This document shows, in pieces, positions 1 through 56,452 of a stretch of DNA of 56,452 nt. The position numbers and the translations under genes were made by a program. This DNA is from Gammaproteobacteria bacterium. GTDB taxonomy: Bacteria; Pseudomonadota; Gammaproteobacteria; UBA6429; Thiohalophilaceae. The stretch is taken from positions 1 to 56,452 of the forward strand of contig JAFLJQ010000183.1 of NCBI GenBank assembly GCA_022712915.1, given 5' to 3'. Each line of letters opens with the position of its first letter. Position 1 is the first letter of the stretch. Under the pieces are notes generated by a model, which ran no database searches, was not told the DNA's origin, and worked only from the letters and a program-made list of their open reading frames with translations.

Positions 1-2
1 TG

Positions 3-344
3 CGTGATAATCTTATTCATAGGGTAAAGTATTTCAATGGTGAGCAGGATTATTTCTACGTTCCACTGGATACAGCACTGGCAGATGTAGACCGTGCCGT
101 ACCCTCAGAGTTATATTTTGTCTGGGATCGCCAACCCAAAGAAACAAACTTGGTATATAAAGTATTTTTTGATGAAATAGAAGTATTTGAGCTTTTTGAT
201 AAGCTGGGGAAAGATAATCAGCCTTTAAGACTGGAAATGAAGATGATAGAAACCGATCAGGGACGACAGTTTGGTGTGCTTCTCCGTAATGATGAAGAAG
301 GCATCTATTTTAGGAAGATTAAAGTAAAAAAATATCGGGCGTAA
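3..344 (+). CDS. Hypothetical protein, 5' end cut off by the window edge
   Basis: An open frame runs from base 3 to the TAA at 342-344 without interruption, giving at least 113 residues; the true start lies outside the window. An internal ATG-less start near 150 would give only 64 residues, but the frame upstream reads as ordinary charged protein (R-D-N-L-I-H-R-V-K-Y-F), so I treat it as the C-terminal part of a longer gene. The sequence is rich in Asp, Glu, Phe and Tyr and ends in a basic KVKKYRA tail. No signal peptide, membrane segment or catalytic motif is visible in this part, and I do not recognise the family. Confidence 0.6.
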   Translation, partial: RDNLIHRVKYFNGEQDYFYVPLDTALADVDRAVPSELYFVWDRQPKETNLVYKVFFDEIEVFELFDKLGKDNQPLRLEMKMIETDQGRQFGVLLRNDEEGIYFRKIKVKKYRA

Positions 345-1038
345 TATTATAATCAATACAAAAATGGTCGATATGCTTGATGATGCCGAATTTCATTGGA
401 ATGAAAACTGAGATTGTCTATAACATGACTCCGAAATTGTCAGAATATAGACATGCATATATCTGTCATAGCATATAAACAGCCAAAGATAAAAATGAAA
501 TAATGGTGTGGTATTTTAAATGGGTAGGCTGGTCTTCGATTTTATTTTCATTAACGGCAGGTGTATCGGCAATGGATAAGTTTGATTGGCAGGCCTCCTA
601 AGAATAGAAAAATATATTGGTGAAGTGGGCGATTTTGACCTGACATTGAGGGGCCGGGTACGGAGGACAAGCAAGGTGGTAGTACATTTGGCTATGTGCC
701 AGGGATACGGGGGCAATGAAAAAGGTTAAAAAGGGATTGCTCGATGTGGTGTCCATTATCTCTTTTTAGTATTTATGAAAAAGTCGAATGACAATGTGCC
801 ATGGTCTGGTTTTCCTTTTGGTTCAACAAGTTGCCGTAAACTCAATGTAGCAAATTATGGAGAAATCTGACTTTTTTACTTCACTGTCAACGGGGCACCG
901 GAGGCCTATTGCCTGGGAACTACTCATGGTTGACCTTTTTTGCTTATGGATGGGTGTTGTATGTATCTCAAAAAGGGGCTGAAGCAGTACTTAAATCAAT
1001 ATAAGTTAGTGATTGCTAACAATTCAGCCCTTTAAAAT
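345..1038. other. Non-coding or decayed spacer
   Basis: About 690 bases with no convincing gene. A short frame at 502-600 starts with ATG and reads like the beginning of an exported protein (basic-aromatic start, then a small hydrophobic segment ending in V-S-A) but stops after 32 codons. A second open stretch in another frame follows at about 601-729. This pattern suggests a frameshifted, decaying gene, although no family is recognisable. The right end contains the likely terminator of the tRNA gene. Confidence 0.35.
970..1033 (-). terminator. Probable terminator of the tRNA-Arg gene
   Basis: Reading the minus strand away from the tRNA, AAAGGGCTGAA and TTCAGCCCCTTTTT form a stem with a long loop that holds a second small hairpin (GTTAG/CTAAC). 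The distal arm runs into a T tract, as in an intrinsic terminator. The large loop lowers confidence. Confidence 0.45.
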
Positions 1039-1115
1039 TGGTGCCCCGAACACGATTCGAACGTGTGACCTTCCCCTTAGGAGGGGGACGCTCTATCCAG
1101 CTGAGCTACCGGGGC
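1039..1115 (-). tRNA. tRNA-Arg (anticodon CCT)
   Basis: On the minus strand a full cloverleaf folds: acceptor GCCCCGG pairs with TCGGGGC, the D arm is GCTC...GAGC, the anticodon stem TCCCC/GGGGA encloses the loop CTCCTAA with anticodon CCT, and the T arm contains the canonical GTTCGAATC. The 3' CCA is encoded in the DNA. The length is 77 nt. It reads in the same direction as the flgAMN genes, but a spacer and its own terminator-like hairpin suggest separate transcription. Confidence 0.95.
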
Positions 1116-1204
1116 GGGAGGCAGTCGAGATTCTAACATTGCTACTTGCCGTGTACTAGCTGCTAGATATTGGTTTGAGGAAGAACTGAGTATCTGATGG
1201 TAAA

Positions 1205-1687
1205 TCAGGCTCGAGCGATGGTTGAGTTGTTCCTTGCAGGGACGCTTGCGCCATCGGCGTCATATAACTCGGTGTTATTGGCTTGATAGCCTTGCAGGAT
1301 GGAGAGGGCAGCATTGGTATGTCGGCGGTTGGTTTCGATAATAATGCCGTTTAGTTTGTTTTTGGCCGTACATTCCTGGGCGAGTCCCGCGACCATGCTC
1401 CAGATTTTGTAAAGTGCATCTTCATCATAGTCAGAAGATTGCTGGATGAGTTGTTTCATGGAGGCCAGGCTATTGTCGAGGCCATGTGCCTGTAGTATGG
1501 CACTGCGCTGGATTTCTTGCTGTTCAATGTTGTCACTCAGGCTTTCTTTATCGATTGCAGCCTTGTGTAACTGTTCAACATTCTGAGAAACCAGGGATTC
1601 ATGTTCTGAATCCAGTACCAGAGAAAGTTCACTCATGGATTCATACATATCCCTGAGTAGGAGTTCTAGGTTTATGTTATTTTGCAT
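1205..1687 (-). CDS. flgN: FlgN, export chaperone for hook-filament junction proteins
   Basis: A 160-residue, mostly helical, Gln/Leu/Ser-rich protein directly downstream of flgM on the same strand. FlgN is a cytoplasmic type III export chaperone that protects FlgK and FlgL before secretion. The assignment rests on length, predicted all-helical heptad-like character (residues about 5-130) and position in the conserved flgA-flgM-flgN order. The Ala/Thr-rich C-terminal tail, as in other FlgN proteins, would be the client-binding end. Sequence conservation in this family is low, so context carries much of the weight. Confidence 0.85.
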   Translation of the reverse strand: MQNNINLELLLRDMYESMSELSLVLDSEHESLVSQNVEQLHKAAIDKESLSDNIEQQEIQRSAILQAHGLDNSLASMKQLIQQSSDYDEDALYKIWSMVAGLAQECTAKNKLNGIIIETNRRHTNAALSILQGYQANNTELYDADGASVPARNNSTIARA

Positions 1688-1711
1688 GGTGTAGGTACTC
1701 CCATGTTATTT

Positions 1712-2020
1712 TTATTTGTTGAATGATGCCTCAAAGTTGATCATTTTGTCTGCAATGCGCTCAGGGTCAACCTTGTAGTCACCATTCGATATCGCATTTT
1801 GCATGCTACTGACCCGTTTGTTGTCGATCTCGGGTTGCTGTGTCAGCTGGTGTTCTAGTGCCTTTAGTCGCGCGGCGGTGTCTGTCAGGCTCACTTTGTC
1901 GGAACCTGATGAAGTGGGTGAGGAAGAAGAGCCCGTTGACTCTTTTTTTGCACCTGTAACACTTCGTTCTCCGGCCTGTTGAGATCGTGATGAATTAATA
2001 CCTGAAATATCGTTAGCCAT
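1712..2020 (-). CDS. flgM: FlgM, anti-sigma-28 factor
   Basis: A 102-residue protein with a disordered Ser/Gly/Thr-rich N-terminal half and a C-terminal helical part (D-K-V-S-L-T-D-T-A..., then V-D-P-E-R-I-A-D-K-M-I-N-F-E) that is the sigma-28 binding signature of FlgM. It holds FliA inactive until the hook is complete and is then exported through the flagellar apparatus. The FliA gene is in this window at 51.5 kb. A good sigma-28 promoter lies just upstream (2052-2078), so FliA would drive its own inhibitor, the usual feedback. The ribosome site AGGAG lies about 8 bases before the ATG. Confidence 0.93.
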   Translation of the reverse strand: MANDISGINSSRSQQAGERSVTGAKKESTGSSSSPTSSGSDKVSLTDTAARLKALEHQLTQQPEIDNKRVSSMQNAISNGDYKVDPERIADKMINFEASFNK

Positions 2021-2051
2021 TTTCTTACTCCTGACTCTGGCCGCACTATTT

Positions 2052-2078
2052 ATAGCGGCGTAATTTTGCCAATCTTTA
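2052..2078 (-). promoter_or_regulatory. Sigma-28 (FliA) promoter of flgMN
   Basis: On the minus strand TAAA, 15 bases, then GCCGCTAT. The consensus is TAAA-N15-GCCGATAA, so the -35 is exact, the spacing is exact and the -10 matches at 6 of 8 positions. Transcription would start about 45 bases before flgM. Confidence 0.75.
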
Positions 2079-2120
2079 ATAAACCCTTATAACACATTGA
2101 AAAAAAAGAATTTATCTGTT

Positions 2121-2873
2121 TTACAACCTTATTTTTACTGTTCTTGATGCAATAACTTCTCCCTGTAATATTCGCTTGGTACGTGTATTTTTAATGCGGA
2201 TAGATTGACCCCTGAAACCATCCATCATAGCCGTGCCTTTGACACGTATGTGTAATCCATTGGTCTCAGCCAATATGGTGACAATGTCGCCTCGTTTAAC
2301 CAAATAACGTGGTTTGAGTGATTTGGGGCCGATTATGTTGCCGTTGGCCAGACTGTAGCGGAGCTCCATGCCTTCAAGTTCTTTTATGGATGTGTAGTAA
2401 CCCTGAGTGGCCCCTGATAGTTCTCTTGTGGCAATGGATAGATCACTGGCATGGATGATGCTGCCGCGTGGTAAGGCCCGTTTGCTGATCACGGCAGGGC
2501 CAAAGGCCTTAATCTGAGTTTGGACATAAATCTGCCAGGGAGATGAATCAAGGCAACGAACACCAATCGTGGTTGGCCCCAGTTTTCTTGCACCGGCTGG
2601 ATAAAAGGCTTGCAGTGCCTGCTGGCATTTTTGCAGGCGTAAATGGGGGTCAAGCTTGCCAACCAGGCTGGTAATTTTAAAGGTGGCCGGGAATTCTGAG
2701 CGGATGTATTGCTTAATCGTTTGCTGGATTTCTGTCAGTGACTGTATGGCCTTGCCTTTGGCGGCCAGCCTGGGGCTGTGTGCCATCAGGCAAATTATTG
2801 CCATGGATAGGGCAAGTCCTCCCCATGAGATATGAAGGTGCTTTGAAATTGTGACAAACCGTTGCAGTATCAT
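2121..2873 (-). CDS. flgA: FlgA, P-ring assembly chaperone
   Basis: A 250-residue periplasmic protein needed for polymerisation of the FlgI P ring. The N terminus has a hydrophobic segment (about residues 18-32) ending in a small-residue region, consistent with Sec export. The C-terminal half carries the SAF/ChapFlgA pattern (R-A-L-P-R-G-S-I-I, later L-V-K-R-G-D-I-V-T-I and the terminal V-R-I/K-R-L-type strand). The start is supported by AAGGA 8 bases upstream of the ATG. The gene is divergent from cheV and heads the leftward flgA-flgM-flgN group, with a sigma-54 promoter about 160 bases upstream. Confidence 0.93.
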   Translation of the reverse strand: MILQRFVTISKHLHISWGGLALSMAIICLMAHSPRLAAKGKAIQSLTEIQQTIKQYIRSEFPATFKITSLVGKLDPHLRLQKCQQALQAFYPAGARKLGPTTIGVRCLDSSPWQIYVQTQIKAFGPAVISKRALPRGSIIHASDLSIATRELSGATQGYYTSIKELEGMELRYSLANGNIIGPKSLKPRYLVKRGDIVTILAETNGLHIRVKGTAMMDGFRGQSIRIKNTRTKRILQGEVIASRTVKIRL

Positions 2874-3033
2874 AATATAGTTTCCTTGAAGTCAAATTAT
2901 TGACCACTCTGAGAAAGGCTTGTGATTCTTATGTATCTAGATGAAACATAAGGGGTATTGCTTTTGACACAGATATTTAAGTGTCAAATCACGAGTCTTT
3001 TTCATTGCCCAGCACAGGGACTGCTTAGGTTTT

Positions 3034-3049
3034 TGCAAGAGCTGTGCCA
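3034..3049 (-). promoter_or_regulatory. Sigma-54 promoter of flgA
   Basis: The minus strand reads TGGCACAGCTCTTGCA: TGGCAC, five bases, TTGCA, a perfect match to the -24/-12 consensus. It lies about 160 bases before flgA. It overlaps the divergent control region of cheV. Confidence 0.85.
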
Positions 3050-3062
3050 CATGTTTGTGGGT

Positions 3063-3089
3063 TAAGGGTCAGGCGATACCAGCCGATAT
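3063..3089 (+). promoter_or_regulatory. Sigma-28 promoter of cheV
   Basis: TAAG, 15 bases, GCCGATAT: one mismatch in the -35 and one in the -10 against TAAA-N15-GCCGATAA. It lies 44 bases before the cheV start, so CheV would be made late, with the chemotaxis genes. Confidence 0.78.
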
Positions 3090-3132
3090 GTGTTTGTACT
3101 ATTATAATTAACAACCTTCGCTGGAGAAGGAT

Positions 3133-4047
3133 ATGGCTGGCTTACTGGATGGTATTGATCAACGCACCCGTTTGGCGGGTGAAAATCGCATGGAGCTTTT
3201 GTTGTTTACCTTGGGAGGAAAGCAGAAGTTTGGGATTAATGTTTTTAAGGTACAGGAAGTAATTCAATGTCCGGAGTTGACCCGGATTGCGACAGAGGAG
3301 CAGATCGTTAGTGGCATTACCAATATTCGCGGCAAGACTATTACCGTACTGGATTTGGCCAAGGCTATTGGTTACAAGCAAATTGCGGACAACAAAGGTG
3401 CTTATGTGATCGTGACCGAGTTCAACGGTACCATTCAGGGTTTTCTGGTTGCTGGTGTGGATCGCATTATCAATATGAAATGGGCTGATATCAAGGCACC
3501 CCCAAAAGGCCTGGGAAAGAACAATTTTATGACGGCGGTGACCGAGGTGGAGAATGAGTTGGTCGAGATTATTGACGTAGAGAAAGTTTTATCAAAACTC
3601 GTGGATGTTTCAACTAAACTTGATAATGATATTAGTCAGATAAAGAGGGCCGTTGATAAATCCATTACGGTTTTGGTTGTTGATGATTCGAGTGTGGCAA
3701 GAAACCAGATCAAACGTACATTGGATCAAATGGGCATTGAATCGATATTGGCGAAAAATGGACGCGAGGGGCTGAATTTACTCAAGCAGATGGTTGAGGA
3801 TGGCCAGCCTGTCAGCACAAAGCTGGATGTTATTATCTCAGATATTGAAATGCCGGAAATGGATGGCTATACCTTGACGATGGAAATCCGCAAGCATGAT
3901 TTACTTAAGAATATACCGGTTATTTTGCATACCTCTTTGACAGGGCAGTTTAATTCCAAAATGGTTAAGCAAGTTGGGGCGGATAGTTTTATTCCAAAGT
4001 TCCATGCCGATTCTCTGGCGCAGGAAGTTAAATCATTCCTTAAGTAA
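3133..4047 (+). CDS. cheV: CheV, CheW-receiver coupling protein
   Basis: A 304-residue protein with an N-terminal CheW-like domain (about 15-165: E-L-L-L-F-T-L-G...F-G-I-N-V-F-K-V-Q-E-V, then N-I-R-G-K-T-I-T-V-L-D-L) and a C-terminal receiver domain (about 178-300) with acidic pair D-D-S and phospho-acceptor Asp in V-I-I-S-D-I-E-M-P-E-M-D-G. CheV couples chemoreceptors to CheA and may act as a phosphate sink. The start is supported by GAGAAGGA just before the ATG. Its position before cheR and flgB matches the Pseudomonas-type locus. Confidence 0.95.
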   Translation: MAGLLDGIDQRTRLAGENRMELLLFTLGGKQKFGINVFKVQEVIQCPELTRIATEEQIVSGITNIRGKTITVLDLAKAIGYKQIADNKGAYVIVTEFNGTIQGFLVAGVDRIINMKWADIKAPPKGLGKNNFMTAVTEVENELVEIIDVEKVLSKLVDVSTKLDNDISQIKRAVDKSITVLVVDDSSVARNQIKRTLDQMGIESILAKNGREGLNLLKQMVEDGQPVSTKLDVIISDIEMPEMDGYTLTMEIRKHDLLKNIPVILHTSLTGQFNSKMVKQVGADSFIPKFHADSLAQEVKSFLK

Positions 4048-4163
4048 TATGGGTTTATGCAAGCTGAATGTAGAATATTATTTCTATTTTAATGAAGAAT
4101 CTTCCATTTAACTCAAGATCATCATGTCCCTGTGGAAGAGATATTAAACTATAAGTAAATAAT

Positions 4164-5009
4164 GTGACTGACGAGATCCTTCCTACTGCGCAATATGACG
4201 TTTTTCGCCATTTTCTGGAGGAGGCCTGCGGTATTGTTTTGGGCGAGAATAAACATTATCTGGTGACCAGTCGCTTGAATCGCCTGACAAAAGAATTTTC
4301 CTTTCCTACTATTAGTGCCATGCTCGATACACTGGCACTTGGCACCAATGTGCAATTAAAAGAGCGCATCATTGATGCCATGACGACCAATGAAACCAGT
4401 TGGTTTCGGGATGGTTATCCTTATGAAATCCTGCGTCATGAACTCTTGCCGCATTACGCAAAAAAGAAACCTAGTTCCTTTCGTATCTGGTCTGCTGCTT
4501 GTTCGTCCGGACAAGAAGCCTATTCAATTAGTATGACGATTGCCGAATACCAGGTGGCTAATCCGGGGGCTCTGTCTTCATTTATTGAAATTATCGGTAC
4601 GGATATTTCCCCCACTGTGTTGAAGATGGCTCGGGAGGGTATTTATGATGAGATTAATATTATCCGTGGTTTATCCGAGGAGCGAAGGGAGCGTTATATG
4701 GTCAAGACGGATGACCGTTGGCAAATTCGTGATGCCATTAAGGCTCCTGCGCGATTTGCTGAACTGAATTTGTTTAAGAGTTATTCCTTGTTAGGAAAAT
4801 TTGATCTTATTTTTTGCCGCAATGTCTTAATTTATTTTTCTTCGGAAAGCAAAACTGACATCCTCAATCGCATGGCCCAGGTTCTGAATCCGGGGGGGTA
4901 TATTATATTGGGCGGTTCGGAGTCTCCCACTGGTTATAGCCCCGCCTTTGAAATGGTTCGTTATGAGCAGGGTGTTATTTATCGCTTGAAGGATGACTGG
5001 AAGCCCTGA
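4164..5009 (+). CDS. cheR: CheR methyltransferase (flagellar-locus copy)
   Basis: A 281-residue S-adenosylmethionine-dependent methyltransferase that methylates glutamates on chemoreceptors. Visible motifs in order: N-E-T-S-W-F-R-D in the N-terminal helical part, the SAM loop W-S-A-A-C-S-S-G-Q-E-A-Y-S, G-T-D-I-S-P, and F-D-L-I-F-C-R-N-V-L-I-Y-F. The start is GTG; an ATG two bases earlier in another frame stops immediately. A second, different CheR (48725-49564) belongs to the separate chemosensory operon, so this copy probably serves other receptors. Confidence 0.93.
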   Translation: MTDEILPTAQYDVFRHFLEEACGIVLGENKHYLVTSRLNRLTKEFSFPTISAMLDTLALGTNVQLKERIIDAMTTNETSWFRDGYPYEILRHELLPHYAKKKPSSFRIWSAACSSGQEAYSISMTIAEYQVANPGALSSFIEIIGTDISPTVLKMAREGIYDEINIIRGLSEERRERYMVKTDDRWQIRDAIKAPARFAELNLFKSYSLLGKFDLIFCRNVLIYFSSESKTDILNRMAQVLNPGGYIILGGSESPTGYSPAFEMVRYEQGVIYRLKDDWKP

Positions 5010-5122
5010 TTCCATATTCTATGAATTAAAATACCTTAAAGCTGGCCTGTTTTTGCCGCTATCCATCCTGGTTTGCCGCCAGTTCATTATTTAAAATCTA
5101 TATTAATCATAAAGTTATCTTG

Positions 5123-5138
5123 TGGCACGACAGTTGCA
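5123..5138 (+). promoter_or_regulatory. Sigma-54 promoter of the flgB operon
   Basis: TGGCACGACAGTTGCA matches TGGCAC-N5-TTGCA exactly with the required 12-base GG-to-GC spacing. Predicted transcription starts about 12 bases after the GC, near 5148, leaving a leader of about 20 bases before the flgB ATG at 5167. The GTG at 5122 in frame with flgB therefore lies in the promoter, not in the transcript. Confidence 0.92.
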
Positions 5139-5166
5139 ACGCTCATATCAAACATTGACACAGGGT

Positions 5167-5574
5167 ATGAATATGCAATTTAACTTTGAAAAATATCTTG
5201 GCTTACACGCACCTGCTCTGAACTTGCAAAGTCGCCGTGCCCAGGTGTTGGCGGCCAATGTAGCTAATGTTGATACACCTAAGTTCAAGGCCAGGGATAT
5301 TGATTTCAAGGCAACTTTGGAGCAGATGGCTAAATACCCGAAAGGACGCGGCCCTTTGCGTGAGACCAGTGCACGTCATATCCAGCCTCCACAGTTTACC
5401 AACGGCTATGAAGTGCTTTACCGCCAGCCACGTCAGCCATCGATTGATGGCAATACGGTGGAGTCTGAAACAGAAATGGCTGCTTTCATGGAGAACTCTA
5501 TGCGTTATATGGCCAGCCTGCGTTTTCTTAGCGGCAAGTTCAGTGGCCTCAAATTGGCACTCAAGGGGCAATAA
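5167..5574 (+). CDS. flgB: FlgB, proximal rod protein
   Basis: A 135-residue rod protein of the flagellar basal body, exported by the flagellar type III system. It has the rod signature near the N terminus (R-R-A-Q-V-L-A-A-N-V-A-N-V-D-T-P-K-F-K-A) and an amphipathic C-terminal helix. I place the start at ATG 5167 because the longer frame from GTG 5122 would begin inside the sigma-54 promoter and ahead of the transcription start. It is the first gene of a long run to flgL and overlaps flgC by one base (TAATG). Confidence 0.95.
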   Translation: MNMQFNFEKYLGLHAPALNLQSRRAQVLAANVANVDTPKFKARDIDFKATLEQMAKYPKGRGPLRETSARHIQPPQFTNGYEVLYRQPRQPSIDGNTVESETEMAAFMENSMRYMASLRFLSGKFSGLKLALKGQ

Positions 5575-5987
5575 TGTCTTTATTTAATGTATTTGATGTA
5601 TCTGGCTCGGCATTGCATGCCCAGACACTACGGCTCAATACCACGGCCAGTAACATGGCTAATGCCAACACAGTGAGCAGCAGTATTGATAAGACTTATC
5701 GGGCTAGACATCCAGTGTTTGCACCCATGATGAATGGCCTTGAGCAACAGCAGCAAGGTGTGGGTGTAAAGGTATTGGGTATTGTCGAGAGTAACGCGCC
5801 AATTCAACGGGAATTTAATCCAAATCATCCCCTGGCGGATGGAGAGGGATTTATTTCATTACCCAATGTAAATATTGCTGAGGAGATGGCGAATATGATT
5901 TCAGCCTCTCGTTCTTATCAGTCCAATATCGAATTAATGAATAGTGCCAAGCAAATGATGTTACGCACTATTGCACTTGGTCAATAA
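5574..5987 (+). CDS. flgC: FlgC, proximal rod protein
   Basis: A 137-residue rod subunit. The N-terminal rod motif (T-L-R-L-N-T-T-A-S-N-M-A-N-A-N-T) and C-terminal helix (P-N-V-N-I-A-E-E-M-A-N-M-I-S-A-S-R-S-Y-Q) are the family hallmarks. Its start codon shares a base with the flgB stop, which indicates translational coupling. Confidence 0.96.
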   Translation: MSLFNVFDVSGSALHAQTLRLNTTASNMANANTVSSSIDKTYRARHPVFAPMMNGLEQQQQGVGVKVLGIVESNAPIQREFNPNHPLADGEGFISLPNVNIAEEMANMISASRSYQSNIELMNSAKQMMLRTIALGQ

Positions 5988-6004
5988 TGTAAGGAGTTAA
6001 CAAT

Positions 6005-6721
6005 ATGAGCGGAATAGGCAAAAGTCTGGATCCGACACTGACGCCCCCCACATATGAAGAACTGGGTCTGGCACGTCCCAAAGAAGGACTGAAAGAAAAG
6101 AATCTGGGACAGGATGAATTTCTATCTCTCATGATTGCCCAGATGGCCAATCAGGATCCCATGAAGCCTATGGAGAATGGTGAGTTCATTAGTCAGATGG
6201 CCCAGTTCAGTGCAGCTAAGGGCATGAAAGAGATTAAAGATTCATTTACGTCACTGGCTGAAGCATTGCAATCCAGTCAGGCCTTGCAGGCATCAAGTAT
6301 GGTGGGTCGTACGGTGATGGTACCGGGTAATGTCGGGCAGCTAGTCGAAGGGGGAAAACTTGAAGGCTCGGTTGATTTAAAAACGGGTGCGCCTGAGTTG
6401 GTGGTCAGTATTTTGGATGATGCTGGACAGTTATTAAAGAAAATAAATCTTGGTCGTCAACAACCAGGCCAGATTGATTTTAGTTGGAATGGTGAAATTA
6501 ATCGGGGAGTTGATTCACCTGATGCGGCCATACAACAGGCGCCTCCCGGTAAATATAATATTCGTGCCGATATTATGTTCAACGGTAAGCCAGAAGCCGC
6601 TGATATATTGATAAAAGATAAGGTGGAAAGTGTCTCGCTTGGCAAAGGTATCAAATCAGTGACGTTGAATCTGTCAGCATCAGGTTCAGCGACACTTTCT
6701 CAAGTTAAAGAAATTATGTGA
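6005..6721 (+). CDS. flgD: FlgD, hook cap (scaffold) protein
   Basis: A 238-residue protein that caps the growing hook and directs FlgE polymerisation. The FlgD signature is clear at about residues 38-75: L-G-Q-D-E-F-L-S-L-M-I-A-Q-M-A-N-Q-D-P followed by the E-F-I-S-Q-M-A-Q-F-S segment. The C-terminal part is beta-rich with the F-S-W-N-G type strand of the Ig-like domain. RBS AAGGAG lies before the ATG. Confidence 0.95.
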   Translation: MSGIGKSLDPTLTPPTYEELGLARPKEGLKEKNLGQDEFLSLMIAQMANQDPMKPMENGEFISQMAQFSAAKGMKEIKDSFTSLAEALQSSQALQASSMVGRTVMVPGNVGQLVEGGKLEGSVDLKTGAPELVVSILDDAGQLLKKINLGRQQPGQIDFSWNGEINRGVDSPDAAIQQAPPGKYNIRADIMFNGKPEAADILIKDKVESVSLGKGIKSVTLNLSASGSATLSQVKEIM

Positions 6722-6743
6722 ACTCGTTAGAAGGAGTAATTTT

Positions 6744-8003
6744 ATGCCATTTCGTTCAGCTCTAAGTGGAATTAATGTTGCGGGTAATGACCTTAAGGTG
6801 ATTGGTCATAACGTGGCGAATGCCAGTACCACCGGCTTTAAAGGTTCACGTGCAGAATTTGTGGATGTGTATGCCAATGCCGCAGAGGGTTCAACTGCCA
6901 ATGCCATTGGTTCCGGTGTCCGTCTGGCGGCAGTGAGTCAGCAGTTTGGTCAGGGTAATATCGGCTATACCGATAACAAACTTGATCTGGCTATCAATGG
7001 TCGTGGTTTTTTTATCCTCGATGATAATGGTGGTCGGGCCTATAGCCGTAATGGTATTTTTTCCGTTGATCGGGAAGGTTGGGTGGTCAACTCAAGTGAT
7101 CAGAAGCTGGTGATGAGTGAAACGGATGCCAAGGGTAATTTGACGGGTGGTGTTGGCCCCTTGCGGGTTGATAAATCCAATATCAGTCCTAAGCCTTCTA
7201 GTGTGATTGAAGTTGGCGTGAATGTGGATAGTGGCCAGGATCGCCCCTTGTCTGTGCCGTTTGATCCAAACACCCCTTCTTCATTTAATCACTCCACGTC
7301 ACTGACACTTTATGATTCTCTGGGTGTAGAACACTTGTCCACGATCTATTTTGTTAAAGGAGAGCAGCCTAATAGTTGGGAAGTGTATACCACGGTCGAT
7401 GGCAAAGATGTGAAAGGTGGATTACAACCGCCTTATAGTCCAGATATGGTGGGATTCGATGGTGCCGGTCGCCTGGAGTCCATCAACGGTGTACCTATTC
7501 CACCCGGTAAGATTAATTATCCAGATTACATAACCGAAACTGGATCGGCTCCCATGAAGATGTCGATTGACTTGATGGGTGCCACCCCGAGTACTCAATA
7601 CGGTGGCAAGTTCGATGTGAATGCCCTGGTACAGAATGGTTATACCACCGGTCGAGTCATCAGTGTGGACGTGGATGAAACCGGTTATATCACGACCCGT
7701 TATAGCAATGGGCAGTCTCGCCAATTAGGTATGGTCAGTTTGGCTGACTTTGCCAATGTGCAAGGCTTACGACAACTGGGAGACTCTGCCTGGGCGGAAA
7801 GTTTTGCTTCAGGTTCGCCGCTGGTGGGTAACCCCGGTAGTGGTACGGTGGGCTTGATTCAGCCTGGTTCATTGGAAGATTCGAATGTGGATCTGACCGG
7901 GGAATTGGTCAAGATGATTATTGCACAGCGAAATTTCCAGGCTAGTGCGCAAGTTGTTCGAACGGCAGATACCGTGACACAGACCATTATCAATATCCGT
8001 TAA
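6744..8003 (+). CDS. flgE: FlgE, hook protein
   Basis: A 419-residue hook subunit, near the usual length. It begins M-P-F-R-S-A-L-S-G-I-N-V-A-G-N-D-L-K-V-I-G-H-N-V-A-N-A-S-T-T-G, the rod/hook N-terminal motif, and ends with the typical L-T-x-E-L-V-K-M-I-I-A-Q-R-N-F-Q-A-S-A-Q helix. AGGAG is correctly spaced before the start. Confidence 0.96.
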   Translation: MPFRSALSGINVAGNDLKVIGHNVANASTTGFKGSRAEFVDVYANAAEGSTANAIGSGVRLAAVSQQFGQGNIGYTDNKLDLAINGRGFFILDDNGGRAYSRNGIFSVDREGWVVNSSDQKLVMSETDAKGNLTGGVGPLRVDKSNISPKPSSVIEVGVNVDSGQDRPLSVPFDPNTPSSFNHSTSLTLYDSLGVEHLSTIYFVKGEQPNSWEVYTTVDGKDVKGGLQPPYSPDMVGFDGAGRLESINGVPIPPGKINYPDYITETGSAPMKMSIDLMGATPSTQYGGKFDVNALVQNGYTTGRVISVDVDETGYITTRYSNGQSRQLGMVSLADFANVQGLRQLGDSAWAESFASGSPLVGNPGSGTVGLIQPGSLEDSNVDLTGELVKMIIAQRNFQASAQVVRTADTVTQTIINIR

Positions 8004-8029
8004 TAAATATTATTAGTTAAGGAAGCACA

Positions 8030-8770
8030 ATGGATCGCATGTTGTATATCGCCATGAATGGTGCCAAGCAGAATATGTTGGCCCAGTCGTCTAATACTAA
8101 TAATCTGGCCAATGTCAGTACCCCAGGTTTCCGGGCTGACTTTGCCAGCTTCCGCAGTATGCCGGTATTCGGCAATGGTTATCCGACTCGAGCTTATGCC
8201 ATGGCAGAGCGACCAGGGGTTGATTTAAACCCGGGTGCCCTGAGTACAACGGGCAATGCAATGGATGTCGCCATTGATGGTGAAGGCTATATTGCTGTTC
8301 AAGCCGCTGATGGTAGTGAGGCTTACACAAGAGCCGGTAATTTGCGCTTGACGGCGGCGGGTGTATTGCTCAGTGGCTCCGGTGAACCCGTAATGGGCAA
8401 TGGCGGGCCTATCAGTCTGCCTCCATCCAGCAAGATAGAAATTTCCACGGAAGGCACGTTATCGGTTTTACCTTTTGGGCAAAATGATGGCGCGATGCAG
8501 GAGGTTGATCGCATCAAACTGGTTAATCCGCTGGCGACTGATTTGTACAAAGGGAATGATGGTTTACTGCGCCTCAAGGATGGGGGTTTAAGCCCGGCCA
8601 ATGCCGATGTAAGAGTGGTATCGGGTGCAATTGAAATGAGTAATGTCAATATAGCCGATGCCCTGGTCAATATGATTGAGTTGGCTCGACAGTTTGAACT
8701 GCATGTCAAAATGATGCGCACGGCTGATCAACAGGCAGAGAAAGCATCACAGTTGATGCGTTTGAGTTAA
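8030..8770 (+). CDS. flgF: FlgF, proximal rod protein
   Basis: A 246-residue rod protein. Near the N terminus it has M-N-G-A-K-Q-N-M-L-A-Q-S-S-N-T-N-N-L-A-N-V-S-T-P-G-F-type sequence, and near the C terminus N-V-N-I-A-D-A-L-V-N-M-I-E-L-A-R-Q-F-E-L. Position between flgE and flgG and the FlgF-like length support the call over a second flgG. AAGGA precedes the ATG. Confidence 0.95.
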   Translation: MDRMLYIAMNGAKQNMLAQSSNTNNLANVSTPGFRADFASFRSMPVFGNGYPTRAYAMAERPGVDLNPGALSTTGNAMDVAIDGEGYIAVQAADGSEAYTRAGNLRLTAAGVLLSGSGEPVMGNGGPISLPPSSKIEISTEGTLSVLPFGQNDGAMQEVDRIKLVNPLATDLYKGNDGLLRLKDGGLSPANADVRVVSGAIEMSNVNIADALVNMIELARQFELHVKMMRTADQQAEKASQLMRLS

Positions 8771-8789
8771 CCGCGTTGGAGTAAAGTAA

Positions 8790-9575
8790 ATGGCACAAGC
8801 ATTATGGATTGGTAAGACGGGTCTGGAGGCACAAAATACCAGATTAGCTGTCATCAGTAATAATTTGGCCAACGCCAGTACGACGGGTTATAAACGTGAC
8901 CGGGCCTTGTTTGAAGATCTGTTGTATCAAAACGTGCGCCAGGCCGGTGGGCGTACCAGTCAGGATACAGAACTGCCTTCCGGTCTGTCTTTGGGTACCG
9001 GTGTTAAAATGGTTGCGACACAAAAATTGCATGCACAGGGTAATGTTCTGCAAACCCAAAATACCTATGACATGGCCATTCAGGGTTACGGTTATTTTCA
9101 GGTGCTTCATCCGAATGGCAGCATGTCCTATAGCCGTAATGGTGAATTTAATATTAATGGTGCAGGTGAAATTGTAAATTCATCAGGTTACAAATTACAG
9201 CCTGGAATTGTGGTTCCACCCAATGCCATGAGCGTCTCGATTGGTAATGATGGCACTGTTTCCATTACGACACCCGGTAATCCACAACTGATTAATATTG
9301 GTCAAATTACAACCGCCATGTTTCAGAATACGGCAGGGTTACAACCAGTTGGTCAAAATCTGTTTCTTGAAACGGCCGCCAGTGGTGCGCCACAGGTGGG
9401 TGTGCCGGGAACCAATGGCATCGGCACCATTCATCAGGGGTCGCTTGAAGGTTCAAATGTAAACGTGGTGGAAGAACTGGTGAATATGATTGAGACTCAA
9501 AGGGCCTATGAAATGAATTCAAAGGCCATTTCAACGATGGATCAGATGCTGCAATATCTGAATAACAATACATGA
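8790..9575 (+). CDS. flgG: FlgG, distal rod protein
   Basis: A 261-residue protein, the standard FlgG length. It shows the N-terminal L-A-V-I-S-N-N-L-A-N-A-S-T-T-G-Y-K-R motif and the C-terminal N-V-V-E-E-L-V-N-M-I-E-T-Q-R-A-Y-E-M-N helix. Its stop overlaps the first possible flgH ATG (ATGA). Confidence 0.97.
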   Translation: MAQALWIGKTGLEAQNTRLAVISNNLANASTTGYKRDRALFEDLLYQNVRQAGGRTSQDTELPSGLSLGTGVKMVATQKLHAQGNVLQTQNTYDMAIQGYGYFQVLHPNGSMSYSRNGEFNINGAGEIVNSSGYKLQPGIVVPPNAMSVSIGNDGTVSITTPGNPQLINIGQITTAMFQNTAGLQPVGQNLFLETAASGAPQVGVPGTNGIGTIHQGSLEGSNVNVVEELVNMIETQRAYEMNSKAISTMDQMLQYLNNNT

Positions 9576-10495
9576 TGGTTAATGTTATGACACATACATA
9601 TGATGGTGCATTTAAAAATAGTCATTTAATTTTGAGAACAAGTAATTTTCATGTGCACGATTGTATGGACGAAAGTGATAAAGAGAAGCAGAAAGTCAAA
9701 GTTGAAAAATTTGGTGTTGATGATACAGGAAATAATTCTAGCACAGTTTTGACGCCACTATCACGTAGCTCTGTTCCTATTGAGCGTGATAAATATATTG
9801 TTAGAGGTGTTCAGAAAGGGTTTGTATTTTGTCTCCTGGTCATTATTGTGTTGATGAATATGGCATGTGTCAATTCACCGTTGTTTAGAAAAAAAGTGGA
9901 TCCTTATGCACCGAGTAAACCTGAGCCAGCAGAGATAGGTCAGCGTTATAATGGCTCGATCTATCAGGAAGGTATGGTGGTGGGAATGTTTGATAATAGA
10001 ACAGCAAAGCGAAAAGGAGATATCTTGACCATTGAACTAATGGAAACGGCATCTGCTGGTGCCCAGTCAAGCACTACCACTAAGAAAGAGAATTCGGTCG
10101 ATCTGCCATCGCCCACTGTGGCCGGTGACAAGGTGACTAAAGATGGTAAAGAAGTATTAAGCAACCAGTTTGATGGTGGGCGTGATTTTAGTGGTTCAGG
10201 TAATACTTCACAGACGCACAATTTGAGTGGCAAGATCACCGTGACCGTTGCGGAAGTGTTGCCTAATCGTAATCTGGTGGTGCGTGGACAAAAACTCTTG
10301 AACCTCAATCAGGCCAGTGAGTTTATTCGCATATCGGGTATTGTTCGGCCAGAAGATATCAAGCCAGATAATACCGTACTCTCAAATCGCCTGGCGGATG
10401 CACATATTATTTACGGTGATAGTGGCACCATGTCATCGGCTAATACCATGGGGCCATTGGGCAAGTTCTTTAACAGTAAAAACTATCCATACTAA
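9572..10495 (+). CDS. flgH: FlgH, outer-membrane L-ring lipoprotein, with an odd N-terminal extension
   Basis: The C-terminal 210 or so residues are clear FlgH: the Y-A-P-S-K-P-E-P segment, G-S-I-Y-Q-E, the K-R-K-G-D-I-L-T-I-E-L strand, and V-L-P-N-R-N-L-V-V-R-G-Q-K-L-L-N-L-N. A hydrophobic stretch at about 84-97 ends at Cys99 (M-N-M-A-C), which would be the acylated cysteine. The roughly 80 residues before it are polar and charged, AT-rich in codon use, and unlike a FlgH leader. In-frame ATGs exist at 9572, 9587 and 9665, none with a good ribosome site, and none lies just before the hydrophobic segment. The real start is therefore uncertain. Confidence 0.88.
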   Translation: MMVNVMTHTYDGAFKNSHLILRTSNFHVHDCMDESDKEKQKVKVEKFGVDDTGNNSSTVLTPLSRSSVPIERDKYIVRGVQKGFVFCLLVIIVLMNMACVNSPLFRKKVDPYAPSKPEPAEIGQRYNGSIYQEGMVVGMFDNRTAKRKGDILTIELMETASAGAQSSTTTKKENSVDLPSPTVAGDKVTKDGKEVLSNQFDGGRDFSGSGNTSQTHNLSGKITVTVAEVLPNRNLVVRGQKLLNLNQASEFIRISGIVRPEDIKPDNTVLSNRLADAHIIYGDSGTMSSANTMGPLGKFFNSKNYPY

Positions 10496-10506
10496 TCACA
10501 TAGGCC

Positions 10507-11631
10507 ATGATGATGTCATTGATTTTAGATTGCAGAAAGTTTTTAGCTGGCATGACATGTTTGTTGTTGCTTTTAAGTCCTTTTTTTGCCCAGGCCGAGC
10601 GTATCAAGGATATTGCCCAGGTTGCGGGTGTGCGGAGTAACCAATTGGTGGGTTATGGCCTGGTAGTCGGACTGGATGGTTCAGGCGATGGTGCGGCTGC
10701 ATTTACATCACAAAGCCTGAAAAGTATGTTGAATCGTCTGGGTGTGATTATGCCGACGGATGTTAATTTGCAATCCAAGAATGTTGCGGCGGTGGCTATT
10801 CATGCAGAACTTCAGGCCTTTTCCAAGCCGGGACAACGGCTGGATATTACCGTTTCATCTATCGGTGATGCAAAAAGTTTGCGTGGTGGCAGTTTGTTAA
10901 TGACCCCTTTGAAAGGTGTGGATGGTAATGTTTATGCCATTGCGCAAGGTAATGTGGTGGTGAGCGGTTTTGGTGTAGAAGGTATTGATGGTTCCAGAAT
11001 TTCTGTGAACGTCCCCAGTGTGGGCAGAATTCCGAATGGTGCCAGTATTGAACGTGTAGTCGAAACGCCATTCGGGGACAAAAATGAATTGACCTTGAAT
11101 CTGCGTCAACCTGATTTTACCACCTCTAATGAGGTTGCCAGGGTCATCAATGCCACCATCGGTCCTGGTACTGCCTATTCTATTGATGCCGGTTCGGTGA
11201 ATGTTAATGCTCCCCTTGATCTCGCTCAACGGGTTGCCTTTATAGCACTACTCGAAAATATTGATGTGATACCGGGCGAGGCACCGGCGCGGGTCATCAT
11301 TAATTCTCGAACCGGTACAGTAGTGATAGGTCAGCATGTTCGTGTGATGCCGGCTGCGGTTGCCCATGGCAGCCTGACTGTTACCATTACAAACAGACAG
11401 GATGTCAATCAGCCTGCACCATTTGCAGGCGGTGAAGCGGTCGTCGTACCGGCAGCCGATATCAAGGTAGAGGAAAAAAATAGCCGCATGTTCAAGTTTG
11501 ATCCAGGTGTGACTCTGGATGAGATCGTTAAAGCGGTGAACCAGGTAGGTGCTGCTCCCGGTGATTTGGTCGCGATACTGGAAGCGCTTAAAGAAGCCGG
11601 TGCACTTAGGGCTCAATTGCTGGTGATTTAA
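10507..11631 (+). CDS. flgI: FlgI, P-ring protein
   Basis: A 374-residue periplasmic protein that forms the peptidoglycan-associated P ring around the rod. A Sec signal peptide covers about residues 1-30, ending F-F-A-Q-A before E-R-I-K-D-I-A. The mature start [20 protein letters not shown] and the G-L-D-G-S-G-D motif are diagnostic. Its chaperone FlgA is encoded at the left of the window. Confidence 0.97.
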
Positions 11632-11713
11632 TCATGTTCTGTTTAATTAACTGGCCCATTTCTTGCCTCTTATATATTGAGTAGCCCGATAAATTGAAGG
11701 ATAACTTTGGAAC

Positions 11714-12730
11714 ATGCAGGTTAAAGGCAATCAATATATCTATACCGATATTTCGGGTCTGAATGATCTGAAGATGCAGGCACGTACCGATAAACAAAGT
11801 GCGATTAAGGACGTGGCCAAACAGTTTGAAAGCCTGTTTATGAACATGATGTTAAAGAGTATGCGTGATGCAAGTATGGGTGATCCGATTTTTGATAACA
11901 ATCAGTCTCTTATGTATAGGGATATGTTCGATCGGCAATTGTCCCTGTCGATGAGTAAAGGTAAGGGCATGGGCCTGGCAGAAGTATTGGAGCGCCAACT
12001 GACACATCAAATACCGGGCATATCCGATCAGCAGGATATTACCGATGTTAAGTTGAAGACTCATTCTGCCTATCCGGTAGACAAGTTTTTCCCTGCGTAT
12101 CCACTCAATCACATGAATAAACCTATTTTATCAAAGCCTTATTCCCCAACAGATAATTCCCCAACGGCTAATCCACCATCATCTATTGATAGTGTAAAAA
12201 AGAATGAACTGTCAGACGATGTAAATAGCAAGCAGGAAAGTTTTTTCCGTAAACTATGGCCTATGGCTGAAGCTGCAGCAGAAAAATTGGATACCTTACC
12301 TGAAATGTTGATCGCTCAGTCAGCATTGGAGACAGGTTGGGGTAAACATATTTCAAAAGATAAAAATGGTGATAGTAGTTTTAACCTGTTTAATATTAAA
12401 GCCAGTAATGGTTGGTCTGGTAAAACAATAGAAAAGACAACCGTTGAATTTCATAACGGGATGCCAGTCAAAGAGGTCGCAAAATTTCGTGCCTATGATT
12501 CGTATGAGGAAAGTTTTCAGGACTATGTTGATTTTCTCAAATCAAATGACAGATATAGTGGCGCTCTGAGAAAGACAATTGATCCTGAAGAATATATTCG
12601 TAGTCTGCATCAGGCCGGTTATGCTACTGACCCAGCCTATGCCGACAAAGTGTTAAATATTATTAGTCGCGAAGGAAATGTGATAGATAAGACCATTTCT
12701 TTATATGAAGGACTGGAAATCAATGCATAA
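11714..12730 (+). CDS. flgJ: FlgJ, rod cap with glucosaminidase domain
   Basis: A 338-residue bifunctional protein. Residues about 25-95 are the rod-binding domain (A-K-Q-F-E-S-L-F-M-N-M-M-L-K-S-M-R). Residues about 175-320 are a glucosaminidase-type peptidoglycan hydrolase with the catalytic-Glu context Q-S-A-L-E-T-G-W-G-K-H and a later F-R-A-Y-D-S-Y-E-E-S-F-Q-D-Y segment. It locally opens the cell wall for the rod. A Pro/Ser-rich linker (about 125-165) joins the domains. An 82-base gap separates it from flgI. Confidence 0.96.
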   Translation: MQVKGNQYIYTDISGLNDLKMQARTDKQSAIKDVAKQFESLFMNMMLKSMRDASMGDPIFDNNQSLMYRDMFDRQLSLSMSKGKGMGLAEVLERQLTHQIPGISDQQDITDVKLKTHSAYPVDKFFPAYPLNHMNKPILSKPYSPTDNSPTANPPSSIDSVKKNELSDDVNSKQESFFRKLWPMAEAAAEKLDTLPEMLIAQSALETGWGKHISKDKNGDSSFNLFNIKASNGWSGKTIEKTTVEFHNGMPVKEVAKFRAYDSYEESFQDYVDFLKSNDRYSGALRKTIDPEEYIRSLHQAGYATDPAYADKVLNIISREGNVIDKTISLYEGLEINA

Positions 12731-12752
12731 TCTAAACGCGAGGTGTTCCTAA

Positions 12753-14831
12753 ATGGCGGGCGGTGACATGCTCGGTATTAGCGTATCGGGTGTTGCAGCG
12801 GCCCAACGTGCATTGGCAACAACTGGGCATAATATTGCCAATGCCAATACAGAGGGTTATTCCCGTCAGCGAATCACCATGGAGGCAAGGCCACCTTCAA
12901 CATCGGGTTCTGCTGCTATTGGTAACGGTGTTGTGGTTAATGATGTGCACCGCATTTACGATGATTTTATTACCGGCCAGGTTCGTAGCGTGAGCTCTTT
13001 GTCTACCTCGATGGAGATGAATCATGATTACACCGTTCAGGTGAACAATATGTTGGCCGATACCAAGGCGGGCCTGGCGCCTACCATGCAGGAGTTTTTT
13101 GGCGCTGTAAACGGGGTTTCGAACAATCCCTCTTCAACCTCATCCCGACAGGTTATGTTGGGGGCGGCACGTTCTCTAGTTGATCGCTTTCAGTATCTTG
13201 ACGAACGTTTTGAGGTGATTCGTTCTGCGGCGAATAAGAACATGAAAACCTTGACGGTCGAAATTAATCAATTGGCCAGCTCTATTGCTGCTATTAATCA
13301 TAGAATTGTAACGGCCAGCGAAATAGGGGGAGTACCACCGAATGATCTTTTGGATCAGCGTGATAAATTGTTAAAAGATTTATCGGAACGTGTCGGTATT
13401 CGTGTTACGTATCAGGATACGGGTACGATGAATGTTTATATCGGTAACGGTCAGCTGCTTGTGGTGGGGCAAAGGTCATCTACCATTGCTGTTGAAGGTA
13501 CACCGGCAGATCCTCGACAATTAGATGTTATATTTCAAGGCCCGGATAGTAAAAGCCTTATTACTCGATCTATCTCTGGCGGTAAGCTGGGTGGATTACT
13601 TGATTTTCAAAAAACAGTACTGGATCGTTCACAAAATGAACTGGGTTTGATCGCGATTGGCGTCAGCAAGGCCTTTAATGACCAGCATAAACTGGGTATG
13701 GATATACACAGTCAGCTGGGTAAAAGCTTTTTTACGGATACAGAAAAACTATCACCACAGGTTCTGCCCAATAAGGATAATGATGGTGATGCGGTTATAT
13801 CTGCGACAATAACCAATATAGATAACCTTACCGCAAGTGAATATCAGTTATCCTTTTTTGAGGGGCAATATCGCTTGATCCGGCGGGATGATGATAAGGT
13901 CATCGCTGAATTCAGTTCCCTGCCGGCTAAATTTGAAGGTGAGGGTTTTTCCTTGCAGCTTGACAAAGGTGCGATGGCAAATCTGGATACTTTTATTATT
14001 CGCCCTACCCGTTTGGGGGCAAAGCGTATTGATGTCAAGATTGACGATATCAATAAAATCGCTGCCGCTTCCCCTGTCAGGGTGGAAGCCTCAATTGATA
14101 ATCTTGGCAGTGGCAAAATAAAAATGGGTGAGGTACTGGACACCAGCACACCCTCATTTGCCATTAAACATGGCTCGATGTCGCCACCCTTTGCGATACG
14201 TTTTCTTGATAAAGATCATTTTGAATTATTGGATAATACGGGGATGCCTGTCCCGATATCACGTCTGGCCTTGCCGGAAGAATCGAAATTGTTGACCCAT
14301 AAAGATGGTCGAGAGTTGTTCAAGCAAGATATAGATGATGAAGAGCAGCAGGTTGATGTTTCGGTTATTGAAACCTCTATTTTTTATGATCGTGAAAATG
14401 GCATCAATATTTTCCCCACCCCAGGAGGAGAAGAACCCGGCTTCAGAGTATCGTTCGTCGGTGAACCGGTAAAAGGTGATACCTTCAGGGTGGAATATAA
14501 TGATGATGGCACAACAGATAATAAAAATATTATTGCCCTCTCTATGTTGCAAGAGAAGCCTGTTCTTGCCAAAGGCACATCGAGTTTTTCAGATGTGTAT
14601 GCCGATCTAATAACCCGCATCGGCACCAAGACGCATGAGCTGGAAATTAACAAAAAGGCGCAAACGTTATTGCTCAATCAAGTGGTGGCAAAAAGGGAAT
14701 CGGTTTCCGGTGTGAATATGGATGAAGAGGCGGCAAACCTGGTGCGCTATCAAAAACTCTTTCAGGCCAATGCGCAGATTATTGCTGTTTCCCAAAAAAT
14801 GCTGGATGTCTTAATGGCGGCATTCAGGTAA
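12753..14831 (+). CDS. flgK: FlgK, hook-filament junction protein 1
   Basis: A 692-residue protein, at the long end for FlgK. It begins with the family pattern M-L-G-I-S-V-S-G-V-A-A-A-Q-R-A-L-A-T-T-G-H-N-I-A-N-A-N and ends E-E-A-A-N-L-V-R-Y-Q-K-L-F-Q-A-N-A-Q-I. The central region (about 330-600) is a large beta-rich insertion that accounts for the extra length. The start at 12753 puts five residues before M-L-G, as in relatives; an in-frame ATG at 12768 is the alternative. Confidence 0.95.
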   Translation: MAGGDMLGISVSGVAAAQRALATTGHNIANANTEGYSRQRITMEARPPSTSGSAAIGNGVVVNDVHRIYDDFITGQVRSVSSLSTSMEMNHDYTVQVNNMLADTKAGLAPTMQEFFGAVNGVSNNPSSTSSRQVMLGAARSLVDRFQYLDERFEVIRSAANKNMKTLTVEINQLASSIAAINHRIVTASEIGGVPPNDLLDQRDKLLKDLSERVGIRVTYQDTGTMNVYIGNGQLLVVGQRSSTIAVEGTPADPRQLDVIFQGPDSKSLITRSISGGKLGGLLDFQKTVLDRSQNELGLIAIGVSKAFNDQHKLGMDIHSQLGKSFFTDTEKLSPQVLPNKDNDGDAVISATITNIDNLTASEYQLSFFEGQYRLIRRDDDKVIAEFSSLPAKFEGEGFSLQLDKGAMANLDTFIIRPTRLGAKRIDVKIDDINKIAAASPVRVEASIDNLGSGKIKMGEVLDTSTPSFAIKHGSMSPPFAIRFLDKDHFELLDNTGMPVPISRLALPEESKLLTHKDGRELFKQDIDDEEQQVDVSVIETSIFYDRENGINIFPTPGGEEPGFRVSFVGEPVKGDTFRVEYNDDGTTDNKNIIALSMLQEKPVLAKGTSSFSDVYADLITRIGTKTHELEINKKAQTLLLNQVVAKRESVSGVNMDEEAANLVRYQKLFQANAQIIAVSQKMLDVLMAAFR

Positions 14832-14835
14832 GACT

Positions 14836-16056
14836 ATGCGGGTATCGACTAATCAAATTCAAATGGGCGCTATTAATGCCATGCTGGATCAACAATCAGG
14901 TCTGGCCAAGGTGCAGCAACAGGTTGCATCAGGTAAGCGGGTAATATCACCTGCGGATGATCCTGTTGGTATCGCGCAGGTGATCAACTTGCAGGATGCA
15001 CTGAAGCGGACTGAGCAACTACAGAAAAATATCGATAATGCGACGGGTCGTCTGTCATTGGAAGAAGGTGTGCTTGGTGGCGTCACAAAAATAATGCAAC
15101 GGGTACGAGAGCTTGCCGTGTATGGAAACAATGCCACACAGACCAATGATACGCGGGGTTATATTGCTGAAGAAATTATCCAACTGGGCGATGAGTTGCT
15201 GGGATTGGCCAATACGATGGACTCTGATGGTGAATTTTTGTTTGCGGGTTCAAAGGGGCAGTTTAAGCCCTTTTCAAAGGATGATCAGGGGAACTTCCTT
15301 TATTATGGTGACGACACGCAACGCTTTGTACGCGTTGGACCTCGTCGTCAGATAGCCATTAACGATACCGGCACCGAGGTGTTTCGCAAGATCCGCGAGG
15401 GGAATGGTACTTTTATTGTGACTGAAAGCCCAAACAATAAAGGCAGTGGGGTGTTGGATCAGGGGGCATCCAAGGGGCATTATGACTTTGGTACTTACGC
15501 TCTGATCATGGACAAAAAGGATAGCCTGAATCCCAATGAACCTCTGACCTACAGGGTTATTGATGACAAGGGTAAGGAGATGGTGCCTTCGACTGTCTTT
15601 GCTCAGGGTAATGCCATTAGCTTTGAAGGTGTGCAAATGTTCATTCTGGGTGACCCTGAACCCGGCGACTACTTTGTTATTCGACCCAGCCAACATCAGG
15701 ATATATTCACCACCTTAAATAAGCTGGTCGTGGCACTGAAAGATTCTCGAAATACGGCCGCCGATCACGCCTTTTTGCATAATGAGATTAACCGCGCGTT
15801 GTCTTCGGTTGATACGGCTATGGGTAAGGTGCTAGACGTAAGAGCCAGTGTCGGCACGCGCTTAAATGCACTGGATAGCCAGAAAAGTATCAATGATGCC
15901 TTTAGTATTCAGTTGAAAGAGTTGATTTCAAATATTGAAGATCTGGATTTTGGTCAAGCCGTGAGTGAACTGAATGGCCGCAAGGTAGGCCTGGAGGCTT
16001 CGCATAAGGCTTTTGTCAAGGTTCAGGAAATTTCGCTGTTTAACCATCTGTATTAA
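14836..16056 (+). CDS. flgL: FlgL, hook-filament junction protein 3
   Basis: A 406-residue flagellin-like junction protein starting M-R-V-S-T-N-Q-I, with V-A-S-G-K-R-V-I-S-P-A-D-D-P-V-G near residue 31, the flagellin-type N-terminal D0/D1 signature. The C terminus (L-N-A-L-D-S-Q, then K-V-G-L-E-A-S-H-K-A-F-V-K-V-Q) matches FlgL. It follows flgK after four bases and closes the operon that begins at flgB. Confidence 0.95.
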   Translation: MRVSTNQIQMGAINAMLDQQSGLAKVQQQVASGKRVISPADDPVGIAQVINLQDALKRTEQLQKNIDNATGRLSLEEGVLGGVTKIMQRVRELAVYGNNATQTNDTRGYIAEEIIQLGDELLGLANTMDSDGEFLFAGSKGQFKPFSKDDQGNFLYYGDDTQRFVRVGPRRQIAINDTGTEVFRKIREGNGTFIVTESPNNKGSGVLDQGASKGHYDFGTYALIMDKKDSLNPNEPLTYRVIDDKGKEMVPSTVFAQGNAISFEGVQMFILGDPEPGDYFVIRPSQHQDIFTTLNKLVVALKDSRNTAADHAFLHNEINRALSSVDTAMGKVLDVRASVGTRLNALDSQKSINDAFSIQLKELISNIEDLDFGQAVSELNGRKVGLEASHKAFVKVQEISLFNHLY

Positions 16057-16160
16057 TGGTGTCACTGTATAAACGTACAATCCGTAAAGAGGCGAAGAAA
16101 ATCATTAGCCAAACCTTTTCATCATAGTGAGGTCTGCATCAGTTCACCTGTTTACCCCGT

Positions 16161-16258
16161 CCTTTGCGGTAAAGTATGTTTTACGAGTACTTTTCATGCC
16201 TCATACCCATTTCATTCTCCTCAAGCCTTTAAGTAACCGGTAGATACATAATTTATTA
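16161..16258 (+). mobile_element. Truncated MITE-like copy
   Basis: From CCTTTGCGGTAAA to GGTAGATACATAATT this segment parallels the right third of the complete element that follows it, with many point differences. It lacks the right terminal repeat and all of the left two thirds. It is an older, decayed copy lying head to tail with the intact one. Confidence 0.65.
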
Positions 16259-16541
16259 CACTGCTGTCCCGTTAAGTATTTAATCCATTTTAAAGATCTA
16301 ATCCGCAAAGGATCGCAACGTTATTTTGTTTTATATTAGAGAAAAATTAGAGGTTGCCCGAAGTATTTAAGTTCACTTTTTATAAATTACCGAATTTATT
16401 TTTTCTTTGCGCCTCTTTGCGACCTTTGCGGTAAAATGTGTTTTATCAACAATTTTCATGTCTCATGCTCATTTCAACCTCGTCAAGCCGTTAAGTACTC
16501 GGTAGATACATGATTTTTAGATTATTAACGGGACGGCAGTG
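16259..16541 (+). mobile_element. MITE-like element, copy A
   Basis: About 283 bases bounded by imperfect inverted ends: CACTGCTGTCCCGTTAA at the left and TTAACGGGACGGCAGTG at the right. There is no coding capacity. The interior contains repeated TTTGCGG/CGCAAAG words. Copy B at 25034-25330 is its reverse complement at roughly four fifths identity by eye. I see no clean target duplication here. The parent transposase family is not determinable from this window. Confidence 0.8.
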
Positions 16542-16722
16542 ATTCTATATATACGTGTATATGTAGCTCGGAGCTGTGATCTTGTATCAGGGGTATTTTT
16601 CCTCAGTTACGGTACCCATCAAACGGCAAAAATTGGCCAGTCTGAAAATTAAATATAAAAATAACTGTAAATTCAATAAGATAGAAGCATTTAAAATAGG
16701 CATTTATTTTCCTATTGCACCA

Positions 16723-16749
16723 TAAAGTTTCAAGTTCCCTGGACGCTAG
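16723..16749 (+). promoter_or_regulatory. Sigma-28-type promoter of fliC1
   Basis: TAAA, exactly 15 bases, GACGCTAG. The -35 and spacing are ideal. The -10 matches GCCGATAA at only 5 of 8 positions, but the identical TAAAGTT...GACGCTAGT arrangement recurs before fliC2 and once more at 22249, so it is conserved. A leader of about 100 bases follows before the ATG. Confidence 0.7.
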
Positions 16750-16863
16750 TGTTCTCGGGAGCGGTGAATATGCCCATTTGGAGGCGTATATCCGCTTAAG
16801 TTATGTTCCTGATCACAGTATTTATTGATTGTGTGTGGTTAGGCTGGAACAGGAGAGTGCATC

Positions 16864-18291
16864 ATGCCTCAAATTATTAACACTAATATCATGTCGCTGA
16901 ACTCGCAGCGTAACCTGAATACATCTCAGGAATCCATGCGAATTTCATTGCAACGTCTGTCATCAGGTTTGCGTATTAACAGCGCAAAAGATGATGCGGC
17001 AGGTTTGGCAATTTCTGAGCGTTTTACGGCTCAGATTCGAGGCCTTAACCAGGCCGCACGTAATGCGAGTGATGCGATTTCATTATCGCAAACCGCTGAA
17101 GGTGCATTGGGTGAGGCAGGTAATAACTTGCAGCGTATTCGTGAGCTGTCTATTCAGTCTGCGAATGCCACCAACTCGGCATCGGATCGTTTGGCTCTTC
17201 AGGCTGAAGTGGGGCAGTTGGTTTCAGAGCTGGATCGTATTGCGACCAGTGCTGAATTCAACGGCCAGAAACTACTCGATGGTACCTTCGGCACGGCTGT
17301 CTATCAGGTAGGTGCCAATGCCAACCAGACCATTGCCACTACCACGGCCAATTTTCGGACTAACCAGTATGGCAACAACCGTGTTTCTGGTGCAGAAACG
17401 TCTGCTAGTAGTGGTGCCCGCATTACAGGCCAGGAGGTCACCCTTAACGGTTATCTGGGTCAGGAGCGCATTAGTGTTGTAGAGGGTGACAGTGCCAAGC
17501 GAGTTGCTGAACTGGTCAATGCCAAGGGTGATGATACGGGCATTACCGCTTTTGCTAATACTGAAACTCAAATGACGTTTTCTACTACGGGTGCCTTTGT
17601 GATGGATGTTAAGTCTGATAATGACACGTTCAAGAACATTGCCTTCACGGTCAGTGATATCAGTACCACCGATGGTTTGTCGGCAGCGGTATCGGCATTC
17701 AATGATGTGTCCAGTCTTACCGGCGTCACTGCACGTGTATCAGGTGATGCAACAGGGATTGTTTTGCGCAGTGCGACCGGTGACAACATCGCCCTCAGGG
17801 ACGGTGATAATGCCAATGCCGGTGATATTATGGTGGGTGGTCAGGTGCTGGCGGCGGATACGACGGCTGATGAGATGGTCATTACCGGTCAGGTGATGTA
17901 TGACTCGGTAAAATCATTCAGTATCACCGGTAAGGAAGGTGAGGCCGTGAATATGGGCACAGAGGCCTCGGCCCTGATGGGTGTTTCTTCCATGGACATC
18001 AGCACGGTAGACGGTGCCAACAAGGCCCTGGCCATCGTGGATGCCGCCCTGTCTTCAGTGAGTGGTCAGCGGGCGAAGTTTGGTGCGATTCAGAGTCGAT
18101 TTGGCTCTACCATTGCCAACCTGACGACCAACTCTGAAAACCTGAGTGCCGCTCGTTCACGTATCCGTGATGCCGATTTTGCGGTAGAAACGTCGGAATT
18201 GACCCGTACCCAGATCCTCCAGCAGGCAGGTACGGCGATGTTGGCTCAGGCCAATTCGATTCCGCAGAACGTGTTGTCCTTGTTGCAGTAA
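16864..18291 (+). CDS. fliC: FliC1, flagellin
   Basis: A 475-residue filament subunit. The N terminus ([18 protein letters not shown], then [19 protein letters not shown]) and C terminus ([18 protein letters not shown] ... [10 protein letters not shown]) are the canonical D0/D1 regions. The centre (about 170-390) is the variable exposed domain. AGGAGAG precedes the start. Another copy (22757-24184) of equal length is almost identical at both ends. Export chaperone FliS is encoded downstream. Confidence 0.97.
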
Positions 18292-18297
18292 ATGTTT

Positions 18298-18327
18298 AAT
18301 GAGAAGGGTGGTAACACCCTTCTCATT
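18298..18327 (+). terminator. Hairpin between fliC1 and flaG1
   Basis: AATGAGAAGGGTG and CACCCTTCTCATT form a perfect 13-bp stem around a GTAA loop, seven bases after the fliC1 stop. Only a short T run follows, so it may be a weak terminator or an mRNA-stabilising end that lets flagellin exceed the downstream genes. Confidence 0.7.
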
Positions 18328-18357
18328 TAAACCAAACACCGCACATGAGGTGGCGTT

Positions 18358-18759
18358 ATGGCTACAGAAAGTATGACAAGCATAACCTCGAAAATGGCAG
18401 TTGGTGGTATCGCAGATAGATCCAGTAAAGGGGCACCTGCTGAGTTAACCATGACCCGAATTGATCGGCAAGAAGTTGCCGCTTCCAGGCAGGGTTTAGC
18501 AGTTGAGCAGGCTCAGATTTCTCAGGAAAAAATTAACAGGGTTGTTAGCGAACTAAAGGATTTTGTACAGACCATGCAACGGGATCTGAATTTTCATGTA
18601 GATGATATAACGGGTCGTGTTGTTATCCAGGTTGTCGAGGTATCGACAAACAAGGTGGTGCGACAGATATCCGAGGAAGAAGTCCTTGCGTTGGCACGGC
18701 GTTTGGAAGGCATGCTGGACAATGTGCCAAAGGGTGTTTTAATTGAGAGTGAAGCATAG
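18358..18759 (+). CDS. flaG: FlaG-family protein
   Basis: A 133-residue protein with the FlaG domain in the C-terminal half (about 65-130): D-L-N-F-H-V-D-D-I-T-G-R-V-V-I-Q-V-V ... T-N-K-V-V-R-Q-I-S-E-E-E-V-L-A-L-A. FlaG proteins influence filament length in polar flagellates. It lies between fliC1 and fliD as in Pseudomonas and Vibrio. A shortened paralogue follows fliC2. Confidence 0.92.
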   Translation: MATESMTSITSKMAVGGIADRSSKGAPAELTMTRIDRQEVAASRQGLAVEQAQISQEKINRVVSELKDFVQTMQRDLNFHVDDITGRVVIQVVEVSTNKVVRQISEEEVLALARRLEGMLDNVPKGVLIESEA

Positions 18760-19022
18760 GAGTCCTATCGGACTTAGACTAGGGATGAATCTGCTGTGAA
18801 AAAACCATTTTGGCCAGATTTACCGATTGAATTTGTTAAATATACTTAATATTCGTCTCATTTAATTAAAAGTTCTGATTCAAAATGGCTTTTCCTCACT
18901 ACAATTTCCTAAGCCTGACAGGCTCCTGGGGGAGTCTGGTATTGGATTTGCATAGTACCCATGATGGCTGAAAGTCGTTCTGTTGTTTTCGGCAAGATGG
19001 TTTATAAATCAAGGGGTTTAAT

Positions 19023-21041
19023 ATGTCATCCATTTCATCTGCAGGCGTTGGCTCCGGGCTGGATGTACCCGCTCTGGTTGAGAAGCTGGTTAATGCTGAC
19101 GGTGATCCAGTACGTTCACGTCTTGATCGCAAAGAGGCAAAACTCCAGGCAGGGTTATCCGCAATTGGAACCCTTAAAAGTTCTTTGTCTGAGTTACAGT
19201 CTTCGTTGCAGGGTTTTCAGAAAATGGAGTCCCTTCAAACGATGGCGGCTGTCTCTGATGATGAAGGTGTGCTCACGGTAACGGCAAGCAATATTGCTCA
19301 GGAAGGTGAGTATGAAGTTGAGGTTGAACGACTAGCCCAGGCCCAACGCCTTGTCTCTGTTGGTTTTGATTCTGATTTTATGCCGCTTGGATCGGGCTCA
19401 TTACGTATCCAGTTTGGTAAGCACGATGAAGACAACGAAAAATTTACCCCTAATCCTGAACACGAACTACATGTTCTAAAAATAGAAGATGATCGTAGTT
19501 CTCTGCGGGATATTCAAAAAAGTATTAATGATGCAAAAATAGGCCTTAAGGCCTCTGTTATCCATGATGATGATGTTGACAGACTGGTTATCACTTCGGA
19601 ATTGACCGGGGTCGAAAATAGTATCCGCATCAGTGTTCAGGATGATGATGGTGATAATCTGGATTTGGTCAGTTTGTCTATGTTGTCATTTGACCCGACT
19701 TACAAGGATGGCAAGGGACGCAATATGGTTGAATCTCAGCAGTCTATGGATGCTGAACTGTCGATTGATGGCTTGACTGTATACAGTAGTTCCAACGATG
19801 TCTCGGATGTGCTTGATGGTTTGACCTTGAGCTTGAAAGATACGGGTTCTACTGATGTTGAGGTGACACTCAATCAACTTCAGGTTGTTGATAAAATCAA
19901 GGGGTTTATAGATGGACATAACAAGTTGCTTGATGCTGTGACACAGCTTTCCGGCTTTGATCCGGAAACACGTATTTCAGGCCCCTTGAATGGTGATGCC
20001 ACTGTTCGGGGTGTAGTCAATCAAATACGCCGTATTGTGGGCTCTTCTTTTGCGCACGTGAATGATAAATTTCAATCCCTTGCCAGCATCGGTATCACAA
20101 CCCAGTCAACGGGCAAGCTCAATCTGAATCAAGTTAAACTTCAGAGTTCGATTGATGATGATATTGGGGAAGTGATGAACCTGTTTTCGAAAACAGGCCG
20201 AACGAGTGATCCACAGATAAATTTTCTCAAAGCCAGTGAACGCACTGAATCGGGTACCTATGATGTTCGTGTGACTCAGAAACCAACTAAAGGTGGTTAC
20301 GCCGCTGTTCGTATGGAACGTAATAGTTTTCCCTTATACATCAGTGAAAGCAATGATGAATTTGTCCTCAAAGTTGATGGGGTAAAGACGGGGAGCATAA
20401 AACTTGATCATGGCAACTATTTTAGTGGTCATGAAATTGCGGATCAGATTCAAGAAAAGGTAAATGAGGACGCCAATATTACACAGAAGGGATCAAAAAT
20501 ATGGACCAGTTTTTATGACAGACGTTTGATTATTGTTTCCGAACGATTGGGGGCGGGTTCAACGATAGAAATGGTGAGCGGTGATTACGAACTACAGGAA
20601 GATTTGGGTTTGTCATCAGGAATAGGACAGCCTGGTGAGAATGTTAAGGGTTCAATAGGTGGGTTTAGAACACTGGGAACGGGACGTGTATTAACCGGGC
20701 AACAGAATGTTGATGGATTACAAGTTGAGTTTCTAGGTGGTGATGCAGGATCAAGGGGTAAGGTAGTTTACTCGCAAGGTGTTGCAGTTCAGTTGAATAC
20801 ACTGATTAACAGCTTTCTGGAATCACAGGGAATCATGAAGACCAGAATGGACGGTTATAGCAGTCGCCTGAGTGAAATTGACCAACAAAGGCATCAGTTA
20901 GAACGGAAGCTGGAAAAGTCGGAAGAGCGATATCTCAAGCAATTTACCCAGCTTGATATGTTGTTAGGCACAATGAATTCGACTAGCCAGTTTTTGGGCA
21001 GTCAATTAAAGGCGTTGCCGGGTGCAAGGCGTTCGGGGTAA
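19023..21041 (+). CDS. fliD: FliD, filament cap protein
   Basis: A 672-residue protein, longer than the roughly 450-500 of many FliD. The N terminus (I-S-S-A-G-V-G-S-G-L-D-V-P-A-L-V-E-K-L-V) is diagnostic. The C-terminal FliD domain has a coiled segment (about 600-650: R-M-D-G-Y-S-S-R-L-S-E-I-D-Q-Q) and ends with the L-D-M-L-L-G-T-M-N-S-T-S-Q-F-L motif. The extra length is in the central exposed region. It caps the filament and folds exported flagellin. Upstream bases 18935-19020 are duplicated before the pseudogene at 24.6 kb. Confidence 0.95.
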   Translation: MSSISSAGVGSGLDVPALVEKLVNADGDPVRSRLDRKEAKLQAGLSAIGTLKSSLSELQSSLQGFQKMESLQTMAAVSDDEGVLTVTASNIAQEGEYEVEVERLAQAQRLVSVGFDSDFMPLGSGSLRIQFGKHDEDNEKFTPNPEHELHVLKIEDDRSSLRDIQKSINDAKIGLKASVIHDDDVDRLVITSELTGVENSIRISVQDDDGDNLDLVSLSMLSFDPTYKDGKGRNMVESQQSMDAELSIDGLTVYSSSNDVSDVLDGLTLSLKDTGSTDVEVTLNQLQVVDKIKGFIDGHNKLLDAVTQLSGFDPETRISGPLNGDATVRGVVNQIRRIVGSSFAHVNDKFQSLASIGITTQSTGKLNLNQVKLQSSIDDDIGEVMNLFSKTGRTSDPQINFLKASERTESGTYDVRVTQKPTKGGYAAVRMERNSFPLYISESNDEFVLKVDGVKTGSIKLDHGNYFSGHEIADQIQEKVNEDANITQKGSKIWTSFYDRRLIIVSERLGAGSTIEMVSGDYELQEDLGLSSGIGQPGENVKGSIGGFRTLGTGRVLTGQQNVDGLQVEFLGGDAGSRGKVVYSQGVAVQLNTLINSFLESQGIMKTRMDGYSSRLSEIDQQRHQLERKLEKSEERYLKQFTQLDMLLGTMNSTSQFLGSQLKALPGARRSG

Positions 21042-21087
21042 AGGATGATTCGTAAATTTGAATATCAACTGGCATGAAGGTGTTGTT

Positions 21088-21528
21088 ATGAATACAGGCA
21101 AGTCAAAGAGTGCTGTTGAACAGTATAAGAAGATAAATGTTACCTCCAGTGTCGAGGCTGCTGACCCTCATCGCCTTATTCAAATGCTGATGCATGGTGC
21201 ACTGGAAAAGATTGCGATTGCCAAGGGCTATATGGAACGAAAAGATATGGCCAATAAAGGTGTACACATTAGTTGGGCCATATCAATTATTGAAGGGTTA
21301 CGAGCCAGCTTGAATATGGATGAAGGGGGGGAGGTTGCAAATAATCTGGAAAACATGTATGAATTCATGATTCGACAGTTATTGCGTGCTAACCTGGAAA
21401 ATGATATCAAATTGCTGGATGAGGTTATTGAGTTATTGTTAACCATTAAATCGGCCTGGGACAATCTGCCCGAAATGCTTAAGCAAAGTGAAGCCTTGAA
21501 TGCTGGCTCACCTAATGCTAGACCATAA
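21088..21528 (+). CDS. fliS: FliS, flagellin export chaperone
   Basis: A 146-residue helical chaperone that binds the FliC C terminus. The motif A-V-E-Q-Y-K-K-I-N-V near the start and A-A-D-P-H-R-L-I-Q-M-L-M-H-G-A-L are typical of FliS. I prefer ATG 21088 with AAGG 7 bases upstream over a TTG at 21058 that lacks a ribosome site and would add ten non-homologous residues. Confidence 0.94.
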   Translation: MNTGKSKSAVEQYKKINVTSSVEAADPHRLIQMLMHGALEKIAIAKGYMERKDMANKGVHISWAISIIEGLRASLNMDEGGEVANNLENMYEFMIRQLLRANLENDIKLLDEVIELLLTIKSAWDNLPEMLKQSEALNAGSPNARP

Positions 21529-21546
21529 GAGCACGGAGTCTTGGTT

Positions 21547-21873
21547 ATGACGATGCAGTCCATTGAAACATATGCATCTCAGGCATTAACGTGCTCGCAA
21601 AAAATGTATTTATTGGCTGAGAAAGGGGATTGGGAAGGCTTAGGTAAGTTGGAAATGGAACGCTCGTTAATTCTTGATTCCTTGTTTAAGCATCCCTCTA
21701 TATCTTTGTTGTTGGCCAGCGTTGCCGATACTTTGCAGGGTATTATTGATATCGATCAAAAAACCATGTCCCTGGGGAAAGATGCACGTCAAACGCTCTC
21801 CAATGAAATGGAATTGTTTAAACAGGGTAAGCGAGCGAGGGCGATCGATGCCTATTTGGGTAATATTGCATAA
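21547..21873 (+). CDS. fliT: FliT-like flagellar chaperone
   Basis: A 108-residue helical protein directly after fliS, in the fliD-fliS-fliT order. Residues 5-100 are amphipathic helices with a W-E-G-L-G-K-L-E-M-E-R pattern resembling FliT. FliT binds the FliD cap protein before export. Start ATG 21547 has GGAG at a spacing of 8; an upstream TTG is too close to that site. Similarity in this family is weak, so position supports the call. Confidence 0.8.
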   Translation: MTMQSIETYASQALTCSQKMYLLAEKGDWEGLGKLEMERSLILDSLFKHPSISLLLASVADTLQGIIDIDQKTMSLGKDARQTLSNEMELFKQGKRARAIDAYLGNIA

Positions 21874-22614
21874 CAACTAATGGTCTAAGTTCAATAGTCT
21901 TGTATATTCTCTTATATTTTTTCTATAACCGCATAACATTCTAACTTTTAAAACGCCAGCATCCTTGTGAGCAGTGACTGTTTGCTTAGGTTTTGTTTAT
22001 GTTTTTCATATGTGGGTGTAAAGAGATGTAAGGCTGTCTAAATTTGTTATTGTTTATTTTTATTGCGTGTCTATATGGTTTTTTGACATCCTTGGAAGGC
22101 AGGGTGTTCGCCATGATTTGTTGGTTTGATGTGGTGTGGGCGTCTGTTTTGTTTTTATGTCTTACCAAGGTGTGTGATAACAGAAGTTTATAGAGTTTTA
22201 ATGGCTTTGTTTTCTCTATGTTTTTTTTATGTTTTTTCATTGTTTATGTAAAGTTGCAGTCGGCCTGGACGCTAGTATTTTGTGAGGGGGTGCAACTATT
22301 GATAATGGTTGTGCATGTTCAATTTTGTTTGTGGTTTTTGTTTTTGGAGTGGGTTATTTAATATCTTCGATGTCTTGTTACGTTTTTTTATCGTTTTTTT
22401 TAATGGTTGAAATTTGATAGTGTTTTGTTTTTGGTTTGTTTTTGGTGTGTTTGTATATCTTGTTATTCCTCCTTTGTTGTCTTATTTGTTTTTTTATGTC
22501 TTAATGCCGATTGTTGTTTTTGCATTGATCGCGAACGGGTTGTTGTTATAATTTTGTTTTTAAAAAATATAATATTCATGAGTTGTGATAACAGTGTATT
22601 TTTTTGTAGCCGCA
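21874..22614. other. T-rich spacer before fliC2
   Basis: About 740 bases without a credible gene. From about 21990 to 22600 the plus strand is strikingly T- and G-rich with many runs of T, quite unlike neighbouring genes. The open frames here are Lys-rich or Phe/Cys-rich by composition only. It contains an orphan flagellin-type promoter at 22249-22275. Confidence 0.6.
22249..22275 (+). promoter_or_regulatory. Orphan flagellin-type sigma-28 promoter
   Basis: TAAA, 15 bases, GACGCTAG, followed by TATTTTGTGAGGGGGTG, closely parallel to the two fliC promoters and the first bases of their leaders. No gene begins within range; fliC2 starts about 480 bases later and has its own copy at 22615. It may be a second, distal fliC2 promoter or the remains of an earlier flagellin copy. 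Confidence 0.6.
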
Positions 22615-22641
22615 TAAAGTTTCAATCACCCCGGACGCTAG
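22615..22641 (+). promoter_or_regulatory. Sigma-28-type promoter of fliC2
   Basis: TAAA, 15 bases, GACGCTAG, the same arrangement as upstream of fliC1. The following leader shares GGGAGCGGTGAA and CGTATATCCGCTTAAG with the fliC1 leader. Confidence 0.7.
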
Positions 22642-22756
22642 TATTTTCGGGAGCGGTGAAGATGTCTAGTATGATGACGTATATCCGCTTAAGGTTAATA
22701 ACTGTTCACAGTATATGTTTTCTGTGTCGGGTCAGATTGAAATAGGAGAGTGCGTC

Positions 22757-24184
22757 ATGCCTCAAATTATTAACACTAATATCATGTCGCTGAATTCGCA
22801 GCGTAACCTGAATACATCTCAGGAATCCATGCGAGTTTCACTGCAACGTCTGTCATCAGGTTTGCGTATTAACAGTGCAAAAGATGATGCGGCAGGTTTG
22901 GCGATTTCTGAACGTTTTACAGCACAGATTCGGGGTCTTAACCAGGCCGCACGTAATGCGAGTGATGCGATTTCATTATCGCAAACCGCTGAAGGTGCGC
23001 TGGGTGAGGCAGGTAATAACTTACAGCGTATTCGTGAGCTGTCTATTCAGTCTGCGAATGCCACCAACTCGGCATCGGATCGTTTGGCCCTTCAGGCTGA
23101 AGTGGGGCAGTTGGTTTCAGAGCTGGATCGTATTGCGACCAGTGCTGAATTCAATGGCCAGAAACTGCTGGATGGTACCTTCGGCACGGCTGTCTATCAG
23201 GTAGGTGCTAATGCCAACCAGACTATTGCCACTACCACGGCTAATTTCCGTACCAATCAGTACGGTAACAACCGTGTTTCTGGTACAGAAACGTCTGCTG
23301 GTGCTGGTGCTCGGATCACGGGTCAGGAGATCACCCTTAACGGTTATCTGGGGCAGGAGCGTATCAATGTTGTGGAGGGTGACAGTGCCAGGCGCGTCGC
23401 TGAACTGGTCAATGCCAAGGGTGATGATACCGGCATTACGTCCTTTGCCAATACTGAAACTCAAATGAACTTTAGCGCCACGGGTGCTTTTGTGATGGAT
23501 ATTAAATCTAGCAATGACACATTTAAGAACATTGCCTTCACGGTGAGTGATATCAGCACCACAGATGGTCTATCGGCGGCGGTATCGGCGTTCAATGATG
23601 TGGCCAGTCTCACCGGTGTCACCGCACGTGTTTCGAATGATGCCACTGGGATTGTTTTGCGTAGTGCGACCGGTGACAACATCGCCCTTAGGGACGGTGA
23701 TAATGCCAATGCCGGTGATATCATGGTGGGTAGTCAGGTACTGGCATCGGATAGTTCTGTGGATAACATGGTCATTACCGGTCAGGTGATGTATGACTCG
23801 GTAAAATCATTCAGTATCACCGGTAAGGAAGGTGAGGCCGTGAATATGGGCACAGAGGCCTCGGCCCTGATGGGTGTTTCTTCCATGGACATCAGCACGG
23901 TCGATGGTGCCAATAAGGCCCTGGCTATCGTCGATGCGGCCCTGTCTTCGGTGAGTGGCCAACGGGCGAAGTTTGGTGCGATTCAGAGTCGATTTGGTTC
24001 TACCATTGCCAATTTAACGACTAACTCTGAAAATCTGAGTGCCGCTCGTTCACGTATCCGTGATGCAGATTTCGCGGTCGAAACGTCGGAATTGACACGT
24101 ACCCAGATCCTCCAGCAGGCAGGTACGGCGATGTTGGCCCAGGCCAATTCGATTCCGCAGAACGTGTTGTCCTTGTTGCAGTAA
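22757..24184 (+). CDS. fliC: FliC2, second flagellin
   Basis: A 475-residue flagellin, the same length as FliC1, with matching D0/D1 ends and scattered substitutions in the centre. The start is the ATG at 22757 after AGGAGAG, giving M-P-Q-I-I-N-T as in FliC1; an earlier in-frame start at 22715 lies in the leader and would add residues absent from FliC1. A 134-base block (23768-23901) is identical to fliC1 17875-18008. It is the first gene of the partly decayed second fliC-flaG-fliD unit. Confidence 0.96.
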
Positions 24185-24250
24185 ACGTTTAATGGGAGGG
24201 GCGTTCTTACCCTTCCCATTTAAACCAGGCACCGCACATGAGGTGACGTT

Positions 24251-24565
24251 GTGGCTATAGAAAGTATGATAAGCATAACCTCGAAAATTGCAGTTGGTGG
24301 TGTTGAAGTTGAGCCGGCTCAGGTTTTCAGAGAGAAAACTGACAAGGTTGTCAGTGAACTAGGAGGTTTAGTACAGACCATGCGACGAGATATTAATTTT
24401 CATGTAGATGATGTAACTGGGCGTGTTGTTATACGCGTCGTTGAGACATCGACAAACAAGGTGGTGCGACAGATACCTGAGACAGAAGTCTTCGCGTTGG
24501 CACTGCATTTAGAAGGAATGTTGATGGGTATGCCAAGAGGTGTTTTAGTCGTGAGTGAAGCCTAG
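24251..24565 (+). CDS. Shortened second FlaG-family protein
   Basis: A 104-residue paralogue of FlaG1. The first 17 residues and the C-terminal FlaG domain (F-H-V-D-D-V-T-G-R-V-V-I-R-V-V-E-T-S-T-N-K-V-V-R-Q-I) are preserved. About 29 residues of the linker between them are deleted. The start is GTG where FlaG1 has ATG. The frame is intact, so it may still be made, but it sits between an intact flagellin and a ruined fliD and may be under weak selection. Confidence 0.8.
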   Translation: MAIESMISITSKIAVGGVEVEPAQVFREKTDKVVSELGGLVQTMRRDINFHVDDVTGRVVIRVVETSTNKVVRQIPETEVFALALHLEGMLMGMPRGVLVVSEA

Positions 24566-24642
24566 GGATATTTGGTGTTAGATTTGCACCGCACCCATGA
24601 TGGCTGAAAGTCGCTCGGTTATTTTTAGCAAGATGGTTTACA

Positions 24643-25033
24643 CATTAATGGATGTACTGAGCTTGATTGAGGAACGGGTTGTTGCGGAAGATGATCCGGT
24701 ATGCTCGTGAGTATGAAGTCGAAGTTGGGTAGCTGGATCAGGCCCAATTTTTTTATTCGGACGTGATCGAGATAGAAAATATTATTGGCATCAGTGTTTA
24801 GGATGAGAGTGATATCCTGGCTTAGGTTAGTTTCTTCATGTTGTTATTTGATTCGACTTGTTAAGGATGGCAGGGGGTGCAATATGATTTGATCTCAGTA
24901 GTCCATGGGTGCTGGACTGAGTTGAAAACAGCTCGAATCAGTTATCCTTCGATTAACGTCCTTAAAGCTACTCAATTCACAGAATTGAGAGCCTATAATG
25001 TTCACGTAAATCAGAAACCGGCCAAAGATGGTT
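24643..25033 (+). pseudogene. Remnant of a second fliD
   Basis: Pieces of this region align in order with fliD: near 24651 with 19062 (GGATGTAC...GATCC), near 24710 with 19308 (GAGTATGAAGT), 24770-24930 with about 19605-19765, and 24955-25033 with about 20215-20300 (CAGAAACC..C.AAAG.TGGTT). Between these pieces hundreds of bases have been lost, and in-frame stops (TAG, TAA) are frequent. The bases just before it (24575-24640) also match the fliD upstream region. A MITE interrupts it at 25034; a short stretch after the MITE (25331-25420) seems to continue the similarity. Confidence 0.82.
25025..25033 (+). repeat. Target-site duplication of MITE copy B, left
   Basis: AAGATGGTT here is repeated exactly at 25331-25339, immediately flanking the two ends of the element. 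A 9-base duplication marks transposition rather than recombination. Confidence 0.8.
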
Positions 25034-25330
25034 CACTGCTATCCCGTTAATAATCTAAAAAATTATGTATCTACCGGGTACTTAACGGCTTGAGGAGGTT
25101 GAAATGAGCATGAGGCATGAAAGTTGTTGGTAAAATACATTTTACCGCAAAGGTCGCAAAGGTCGCAAAGAGGCGAAAAGAAAAAATAAATCCGGCAATT
25201 CATAAAAAACGAACTTGAGTGTTTCGGGTAATCTCTAATTATCCTCTAATATAAAATAACATTGTGATCCTTTGCGCCCTTTGCGGTTTAGATCTTTAAA
25301 ATGGATTAAATCCTTAATGGGACAGCAGTG
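25034..25330 (-). mobile_element. MITE-like element, copy B
   Basis: About 297 bases with inverted ends (CACTGCTATCCCGTTAA at the left, the complement of CACTGCTGTCCCATTAA at the right). It is the reverse complement of copy A and slightly longer, because CGCAAAGGT is duplicated in the interior. It is flanked by the 9-base repeat AAGATGGTT and lies inside the fliD remnant, so it inserted after that gene was duplicated. Confidence 0.85.
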
Positions 25331-26640
25331 AAGATGGTTATGTTGATGATTGTATAAAATGCAATTTTTCTCCCATGATGATTCAGTGTTGAAGGTGACT
25401 CTATTTGTCATTCAGTCAGTATCATTGGAATATTGCACTGAATTGATTCATATTTGAATATTAAAGCAGATTACAGTGAGGCGTCTAGCCGTGGCCAACG
25501 GGCTAGTTACACAGGGTCATTTACAGGTTTAGCAAAAATAGGGCTCCGTTTTTATAACTGTTATCTGGTTTTTGTCTGTGCATGTGCCAATTCGGTTATA
25601 TCTGTTTTGGTGCCCTTGAACACTAGAAACCGTATCAACAACAAGTGCTCATTTAGTGACTTGTATTTGATAGGGGGGAGATAGATATCTATACACTAAA
25701 GATTTGTTTCTTTAATACCTCTTGCCTGGACATTGGCAATGCCAATGCCAATGCCAATGTCACTTGCGGTAAATATAACGCCGCTCTTTATTTCCTGTTG
25801 TGAACGATAGAAGCCATCAATGACTGCGCTAGTATTAATCTTTACAGTAACCGTAAATATCTTGCGTGCAGCTTGATATCTGATGTGGAGAGGTCACCTC
25901 CTCTTTAGAAGAGCAGCCAGTTATAAAATTCAGTCCTGTTAGAAAGATAAACAGGAATATGTATCTTTGACACGTATTATTTATGTTCATGTTAAATATC
26001 CTTATCGGTGCATGTTATGCAGGAGTGTATATGTATAGGGTATATATAGTGATTATGCCAATCACAATCCGGGTTGTTAGGGTGATTTTTTTCTGTGTTG
26101 AGATGTAGTACGTCAATATGGGTATTTCAACAATTTTTTCCGCAATAAATATAGTGTTGATGCGATCAATAATACAGTTAAAATTATTTTTCTTTATAAG
26201 ACATCATTCTATGACATACCTCTATTTGATTGGTGGTGCACATATTTTATTTTGTGCCTGGTTATGGAACAACCTGCTCGTAAACATCGGTTTGGCTCAG
26301 AACTTTTGATGTACTATAACTAAGGCGTTGGTTTAAGGAGGCAGGCCAAAATTGCCTGAATGTACTGGATATGTTCATTATTGCTCATGCCTATCATTAT
26401 GCTGTTGTCTTAATTTCAGGATCCATTTCATGCTGAGTTGAAAGTCACATCGTTGTGAAGAAATTTTTCTGAGTGGGTGTATTATTTATTTTTATGTTCT
26501 CGGCCATCTCTGATCTTCGTGAGATAAGAACGTTTATGCTCAAAATGTCGATTTATGTGTATCGCTCTGATGTGGGATTATTTAGGAGCTTACGCTACGG
26601 GTGTTCATAAACCCTGATTTAATAAAATACTGACAATATT
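25331..26640. other. Long spacer before fleQ
   Basis: About 1.3 kb with no convincing gene. The first hundred bases appear to continue the fliD remnant. A 76-codon frame from TTG 25454 and a 63-codon frame at 26118 have poor starts and unremarkable translations. A six-base tandem repeat forming a hairpin lies at 25729-25761. The base composition is AT-rich, consistent with decayed sequence. Confidence 0.5.
25729..25761 (+). repeat. CCAATG hexamer repeat within a palindrome
   Basis: GACATTGGCA at the left and TGCCAATGTC at the right are perfect inverted repeats enclosing further CCAATG units. The segment could form a hairpin or expand by slippage. Confidence 0.6.
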
Positions 26641-26669
26641 TTGACTTATCCCATCTATGTGACTAGTAT
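26641..26669 (+). promoter_or_regulatory. Sigma-70-like promoter of fleQ
   Basis: TTGACT, 17 bases, TAGTAT. Spacing is ideal and both hexamers are close to consensus. It lies about 100 bases before fleQ, as expected for the top regulator of the hierarchy. Confidence 0.55.
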
Positions 26670-26768
26670 TTTTATCAGTATTGATAGTTCAATGGTTCTG
26701 GAACAAATGGAAGTAAAATTTATTTTTTATTGCGTTGAATCATTATCAGAGGGTGTTGGGTAGCAGAT

Positions 26769-28193
26769 ATGCATGTATTGGTAATTGATGAAAATGAACA
26801 GCAACGTAATAAATACCAGCTCTTACTTGATTTTATCGACTATGACACGGTGGTTACTGATTTTCAGCAGTGGCAGATACTCACTGAACCGCCGCAATTT
26901 GTTATTTTGTCAGACTCAAGTGATAAAGCTAAAACACTGAAGGAATTAAAGGATCTGAAACAAGCATTGGGTGAGTCGATGCCCGTGTTATTTGCAACAC
27001 CAAAATTCAGCAAGTCTGATTTACCTGGTGAACTGGCTTGTTTGATCGCCACAACCATTCAAACCCCACTGAAACACCGGCAGTTGGTGCATGCCTTGCA
27101 TATTGCTGAGGTATATCGCGAAAGCAAGCGCACGGATGGCGCGCCGTCACTCATGTTGTTTCGGAGTCTGGTGGGCAATAGTCGTGCCATTATTGAGGTT
27201 CGCAAACTTATTGAGCAAGTTGCTGATACAGAAGCCAATGTATTGATTTTGGGTGAGTCGGGCACTGGCAAAGAAGTCGTTGCGCGCAATCTTCATTACT
27301 ACTCATCGCGTAAAGACAAGCCTTTTGTACCGGTCAATTGTGGCGCTATTCCCGGTGAACTATTAGAAAGTGAATTATTTGGCCATGAAAAAGGGGCTTT
27401 CACCGGGGCTATCAGTTCCAGACAGGGCCGTTTTGAGCTGGCCGATGGTGGCACACTGTTTCTGGATGAAATAGGGGACATGCCTCTTGCTATGCAGGTT
27501 AAATTGTTGCGTGTGATACAGGAACGGGTATTTGAACGAGTCGGCAGTAACAAGAGTGTCAAGGCTAATGTCAGGATCATAGCCGCTACTCACCGTGATC
27601 TGGAAGAATATATAAAACAGGGTGGGTTTCGTGAAGATCTTTATTATCGCCTTAATGTCTTTCCGATTGAAATGCCCCCCTTACAGGATCGTATTGAAGA
27701 TATTCCCTTATTAATAAATGAATTGATAACCCGTATGGAGCATGAGCAACGTGGCTCTGTACGTCTGACCCCCGCGGCGATCATGGCGCTATGCCAGTAT
27801 CCCTGGCCCGGTAACGTCAGAGAGTTGTCTAATCTGGTGGAGAGGTTGGTAATAATATTTCCTTATGGGGTGGTTGATGTGCGTGACTTGCCTGAAAAAT
27901 TCCGAGGTCATTTTGTTCCCGTAGATGGTGAGCCAGTTATGGCGATCCACCTTAGTGAGGATCATCATCCTGTTACCCCATCTGGTCAGACGCGTGAGCA
28001 TTTGCCCGTTGAGGGCCTGGATTTAAAGGAACACCTGACCAGTCTTGAATATTCTCTAATCAAACAGGCTTTGGATGAGGCCAATGGTGTGGTAGCCCAT
28101 GCGGCAAAAAGATTGCAAATGCGTCGTACAACATTAGTTGAAAAAATGCGTAAATATGGTCTTCACCGTCAGGAACATGCGACGGGAATTTGA
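26769..28193 (+). CDS. fleQ: FleQ, master sigma-54-dependent flagellar regulator
   Basis: A 474-residue enhancer-binding protein. Domains in order: an atypical receiver-like FleQ domain (about 1-115), an AAA+ sigma-54 activation domain (about 130-365) with Walker A G-E-S-G-T-G-K-E at about 162, G-A-F-T-G-A at about 209 and P-W-P-G-N-V-R-E-L, and a C-terminal Fis-type helix-turn-helix (about 425-465). In relatives it is the top flagellar activator and binds cyclic di-GMP. It lies after fliT and before fleSR, the Pseudomonas order. It would act on the sigma-54 promoters listed here. Confidence 0.95.
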
Positions 28194-28244
28194 CTTCCTG
28201 TTGTTTAATCCCTCTAAGTTATTGATTTTAAGTCACCTTAAAAC

Positions 28245-28260
28245 AGGCACACTTTTTGCT
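28245..28260 (+). promoter_or_regulatory. Sigma-54 promoter of fleSR
   Basis: AGGCACACTTTTTGCT: GGCAC, five bases, TTGCT, with the 12-base GG-to-GC spacing; only the first consensus base differs. It lies 53 bases before fleS and fits FleQ control of fleSR. Confidence 0.78.
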
Positions 28261-28312
28261 TTTGGTATATTCGGTTGTTTCACGAATGTAAAACCAAACG
28301 GTACGAGGTGTT

Positions 28313-29524
28313 ATGAGTCAGCAGTCTGTCAAGTATCCCCAGGCACTAGAGGAAGCCTTTCACACCTTTAACCAACTTTCTGGTCAATTGGCGGATTCAT
28401 ATCATGCCCTGGAATCACGTGTTGCCAGCCTGAATGAAGAGCTGGCCCATGCCCATGATCAGCGTTATAACGAACTCACCGAAAAAGAACGCCTGGCAAA
28501 CCGATTAAGCTCATTGTTAACAGCCTTGCCCGGTGGGATTGTGGTACTGGATCAACATGGGCAGGTGCAAGAGTATAACCCGGTGGCGGCAGACCTATTG
28601 GGTGAGCCCTTACAGGCTATGTCATGGAAAGATGTTATTAATCGTGCCTTTGCGCCAAGAGTCGATGATGGTCATGATGTTTCATTAAAAGATGGTCGTC
28701 GCGTCAATATATCCACTTGTCCATTAGGATCAGAGCCTGGGCAGATTCTGTTGATTACTGATGTGACCGACGTCAGGAAACTTCAGGATCGTCTTACCCA
28801 ACATCAACGTTTGGCCGCAATGGGGAAAATGGCCGCTTCGTTGGCTCACCAGATAAGAACACCTCTGTCATCAGCCATCCTGTATTCATCAAATTTAAAG
28901 CGCCAACATATATCCGAACAGGAACGTCAACACAGCAGTGAAAAAATCATTTCCCGCTTAAGGCATCTTGAGCATGTGGTGAATGACATGTTGTTGTATG
29001 CCCGTGGTGCCAACCCGGGTGGTGATGAGTTTAGTGTGGATGAATTGCTGGCAGATTTGTTGGTTTCACTGGATAGTCAGCTACAGGTAACAGAAATCAA
29101 TTTTAAAGTGTCAAATAAAGATGCTCATGCCACGTTGTTGGGTAATCGCCCGATGTTGCTCAGTGCGTTGATTAATCTGGTGGTCAATGCCATTCAGGCA
29201 ATGCAGGGTAAAGGCTGTATTGAGGTTCGGGCAGTCTGCCTAGATGAAAATATGCTGCAAATTACGGTGAAAGATAATGGTTTTGGCTTTTCTGCCGAAG
29301 CCAGCGCGCATGCCTTTGAACCATTTTTTACCACGCGTAGTGAAGGCACCGGTTTAGGACTGGCGGTCGTGGCGGCAATAGTTAGTGCGCATGATGGGGA
29401 TATTGCCCTGAATTCAGAACAAGGTAAAGGTAGTACCTTTATCTTGCAGTTACCCATTGTTCAGCATACAGATAAATATATTGCTGACCGTTCTTTGAAT
29501 ATACGAACAGGTATGACAGCCTGA
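28313..29524 (+). CDS. fleS: FleS, soluble sensor histidine kinase
   Basis: A 403-residue kinase with no membrane segment. An N-terminal coiled region (about 1-60) is followed by a PAS domain (about 62-155), a HisKA domain with the phospho-acceptor in A-A-S-L-A-H-Q-I-R-T-P-L-S-S (about 185), and an HATPase domain with N-L-V-V-N-A-I-Q-A-M and the G-F-G-F and G-T-G-L-G-L-A-V-V boxes. It phosphorylates FleR, whose gene follows 33 bases later. Confidence 0.94.
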   Translation: MSQQSVKYPQALEEAFHTFNQLSGQLADSYHALESRVASLNEELAHAHDQRYNELTEKERLANRLSSLLTALPGGIVVLDQHGQVQEYNPVAADLLGEPLQAMSWKDVINRAFAPRVDDGHDVSLKDGRRVNISTCPLGSEPGQILLITDVTDVRKLQDRLTQHQRLAAMGKMAASLAHQIRTPLSSAILYSSNLKRQHISEQERQHSSEKIISRLRHLEHVVNDMLLYARGANPGGDEFSVDELLADLLVSLDSQLQVTEINFKVSNKDAHATLLGNRPMLLSALINLVVNAIQAMQGKGCIEVRAVCLDENMLQITVKDNGFGFSAEASAHAFEPFFTTRSEGTGLGLAVVAAIVSAHDGDIALNSEQGKGSTFILQLPIVQHTDKYIADRSLNIRTGMTA

Positions 29525-29557
29525 AATAATTAATCTGATATTGAGTTTGAGGTCGTT

Positions 29558-30934
29558 ATGAATAGTGCAACCATTCTTATTGTTGAAGATGATCAGGATT
29601 TGCTGGAAGCTTTATCCGACACGCTTGAATTAGCTGGATACAATATTAAAACAGCAGCCAATGGTGAACATGCCCTGGCCGTGCTGGAGAAATACGATGT
29701 CAATCTTGTGATCAGTGATATACAAATGCCGGTGATGGATGGGCATAAATTATTGAAATTAATTAAAAGCAGATTCCATGATACACCGGTCATGTTGATG
29801 ACAGCTTATGGCACTATTCAGCAGGCGGTTGATGCCATGCGTGATGGTGCCGTTGATTATCTGGTTAAGCCATTTGAGGCAGAAGTTCTGAACAATATGG
29901 TAAGCCATTATATTGGTCAGTCGGAATTGTCTTCTAGTGAGTTGATAGCAGTGGATGAGACATCTATAGATTTGGTCAGGTTGGCAAAAAAGGTTGCTGA
30001 CAGTGATGCCACGGTTATGATTACCGGTGAAAGTGGTGTGGGCAAGGAGGTGCTGGCCAAATTCATCCATCAGCAATCATCTCGGGCGGAGAAGGCATTT
30101 GTGGCGATAAACTGTGCCGCTATACCTGAAAATATGCTCGAAGCTACCTTGTTTGGTTATGAAAAAGGGGCTTATACAGGTGCATACAAGGCTTCACCGG
30201 GGAAATTTGAATTGGCCAATGGCGGTACGATTTTACTTGATGAAATTTCAGAGATGGCTTTGGGTTTGCAAGCCAAATTGTTAAGGGTGTTGCAGGAAAA
30301 AGAAGTGGAACGCTTGGGTGGAAATAAGGTGATCGAACTTGATATTCGTATCCTGGCCACATCAAATCGTGATATGCGTCAAGCGGTTTCCAATAATGCA
30401 TTCCGGGAAGATTTGTTTTACCGTTTGAATGTCTTTCCTTTGCATGTCAGCCCCTTGCGTGAACGTAAGGACGATATTATTCCAATAGCAGAGCGCTTGA
30501 TTGAGCAGTATGCTATTTCAGCAGGGCGTAGTATTTCTGAGTTGACGAGTCAGGCAAAGGGCAAGTTACGTAACAATCATTGGCAAGGTAATGTTCGTGA
30601 ACTGGATAATGTTATTCAACGCAGTCTTATTTTGCAATCCGGCGATATTATTGATAGTGACGATATTCAGTTTGAGATAACGTCTGCAACTTATACAACT
30701 ATAACAAGTGGTGTAACTGATTTACAGGAGCAAAATGATACTTTGAATGGTGATCTTAAACAAAGGGAATGGGATTTGATTTTGAATGCGATCAAGGATG
30801 CACGTGGTAGTCGCAAGGTGACTGCCGAACGGCTTGGTGTCAGTCAACGCACCCTGCGCTATAAGCTGGCCAGGATGCGTGATGCAGGCATTGTGGTTCC
30901 AGGCTCAAATGATATGGAAACAGTACAAAATTAA
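29558..30934 (+). CDS. fleR: FleR, sigma-54-dependent response regulator
   Basis: A 458-residue NtrC-type regulator. The receiver (about 1-115) has the acidic pair E-D-D and phospho-acceptor Asp in L-V-I-S-D-I-Q-M-P. The AAA+ domain has Walker A G-E-S-G-V-G-K-E and a sigma-54 contact loop reading G-A-Y-T-G-A, where the commoner form is G-A-F-T-G-A. The C terminus is a Fis-type helix-turn-helix (V-T-A-E-R-L-G-V-S-Q-R-T-L-R-Y-K-L). FleR activates mid-class basal body and hook genes in relatives. Confidence 0.94.
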   Translation: MNSATILIVEDDQDLLEALSDTLELAGYNIKTAANGEHALAVLEKYDVNLVISDIQMPVMDGHKLLKLIKSRFHDTPVMLMTAYGTIQQAVDAMRDGAVDYLVKPFEAEVLNNMVSHYIGQSELSSSELIAVDETSIDLVRLAKKVADSDATVMITGESGVGKEVLAKFIHQQSSRAEKAFVAINCAAIPENMLEATLFGYEKGAYTGAYKASPGKFELANGGTILLDEISEMALGLQAKLLRVLQEKEVERLGGNKVIELDIRILATSNRDMRQAVSNNAFREDLFYRLNVFPLHVSPLRERKDDIIPIAERLIEQYAISAGRSISELTSQAKGKLRNNHWQGNVRELDNVIQRSLILQSGDIIDSDDIQFEITSATYTTITSGVTDLQEQNDTLNGDLKQREWDLILNAIKDARGSRKVTAERLGVSQRTLRYKLARMRDAGIVVPGSNDMETVQN

Positions 30935-30964
30935 TTCGGAAACAGATTTTAAGAGGTTCAGATA

Positions 30965-31291
30965 ATGGTAAACAATACGATAAATACAGACACTCTATTA
31001 ATACAGATGCGAGCCATGGCTGCCCAGGCACAAGCCAAGTCGGTAGAAACGCCAAGTGGAGAGAAGTCAGCCAATTTTGCTGATTTGTTAAGTCAGTCGA
31101 TTGCTCAGGTTAATGAACTGAAAAAATCAGGTAATGCCCTTGCACAATCTTTTCAAAAAGGTGACCCAAATGTGCAAATGTCTGATGTCATGGTGACCAT
31201 GCAAAAGGCCAGTGTCTCATTTCAGGCTATGGTTGAAGTCAGGAATAAACTGGTTTCTGCCTACCAGGACGTCATGAATATGCAGGTTTGA
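30965..31291 (+). CDS. fliE: FliE, MS ring-rod junction protein
   Basis: A 108-residue protein ending with the FliE signature N-V-Q-M-S-D-V-M-V-T-M-Q-K-A-S-V-S-F-Q-A-M and V-R-N-K-L-V-S-A-Y-Q. It joins the rod to the FliF ring and is the first type III substrate. It follows fleR after 30 bases; I could not find a separate promoter in that gap. Confidence 0.95.
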   Translation: MVNNTINTDTLLIQMRAMAAQAQAKSVETPSGEKSANFADLLSQSIAQVNELKKSGNALAQSFQKGDPNVQMSDVMVTMQKASVSFQAMVEVRNKLVSAYQDVMNMQV

Positions 31292-31338
31292 TAGATCTAA
31301 GTTGTATTGTCAGTTGAGCAGAGAGATGAAGATATTCT

Positions 31339-32937
31339 ATGGATCTTGTTAAAGTTGAACATTTGACAGAAACCATGAAGGGCATTTCTACCATACCTTT
31401 CATGCGTCAGATTGGCATTATGGTTGGACTTGCAATGAGTATCGGCATTGCGGTTGCCATTGTTCTATGGTCACAGGAACCAAACTACAGTGTTTTGTAC
31501 AGCAGCCTCTCTCCCAAGGATGCCAGTGCTATTGTCGATGTATTTGAGGCTGCGAATGTTAAGTATAAGATAGAGCACGACTCTGGCATGTTGTTGGTTC
31601 AGTCCGAACGTTTGCATGAAGCCAGAATGATGTTGGCAGAAAGTAATTTACCCGAGGATACTAATGTCGGTTTTGAACTGATTGAAAAAGAGCAGGGCTT
31701 TGGTACCAGTAATTTTATTCAAGGCGCGCGCTATCAACGGGCCATTGAAGGTGAACTGGCTAAAACTATCCAATCCATGTCAGCAGTAGATACTGCTCGG
31801 GTTCATTTAGCCTTGCCCAAGGAATCGGCCTTTGTCCGCGATAAGCGCCAGCCGGGCGCATCGGTTATGTTGTCTCTGGCTCAGGGCAGACGGCTTGAGG
31901 ATGAACAAATTCAGGCCATCCGTCATTTGGTGGCTTCCAGTATTCCTCAAATGGAACCTGCCAATGTTACTGTGGTGGATGCAAAGGGTCGTTTACTTTC
32001 CGATGATCTGAAATCCAGTAGTATGAAACTGAGTGCCCAGCAGTTTGAGTATAGCCGGCGAATCGAATCACTTTATACCAATCGTATTGAACAGTTGCTC
32101 ATCCCTATTGTGGGGAATGGTAAAATTCATGCTCAGGTCTCGGCTGACATGGATTTTACAGTAACAGAAATAACGCAGGAGCGGTTTAATCCTGATTTAC
32201 CCTCTGTGCGTAGTGAACAGAGTGTTGAGGAACATAGCAATGGATCGGTTGATGCGGGCATTCCCGGTGCATTGAGCAATCAACCTCCGGGTGTAGCTGA
32301 CGCGCCTCAGGTAGCAAATGATGGCAATCAACAACAACCCTTACCCAGCAAAACACGACGTCAATCCACTCGCAACTTTGAGCTGGATAAAACCATCAGC
32401 CATACCAAGCATAATCCGGGTATTATAAAACGTTTGTCGATTGCGGTTGTTGTGGACAATAAAATTGGCAAGAATGAAGAAGGTGAACCGATTAGTATTC
32501 CACATACACCGGAAGATTTGGCAAGGCTTACCGCCCTGGTTAGAGAAACGGTCGGCTTTAATGCCTTGCGTGGTGATACGGTCAATGTGACTAATGTGGC
32601 CTTTACACCAGTGGCGATTGAAGTGCCACCTGTTATCCCGTTCTGGGAGAAGTCATGGTTCTGGAGTGCATTCAAGCAGGTAATGGTGGTTATTTTTATG
32701 CTTATTCTATTGTTTGGACTGTTGCGCCCGATGATGCACAGTCTAATGGCCAAATCCAAAGAAGAAGATGAAGAAGAAGAAGAGGAAGATGAACCTATTT
32801 CCGCTCCCAAGCTTGAAGCACCTGCCTATGAGTCAAACTTGCAGTTAGCCAAAGCCATTGCCGCAGATGATCCAAAAATGGTTGCACAAGTGGTTCGTAG
32901 CTGGATCATGTCAGACAAGAAACGAGTGGGTGGCTGA
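31339..32937 (+). CDS. fliF: FliF, MS-ring protein
   Basis: A 532-residue inner-membrane ring protein. One membrane helix lies near residues 25-44 (G-I-M-V-G-L-A-M-S-I-G-I-A-V) and a second near 447-467. Between them is the YscJ/FliF region, with Y-S-V-L-Y-S-S-L and E-G-E-L-A-K-T-I. An acidic Glu/Asp run (about 475-490) precedes the C-terminal FliG-binding tail. Its stop overlaps the fliG start by one base. Confidence 0.96.
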   Translation: MDLVKVEHLTETMKGISTIPFMRQIGIMVGLAMSIGIAVAIVLWSQEPNYSVLYSSLSPKDASAIVDVFEAANVKYKIEHDSGMLLVQSERLHEARMMLAESNLPEDTNVGFELIEKEQGFGTSNFIQGARYQRAIEGELAKTIQSMSAVDTARVHLALPKESAFVRDKRQPGASVMLSLAQGRRLEDEQIQAIRHLVASSIPQMEPANVTVVDAKGRLLSDDLKSSSMKLSAQQFEYSRRIESLYTNRIEQLLIPIVGNGKIHAQVSADMDFTVTEITQERFNPDLPSVRSEQSVEEHSNGSVDAGIPGALSNQPPGVADAPQVANDGNQQQPLPSKTRRQSTRNFELDKTISHTKHNPGIIKRLSIAVVVDNKIGKNEEGEPISIPHTPEDLARLTALVRETVGFNALRGDTVNVTNVAFTPVAIEVPPVIPFWEKSWFWSAFKQVMVVIFMLILLFGLLRPMMHSLMAKSKEEDEEEEEEDEPISAPKLEAPAYESNLQLAKAIAADDPKMVAQVVRSWIMSDKKRVGG

Positions 32938-33944
32938 TGGCCAAGAAAGAGAAAAAACTTAATGGCATAGAACGTTCAGCTGTGCTGTTATTGTCCATTG
33001 GTGAAGATGATGCTGGTGAAATCATGCGTCATATGTCACCCAAAGAAGTGCAGGCCGTGGGCGAGGCGATGGCCACCATTGGAGGGATCAGCAAGGATCA
33101 GATCGGTGAAATTCTCGATGACTTTGCTGAATCGATGGGGGAACATACTTCCCTGGGGGTTGGCAGTGAAGATTATCTGCGCAAAGTCCTGACCAATGCA
33201 TTAGGAGGTGATAAGGCCGAGGCTTTGTTGGATCGTATCCTGATGGGACGTAATTCAAAAGGTCTGGATGCTCTCAAGTGGATGGAGCCGCGTGCCGTTG
33301 CAGATATTATTCGTCTTGAGCATCCGCAGATTATTGCTATCGTCCTGTCCTATCTGGAAGCTGATCGGGCGGCTGATGTGTTAGCTGCTCTGCCCGAAAA
33401 TATGCGAGTCGATGTGGTGATGCGTATAGCCTCATTGGATGGTATTCAGCCTAGTGCGATCAATGAACTGGATGACATGCTTGAACAACAATTCTCTGGA
33501 AATTCAGAAAACATTAAAACCTCATCAGTGGGGGGCCTAAAGACGGCTGCGAATTTGATGAACTATCTCGAACCGAGCGTTGAAAATGAGATCATGGAAA
33601 TTGTTAAGGAAGCCGATATGGAAATGGCTGAGGGTATTCAAGACTTGATGTTTGTATTTGATAATTTAGTTGATATTGATGACCGCGGTATTCAGGCATT
33701 GATGAGAGAAACGCAATCAGAGGTTTTGATTACGGCATTAAAAGGTGCAGAAGTTGCGGTCAAGGATAAGATACTCAAGAATATGTCCAAACGTGCAGCT
33801 GAAATGTTGGAAGATGATCTGGAAAACAAAGGGCCTGTCAAACTCAGTGAAGTTGAAAATGCACAGAAGGAAATTTTATCTGTTGCAAGACGTATGGCCG
33901 ATGCCGGTGAGATAAATCTGAAAGCCAGTGATGAGTATATTTAG
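32937..33944 (+). CDS. fliG: FliG, motor switch protein
   Basis: A 335-residue C-ring protein that contacts the stator. It shows the N-terminal FliF-binding domain (R-S-A-V-L-L-L-S-I-G-E-D-D-A), the middle E-H-P-Q-I-I-A-I-V-L-S-Y motif, and the C-terminal charged domain (F-V-F-D-N-L-V-D-I-D-D-R-G-I-Q). The partner switch genes fliM and fliN are not in this window. Confidence 0.96.
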   Translation: MAKKEKKLNGIERSAVLLLSIGEDDAGEIMRHMSPKEVQAVGEAMATIGGISKDQIGEILDDFAESMGEHTSLGVGSEDYLRKVLTNALGGDKAEALLDRILMGRNSKGLDALKWMEPRAVADIIRLEHPQIIAIVLSYLEADRAADVLAALPENMRVDVVMRIASLDGIQPSAINELDDMLEQQFSGNSENIKTSSVGGLKTAANLMNYLEPSVENEIMEIVKEADMEMAEGIQDLMFVFDNLVDIDDRGIQALMRETQSEVLITALKGAEVAVKDKILKNMSKRAAEMLEDDLENKGPVKLSEVENAQKEILSVARRMADAGEINLKASDEYI

Positions 33945-33946
33945 TT

Positions 33947-34621
33947 ATGGGTGCACCTAAGGTTATCAATGACAAAAAGGGGCTTACTGCCTATGAGCGC
34001 TGGGAGATGCCAGCTGTTGAAGCAGAACCACCTCATCAGGATGAACTGGTTACGGCCTCTGAAATTGAGGCGATCCAACAACTGGCCTATACCGAAGGTT
34101 ATGCCCAGGGTTATGAAATTGGCGTGGAACAGGGGCACAAGGATGGTTATACCGCAGGCCATGCAAAACTGGAAAAATTATTGACTGAACGGTTGCAACG
34201 CATTGATTCGGTCTTGTCATTTATCTCCAGACCACTGAGTGATTTAGATGAGCAGGTAGTTAATCAGTTGGCCGATATGAGTATTGTGATTGCCCGTCAA
34301 TTGATTCGTCGGGAATTACATACCGATCCTGGTCAGGTGATTGCTGCTGTCAGAGAGGCGATGACAGCTTTGCCTGTCAATACCCGTGATACTCGTATTT
34401 TTTTGCACCCTGATGATGCCACACTGGTTAGAGAGGTTTTCTCCATAAGTGACGAACGTGAGCAAAGCTGGAAATTGATCGAAGACCCTGCTATTACGCG
34501 AGGAGGATGCCGGATTGAGGCAGAAAATTCCAAAATTGATTCTACTGTGGAATATCGCATGAATCAGGTTGTGGCCACTTTGTTAGGAGGAGAAAGAGAA
34601 CAGGATCAGCTTGATGAGTGA
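33947..34621 (+). CDS. fliH: FliH, export ATPase regulator
   Basis: A 224-residue protein with Gly-x-x-x-Gly-like repeats ([13 protein letters not shown], about 50-65) typical of FliH, followed by a helical region and a C-terminal FliI-binding domain (L-I-R-R-E-L...[13 protein letters not shown]). It overlaps fliI at its 3' end and restrains FliI until it docks at the export gate. Confidence 0.94.
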
Positions 34622-36020
34622 GCAAGATAAATTACTTCATCCGCGCTATGTGCATACGCCGTTCTGGCGTCATAAGTTATCCAATATCACTCGACGACTG
34701 GAAGGGAGCCCACAGCTTATTGTTGAAGGTCGTTTGACTCGAATGGTCGGCCTGACGCTGGAGGCGGTGGGTTGTCAGGCCGCGATTGGTTCACGTTGCT
34801 TAGTGGAAAGTATTAATGATGAGCCGGTTGAGGCCGAGGTTGTGGGTTTTGCCGGTGATCATATTTATCTGATGCCAACGGGTGATATGCGTGGCATACG
34901 GCCTAATGCACGAGTGATCCCTACCGGACAGGTTTATGCCGCCGACGTGGGTGAAGATTTGTTGGGCCGGGTATTGGATGGTTCGGGCAAACCACTGGAT
35001 GGCAAAGGGCCTTTACGCACCCATGAGCGGGTACCCTTGAATGGTCGAACAACAAATCCACTGGCCAGGGCACCTATTACGGAGCCACTTGATGTCGGTG
35101 TCAGGGCCATTAATGCCTTGTTTACTATCGGCCGTGGTCAACGTATGGGCCTGGTGGCAGGCAGTGGTGTGGGTAAGAGTGTCCTGCTGGGGATGATGAC
35201 CAAGTTCACCACAGCCGATGTGATCGTGGTCGGTTTGATCGGTGAGCGTGGGCGTGAAGTTAAAGAGTTTATCGATAATATTCTTGGTGAGGCGGGCATG
35301 TCTCGTGCTGTGGTGGTGGCTGTCCCGGCGGATCAAACTCCCGTTATGCGTATGCATGGGGCCTATTTGGCGACCAGTATTGCTGAATATTTTCGTGACA
35401 GGGGCCGTAATGTTTTATTGTTAATGGATTCACTGACTCGTTTTGCCCAGGCACAACGTGAGATTGCCCTGGCTATAGGTGAGCCTCCGGCCACCAAGGG
35501 TTATCCTCCCTCGGTATTTGCCCGTATTCCTCAACTGGTAGAGCGGGCCGGAACAGGGGTGACCGGCTCAGGTTCCATCACGGCATTTTATACGGTATTG
35601 GTTGAAGGAGATGATCCACAGGATCCGATTGCTGATTCTGCCCGGGCTGTCCTCGATGGGCACATTGTTTTGTCCAGGGATATGGCTGAAGCCGGTTTGT
35701 ATCCTGCGATCAATATGGAAGTTTCAATTAGTCGCCTGATGACTGAAATTGCCAGTCCTGAGCATCTGGCCTGGGCGATACGTTTTAGGCAGTTGAATGC
35801 GATCTACCAGCAGAACAAGGATCTCATTACCGTTGGTGCCTATGCCCGAGGCAGTGATCCCCGTATCGATGAAGCCATTGCCATGAATCCACGCATACTC
35901 GATTTTATCAGCCAGGGAATGCACACCGCAGTGGGCTTGGAGAACAGCATACATGATCTTGAGGCATTACTACGCATACAGCCTGCCCCTGATGCGATGT
36001 CGCCGTTGATGGTGCAATAG
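34614..36020 (+). CDS. fliI: FliI, flagellar type III export ATPase
   Basis: A 468-residue F1-beta-like ATPase. Walker A reads G-S-G-V-G-K-S near residue 185, followed by [10 protein letters not shown] and Walker B in [10 protein letters not shown]. The ATG at 34614 overlaps the fliH end and is preceded by CAGGA; a TTG three bases earlier is less likely. It energises export together with FliH and FliJ. Confidence 0.96.
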
Positions 36021-36110
36021 CAGTGCCAGTTGTGGGCAGGAATATTGCATATACTGACATTAAGTATTTCTGGATTGGAAGGTTTGAGTTGATGAACACA
36101 GGTGTCCGCT

Positions 36111-36560
36111 ATGAAAAAATCTGACCGCATGATTCCTATCAAGCAGATAGCGGCTGATCATGAACAGGCAGCCGTAAATGAATTGGGGCAAACTCAGCGT
36201 GCCTTGTCCGAGCATGAAATGAAACTGGAGCAACTAAAAAATTACCGGACAGAGTATGCCCGCTTGTTTCAGGAGCATGGTAGCCGGGGTATGGATGGTT
36301 CTCAGTTACAGGCTTATCAAACTTTTTTGGCCCAACTGGATACGGCTATCCGGCGGCAGGTTGAGGTGATTAGCCAAGTCGAGGGTCAGTGTGTAGAAAA
36401 ACGTGATGTATGGCAACAACGCCATACTCGCACTGAGGCTCTGGGTAAAACCGTGGAGCGATTTCAAAAAACTGAACGCAGCCTGGAAGGTAAACAGGAG
36501 CAGCGTGAGACGGATGATCATACCAACAGTCAGTTTTGGGTGATGCGTCATAATAAGTAA
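36111..36560 (+). CDS. fliJ: FliJ, export chaperone/stalk
   Basis: A 149-residue, highly charged, Gln-rich coiled-coil protein (helical over about 15-135), the expected size and character of FliJ, directly after fliI. FliJ forms the central stalk of the FliI ring and cycles chaperones. The start is ATG 36111 with AGGTG about 9 bases upstream; GTG 36102 is an alternative. Confidence 0.9.
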   Translation: MKKSDRMIPIKQIAADHEQAAVNELGQTQRALSEHEMKLEQLKNYRTEYARLFQEHGSRGMDGSQLQAYQTFLAQLDTAIRRQVEVISQVEGQCVEKRDVWQQRHTRTEALGKTVERFQKTERSLEGKQEQRETDDHTNSQFWVMRHNK

Positions 36561-36830
36561 GTATTGAATATTACGGGTTTTTCATTAAAGGGCACTTTTA
36601 AAAATCTACTGAAGCAGCGTTGGTTGTGTTAAAAAAAGCTCAAAAGGCTCATTTACTGCGTGTAAGCTGCGTTTTTTGCTCGTCACATGCCGATGATGAG
36701 CCCCTTCGGAGCCATGCTATTGCATGTCTAAAATCATTGCTGATGATTTTGTCACTTGTTTTGCCTTGCCAGCATCTGCTTGATAGAATTTTTAGAAGTA
36801 CCCTAAAGTCATGAAGTCTTTATTTGTAAT
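36561..36830. other. Spacer between fliJ and fliK
   Basis: No gene. It contains a stretch around 36640-36690 (CTCATTTACTGCGTGTAAGC then TTTTTTGCTCG) that looks like an intergenic repeat with short internal inverted words; its 64-codon frame has a poor start and no family resemblance. Confidence 0.4.
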
Positions 36831-36846
36831 TGGCATAAGCTTTGCA
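36831..36846 (+). promoter_or_regulatory. Sigma-54 promoter of fliK
   Basis: TGGCATAAGCTTTGCA: TGGCAT, five bases, TTGCA, one mismatch to the -24/-12 consensus with exact spacing. It lies 53 bases before fliK. Confidence 0.85.
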
Positions 36847-36898
36847 AATTATCCTGTGTTGTTAGTTTTTGTAAAATATATAAGCAGGGTAATTTTTA

Positions 36899-38296
36899 AT
36901 GTCAGAGGTGACACCAGCGCTATTTAATATGTCTGCCGACGTTGCAAGTGCAACGGGCTTGAATCCCATATCGGGTCAAGCACCGGCAACAACGGGCAAC
37001 AATGGTCATGAATTTGCCAATGTATTGCAGACTGTATTAAATCCTGCCCTTCAGCAATCAAACCCCAACAACCCAGTTCTGGCTAATCCACGGTTATTTG
37101 CGCAATTGGGTGATTCAGTCAATCCACTGTTAACGCTGGGCAACATCGACCTGGAGGCATTGCCGGCCGGCAATAGTTTGCCTGCAGGCGAGCAAGAATT
37201 TGCCTGGCAGACCCTGATGGCTGAAGATGATAGTACCGATCCGGACAGCCCACATGTTGTGTTAGCCTCAGGTGATGTTGAGGGTTCTGAAATAGAAGAA
37301 TTTGCTGTTGATGATTTGATTCCGCTTCGCCATCTTCAGGACACAGATAAACAAGGCACTGAAGATCTGCCTGAACAGGATGCACAGGCCGCTAATTTAG
37401 AGAAATTAATAGAAGATAATATCTCGGATGCCAGTAATGAACCGTTAGCCGTATCACCGGGTGTTTTGGCGGCGGTTCATGAGCAAAATGTGGTGTCTGC
37501 TGCAAAACCTGCTATGGCAGGAGGTGAAGAAGACGTCTTGTCAAAATTAGCCAAGACACAACCGGCAGGTGCAGCCCGATTGATGAATTCTGTTCACACG
37601 GATGCCAATACTCTTCATAGTGAGACTCAGATAGAGGGTAAGCAATTATTTCAGGAAAAAATTGAACGATTGATGGGGCATGGCAAGCTGGAAAATATGG
37701 AGACGGTCAGTAATAAATTCGATTCGGTTATTAATGCTGCATCGGAGCAAGCCGCCGCCATCAAACCTGCCCCGCAGACCGGTGTTTCGACCTATGCCGC
37801 GGTTTCTGGTTTGGCTAGCAGTAATCTATCATCTCCATCGAGTGCGCCGATTGTCGCACAGATGACTGTCCCACCTCAAAATCCGGCCTGGGGTGATACG
37901 GTTGGCGATCGAGTGCAGTGGATGGCGTCGCAGAACATTCAGGAGGCCAAAATACGCCTCCATCCACAGGAGCTGGGTCTTCTCGAAGTCCATATAAAGG
38001 TAGGCAAAGACCATCAAACCACCATTGTATTCAGTTCCCCTCACTCTCAGGTTCGAGATGCACTGGAAATTGCAATTCCCCGTTTGAGGGAAATGTTTGG
38101 CGAAAATGGTTTGTCGTTGGGAGATGTCAATGTGTCCCAGCATTCTTCCTCAGAACAGGGGCATGCCCATCGTGATGACAAGCCTGCCAGTTCATCGCCA
38201 TCTGGAAACTCAATCTCCACCAATGATTCAGTTGATGTTGCTCCACCGCAACAATTTATCTCTCAGGGCAATAGTATGTTGGATCTCTATGCCTGA
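36899..38296 (+). CDS. fliK: FliK, hook-length control protein
   Basis: A 465-residue protein with a low-complexity, Gln/Asn/Ala/Pro-rich N-terminal ruler region (about 1-320) and a C-terminal hook-length domain (about 340-425: W-M-A-S-Q-N-I-Q-E-A-K-I-R-L-H-P-Q-E-L-G, L-E-V-H-I-K-V, R-D-A-L-E). It measures hook length and switches export to filament substrates. In Pseudomonas fliK leads into fliLMNOPQR-flhB; here it is followed by the chemosensory operon instead. Confidence 0.92.
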   Translation: MSEVTPALFNMSADVASATGLNPISGQAPATTGNNGHEFANVLQTVLNPALQQSNPNNPVLANPRLFAQLGDSVNPLLTLGNIDLEALPAGNSLPAGEQEFAWQTLMAEDDSTDPDSPHVVLASGDVEGSEIEEFAVDDLIPLRHLQDTDKQGTEDLPEQDAQAANLEKLIEDNISDASNEPLAVSPGVLAAVHEQNVVSAAKPAMAGGEEDVLSKLAKTQPAGAARLMNSVHTDANTLHSETQIEGKQLFQEKIERLMGHGKLENMETVSNKFDSVINAASEQAAAIKPAPQTGVSTYAAVSGLASSNLSSPSSAPIVAQMTVPPQNPAWGDTVGDRVQWMASQNIQEAKIRLHPQELGLLEVHIKVGKDHQTTIVFSSPHSQVRDALEIAIPRLREMFGENGLSLGDVNVSQHSSSEQGHAHRDDKPASSSPSGNSISTNDSVDVAPPQQFISQGNSMLDLYA

Positions 38297-38420
38297 TCAT
38301 AAAAGTTAAATTTTGTGGCACTTCACCGTATAAGAGACAGGTAAACATTTCTGTTGACTATTCTGTTATGCCTCACATGGGTATAAAAACTTAGTTATAT
38401 TAGCCCTATTTTTCAGTAAT

Positions 38421-38447
38421 TAAAGACGCGTTCGTTTGGGACGATAA
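38421..38447 (+). promoter_or_regulatory. Sigma-28 promoter of the STAS-cheY-cheA operon
   Basis: TAAA, exactly 15 bases, GACGATAA, one mismatch to the -10 consensus GCCGATAA. It lies 58 bases before the STAS gene and ties the globin chemosensory operon to the flagellar late class. Confidence 0.82.
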
Positions 38448-38505
38448 GATACTGACCGCTATATGTATCACAGTGTTTTATTAGTGCTTAATTAAGGAAA
38501 TGCTA

Positions 38506-38823
38506 ATGGGTTTGTTCTCTAAAGAAAAAGATCAGCGCCGTGATGAAGTCATCGTTGCCTGTGGAGCGGTTTTGGATGTATCTCGTGCAGCCGATTTTCA
38601 TAAGGAACTAAAAACTGCTCTGGGCAAGGGGGGCGTTATTGTCCTTGATGGGGCAGCAATAGAGAAAATAGATGCTGCGGCATTACAACTTTGTGCTGCA
38701 TTTTTTCATGATGCAGCAGCAAGGAAGGTTCAGGCAAAGTGGCTGACGCCTAGTGAACCGCTTATTCGGGCAGCTGGTTTGTTGGGATTGAAAAGCCAGT
38801 TGGGATTGCCAAATGGTAATTGA
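38506..38823 (+). CDS. STAS-domain protein at the head of the che operon
   Basis: A 105-residue single STAS (anti-anti-sigma-like) domain: V-I-V-A-C-G-A-V-L-D-V-S-R-A-A-D-F-H near the start, then V-I-V-L-D-G-A-A-I-E-K-I-D-A-A-A-L-Q-L, where STAS proteins that are phosphorylated carry Ser or Thr after D-x; here the position is Ala, so regulation by phosphorylation is doubtful. It is co-directional with cheY 36 bases downstream. Its role in the array is unknown; protein-protein interaction is the likely function. ATG 38506 has AAGGA at 7 bases. Confidence 0.85.
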   Translation: MGLFSKEKDQRRDEVIVACGAVLDVSRAADFHKELKTALGKGGVIVLDGAAIEKIDAAALQLCAAFFHDAAARKVQAKWLTPSEPLIRAAGLLGLKSQLGLPNGN

Positions 38824-38859
38824 AACAGTTAACAGAAAATTATTTCCGAGGTAGATGGA

Positions 38860-39222
38860 ATGGCAACAATACTCGCAGTAGATGATTCGGCTTCGATGCG
38901 ACAGATGGTTAGTTTCACCTTAAAAGGTGCAGGCTATGAAGTTGTGGAAGCTTCCGATGGTAAGGATGCATTGGACAAAGCCAAGGGACAGAAATTTGAC
39001 CTTGTTATCTCTGATGTAAACATGCCCATCATGGATGGGATTACGCTTATAAAAGAACTCAGGGCATTAACAGAATATAAATTTATACCTCTGTTGATGT
39101 TGACAACAGAAAGCGGTGACGACAAAAAGGTTCAGGGTAAAACAGCTGGAGCCACCGGTTGGATAGTTAAACCCTTTAACCCAGATCAGTTGCTGGCCAC
39201 AATTAACAAGGTCTTGGGGTAG
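38860..39222 (+). CDS. cheY: CheY, single-domain response regulator
   Basis: A 120-residue receiver with the acidic pair D-D (about 8-9), phospho-acceptor Asp in L-V-I-S-D-V-N-M-P (about 52), the Thr in L-M-L-T-T-E, and Lys in W-I-V-K-P-F. It would take phosphate from the CheA encoded 10 bases downstream. No CheZ phosphatase gene is present. In the similar P. aeruginosa che2 operon the CheY does not mainly drive the flagellar switch, so motor control here is not assured. Confidence 0.94.
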   Translation: MATILAVDDSASMRQMVSFTLKGAGYEVVEASDGKDALDKAKGQKFDLVISDVNMPIMDGITLIKELRALTEYKFIPLLMLTTESGDDKKVQGKTAGATGWIVKPFNPDQLLATINKVLG

Positions 39223-39231
39223 GGGTGGTAT

Positions 39232-41874
39232 ATGTCTATTGATATGACACAATTTCTGGTCACTTTCTATGAAGAAAGTTTTGAAGGCCTTGAAATAATG
39301 GAATCGGAGTTGCTGAACTTAGACATAGGTGCTGCCGATGCCGAAACTATTAATACCATATTTCGTGCTGCTCATTCAATTAAGGGAGGCAGTGGTACCT
39401 TTGGTCTGAATGCAGTCGCATCCTATACCCATGTAATGGAAACGCTGCTGGATGAAATGCGTAATGGTAAACGTGAAGTTACTCAGCAGGCCGTTGCTAT
39501 TTTACTGTCATCGGTTGATGTCTTGCGAGACATGCTTAAATCACTGCGCGATGATTTACCGCTGGACCATGATGCTGTAGCCGCATCACAACAGGAACTT
39601 GATGAATTGTTAACAGGAGTTGAACATGGCGAAAGCCCTTCTTCTGACTCTGATCTTCATCATGCAGAAATAGAACCAGAACTAGAACCCGAGTTAGAAC
39701 CAGAAAGCCAGATGGGTTGGAGAATCTGCTTCACGCCACACCGGGATATGCTTAAGACGGGTAATGACCCAGTGCGTATGATACGTGAACTGGAATCAAT
39801 GGCTGATATTCAGGTCAATGTGGATATGGCTAATCTTCCTTCCCTGGATGATCTTGATGCAGAAGAAAGCTATTTATCCTGGGAAATATTTATGACGGAT
39901 TGTATTTCTGAAATAGAGGTGCGTGAGGTCTTTGCCTGGGTTGAGGATGAATGTGATTTGAGCATAGAACCATATGCTGGCACAGTTATGGAGCAGTCAT
40001 TAGATATTTCAGTAAAATCTGAACCTGAATTAAATGTTGAACTGTTGGAAAAAAGTTTCAATCTGGTTGCGCCAGAGGGTGAAAAAATAGTTGCCCAATT
40101 TTATGAACAGTTGTTTGAGCGCTTCCCTCAGGTTAAACCACTGTTTGCCAATACGACAACAGAAAAACAGCAGGTAAAATTACTTGCTGCTTTGAAGCTG
40201 GTTATTGGCAATTTACGTAATCCTGAAACCCTGATTAAAACTTTAACAGAACTGGGTGTTCGTCATCAAGCTTATGGCATCGAGGCTGCACACTATGAAG
40301 CTGTAGCCGAAACTTTATTGTCTGTCTTGCAGGAATTTGCCGGTGATGCCTGGACAGATGATGTGAAAACGGCATGGTCTGATGCACTAACGATTATTGC
40401 AACGGTCATGCTTGATGCCTATCAGGCCGATGATGAAGTTATTGCCGTACAACAGACTGCCGTACAACCTGCTGTCAGCCCTGTGCAGAAAACTGCCTCC
40501 ACATTGGTAGAGGAAAAGACCGCTCCTGCGCTAACAACAAAACCGATTGATAAAAAGGCAGCCGGGGAAGGACGCAAGCCATCTACCGGTTCTGGTACGG
40601 GTGAAACCTCAATACGTGTTTCGATTGATAAGGTGGATGAACTTATTAACACCGTTGGGGAACTGGTGATAACCCAGTCCATGTTAGGACAATTTGGTGA
40701 ATTAGAAGACCTAACCAATGACCACCAGGATAAATTACGCGATGGTTTGGCGCAGTTGGAGCGTAATACGCGTGAATTACAAGAATCGGTGATGCGGATT
40801 CGTATGTTGCCTATCAGTTTTACCTTCCAGCGTTTCCCTCGCCTGGTGCATGACCTGAGTAACCAGCTCGGTAAAAAAGTAGAGTTGAAAATGTCCGGTG
40901 AGCAAACTGAACTGGATAAAACCGTCATGGAGAAAATTGGCGACCCACTTGTCCATCTGGTGAGAAATTCGATGGACCATGGTATTGAATCGCCTGCGCA
41001 ACGTATTGCGGCGGGTAAACCGGAAATGGGTACAGTGAATCTGAATGCCTTCCATCAGGGTGGCAATATTGTTATTGAGATTAATGATGATGGCGGCGGT
41101 TTGAATGCTGAAAAAATTCTTGCAAAAGCCAAGAGTAACGGTTTGATTGGTGACGATGAAACGTTGACTGAAGAACAGATTCATGATCTTTTGTTTCAAC
41201 CTGGGTTTTCGACGGCAGATCAGGTTAGTGATGTATCGGGTCGTGGTGTTGGCATGGATGTGGTACGCCGGAATATACGCTCGTTGGGCGGTTCTGTTGA
41301 AGTCAAGTCAACGGAGGGTGTGGGATCAACCTTCACAATACGGCTACCATTGACTTTGGCTATTTTGGAGGGACAGTTGATTCGTGTCGGGCGGGAAACA
41401 TATGTTGTCCCATTGGTATCTATTATTGAATCTGTGCAGATACATAAAGAAAAGGTCAATGTAATCAGTGGGCGAGGTGAAGTGTATAAACTTCGTGATG
41501 ATTATATCCCTATTGTTCGCCTTTATCATGTTTTTGGTTTAAAAGCAGAGTCCACGACGCTTGATAAAGGTTTGTTGGTGATTGTTGAAACGGAAGGCAA
41601 AAAGGTAGCCATGTTTGTCGATGATTTATTGGGGCAGCAACAAGTGGTCATTAAAAGCCTGGAAACAAATTTTAGAAAAATAGACGGTCTGTCTGGCGCA
41701 ACTATCCTAGGTGATGGGACAGTAGCCTTGATTCTTGATGTTGCAGGTCTGTTTGATTTAAGTAAAAAAATTACAACCCATACAGATTTTGATAAATCTG
41801 ATGAACCAAGAGATTCTGAAATAGATTGTGATGAAAATAAACTCAAAGACAGTGATGATGAGGCTGTGGCGTAG
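39232..41874 (+). CDS. cheA: CheA histidine kinase with an inserted globin domain
   Basis: An 880-residue kinase. Domains in order: P1 HPt with phospho-acceptor His48 in R-A-A-H-S-I-K-G-G-S; a P2-like domain about 160-250 (G-W-R-I-C-F-T-P...F-A-W-V-E-D-E-C); a globin domain about 268-398; an Ala/Thr/Pro-rich linker; dimerisation (about 460-530, K-V-D-E-L-I-N-T-V-G-E-L-V-I); the ATPase domain with H-L-V-R-N-S-M-D-H-G-I-E and G-R-G-V-G-M-D-V-V; and a CheW-like C-terminal domain. The globin keeps F-Y (Tyr B10), P-L-F (Phe CD1) and proximal His345 in V-R-H-Q-A-Y-G. It is of the same family as the six globins of the nearby receptor. A globin between P2 and P3 is not a usual CheA architecture; it could make autophosphorylation sensitive to a heme ligand, which is inference. 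Confidence 0.95.
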   Translation: MSIDMTQFLVTFYEESFEGLEIMESELLNLDIGAADAETINTIFRAAHSIKGGSGTFGLNAVASYTHVMETLLDEMRNGKREVTQQAVAILLSSVDVLRDMLKSLRDDLPLDHDAVAASQQELDELLTGVEHGESPSSDSDLHHAEIEPELEPELEPESQMGWRICFTPHRDMLKTGNDPVRMIRELESMADIQVNVDMANLPSLDDLDAEESYLSWEIFMTDCISEIEVREVFAWVEDECDLSIEPYAGTVMEQSLDISVKSEPELNVELLEKSFNLVAPEGEKIVAQFYEQLFERFPQVKPLFANTTTEKQQVKLLAALKLVIGNLRNPETLIKTLTELGVRHQAYGIEAAHYEAVAETLLSVLQEFAGDAWTDDVKTAWSDALTIIATVMLDAYQADDEVIAVQQTAVQPAVSPVQKTASTLVEEKTAPALTTKPIDKKAAGEGRKPSTGSGTGETSIRVSIDKVDELINTVGELVITQSMLGQFGELEDLTNDHQDKLRDGLAQLERNTRELQESVMRIRMLPISFTFQRFPRLVHDLSNQLGKKVELKMSGEQTELDKTVMEKIGDPLVHLVRNSMDHGIESPAQRIAAGKPEMGTVNLNAFHQGGNIVIEINDDGGGLNAEKILAKAKSNGLIGDDETLTEEQIHDLLFQPGFSTADQVSDVSGRGVGMDVVRRNIRSLGGSVEVKSTEGVGSTFTIRLPLTLAILEGQLIRVGRETYVVPLVSIIESVQIHKEKVNVISGRGEVYKLRDDYIPIVRLYHVFGLKAESTTLDKGLLVIVETEGKKVAMFVDDLLGQQQVVIKSLETNFRKIDGLSGATILGDGTVALILDVAGLFDLSKKITTHTDFDKSDEPRDSEIDCDENKLKDSDDEAVA

Positions 41875-41885
41875 GAGTATGATAC

Positions 41886-42407
41886 ATGAATGATACTGCA
41901 ACAAATGCACACGATGTTGATTTGATGGAAGTTGGTAGTGAAGGTCAGCAATATCTAACCTTTATGCTGGCGGGTGAAGAATATGGTGTTGATATTCTTC
42001 GAGTGCAGGAGATAAAAGGTTGGGATACAGTAACAAAAATCCCTAATACGCCAGAATATATTCGTGGCGTAATTAATCTGCGTGGCACCATTGTACCACT
42101 CATTGACTTGCGTTTGCGGTTTAGTCTTGCTCAGTTGGACTACGGCGCTACAACTGTTGTGATTGTAATTAAGGTTCTTAATGAAAACCGAAAAGAACGA
42201 ACGATGGGCATCGTTGTTGATGCCGTTTCAGATGTATACAACATATCGAATGATGATTTCAGGGCTGCGCCTGATTTCGGAACGGCAGTGGATACCGATT
42301 TCATTAGAGGATTGGCAACGGTGAATGAGCAAATGGTGATATTGCTTGAGATAGATAACATGTGTAATTCAGCTGAGCTGAAAATAATCGATTCAATTTC
42401 AGAGTAA
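41886..42407 (+). CDS. cheW: CheW, receptor-kinase coupling protein
   Basis: A 173-residue CheW: Y-L-T-F-M-L-A-G-E-E-Y-G-V-D-I-L-R-V-Q-E-I, then G-V-I-N-L-R-G-T-I-V-P-L-I-D-L. It links the operon's receptor to CheA. It starts 11 bases after cheA. Confidence 0.96.
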   Translation: MNDTATNAHDVDLMEVGSEGQQYLTFMLAGEEYGVDILRVQEIKGWDTVTKIPNTPEYIRGVINLRGTIVPLIDLRLRFSLAQLDYGATTVVIVIKVLNENRKERTMGIVVDAVSDVYNISNDDFRAAPDFGTAVDTDFIRGLATVNEQMVILLEIDNMCNSAELKIIDSISE

Positions 42408-42420
42408 CGTAAAATATATA

Positions 42421-43179
42421 ATGAGAATTATTGCACTCATTAATCAAAAAGGTGGTGTCGGTAAAACGACTACCACCATGAATCTTGCCCATGCGCTGGC
42501 ACAACAAAATTATAAAGTGCTGGCCATTGATCTTGACCCACAGGCCAACCTTACGGTGGGTTTTGGAAAAACACAAAGGTCCTTGCCGGGTATTGCTGAT
42601 GCTTTGATTGATAATGTGTTACTTGAACATGTCAGTTATGAGGTTAGAGAAAATCTTGAACTTGTACCGTCAGGTGAGCGATTGGGTGAATTTGAATACA
42701 TAAAAAATAAAGGGGTAAGAAAAGGTTTTTTGCTACAAAGGTCAATCAGAGAAAAAATATCTGATAAGGACTTTGTTTTGATCGATTGTCCTCCCACCTC
42801 GGGTATTCTTGGTATGAATGCCTTGTTGGCAGCAAATGAAGTGATTATTCCCGTTGCCGGGGATTTTTACTCATTGCAAGGTCTATCCAGGCAGATGCAA
42901 ATATTTGATTATGTTGAGTCGACTCTCAACAGGAAAACTAAAAAATGGTTGGTGTTAACACGTTATAACGATAGACGAAAATTGGCGCGAGAAGTCAGGG
43001 ATAGTGTTATACACTATTTTCCAACATGTTTATTACAAACACCCATTCGTGAAACGGTGGCGCTGGCAGAGAGCCCTGCTTATGGCAAGACTATTTTCGA
43101 TTATCGAAATAAAAATCGTGGTGCAGAAGATTATCGTCAACTGGCAAATGATGTTTTGGCTGGCAGAGTGGGTAATTAA
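42421..43179 (+). CDS. ParA-family ATPase of the chemosensory operon
   Basis: A 252-residue MinD/ParA ATPase with the deviant Walker A K-G-G-V-G-K-T-T (about 10-17), switch I-like D-L-D-P-Q-A-N-L and Walker B-type F-V-L-I-D-C-P-P. There is no ParB or parS nearby and the gene lies between cheW and the receptor, so chromosome partition is unlikely. Che-operon ParA proteins such as PpfA of Rhodobacter sphaeroides and ParC of Vibrio position chemosensory clusters. The soluble receptor immediately downstream makes a PpfA-like role attractive. The ribosome site is weak, suggesting low or coupled translation. Confidence 0.9.
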
Positions 43180-43190
43180 GAGGCTTAGTA

Positions 43191-46100
43191 ATGACAACGG
43201 ATAAAGATAAACTTGGTTTTGATCCTCTTGCATGGATGAAAGAAGGTGTTGAAAGCTCTTCGCATCCTCTTGGATTTAATGTCGAGGTGTTGAAAAGCAC
43301 TTTTAATGCGATCTCCCCAAAACTGGATGAGGTCATTGTACGATTTTATGAAACATTGTTTACCCGCCATCCTGAGATCATTCCCTTTTTCTCTAATACT
43401 ACCCCGGATAAACAACAAAGAAAATTATCGGCTGCATTAACTCTTGTGGTCAGTAATCTTAATAATGTTGATGTTTTGACTAAAGCTTTGATAGAACTGG
43501 GTGCAAGACATCAAACTTATGGTGTTGAAACTGGCCATTACGGTATTGTAGCCTCAATTTTGCTGGAAGAGATGAAGAAACAGGCAGGCGATGTTTGGAC
43601 CGATGATGTTCATAAGGCCTGGAGCCATGCCCTGGAAGTCATCGCCAATGTAATGTTGAGTGCATACAATGATAGTCAACCTGATGTCAACGCAGATGAT
43701 CCTGATGTCTGTGCTACTGAAATAGAACACCCGTTGGGCTTGAATGTGCAGGCATTAACGAATAGTTTTAATCTACTGGCGCCTCAAGGTGAAGAGTTGG
43801 TTGCCAATTTTTATACTATATTATTTGAACGTTATCCACAGGTTAAAACCCTGTTTGTTAATACAACACCTAAACAACAGAAGCAAAAACTGCTTGCTGC
43901 CCTGACTTTATTGATAAAAAACCTTGAAAATGTAGACACTCTGGCCAAAGTGCTGACTGATTTGGGTGCGCGCCATCAAGGGTATGGTGTAGAACCTGCT
44001 CATTATGAGGTCGTTAGCTCAGTGCTTGTTGAGGCCATGCAAAACATGGCGGGCGATGCCTGGAACAGTGAAATCGAACAGGCTTGGACGCATGCCCTGC
44101 AGGTGATCTCTAAAGTGATGTTTGATGCCTATGTGGATGTCGATCCTATTGACACCCCGGAAGGTCATCCGCTTGGGCTTAATGTCCCCTTACTTGAGCG
44201 TAGTTTTGATGCCATTGCACCACGGGCCGGTGAGCTGGTACATAATTTCTACGCAAGATTGTTTGAGAAATTCCCGCAGATTAAATCATTGTTTGCCGGG
44301 AGTAATCCGGCCGAGCAAGAAAAGAAGCTTATTAATGCCTTGCAACTTGTTGTTTCTAATCTGCGCAATGTCGATACCCTTGCCAAGGCGTTGACCATTA
44401 TGGGAGAAAAACACCAGCAATATGGTGTTTTACCCGAACACTATATTGCTGTAACGAAAACATTGACGGCTGTCATGCATGAAATTGCGGGTGAACTTTG
44501 GTCTGATGAAATTCAGGCTGCATGGGAACATGCTATGAGTGTGGTTGCCAGCGTTATGATTGATGCTTATAGGGAGATCGATCCGATCGATACACCGGAA
44601 GGTCATCCTCTTGGTTTGAATGCACCTGTGATCGAGAAAAGCTTTAATGCCCTGGCACCGAGAGCTGTTGAACTGGTGCAACGATTTTATGACGTACTGT
44701 TTGAACGTTTTCCTTCGGTCCGCCTTTTATTTGCACATAGTAATCAGCCTGAACAGGGCAAGAAGCTTATCAATGCGCTACAACTGGTGGTTTCTAACCT
44801 TCGTGATATTGATACCCTGTCCAGAGTACTGACCAGCCTGGGAGAAAGACATCAGGGTTATGGTGTAGAGCCTGAACACTATAATGCGGTCGCGAGTACT
44901 CTGCTTGATGTCATGCAGGAGTTTGCCGGTGAGCAATGGACATCGGAGGTCAACGGGGCATGGCAGCATGCCTTAACTGTTGTTTCCAAGGTCATGCTCG
45001 ATGCCTATGGTGATGTTGACCCAATGGATACGCCAGAAGGCCATCCCCTTGGTTTGAATGCACCCCTGTTGGAACGCAGCTTTAATGCGCTCGCGCCGTG
45101 CGTGGATCAACTGGTGCACCGTTTTTATGAAGAATTGTTCAATCGTTTCCCTCAGGTTAAGCCTTTATTTGTTAATAGCAGTCAGTCGGAACAGGAAAAG
45201 AAACTCATCAATGCCTTGCAACTGGTGGTTTCGAATTTGAGAAACATTGACACTCTGGCTAAGGCGCTTACTACGCTGGGTGAAAAACATCAACAGTATG
45301 GTGTGAAAGCAGAACATTATACGGCTGTCATCAATACTCTGATTAATGTTATGCAGGAGTTTGCTGGAGAGTTATGGACTCAGGAAATCCAAAAAGCCTG
45401 GCAGCATGCCTTGAGTGTTGTTGCTAAAGTGATGTTGGATGCTTATTCAGATGAGGCTGTTGCACACGCTGATTTTGAACCTGAGAGAGAGCAAGTTAAA
45501 CCGATTCAAGTAGAACTTCCTGATTCAATATCACCACCGGCATTGGTGCATCCTTTGGGGTTAGATGTTGATAGTCTGACAGATAGTTTTATTTCTTTGG
45601 CACCACAAGCCGAGGCGATGATTTCTAAATTTTATGAGCAATTATTTTATCGTTACCCTGGGGTAAAACCTCTTTTTGTAAATGTTACACCTGAGAAACA
45701 AAAACAAAAATTATTAGCTGCTTTAGGATTACTGATTGATAACCTAAATAATGTGGATGTGTTGTCAAGAACATTAATGGGATTAGGTCAACGACATCAG
45801 AAATATGGTGCACAACCTGAACACTATCAGGCTGTTGCAACAACTTTGTTGGATGTGATGAGAGAGTTTGCAGGTTCATTATGGACACAGAAGATCCACG
45901 ATGCCTGGGCTCATGCACTTAACGTAATTGCTGATGTAATGATTAAAAGCTATATCGACTCGGAGACTGGAACAATGGCAGCTAATATGAACAATGTAGA
46001 TACATTGAATGAAAATGACAGTATGGAACTGGTACGCATGCGTTCAGCTGTGAATGGTGCAATGACCGCTATCATGATGATTGATCGTGATTTTAATATT

Positions 46101-48710
46101 ACGTATGTCAATGATGCAACGACTAAAATGCTGACAGAACACCAGGATGTATTACGTAGTGTGTATCCTGGTTTTGATGCGAAAAATATAATTGGACAAT
46201 GTATTGACCAGTTTCACAAAAATCCAGCACACCAGCGTCAGTTATTGAGTAACCCGGCAAATCTTCCTTATTCGACAGATATTGAAGTGGGGCATCTCAG
46301 ATTTTTGCTCAATGTGACGGCGATGACAGATACTTCGGGTAATTACATCGGCAATACGCTTGAGTGGAGCAATGTAACGGGTTTGCGAGCTAAGGAAGGT
46401 GAAGTTATTCGTCTACAAGGCACGGTTGATAATGCCATGACCGCGATCATGATGATCGACAGGGACTTGAATATTACCTACGCCAATCATTCAACCGTCA
46501 GTTTACTGAAGAGCCATGAAGTGACGTTGCGGCAGATCTATCCCAATTTTTCTGTTGATAATCTGATCGGAACGTGTATTGATAGCTTTCATAAGAATCC
46601 GTCTCATCAACGTCAGATTTTGGGTGCGGCCTCGAATATGCCGTATAGCACGGATATCCAGGTAGGGCCTTTATTATTTAGAATTAATGTAACAGCCATT
46701 CTTGACGAGAAAAGTGCTCATATTGGTAATGCGCTGGAATGGTCTGATGTGACTGACCTACGTAAACGTGAAGGTGATGTCGTTCGTCTACAAGGGACTG
46801 TCGATAATGCCATGACTGCAATCATGATGATTGATCGTGATCTTAATGTGACCTACGCCAATCAGTCAACCATTGCATTATTGACGTTGCATGAGGCTAC
46901 TTTAAAACAGATTTACCCTAGTTTTGCGGTTGATAAATTGATCGGTTCCTGTATTGATATGTTTCATGCCAATCCTGCCCATCAACGTCAGCTATTGGGA
47001 AATGCAGCGAATCTTCCCTATAGCACGGACATTCAGGTGGGGCCATTGATGTTTCGTATTAATGTCACGGCCATCATGGACACATTAGGAGAATATATAG
47101 GTAATGCTCTTGAATGGTCTGATGTGACAGAAACACGTAAGAAAGAAATAGAGGTCGCCAGGCTGTCTTCAGCAGTAGAAAGTGCAACCACTAATTTGAT
47201 GTTGTGTGATAGCGATTTGAATATTACCTTTGCTAACCCAGCCGTTATTAATATGTTGGCTAAACGACAAAATGAGCTGCGTAAGGTCTGGCCGAGTCTT
47301 GATGTGAACAATTTGCTGGGACAATGTATCGATCAATTCCACAAAAATCCGGCGCATCAGCGAGGACTGTTATCTGATGCCAGTCGGTTACCCGCCAGAG
47401 CAGAAATTGTCGTTGGGGATCTGGAATTTGAAGTGAACGCAACCATGGTTAAAGGGCCGAGTGGAGAATACTTGGGCAACATGGTGGAATGGAAAGATAT
47501 CACGGAACAAAAAGATGCCGAACGCCAGATTCAGAATTTGATTGATGCCGCTACGGAGGGTCAACTCGATTCACGCATTGAGGCATCTCAATATGAGGGC
47601 TTCATGAAGGGCTTGGCTGATGGTATTAATAATCTGATGAATGCCGTTGTTGTACCGATTAAAGAAGGTAAACGAGTGATGTCTGCACTTGCGGAAGGTG
47701 ATTTGACCAAACAAATGGATGGTGAGTTTAAGGGCGAATTTGCCGAGTTGAGAGATGCCATTAACGAATCGGTTAGTAATCTTTTCAATATGGTCAATGA
47801 AATTCGGGGTGCCTCGGGTAATATCGCTTCTGGGTCAGGAGAAATTGCCCAGGGTAATGCTGACCTTAGCCAACGTACGGAAGAGCAGGCCTCCTCACTT
47901 GAGGAAACGGCATCCAGCATGGAAGAAATGACCAGTACCGTAAAGCAAAATGCGGATAATGCCAGACAAGCTAATCAACTTGCTGCGGAGGCCCGCACTC
48001 AGGCAGAAAAAGGCGGCTCGGTTGTGTCGAATGCCATTTCTGCCATGTCTGAAATTAACACGTCGAGTAAGAAAATCGCCGATATCATCGGCGTGATTGA
48101 TGAGATTGCCTTCCAGACTAATCTGTTGGCCCTGAATGCTGCTGTTGAAGCGGCCCGAGCGGGTGAACAAGGTCGAGGCTTTGCTGTGGTGGCGGGTGAG
48201 GTGCGTAATCTGGCGCAACGTAGTGCCGGTGCGGCGAAAGAGATCAAGTCACTTATTAAGGATAGTGTTGAGAAAGTGGATGAAGGCTCAAAACTGGTTG
48301 ATGAGTCTGGTGCAACCCTGAACGAAATTGTTACTTCAGTGCAAAAGGTCGGTGACATTATTGCTGAAATAGCCGCTGCCGGTCAGGAACAATCATCTGG
48401 TATCGAGCAGGTGAATAAGGCCGTGATGCAAATGGATGAAATGACGCAGCAGAATGCTGCTCTGGTTGAAGAGGCTGCATCAGCCAGTGAATCCATGGAA
48501 GAACAGGCCAAGGGGTTGATAAAACTGATGGACTTTTTCAATGTGGGTAATTCTGGTGAAGATTCATCGGGTTTCTCAAAGAGGAAAGCAGCACCTTCAT
48601 CGAAGGCTTCCTCTGGAGGAGCACCACGAGAATCACGGCCTACCTCAACACCTTCTAAACGTCGTCCTGCCTCTAAAAATACCGATGATGATGAATGGTC
48701 TGAATTTTAA
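43191..48710 (+). CDS. Soluble chemoreceptor with six globins, four PAS domains and an MCP signalling domain
   Basis: An 1839-residue methyl-accepting protein with no membrane segment. Six globin domains begin at about residues 25, 180, 326, 472, 618 and 787; domains 2-5 recur at exactly 146 residues, joined by D[13 protein letters not shown] linkers. Each keeps F-Y (Tyr B10; Tyr53 in the first), a CD1 Phe (Phe67) and a proximal His (107, 262, 408, 554, 700, 869) in R/K-H-Q-x-Y-G. Four PAS domains follow at about 948, 1071, 1196 and 1320, with 125-residue spacing and F-H-K-N-P-A-H-Q-R motifs. HAMP-like segments (about 1449-1530) and the MCP domain follow, with hairpin tip [19 protein letters not shown] from about 1638. 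The tail ends E-W-S-E-F, resembling the CheR-tethering pentapeptide. It is likely a cytoplasmic heme-based sensor; the ligand is unknown. Confidence 0.95.
43728..45479 (+). repeat. Four tandem 438-base globin-coding units
   Basis: Units start at 43728, 44166, 44604 and 45042, each 438 bases (146 codons), with clear nucleotide similarity, strongest between the last three (shared GGTCATCC.CTTGG junctions). A more diverged unit lies on each side (43263 and 45549). The arrangement indicates growth by in-frame tandem duplication. Confidence 0.88.
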
Positions 48711-48724
48711 CGAGAGTTGAATAC

Positions 48725-49564
48725 ATGGCTTCAGTATACGAACGAGAGTTTGAATTTAGTCGTAAAGACTTTGAACACATTCGCGATCTTGTTGGTGACA
48801 GGACGGGCATTGTCCTGTCAGATCATAAGATCGATATGGTTTATGGTCGATTGTCCCGGCGTTTAAGGCAACTTGGAATTACCAAGTTTGCTGAATATCT
48901 CTCTCAGCTAGAAAGCGATGATAAGGAACTGGTGGAATTTACCAATGCCTTGACAACAAATTTGACCTCATTTTTCCGCGAACCGCACCATTTTGAATTT
49001 CTCAAGGGAACTGGTTTGCCTGCCTTATTGAAAGGAAGGCCAGATAAAAAACTTCGAATCTGGTCGGCGGGTTGTTCGACAGGGGAAGAACCATACACCA
49101 TTGCTATGACAGTTAAGGAAGCTTTGGTTTCACATGCTAACTGGGATGTGAAAATTCTTGCAACAGATCTTGATTCTAATGTTGTAAACAGAGCCAAGGC
49201 CGGCATTTATTCTCAGGATAAAGTTAATGGCGTTGATCAAGCTCGTCTAAAAAAATGGTTTCGTAAAGGTCGAGGTGACTCACACGAAGGTCAAATGAAA
49301 ATAGCGACAGAGTTGCAGGACATGATTACCTTTAAACAATTGAATCTGATGCATGATTGGCCAATGGGTGGTCAGTTTGATGTCATTTTTTGCCGCAATG
49401 TAGTGATCTACTTTAATAAAGATACGCAACGTGAATTATTTGATCGTTATGCTGATTATTTGGCTGATGATGGTTATCTTTTTGTTGGTCACTCTGAATC
49501 ACTGCATAAGGTTTCGGAGCGTTTTAAATTGATCGGTAAAACAATCTATCATAAGGTAGGCTGA
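48725..49564 (+). CDS. cheR: CheR methyltransferase (che-operon copy)
   Basis: A 279-residue receptor methyltransferase with L-T-S-F-F-R-E-P-H-H-F, the SAM loop W-S-A-G-C-S-T-G-E-E-P-Y, A-T-D-L-D-S-N-V and F-D-V-I-F-C-R-N-V-V-I-Y-F. It differs substantially from the cheR at 4164 and starts 14 bases after the receptor, so it likely methylates that receptor, possibly via the EWSEF tail. Together with CheD and CheB it forms a complete adaptation set. Confidence 0.95.
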   Translation: MASVYEREFEFSRKDFEHIRDLVGDRTGIVLSDHKIDMVYGRLSRRLRQLGITKFAEYLSQLESDDKELVEFTNALTTNLTSFFREPHHFEFLKGTGLPALLKGRPDKKLRIWSAGCSTGEEPYTIAMTVKEALVSHANWDVKILATDLDSNVVNRAKAGIYSQDKVNGVDQARLKKWFRKGRGDSHEGQMKIATELQDMITFKQLNLMHDWPMGGQFDVIFCRNVVIYFNKDTQRELFDRYADYLADDGYLFVGHSESLHKVSERFKLIGKTIYHKVG

Positions 49565-49567
49565 TTT

Positions 49568-50218
49568 ATGTCATCAATATTTAATGAGGATAAACCCGCC
49601 CCAGAAAAAATGCTGCGAGGGTTTTCTGAGATCAATCGATACTGGGATAGACAACGGATGTTGTATGCCGCCAAAATTCTACCGGGCCAATATTATGTCA
49701 CCGTGGGAGAGGAATTGATTGTGACGGTGCTCGGATCATGTGTTTCAGCATGTATTCGTGACCCGGCTATGGGTATCGGTGGTATGAATCATTTTATGTT
49801 ACCGACTGGTGAGCATACGGGTAAGTTGATGGAACGTAATAGTGATGCAACCCGTTATGGTAACTTTGCTATGGAAAAATTGATTAATGATATTTTGAAG
49901 CATGGGGGGGTGCGTGAAAATCTTGAAGTAAAGGTCTTTGGTGGTGGTAAGGTGATTGAGCATATGACTGAGGCCGATATTGGTGGTAGAAATATAAGGT
50001 TTGTCAGGGAGTTTCTGGCTACGGAAGGTCTTAGAATTGTTGCTGAGGATTTGGGTGATATCTATCCGCGCAAGGTGGTGTATGAACCTAAGACCGGTAA
50101 GGTTCACATAAGAAAACTTCGTACAATGCACAATGACACCGTTGCCAAACGTGAAGAAAGTTATAAGAAAGAACTCGATAACAAACCGGTATCGGGTGAT
50201 ATTGAGCTATTTGATTAA
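49568..50218 (+). CDS. cheD: CheD, receptor glutamine deamidase
   Basis: A 216-residue protein with catalytic Cys in L-G-S-C-V-S-A-C and catalytic His in G-G-M-N-H-F-M-L-P, and a later F-G-G-G motif. It deamidates glutamines on receptors to create methylation sites. It is spaced three bases from cheR. Confidence 0.95.
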
Positions 50219-50229
50219 GAGTGAATGAT

Positions 50230-51309
50230 ATGAAGAAGATTGGTGTATTGATTATCGATGATTCGGCATTAATCCGAAAATTATTGACTGAAATACTGAA
50301 CCGGGATCCACAGATAGAAGTCCTGGACACGGCAGCGGATCCTCTCATTGCGCGTGAAAAAATTAAATTGCTCAAGCCAGATGTATTGACGCTGGACGTT
50401 GAAATGCCAAGAATGGATGGCATTACTTTTTTGAGAAACCTGATGCGACTGCGTCCCATGCCTGTCATTATGATCTCTACGATGACTGAGGCGGGTGCAG
50501 AGGTGACGTTGGAAGCACTTGAGTTGGGTGCTGTGGATTTTGTGACCAAACCAAAACTTGATGTCGTAGATTCTATTGATGATTATGCGGCTGATATTAT
50601 AGAAAAAGTCAAAATCGCTTCAAAGGCAAAGGTGCGGTCAATTGAGGATCGTCCAAAGCTGGATAAGGTCGAACCTAAGCTGAATGCCGATGCTATTCTT
50701 GAAAAGAAAGAGGGCGAGAAAGGCCATCTGAAAACGACAGAAAAAATCATCGCTATTGGGGCCTCCACCGGTGGAACCGAGGCCATTCGTGAGGTGCTGG
50801 AACGCATGCCCGCTGATTCTCCTGGTATCGTCGTGACACAGCATATCCCGGCTGCCTTTAGTGGTTCTTTTGCCAAGCGCATGGACAGTGTTTCTGCCAT
50901 GACGGTGGTTGAGGCCCGTGATGGCGATCAGATTATCCCTGGGCACGCCTTTATTGCGCCGGGAGACCGGCACTTGATGGTCGAGCGAAGTGGCGCGCGC
51001 TACTATTGCCGTTTAAGTGATGGTCCCCCAGTGAACCGTCATATCCCAAGTGTGGACGTCCTGTTTCGTTCTGTTGCCCAGAATGTCGGCCCCAATGCCA
51101 TTGCAGTGATGCTGACTGGCATGGGTGATGATGGTGCGAGGGGCATGCTGGAGATTAAAAATCACGGTGCCCCAACCGTAGCCCAGGATGAAAAGACCAG
51201 TGTGGTATGGGGAATGCCCGGTGAGGCCGTCAAAATTGGAGCGGTTGACACACAATTGCCGCTGGATAAGATTGCCGGCAAGCTTATTTCCCTTGCCCGT
51301 AAAAATTAA
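50230..51309 (+). CDS. cheB: CheB methylesterase
   Basis: A 359-residue two-domain enzyme. The receiver has D-D-S and phospho-acceptor Asp in [12 protein letters not shown]. The C-terminal methylesterase has catalytic Ser in G-A-S-T-G-G-T, His in T-Q-H-I-P and Asp in [12 protein letters not shown] 50230 with AAGAG 8 bases upstream is preferred over GTG 50221. It is the last gene of the operon and is followed by a terminator. Confidence 0.95.
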
Positions 51310-51325
51310 ATAGATCCTGTTTTTT

Positions 51326-51347
51326 TCTATCTTACTGAAAAGATAGA
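51326..51347 (+). terminator. Terminator after cheB
   Basis: TCTATCTT and AAGATAGA form an 8-bp stem around ACTGAA, followed by GATTTTTATTTTTATTTT. It closes the che operon and separates it from fliA. Confidence 0.75.
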
Positions 51348-51471
51348 GATTTTTATTTTTATTTTGTTGTTGTGTCTTTTCTGGCCCGTCTATTGCAAAA
51401 CTTCTCCTGTTAGAGAAATCATTCCCGTTAACCGACTTGTATGGAAAGGTAAAGGAGAATGCTCTGCATGG

Positions 51472-52242
51472 ATGGCGATGACCCATTTTGACAGGTCAAT
51501 TGATAATAGTGGACAGAATGACGTGAGAAATGCACGACAGTACAAAAAAGAAGCGATATGTTCTGGTGATGAACTGGTTAAAAAACATGCATCATTAGTT
51601 CATCGTATTGCTTACCATTTATCTGCGCGCCTCCCAGCTAGTGTTATGGTTGATGATTTGATTCAGGCTGGGATGCTGGGTTTGCTGGATGCTGCTGGTT
51701 TGTATGACCCAAGTCAGGGTGCCAGTTTTGAAACCTATGCGAGCATTCGTATTCGTGGCTCTATGCTGGACGAATTGCGGCGTAATGATTGGGCTCCGAA
51801 ATCTATTCATCGCAAGGAGCGGGATTTGATGAAGGCCATTCAGAAAATTGAAGGGACAACGGGTCGTGATGCCCGTGGGCAGGAAATTGCCGATGAACTG
51901 GGTATTTCACTGGATGATTATCATCAGATATTACAGGAGACCAGCACCTGCCGTGTATTGAACTTTGTTGATTTAGGTGTGAGTGAGGACTTATTAGGAG
52001 TGGGTATGCAATCCAGTCAACCGGAACCTCTGGCCGATGTGCAAAAGGCTGAATTTCGTCAGCAGTTGGTTAAGGCTATCTCCAGTCTACCTGAACGTGA
52101 ATGTTTTGTTGTTAGCATGTATTATGATGATGAGCTTAATTTAAAGGAAATTGGTGAAGTTTTAGGGGTGAGTGAATCAAGAATTAGCCAGTTACTCAGT
52201 CAGGCCCATCTTCGTATCCGTACAAAATTCAGTGAGTTATAA
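51472..52242 (+). CDS. fliA: FliA, flagellar sigma-28 factor
   Basis: A 256-residue sigma factor. Region 2 shows D-D-L-I-Q-A-G-M-L-G-L-L-D-A-A and F-E-T-Y-A-S-I-R-I-R-G-S-M-L-D-E-L-R-R; region 4 shows L-P-E-R-E-C-F-V-V-S-M-Y-Y-D-D-E-L-N-L-K-E-I-G-E-V-L-G-V-S-E-S-R-I-S-Q. It would read the TAAA-N15-GCCGATAA promoters noted here and is inhibited by FlgM. The start is the ATG at 51472; the AAAGGAG at 51451 is 14 bases away, so the exact start is uncertain. In Pseudomonas fliA follows flhF-fleN, which are absent here. Confidence 0.95.
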   Translation: MAMTHFDRSIDNSGQNDVRNARQYKKEAICSGDELVKKHASLVHRIAYHLSARLPASVMVDDLIQAGMLGLLDAAGLYDPSQGASFETYASIRIRGSMLDELRRNDWAPKSIHRKERDLMKAIQKIEGTTGRDARGQEIADELGISLDDYHQILQETSTCRVLNFVDLGVSEDLLGVGMQSSQPEPLADVQKAEFRQQLVKAISSLPERECFVVSMYYDDELNLKEIGEVLGVSESRISQLLSQAHLRIRTKFSEL

Positions 52243-52431
52243 TGTTTTATTTTGTTGATAACCATATTACTTTTATGTGTTGGTAATATCATCAAGGTAT
52301 TAAATGATATAGCCATGTCATATGTGAACCGATTGGCGCTTTTTCCCTTTATAAACCGTTATTATCTGCCGATTATAATGTACTGCTAAAAATTACTCCC
52401 AATGATATTTTGACCTGAGGAGGTTCTTGCT

Positions 52432-53874
52432 ATGGAGTCGAATATTTTTTTGTTAGTGCCAAGCCCTATGTTGTCTGGGTTGATCTGGTTCACTTTGGTG
52501 ATTCTGGTGATGTACTTTGCCCGGCAACCTGCGCATTTGGCCTTTCGCTCCCTATGCAAGGTGGTGCATAACACTATGCGCTTGTCTGCCCGCTCGATTA
52601 TGCGCGCAGAAGAACGATTGGCAAATCGTAATCGTGAAGTCATCCTTGCTAAGGGTCGTGAATCGATGGAACGTGATATTGAACGTGAATTTGAACGTGT
52701 GGATGCCACTGTACGTAAAGATTTGTCTGGCTATCCTGCTTTGCATCGACAATTAAGTGAAGAGATTACGCTTATTGATGAAGACTATAAGCAAAGTGCT
52801 GAAGTACCACCTTCTCCGCCAAGCTGGATCAAGGCTGTTGATGCTGTGGCCAGTATTCCTGCCAAGGACGATCCTATGGTGGGCAGTATCCTGAGTGATA
52901 TCCACCAGTCACTTGTTAAGGCGAACAATAATGCGATCGAGGAATATCGTAAATCTAGTCACAAACGGCATATGTATTTGAAAGACATGATGCCGCATTG
53001 GCGTAAAGTGTTGTCCGCACTGAGTATGGTAGATAAAAATGTTAATAGTCTGCTGCTTAGATCAAAAGTGATTGATCGCCACATGGAGAATTATGAAAAT
53101 ATCCTTAAGAAGACAGATCGTGCTGTGCGCGAATTGTCTTCTTCTTCCATGACGCAGTTTTTTATTGCGGGCTTCGTGCTGCTGATTGCTGTAGGTGGTG
53201 GGATTATCAACTTCAATTTGATTGCTCGGCCTATGTCTGAAATGGTGGGGGGCACTGCTCGTATCATGGGCTTTCAGACCTCAAATATTGCTGCATTGGT
53301 GATTATCCTGATAGAAGTGGCCATGGGGCTATTCCTTATGGAGTCGATGCGTATTACACGCCTGTTTCCCGTGATCGGTGCCCTGAATGATAAGTTGCGG
53401 GTCAGGATGATCTGGATCTCGCTGACTATCCTGACCATACTGGCGACGGTCGAAGCGGGCTTGGCTTTTATGCGTGAGATCATGATGGAGGATGCTGCTG
53501 CCACAAGGGCGGCCTTGCGTGGAGGGGAAACAACCGAAGTTGTGCAGAGTTCTTTCCTGTGGATTACTACTGCGGCACAAATGGGCATGGGCTTTATTTT
53601 GCCATTTGCCCTGACCTTTGTTGCTATTCCGCTTGAGTCTTTCATACATTCATTCCGCACGGTTATCGGCGTAGTGGTGGTCGGCAGTTTGCGTGCATTG
53701 GCTTGGTTCCTCAGGTTTATTGGAGATATTTCAAAATTCACCAGTAATACATTTGTTCACACCTATGATTTGGTTATTTTCTTGCCACTTTGGATAGAAA
53801 AAGTCATACAGGGGAAACAAGCCGAAAAAAAGGGTGCTAAGCCAGGGGGCACAAAGGCTTATTCTTCCCATTGA
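52432..53874 (+). CDS. Uncharacterised multi-pass membrane protein
   Basis: A 480-residue protein. The first membrane helix lies at about 12-30. A long charged helical region (about 35-235, many R-E-x-x-E-R repeats) follows. Then come about five helices (near 243-265, 285-303, 327-348, 380-405 and 412-432). The C terminus is basic. I do not recognise a family. It has AGGAGG before the ATG and is followed after 52 bases by a von Willebrand A lipoprotein, so the two probably form a cell-envelope unit. A possible sigma-28-like GCCGATTATAA lies upstream near 52368, but the spacing from TAAA is only 12. Confidence 0.85.
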   Translation: MESNIFLLVPSPMLSGLIWFTLVILVMYFARQPAHLAFRSLCKVVHNTMRLSARSIMRAEERLANRNREVILAKGRESMERDIEREFERVDATVRKDLSGYPALHRQLSEEITLIDEDYKQSAEVPPSPPSWIKAVDAVASIPAKDDPMVGSILSDIHQSLVKANNNAIEEYRKSSHKRHMYLKDMMPHWRKVLSALSMVDKNVNSLLLRSKVIDRHMENYENILKKTDRAVRELSSSSMTQFFIAGFVLLIAVGGGIINFNLIARPMSEMVGGTARIMGFQTSNIAALVIILIEVAMGLFLMESMRITRLFPVIGALNDKLRVRMIWISLTILTILATVEAGLAFMREIMMEDAAATRAALRGGETTEVVQSSFLWITTAAQMGMGFILPFALTFVAIPLESFIHSFRTVIGVVVVGSLRALAWFLRFIGDISKFTSNTFVHTYDLVIFLPLWIEKVIQGKQAEKKGAKPGGTKAYSSH

Positions 53875-53926
53875 AAATGGAACTCAAACCATAATTTAAG
53901 TAATCAAGAAAAGAGGATAGATAGTA

Positions 53927-54586
53927 ATGTATAACAAATTAAAAGCGATTATGGTGATGTTGGGTGTTTCGTTGCTTGTTACTAGTTGTTCTGATAAAGG
54001 CCCTTATACTCATGGCGTCTACATGCTGCTTGATACGTCTGGGACCTATACCAAAGAGCTGGCACAGGCACAGCGTGTTATTAGCTATACTCTTTCTCAG
54101 TTAAATCCTGGTGATACCTTTGTTATTGCACGAGTTGATACGGGCAGCTTCAGTGAAAAGGATATTATTCAGAAACAAACTTTTGAAGATCGCCCTAGTA
54201 TGGCCAATCAGCAAAAACGTCGTTTTCAGGAAAAGATTGAAGCGTTTGTAAAAAATGTCAAACCAAGTAAGTATACCGATATTACCGGAGGTATTCTGCA
54301 AGCGATTGAATTTTTGAATGAGAGAAAAACACGCAAGAAAACCATTCTGATCTTTTCGGATCTGAAGGAAGAGCTTCAGGAAGGCTATATCAGGGATATT
54401 GCTTTTGAGCTGGATGGTTTTCGTATCGTGGCCCTGAACGTCACCAAGTTGCGCAGTGATAATATCGATCCACGTGAATATATTGATCGTTTGGCTCAAT
54501 GGAAAAACCGGGTTGAATCCGCAGAAGGAACCTGGATGGTCATTAATGATATTGGACGTCTGGAACCTCTTTTTCTGCAAGATTAG
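53927..54586 (+). CDS. Lipoprotein with von Willebrand A-like domain
   Basis: A 219-residue exported protein. The signal peptide ends in lipobox L-V-T-S-C with acylated Cys21. A von Willebrand A-type fold follows: V-Y-M-L-L-D-T-S-G-T-Y at 31-41 supplies a MIDAS-like Asp-x-Ser-x-Thr, Y-T-D-I-T-G-G the Thr, and I-L-I-F-S-D-L-K-E the final Asp. Such domains bind metal and mediate protein contacts. It probably works with the membrane protein encoded just upstream. Function unknown. Confidence 0.85.
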   Translation: MYNKLKAIMVMLGVSLLVTSCSDKGPYTHGVYMLLDTSGTYTKELAQAQRVISYTLSQLNPGDTFVIARVDTGSFSEKDIIQKQTFEDRPSMANQQKRRFQEKIEAFVKNVKPSKYTDITGGILQAIEFLNERKTRKKTILIFSDLKEELQEGYIRDIAFELDGFRIVALNVTKLRSDNIDPREYIDRLAQWKNRVESAEGTWMVINDIGRLEPLFLQD

Positions 54587-54599
54587 CAATAACCGTCAG

Positions 54600-54638
54600 T
54601 TAGATCTGTCAGTCATCCGCCCGGCTTGGCAGGTCTAA
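54600..54638 (+). repeat. Inverted repeat after the VWA lipoprotein gene
   Basis: TTAGATCTGTCA pairs with TGGCAGGTCTAA, allowing two G-U pairs, around a loop of about 15 bases. No T run follows, so it may be an mRNA end structure rather than a classical terminator. Confidence 0.5.
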
Positions 54639-54780
54639 TATCCCCATATTATCCTCTAAACAAGAACGCGCATTTAAAATAAGTTTTTTCATCGGGTAGA
54701 TTTTCCCTTCTTTAGTACTCAAGTCTGTGATTTTTTTACGTATCATGACATTATCAGAACACTATCCTGCATGCTTGAAT

Positions 54781-54807
54781 TTAAGTCAAAAGATTTACGG
54801 CCGATAT
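54781..54807 (+). promoter_or_regulatory. Possible sigma-28 promoter of the DUF1249 gene
   Basis: TTAA, 15 bases, GCCGATAT. The -10 differs from consensus at the last base only; the -35 matches 3 of 4 (TTAA against TAAA). It lies 49 bases before the ATG at 54856. Confidence 0.5.
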
Positions 54808-54855
54808 AATTTGTAATACTGGTCATATTAGTTCAGTGAGGTAAGGTAAGACATC

Positions 54856-55308
54856 ATGAGCCATACAATCGCCGCACAACGAGCAAAAGACCCTATGTGG
54901 ATATATGAGCGTAACTATGCCATGTTGACGGGGATGTTTGCTAAATTGATTGAAAAATCTATTGATGAGGCTGTAACATTTGCTATCCCCGGTCGTGGTG
55001 AGACTCGTATTCAGGTTGTTGAACGGTGTCGTTACACCCTAACTATAGTTTTAGCTGAAGCGTATAGCGCAGATGTGGTGCCTGCGATGAGTATGCGGGT
55101 TCGATTATATCATGATGCGCATTTGGTTGAAGTTATCTCATACCAAGGTTTTACCGATATGCTTCCTAAGCATATGGATCTAGGACGAGGTAGCCCTCAG
55201 AACCATGAGGAAAAGCGACAAGCCAATATATTGTTACATGACTGGTTGGTTTCGTTGCAAAAATCAAGTGTATCAATGCAATCAACATCGGATTGCCCTA
55301 CCCAGTAA
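54856..55308 (+). CDS. DUF1249 (YqiB-like) protein
   Basis: A 150-residue protein with the DUF1249 pattern: R-Y-T-L-T-I-V, then M-S-M-R-V-R-L-Y-H-D-A-H-L-V-E-V, and a closing E-E-K-R-Q-A-N-I-L-L-H-D-W-L. In many proteobacteria this family lies beside genes unrelated to motility. Its biochemical role is unknown. A sigma-28-like promoter upstream suggests co-regulation with flagella here. It has no signal peptide and is probably cytoplasmic. Confidence 0.85.
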   Translation: MSHTIAAQRAKDPMWIYERNYAMLTGMFAKLIEKSIDEAVTFAIPGRGETRIQVVERCRYTLTIVLAEAYSADVVPAMSMRVRLYHDAHLVEVISYQGFTDMLPKHMDLGRGSPQNHEEKRQANILLHDWLVSLQKSSVSMQSTSDCPTQ

Positions 55309-55382
55309 GGAAGAAATTTAATTTTTGTAGAATTGGCTTGGAGAAATAGCTCTTAAGCTTATTTAATCGAGAGGGTTTCACA

Positions 55383-56069
55383 ATGGGCAAGCAGTATCGA
55401 CATACGTTCGGCCTTATTGTTGCGGCCATGACTTCAGTTTTGTCTTTGTCAATTCCTGTTTTTGCGAATGAATATGATGAGGCTGTCAAAGCAACGAATG
55501 CGGGTAATTATGAATTGGCAATTTCGATTTGGAAAAAACTCGCACAACAAGGTAATCTTGTTGCACAGTATAATTTGGCGGTGTTTTATAAAGAAGGTTA
55601 TGGTGTTGACAGTGATAGATCAGAATCCAGGCGCTGGTATAAGGCTGCTGCTCAACAGCGATTGATACAAGCTACAGCAAGTATCGATAATACCAGTATT
55701 AAACCAGCTGATGAACGTGATATTCAACGGGAAGATGAATTGCATGTTTTAAAATCTTTATCCAACACAGACCCTATTGGTTGGGTATTAAGCCAGAATC
55801 CACGTCATTATACTTTACAGTTGGCAAGTAGTCGTAGTGAAAAGCGCATTAAGCAATATTACGAAGATAATCAAATGCAGGGTAAAGGTGGTTATTATAA
55901 AAAAGAGAACGACGGTGAAATATGGTACTTTTTAATATACGGTGCTTATAATTCGTCTCAAAATGCTACTAATGAAATAGGACAATTGCCGGAAGAGATA
56001 CGAAAATGGTCTCCGTGGGTAAGAAGATTGGGTAATATACAAAAGGTAATAAACCGAGGGAATATATAA
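55383..56069 (+). CDS. Exported Sel1-repeat and SPOR-domain protein
   Basis: A 228-residue protein. A signal peptide (about 1-28, cleaved after V-F-A) is followed by Sel1-like repeats (about 35-95: A-Q-Y-N-L-A-V-F-Y-K-E-G-Y-G-V) and a C-terminal SPOR domain (about 140-222: H-Y-T-L-Q-L-A-S-S-R-S, later W-Y-F-L-I-Y-G-A-Y and P-W-V-R-R-L-G-N-I-Q) resembling DamX. SPOR domains bind denuded septal peptidoglycan, so a cell-wall or pole role is plausible. It starts 74 bases after the DUF1249 gene with GAGAGGG near the ATG. Confidence 0.88.
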   Translation: MGKQYRHTFGLIVAAMTSVLSLSIPVFANEYDEAVKATNAGNYELAISIWKKLAQQGNLVAQYNLAVFYKEGYGVDSDRSESRRWYKAAAQQRLIQATASIDNTSIKPADERDIQREDELHVLKSLSNTDPIGWVLSQNPRHYTLQLASSRSEKRIKQYYEDNQMQGKGGYYKKENDGEIWYFLIYGAYNSSQNATNEIGQLPEEIRKWSPWVRRLGNIQKVINRGNI

Positions 56070-56312
56070 AATGGACTTGTCAAGATTGCGTGTATGGGGG
56101 TGTTAAAATTTTTATGCTCCAGCTAACTATAAATATATAGAAGTTTGTCTGAGGGCGTTTAAAAATCTATGTAGCAGATTATTTAAATATCAAAACTTTG
56201 TTTAAATGATTTTTAACATGAATTTACAATAGAGATAATAAGATGGCTTCAGTTGTGGATTAGTATTATCAATGTTGCACATTATGACTGAATGGCAATA
56301 CGGTATTTTTCA
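56070..56312. other. Spacer before the insertion sequence
   Basis: AT-rich sequence with no gene. It lies directly left of the presumed IS256-family element end. Confidence 0.4.
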
Positions 56313-56452
56313 GAGCCTGTAAATTAAATTGTGTAACTGCTCATTAATTAATACCCTAACCTACAGGAAAATTAATAATGAGCATAGTGATGAACGAGAA
56401 AGAGATGAGGGCCTTGGCAGGACAACTGGCCAAGAACATAAAGACAGAAAAA
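56313..56452 (+). mobile_element. Left end of an IS256-family insertion sequence
   Basis: The segment from GAGCCTGTAAATTAAATTGTG is probably the left terminal region, followed by a short leader and the transposase start at 56378. The right end and any target duplication lie beyond the window, so the exact left boundary is an estimate. Confidence 0.6.
56378..56452 (+). CDS. IS256-family transposase, N-terminal fragment
   Basis: The first 25 codons before the window ends. M-N-E-K-E-M-R-A-L-A-G-Q-L-A-K-N-I-K-T resembles the start of many IS256-family (Transposase_mut) enzymes. An ATG at 56390 is an alternative start. The catalytic DDE part is not in the window, so integrity cannot be judged. 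Confidence 0.75.
   Translation, partial: MSIVMNEKEMRALAGQLAKNIKTEK

What the first reader, a model, noticed from the sequence alone, without database searches (positions are those of the whole stretch)
43191..48710. Chemoreceptor with six tandem globin domains
The receptor carries six consecutive globins ahead of four PAS domains and an MCP signalling domain, with no membrane helix. Known globin-coupled chemoreceptors (HemAT type) have one globin of the sensor class; these resemble the single-domain or flavohemoglobin-like globin family instead. Every unit retains Tyr B10, Phe CD1 and the proximal His, so all six may bind heme. Six heme sites per subunit could give cooperative or graded ligand response, ligand storage near the array, or several redox states. 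I know of no described receptor with this layout, but I could not search.
Basis: partly seen in the sequence, partly recalled or inferred. Interest (0 to 1): 0.93.

Follow-up and report, generated by a model that had tools for sequence, protein, structure and literature searches.

The report
Oxygen chemoreceptor carrying six haemoglobin domains
An uncultured bacterium has a sensor protein with six haemoglobin-like domains in a row plus four more likely haem sites, and its relatives have added the same haemoglobin module to other parts of the sensing machinery, which suggests that oxygen binding has been built into the sensing array.

Summary
ORF 43191-48710 (1839 aa) has six PF00042 globins, four PAS, HAMP and MCPsignal, and no membrane helix. 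Tyr B10, Phe CD1, Gln E7 and His F8 are kept in all six. (1) The C-terminal part is Aer2-like, in an F7-type che operon, and all four PAS keep the haem-ligand His and pocket Trp of Aer2: up to ten predicted haem sites per chain. (2) The CheA of the operon also carries a globin, in its P2-P3 linker. (3) One-globin relatives occur in many gammaproteobacterial families; arrays (2 or more, 3, 6, probably 8) were seen only in this order, in the genomes sampled. Relatives carry the globin in CheA (probably two or more origins), inside CheW, tripled behind CheW, or fused to STAS. Five of six units have collinear orthologues in a second species, under purifying selection. A unit is predicted to fold like Hell's Gate globin I (TM 0.87). 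Likely role: O2 (or NO) sensing in which globins add ligand-binding capacity to a haem-PAS array. Haem binding, ligand and signalling are inferred, not shown. New variant of a known kind; I found no description in the open-access papers listed by my searches.

The parts
43191..48710 (+). Multi-globin Aer2-like chemoreceptor, 1839 aa
43191..43262 (+). N-terminal leader with the LGFDPLAWM motif, shared with several one-globin relatives and with globin-STAS proteins
43263..43670 (+). globin unit 1 (aa 25-160)
43728..44135 (+). globin unit 2 (aa 180-315); structure predicted
44166..44573 (+). globin unit 3 (aa 326-461)
44604..45011 (+). globin unit 4 (aa 472-607)
45042..45449 (+). globin unit 5 (aa 618-753)
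45549..45956 (+). globin unit 6 (aa 787-922)
46011..47522 (+). four PAS domains; each keeps FHxNPxHQ (His at aa 1009, 1134, 1259, 1384) and EW (Trp at aa 1059, 1184, 1309, 1434), the haem His and pocket Trp of Aer2
47595..47777 (+). HAMP (HAMP_2, aa 1469-1529)
47976..48446 (+). MCP signalling domain (aa 1596-1752)
48693..48707 (+). C-terminal pentapeptide EWSEF (fits the tether motif x-[HFYW]-x2-[HFYW])
38500..38823 (+). STAS protein, first gene of the operon
38860..39222 (+). CheY-type response regulator
39232..41874 (+). CheA with an inserted globin
40015..40419 (+). globin domain in the P2-P3 linker of CheA (aa 262-396)
41886..42407 (+). CheW
42421..43179 (+). ParA-family ATPase (the name ParC is recalled, by position)
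48725..49564 (+). CheR
49568..50218 (+). CheD
50221..51309 (+). CheB

Best explanation
A soluble, Aer2-like chemoreceptor of an F7-type chemosensory array has expanded its N-terminal haem globin from one copy to six. Each globin most likely binds O2 (or NO) reversibly on a haem held by His F8 with Tyr B10 and Gln E7 on the gas side. The four downstream PAS domains most likely also bind haem, and the signal reaches CheA by the route described for Aer2: PAS to HAMP to MCP tip. The main effect of the added globins, here and on CheA (and on CheW and STAS proteins in relatives), is to put a high local concentration of O2-binding sites inside the array. Shown from sequence: the domains, the pocket residues, the operon, the orthology of units, and the spread of the module. 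Inferred: haem loading, O2 as ligand, the PAS signalling route, and the capacity or buffering role.
For: Six of six globins and the CheA globin keep Tyr B10, Phe CD1, Gln E7 and His F8. The unit fold matches O2-bound Hell's Gate globin I, which has very high O2 affinity and the same Tyr29/Gln50 pair (PMC4476040, passages). The PAS segment matches Aer2 PAS structures 3vol and 4hi4, and the haem His and Trp are kept in 4 of 4; V. vulnificus Aer2 binds haem on all three of its PAS (PMC13401364 section 13). The order STAS-cheY-cheA-cheW-x-aer2-cheR-cheD-cheB and the EWSEF tail fit stage 1 F7 systems (PMC7184735 sections 10-11). Units 1, 2, 3, 4 and 6 have collinear orthologues in G001; between these species synonymous sites are near saturation (pS 0.71-0.81) while pN is 0.11-0.20. 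CheA carries the globin in 6 of 40 genomes of the order and in one genome of another family, in the P2-P3 linker where both sides are seen. In G022 it is close to its own receptor's globin (81% DNA identity over 417 bp), and a joint clade with the main CheA group is rejected (AU p 0.0003; the group was chosen after seeing the first tree). CheW carries the globin internally in G137 and three copies behind it in G010. In G021 and G028 the receptor has no such globin but a neighbouring globin-STAS protein does.
Against: No haem binding, O2 affinity, expression or taxis has been measured; AlphaFold2 was run without haem. Repeated recruitment shows that the module is useful in the array, not that the use is O2 capacity: NO handling or separate sensory inputs would leave the same trace. 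The genome also has a cheZ-cheA cluster beside another fliA, so this array may not steer the flagella; Ortega et al. call the function of stage 1-2 F7 systems unclear. Most receptors of the type that I saw have one globin. The Aer2 model's cut-off is passed here with help from repeated PAS; four relatives score below it.
Confidence: 0.55

Rival explanations
1. Graded multi-site sensor: each globin is its own input, with different O2 affinities, signalling along the chain so that the receptor covers a wide O2 range or responds cooperatively.
For: Units have diverged to 46-71% identity and five of six keep their own lineage across two species. Cooperative O2 binding between dimeric sensor globins is known in PccGCS (PMC12805357, passages).
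Against: Units do not differ at B10, CD1, E7 or F8, so these positions give no sign of tuned affinity. The model of units 3-5 fixes no arrangement (pTM 0.53, from only 7 sequences). Globins in CheA and CheW have no evident path to the receptor.
Confidence: 0.25
2. NO handling: the globins bind or detoxify NO and so protect or inform the haem-PAS sensors.
For: Among NCBIfam models the globins match the NO-inducible flavohaemoprotein; Tyr B10 and Gln E7 are shared with that group of bacterial globins (PMC4476040, passages).
Against: No FAD/NAD reductase domain in the protein; the flavohaemoprotein score of the receptor just passes the cut-off only because six globins add up. A separate reductase was not looked for.
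Confidence: 0.12
3. Spacer or cross-linker: the globins are spacers or oligomerisation units that set array height or packing, and haem is incidental.
For: F7 arrays show density layers that match stacked receptor domains (PMC7184735, passages), so extra domains would add layers.
Against: Four haem-pocket residues are invariant in 54 of 54 globins aligned, including those in CheA and behind CheW, which a spacer would not need.
Confidence: 0.08
4. Assembly artefact: the six copies come from mis-assembly of one or two.
For: Contigs of three relatives (G001, G002, G005) end inside their receptor arrays.
Against: The six units differ at 29-46% of DNA positions, and five have collinear orthologues in another species; G010 has a three-unit version inside one contig.
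Confidence: 0.02

Closest known systems
Aer2 haem-PAS chemoreceptors (P. aeruginosa, V. cholerae, V. vulnificus) of F7 chemosensory systems
   Same: PAS with the haem His and Trp, HAMP, MCP signal region of 36H-like length, C-terminal tether motif, no membrane helix, che gene order up to cheB
   Different: The F7 paper has the word globin 0 times in its main text and the review section on Aer2 describes PAS and HAMP only; here there are six globins, and one more in CheA
HemAT and other globin-coupled sensors with MCP output
   Same: Soluble globin plus MCP signalling domain; presumed O2 sensing
   Different: HemAT-Bs is described as one globin, a linker and a signalling domain (review passages), of the sensor globin class; here six PF00042 globins, with PAS and HAMP between them and the MCP domain
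One-globin Aer2-like receptors of Gammaproteobacteria
   Same: Same globin type, PAS-HAMP-MCP body and che neighbourhood; 28 genomes looked at by domain, three of these receptors cut by a contig end after the globin
   Different: One globin; mostly two or three PAS with the His motif
Hell's Gate globin I and HGbRL (Methylacidiphilum)
   Same: Closest solved chains by profile; Hell's Gate globin I is also closest by fold; Tyr B10 and Gln E7
   Different: Single-domain, or one globin fused to Roadblock/LC7; not chemoreceptors

Membership tests
M/F-family 3/3 globin | PF00042 profile | tested here: met
   6 of 6 receptor units and the CheA unit over the cut-off
M/F-family 3/3 globin | Proximal His F8, Phe CD1, Tyr B10 and Gln E7 | tested here: met
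   invariant in 54 of 54 aligned globins
M/F-family 3/3 globin | Globin fold | tested here: met
   predicted, not solved: unit 2 pLDDT 95.7, 3s1i TM 0.87; units 3-5 give 18 helices
M/F-family 3/3 globin | Haem binding | not testable with these tools
   needs protein
Flavohaemoglobin | FAD/NAD reductase domain | tested here: not met
   no such domain in the Pfam scan
Aer2-like / F7 receptor | PAS with the Aer2 haem His and Trp | tested here: met
   4 of 4 PAS; H234 is named and its place counted in the 4hi4 sequence; W283 is recalled
Aer2-like / F7 receptor | NCBIfam Aer2 model NF041847 | tested here: inconclusive
   1375 bits, cut-off 1200, in two stretches, so repeated PAS add to the sum; four relatives score 939-1078, under the cut-off
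Aer2-like / F7 receptor | 36H heptad class | tested here: inconclusive
   aa 1497-1796 cover positions 227-526 of the Tar-type model PRK15048, equal lengths; no heptad classifier was run, and the class of that model is recalled
Aer2-like / F7 receptor | C-terminal CheR tether pentapeptide | tested here: met
   EWSEF fits x-[HFYW]-x2-[HFYW]; binding not tested
Aer2-like / F7 receptor | Stage 1 gene order: STAS, cheY, cheA, two cheW-like, aer2, cheR, cheD, cheB, mcpA | tested here: inconclusive
   met up to cheB except a ParA-like gene where the second cheW-like is expected; fliA and no MCP follows cheB
Aer2-like / F7 receptor | F6 system also present | tested here: inconclusive
   a cheZ-cheA cluster beside fliA on contig C120; the CheZ match, E 6e-50, is under its model's cut-off; no class model was run
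HemAT-type globin-coupled sensor | Sensor (protoglobin-type) globin, PF11563 | tested here: not met
   whole-protein sum 74.8 bits but no stretch passes on its own; PF00042 far stronger
HemAT-type globin-coupled sensor | Globin plus MCP signalling output | tested here: met

The most novel reading that the evidence does not exclude
The whole chemosensory array has been turned into an O2-binding matrix: globins on the receptor, on the kinase and, in relatives, on the coupling protein and a STAS partner buffer O2 at tens of millimolar haem next to haem-PAS sensors, giving the array a built-in memory or low-pass filter for oxygen set by globin off-rates. On a lattice of about 12 nm with twelve receptor chains per cell (recalled) and 40 nm height (assumed), six globins give about 24 mM globin haem sites and four PAS about 16 mM (arithmetic).
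Probability: 0.25. Interest if true: 0.93.

Novelty: new variant of a known kind. Interest (0 to 1): 0.82.

Why it matters
The Aer2 and HemAT receptors described in the papers I read carry one globin or up to three haem-PAS domains. Here the same haem module appears on the receptor, kinase, coupling protein and a STAS partner of one type of array. That makes testable the idea that the amount of ligand-binding haem in an array, and not only the allostery of one receptor, is under selection. It bears on the open question of what the ancestral F7 array does. It also offers a natural series of 1, 3, 6 and probably 8 globins for measuring how site number shapes a sensory response.

Tried and rejected
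Assembly artefact: rejected on unit divergence and collinear orthology. HemAT-type sensor globin: rejected. CheA globin of G022 by gene conversion rather than a second insertion: not excluded, but its trailing linker resembles that of the globin-less CheA of G007 more than those of the other globin CheAs (my reading of the alignment); hence 'probably two or more origins'. G069 CheA globin as a third origin: undecided (AU p 0.27). The AU groups were chosen after a first tree had been seen, which weakens the p-values.

Other multi-globin proteins of this type: besides the window's receptor, no second globin in one frame among the rows listed for 369 class genomes (weak rows not listed, and in some genomes only 11 of up to 20 first-look candidates were scored) or 398 phylum genomes (limit E 1e-20, 10 candidates scored at most). 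In the plasmid collection (20 of 233 records listed) the one listed place longer than a single globin, Embleya, is two neighbouring frames. Other phyla were not searched by genome.

Papers that did not describe it: Methylospira (a protoglobin MCP; passages), Fe-oxidiser genomes (passages), a 2006 globin survey (passages; [quoted passage not shown] Ten paper searches were run; only part of the hits were listed (20 of 52, 10 of 84,144, 10 of 27). The library lacks most subscription papers; PMC6214802 (V. cholerae Aer2) is not held, and Stuffle 2022 was seen only as cited in the review.

Rows dropped before counts and trees: A2 keeps 39 of the 54 rows of A1 (stand-alone globins, L045 and the three globin-STAS rows left out). 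One search used 86 units; matches under about 100 residues were left out, and of the loci fetched by then only those named in its script were scanned. One search left out units of 21 named loci and used 81; one search used 41 chosen units without the CheW-fused ones. Alignment A4 collapsed on unit 4 and was not used.
Full report
THE OBSERVATION. The frame 43191-48710 (+) is open and codes 1839 aa. Pfam gives six separate globin stretches, MCPsignal, HAMP_2 and PAS; four PAS are counted by repeated motifs. The units begin at aa 25, 180, 326, 472, 618 and 787 and are 46-71% identical to each other in protein, 54-71% in DNA. No stretch is hydrophobic enough to suggest a membrane helix. In a 54-row alignment that includes the six units and the CheA globin, the invariant columns are Y29, F33, F43, Q51, H83 and W120. 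Y29 and Q51 line up with Tyr29(B10) and Gln50(E7) of Hell's Gate globin I; the labels CD1 for F43 and F8 for H83 are recalled. In the 39-row subset from chemosensory proteins 25 columns are invariant, these among them.

STRUCTURE. AlphaFold2 on unit 2 gives pLDDT 95.7 and pTM 0.88. The best PDB match is 3s1i, O2-bound Hell's Gate globin I: TM 0.87, rmsd 1.2, 31% identity. By profile the best chains are 3wfw (HGbRL) and 3s1i. Hell's Gate globin I has very high O2 affinity and low autoxidation (PMC4476040, passages). Units 3-5 together give 18 helices, three times six, with pLDDT 87 but pTM 0.53, from 7 sequences, so the placing of units relative to one another is not fixed by the model.

A MISSED HALF: AER2 AND HAEM-PAS. 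The best stretch for NCBIfam's Aer2 model is aa 1075-1839; the whole-protein score is 1375 bits, cut-off 1200. That score is raised by repeated PAS: four relatives score 939-1078, so I say Aer2-like. The PAS segment matches solved Aer2 PAS structures 3vol and 4hi4, and best of all 6ceq, a PAS of another methyl-accepting protein. The FHxNPxHQ motif and a following Trp occur four times. The first His lines up with the haem ligand H234 of P. aeruginosa Aer2 (H234 from PMC13401364 section 13; its place by counting in 4hi4); the Trp is W283 (recalled). In V. vulnificus Aer2 all three PAS bind haem with similar O2 affinity (same section). So the chain has up to ten predicted haem sites: six globin, four PAS.

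THE OPERON. STAS, cheY, cheA, cheW, a ParA-family ATPase, the receptor, cheR, cheD and cheB, then a fliA-type sigma factor. It lies among flagellar genes (my reading of the frames). The order is close to the stage 1 F7 order of Ortega et al. 2020: anti-sigma antagonist, cheY, cheA, two cheW-like, aer2-like, cheR, cheD, cheB, mcpA-like (PMC7184735 section 10), but with the ParA-like gene in place of a second cheW-like and no MCP after cheB. The receptor ends in EWSEF, which fits their tether motif (section 11). Its signalling region has the length of the Tar-type model in profile coordinates. The genome has four frames with the CheA dimerisation domain and 19 MCPsignal matches, the window's included. 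One of the CheA frames is in a cheZ-cheA cluster beside another fliA; the CheZ match has E 6e-50 but is under its model's cut-off. [quoted passage not shown] The genome has aa3 and cbb3 oxidases, which fits life over a range of O2.

A GLOBIN IN CHEA. The CheA of the operon has one globin. All seven PF00042 matches of this genome at E 0.001 lie in these two genes. Aligned with CheA of relatives without a globin, the insert sits between P2 and P3 (the domain names P2 and P3 are recalled).

RELATIVES. The order holds 40 genomes here, all in one family; 29 of 40 have a match to the globin model at E 0.001, stand-alone globins included, and 20 of 40 at 1e-30, the window's genome counted. Record titles of matching contigs call four of them Gammaproteobacteria, Chromatiales or Ectothiorhodospiraceae. 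At domain level one-globin receptors were seen in 28 genomes, 11 of this family and 17 of other families, fetched because they matched; three of these receptors (G023, G069, G126) run off a contig end after the globin. By my count of the rows listed, 42 of 369 class genomes besides the window's have a match in a frame of 590 aa or more; only the 17 were checked by domain. More than one globin was seen in five genomes of three genera: the window (6), G001 (three on one contig, four on another), G010 (3, in one frame), and G002 and G005 (at least 2 each, split by contig ends). In G001 the two contig ends repeat 119 and 127 bases of an internal unit exactly, so a unit is missing between them and the number is probably eight. 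No other frame with two such globins appears in the rows listed for the class sample or the phylum sample (398 genomes, E 1e-20); both lists and the scoring behind them are capped.

SPREAD OF THE MODULE. CheA globins: window, G001, G002, G004 and G010 form one clade (99/98; 100/96). In G002 the gene is split over two contigs and in G004 it runs off the contig inside the globin. G022 instead pairs with its own receptor's globin, and a joint clade is rejected (AU p 0.0003); the two are 81% identical in DNA over 417 bp that cover the globin and a few residues on either side. G069, of another family, has one too, for which a shared origin is not rejected (p 0.27). CheW: inside CheW in G137 (and, by frame length and tree, G352), three copies behind CheW in G010. 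STAS: globin plus STAS in G021, G028, G032 and G172; three of four pass a STAS cut-off and G028 (24 bits, cut-off 29) does not. In G021 and G028 the neighbouring receptor has no such globin; in G032 the receptor's start lies off the contig, so it cannot be judged; in G172 the receptor keeps its globin.

AGE AND SELECTION. Unit 1 groups with the first units of G001 and G002 (98/86); units 2, 3, 4 and 6 pair with units of G001 in the same order (100/93, 99/91, 100/88, 100/98). Unit 5 is 83% identical to the expected third unit of the G001 contig, but the tree puts it beside the unit 3 pair. Between the two species pS is 0.71-0.81, near saturation, and pN 0.11-0.20 for the six units; for the CheA globin pS is 0.62 and pN 0.23. 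So the array is older than the split of these species, and its units are kept under purifying selection with the haem pocket.

HOW IT MOST LIKELY WORKS. Shown: domains, residues, operon, spread, orthology. From known families: Aer2 haem-PAS bind O2 and signal through HAMP to the kinase. Inferred: the globins bind O2; PAS and HAMP carry the signal; the globins add O2-binding sites to the array. I prefer this to direct allostery because the same module has been added to CheA, CheW and a STAS protein at places with no evident signalling path to the receptor, and the aligned copies keep the haem pocket (which holds the CheA, CheW-tail and STAS copies of the first set of loci; those of G137, G069 and G172 were fetched later and are not in it). 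With a 12 nm lattice and the stated assumptions the sites come to about 24 mM globin haem. NO handling, separate graded sensors, or spacers are not excluded.

PRINT. In the papers listed by ten full-text searches of the open-access library I saw no chemoreceptor with more than one globin and no globin-bearing CheA or CheW; I read titles, abstract starts and passages, not whole texts. The 2026 aerotaxis review (passages and section 13) describes HemAT with one globin and Aer2 with PAS and HAMP. The F7 paper (abstract, passages, sections 10-12) holds the word globin zero times in its main text. Most subscription papers are outside this library.

Noticed in passing
window 43191-43262; L054, L055, L056, L161: A short N-terminal motif around DPL[AS]W is shared by a number of these receptors and by the globin-STAS proteins; it may be a docking peptide.
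   Followed up: partly
window 43191-48710: The summed score of six globins just passes NCBIfam's cut-off for NO-inducible flavohaemoprotein (432.6 against 432), so automatic annotation could misname this receptor.
   Followed up: no
window 51364-52242; L192 10571-11302: Two fliA-type sigma factors in the genome, one behind this che operon and one beside the cheZ-cheA cluster.
   Followed up: partly
window 16864-18291 and 22715-24184: Two very similar flagellin-like genes, each followed by a similar short frame (18358-18759, 24251-24565), by reading of the translations.
   Followed up: no
window 52432-53874: A 480 aa frame with hydrophobic segments and no Pfam match behind fliA, followed by a frame with a weak VWA match at 53927-54586.
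   Followed up: no
L166 4863-6830 (G431): A 656 aa frame of another class of the phylum with a related globin at its C-terminus and no chemotaxis domain found.
   Followed up: no
L201 (Embleya plasmid): Two neighbouring frames, one with a clear and one with a weak match to the globin model.
   Followed up: partly
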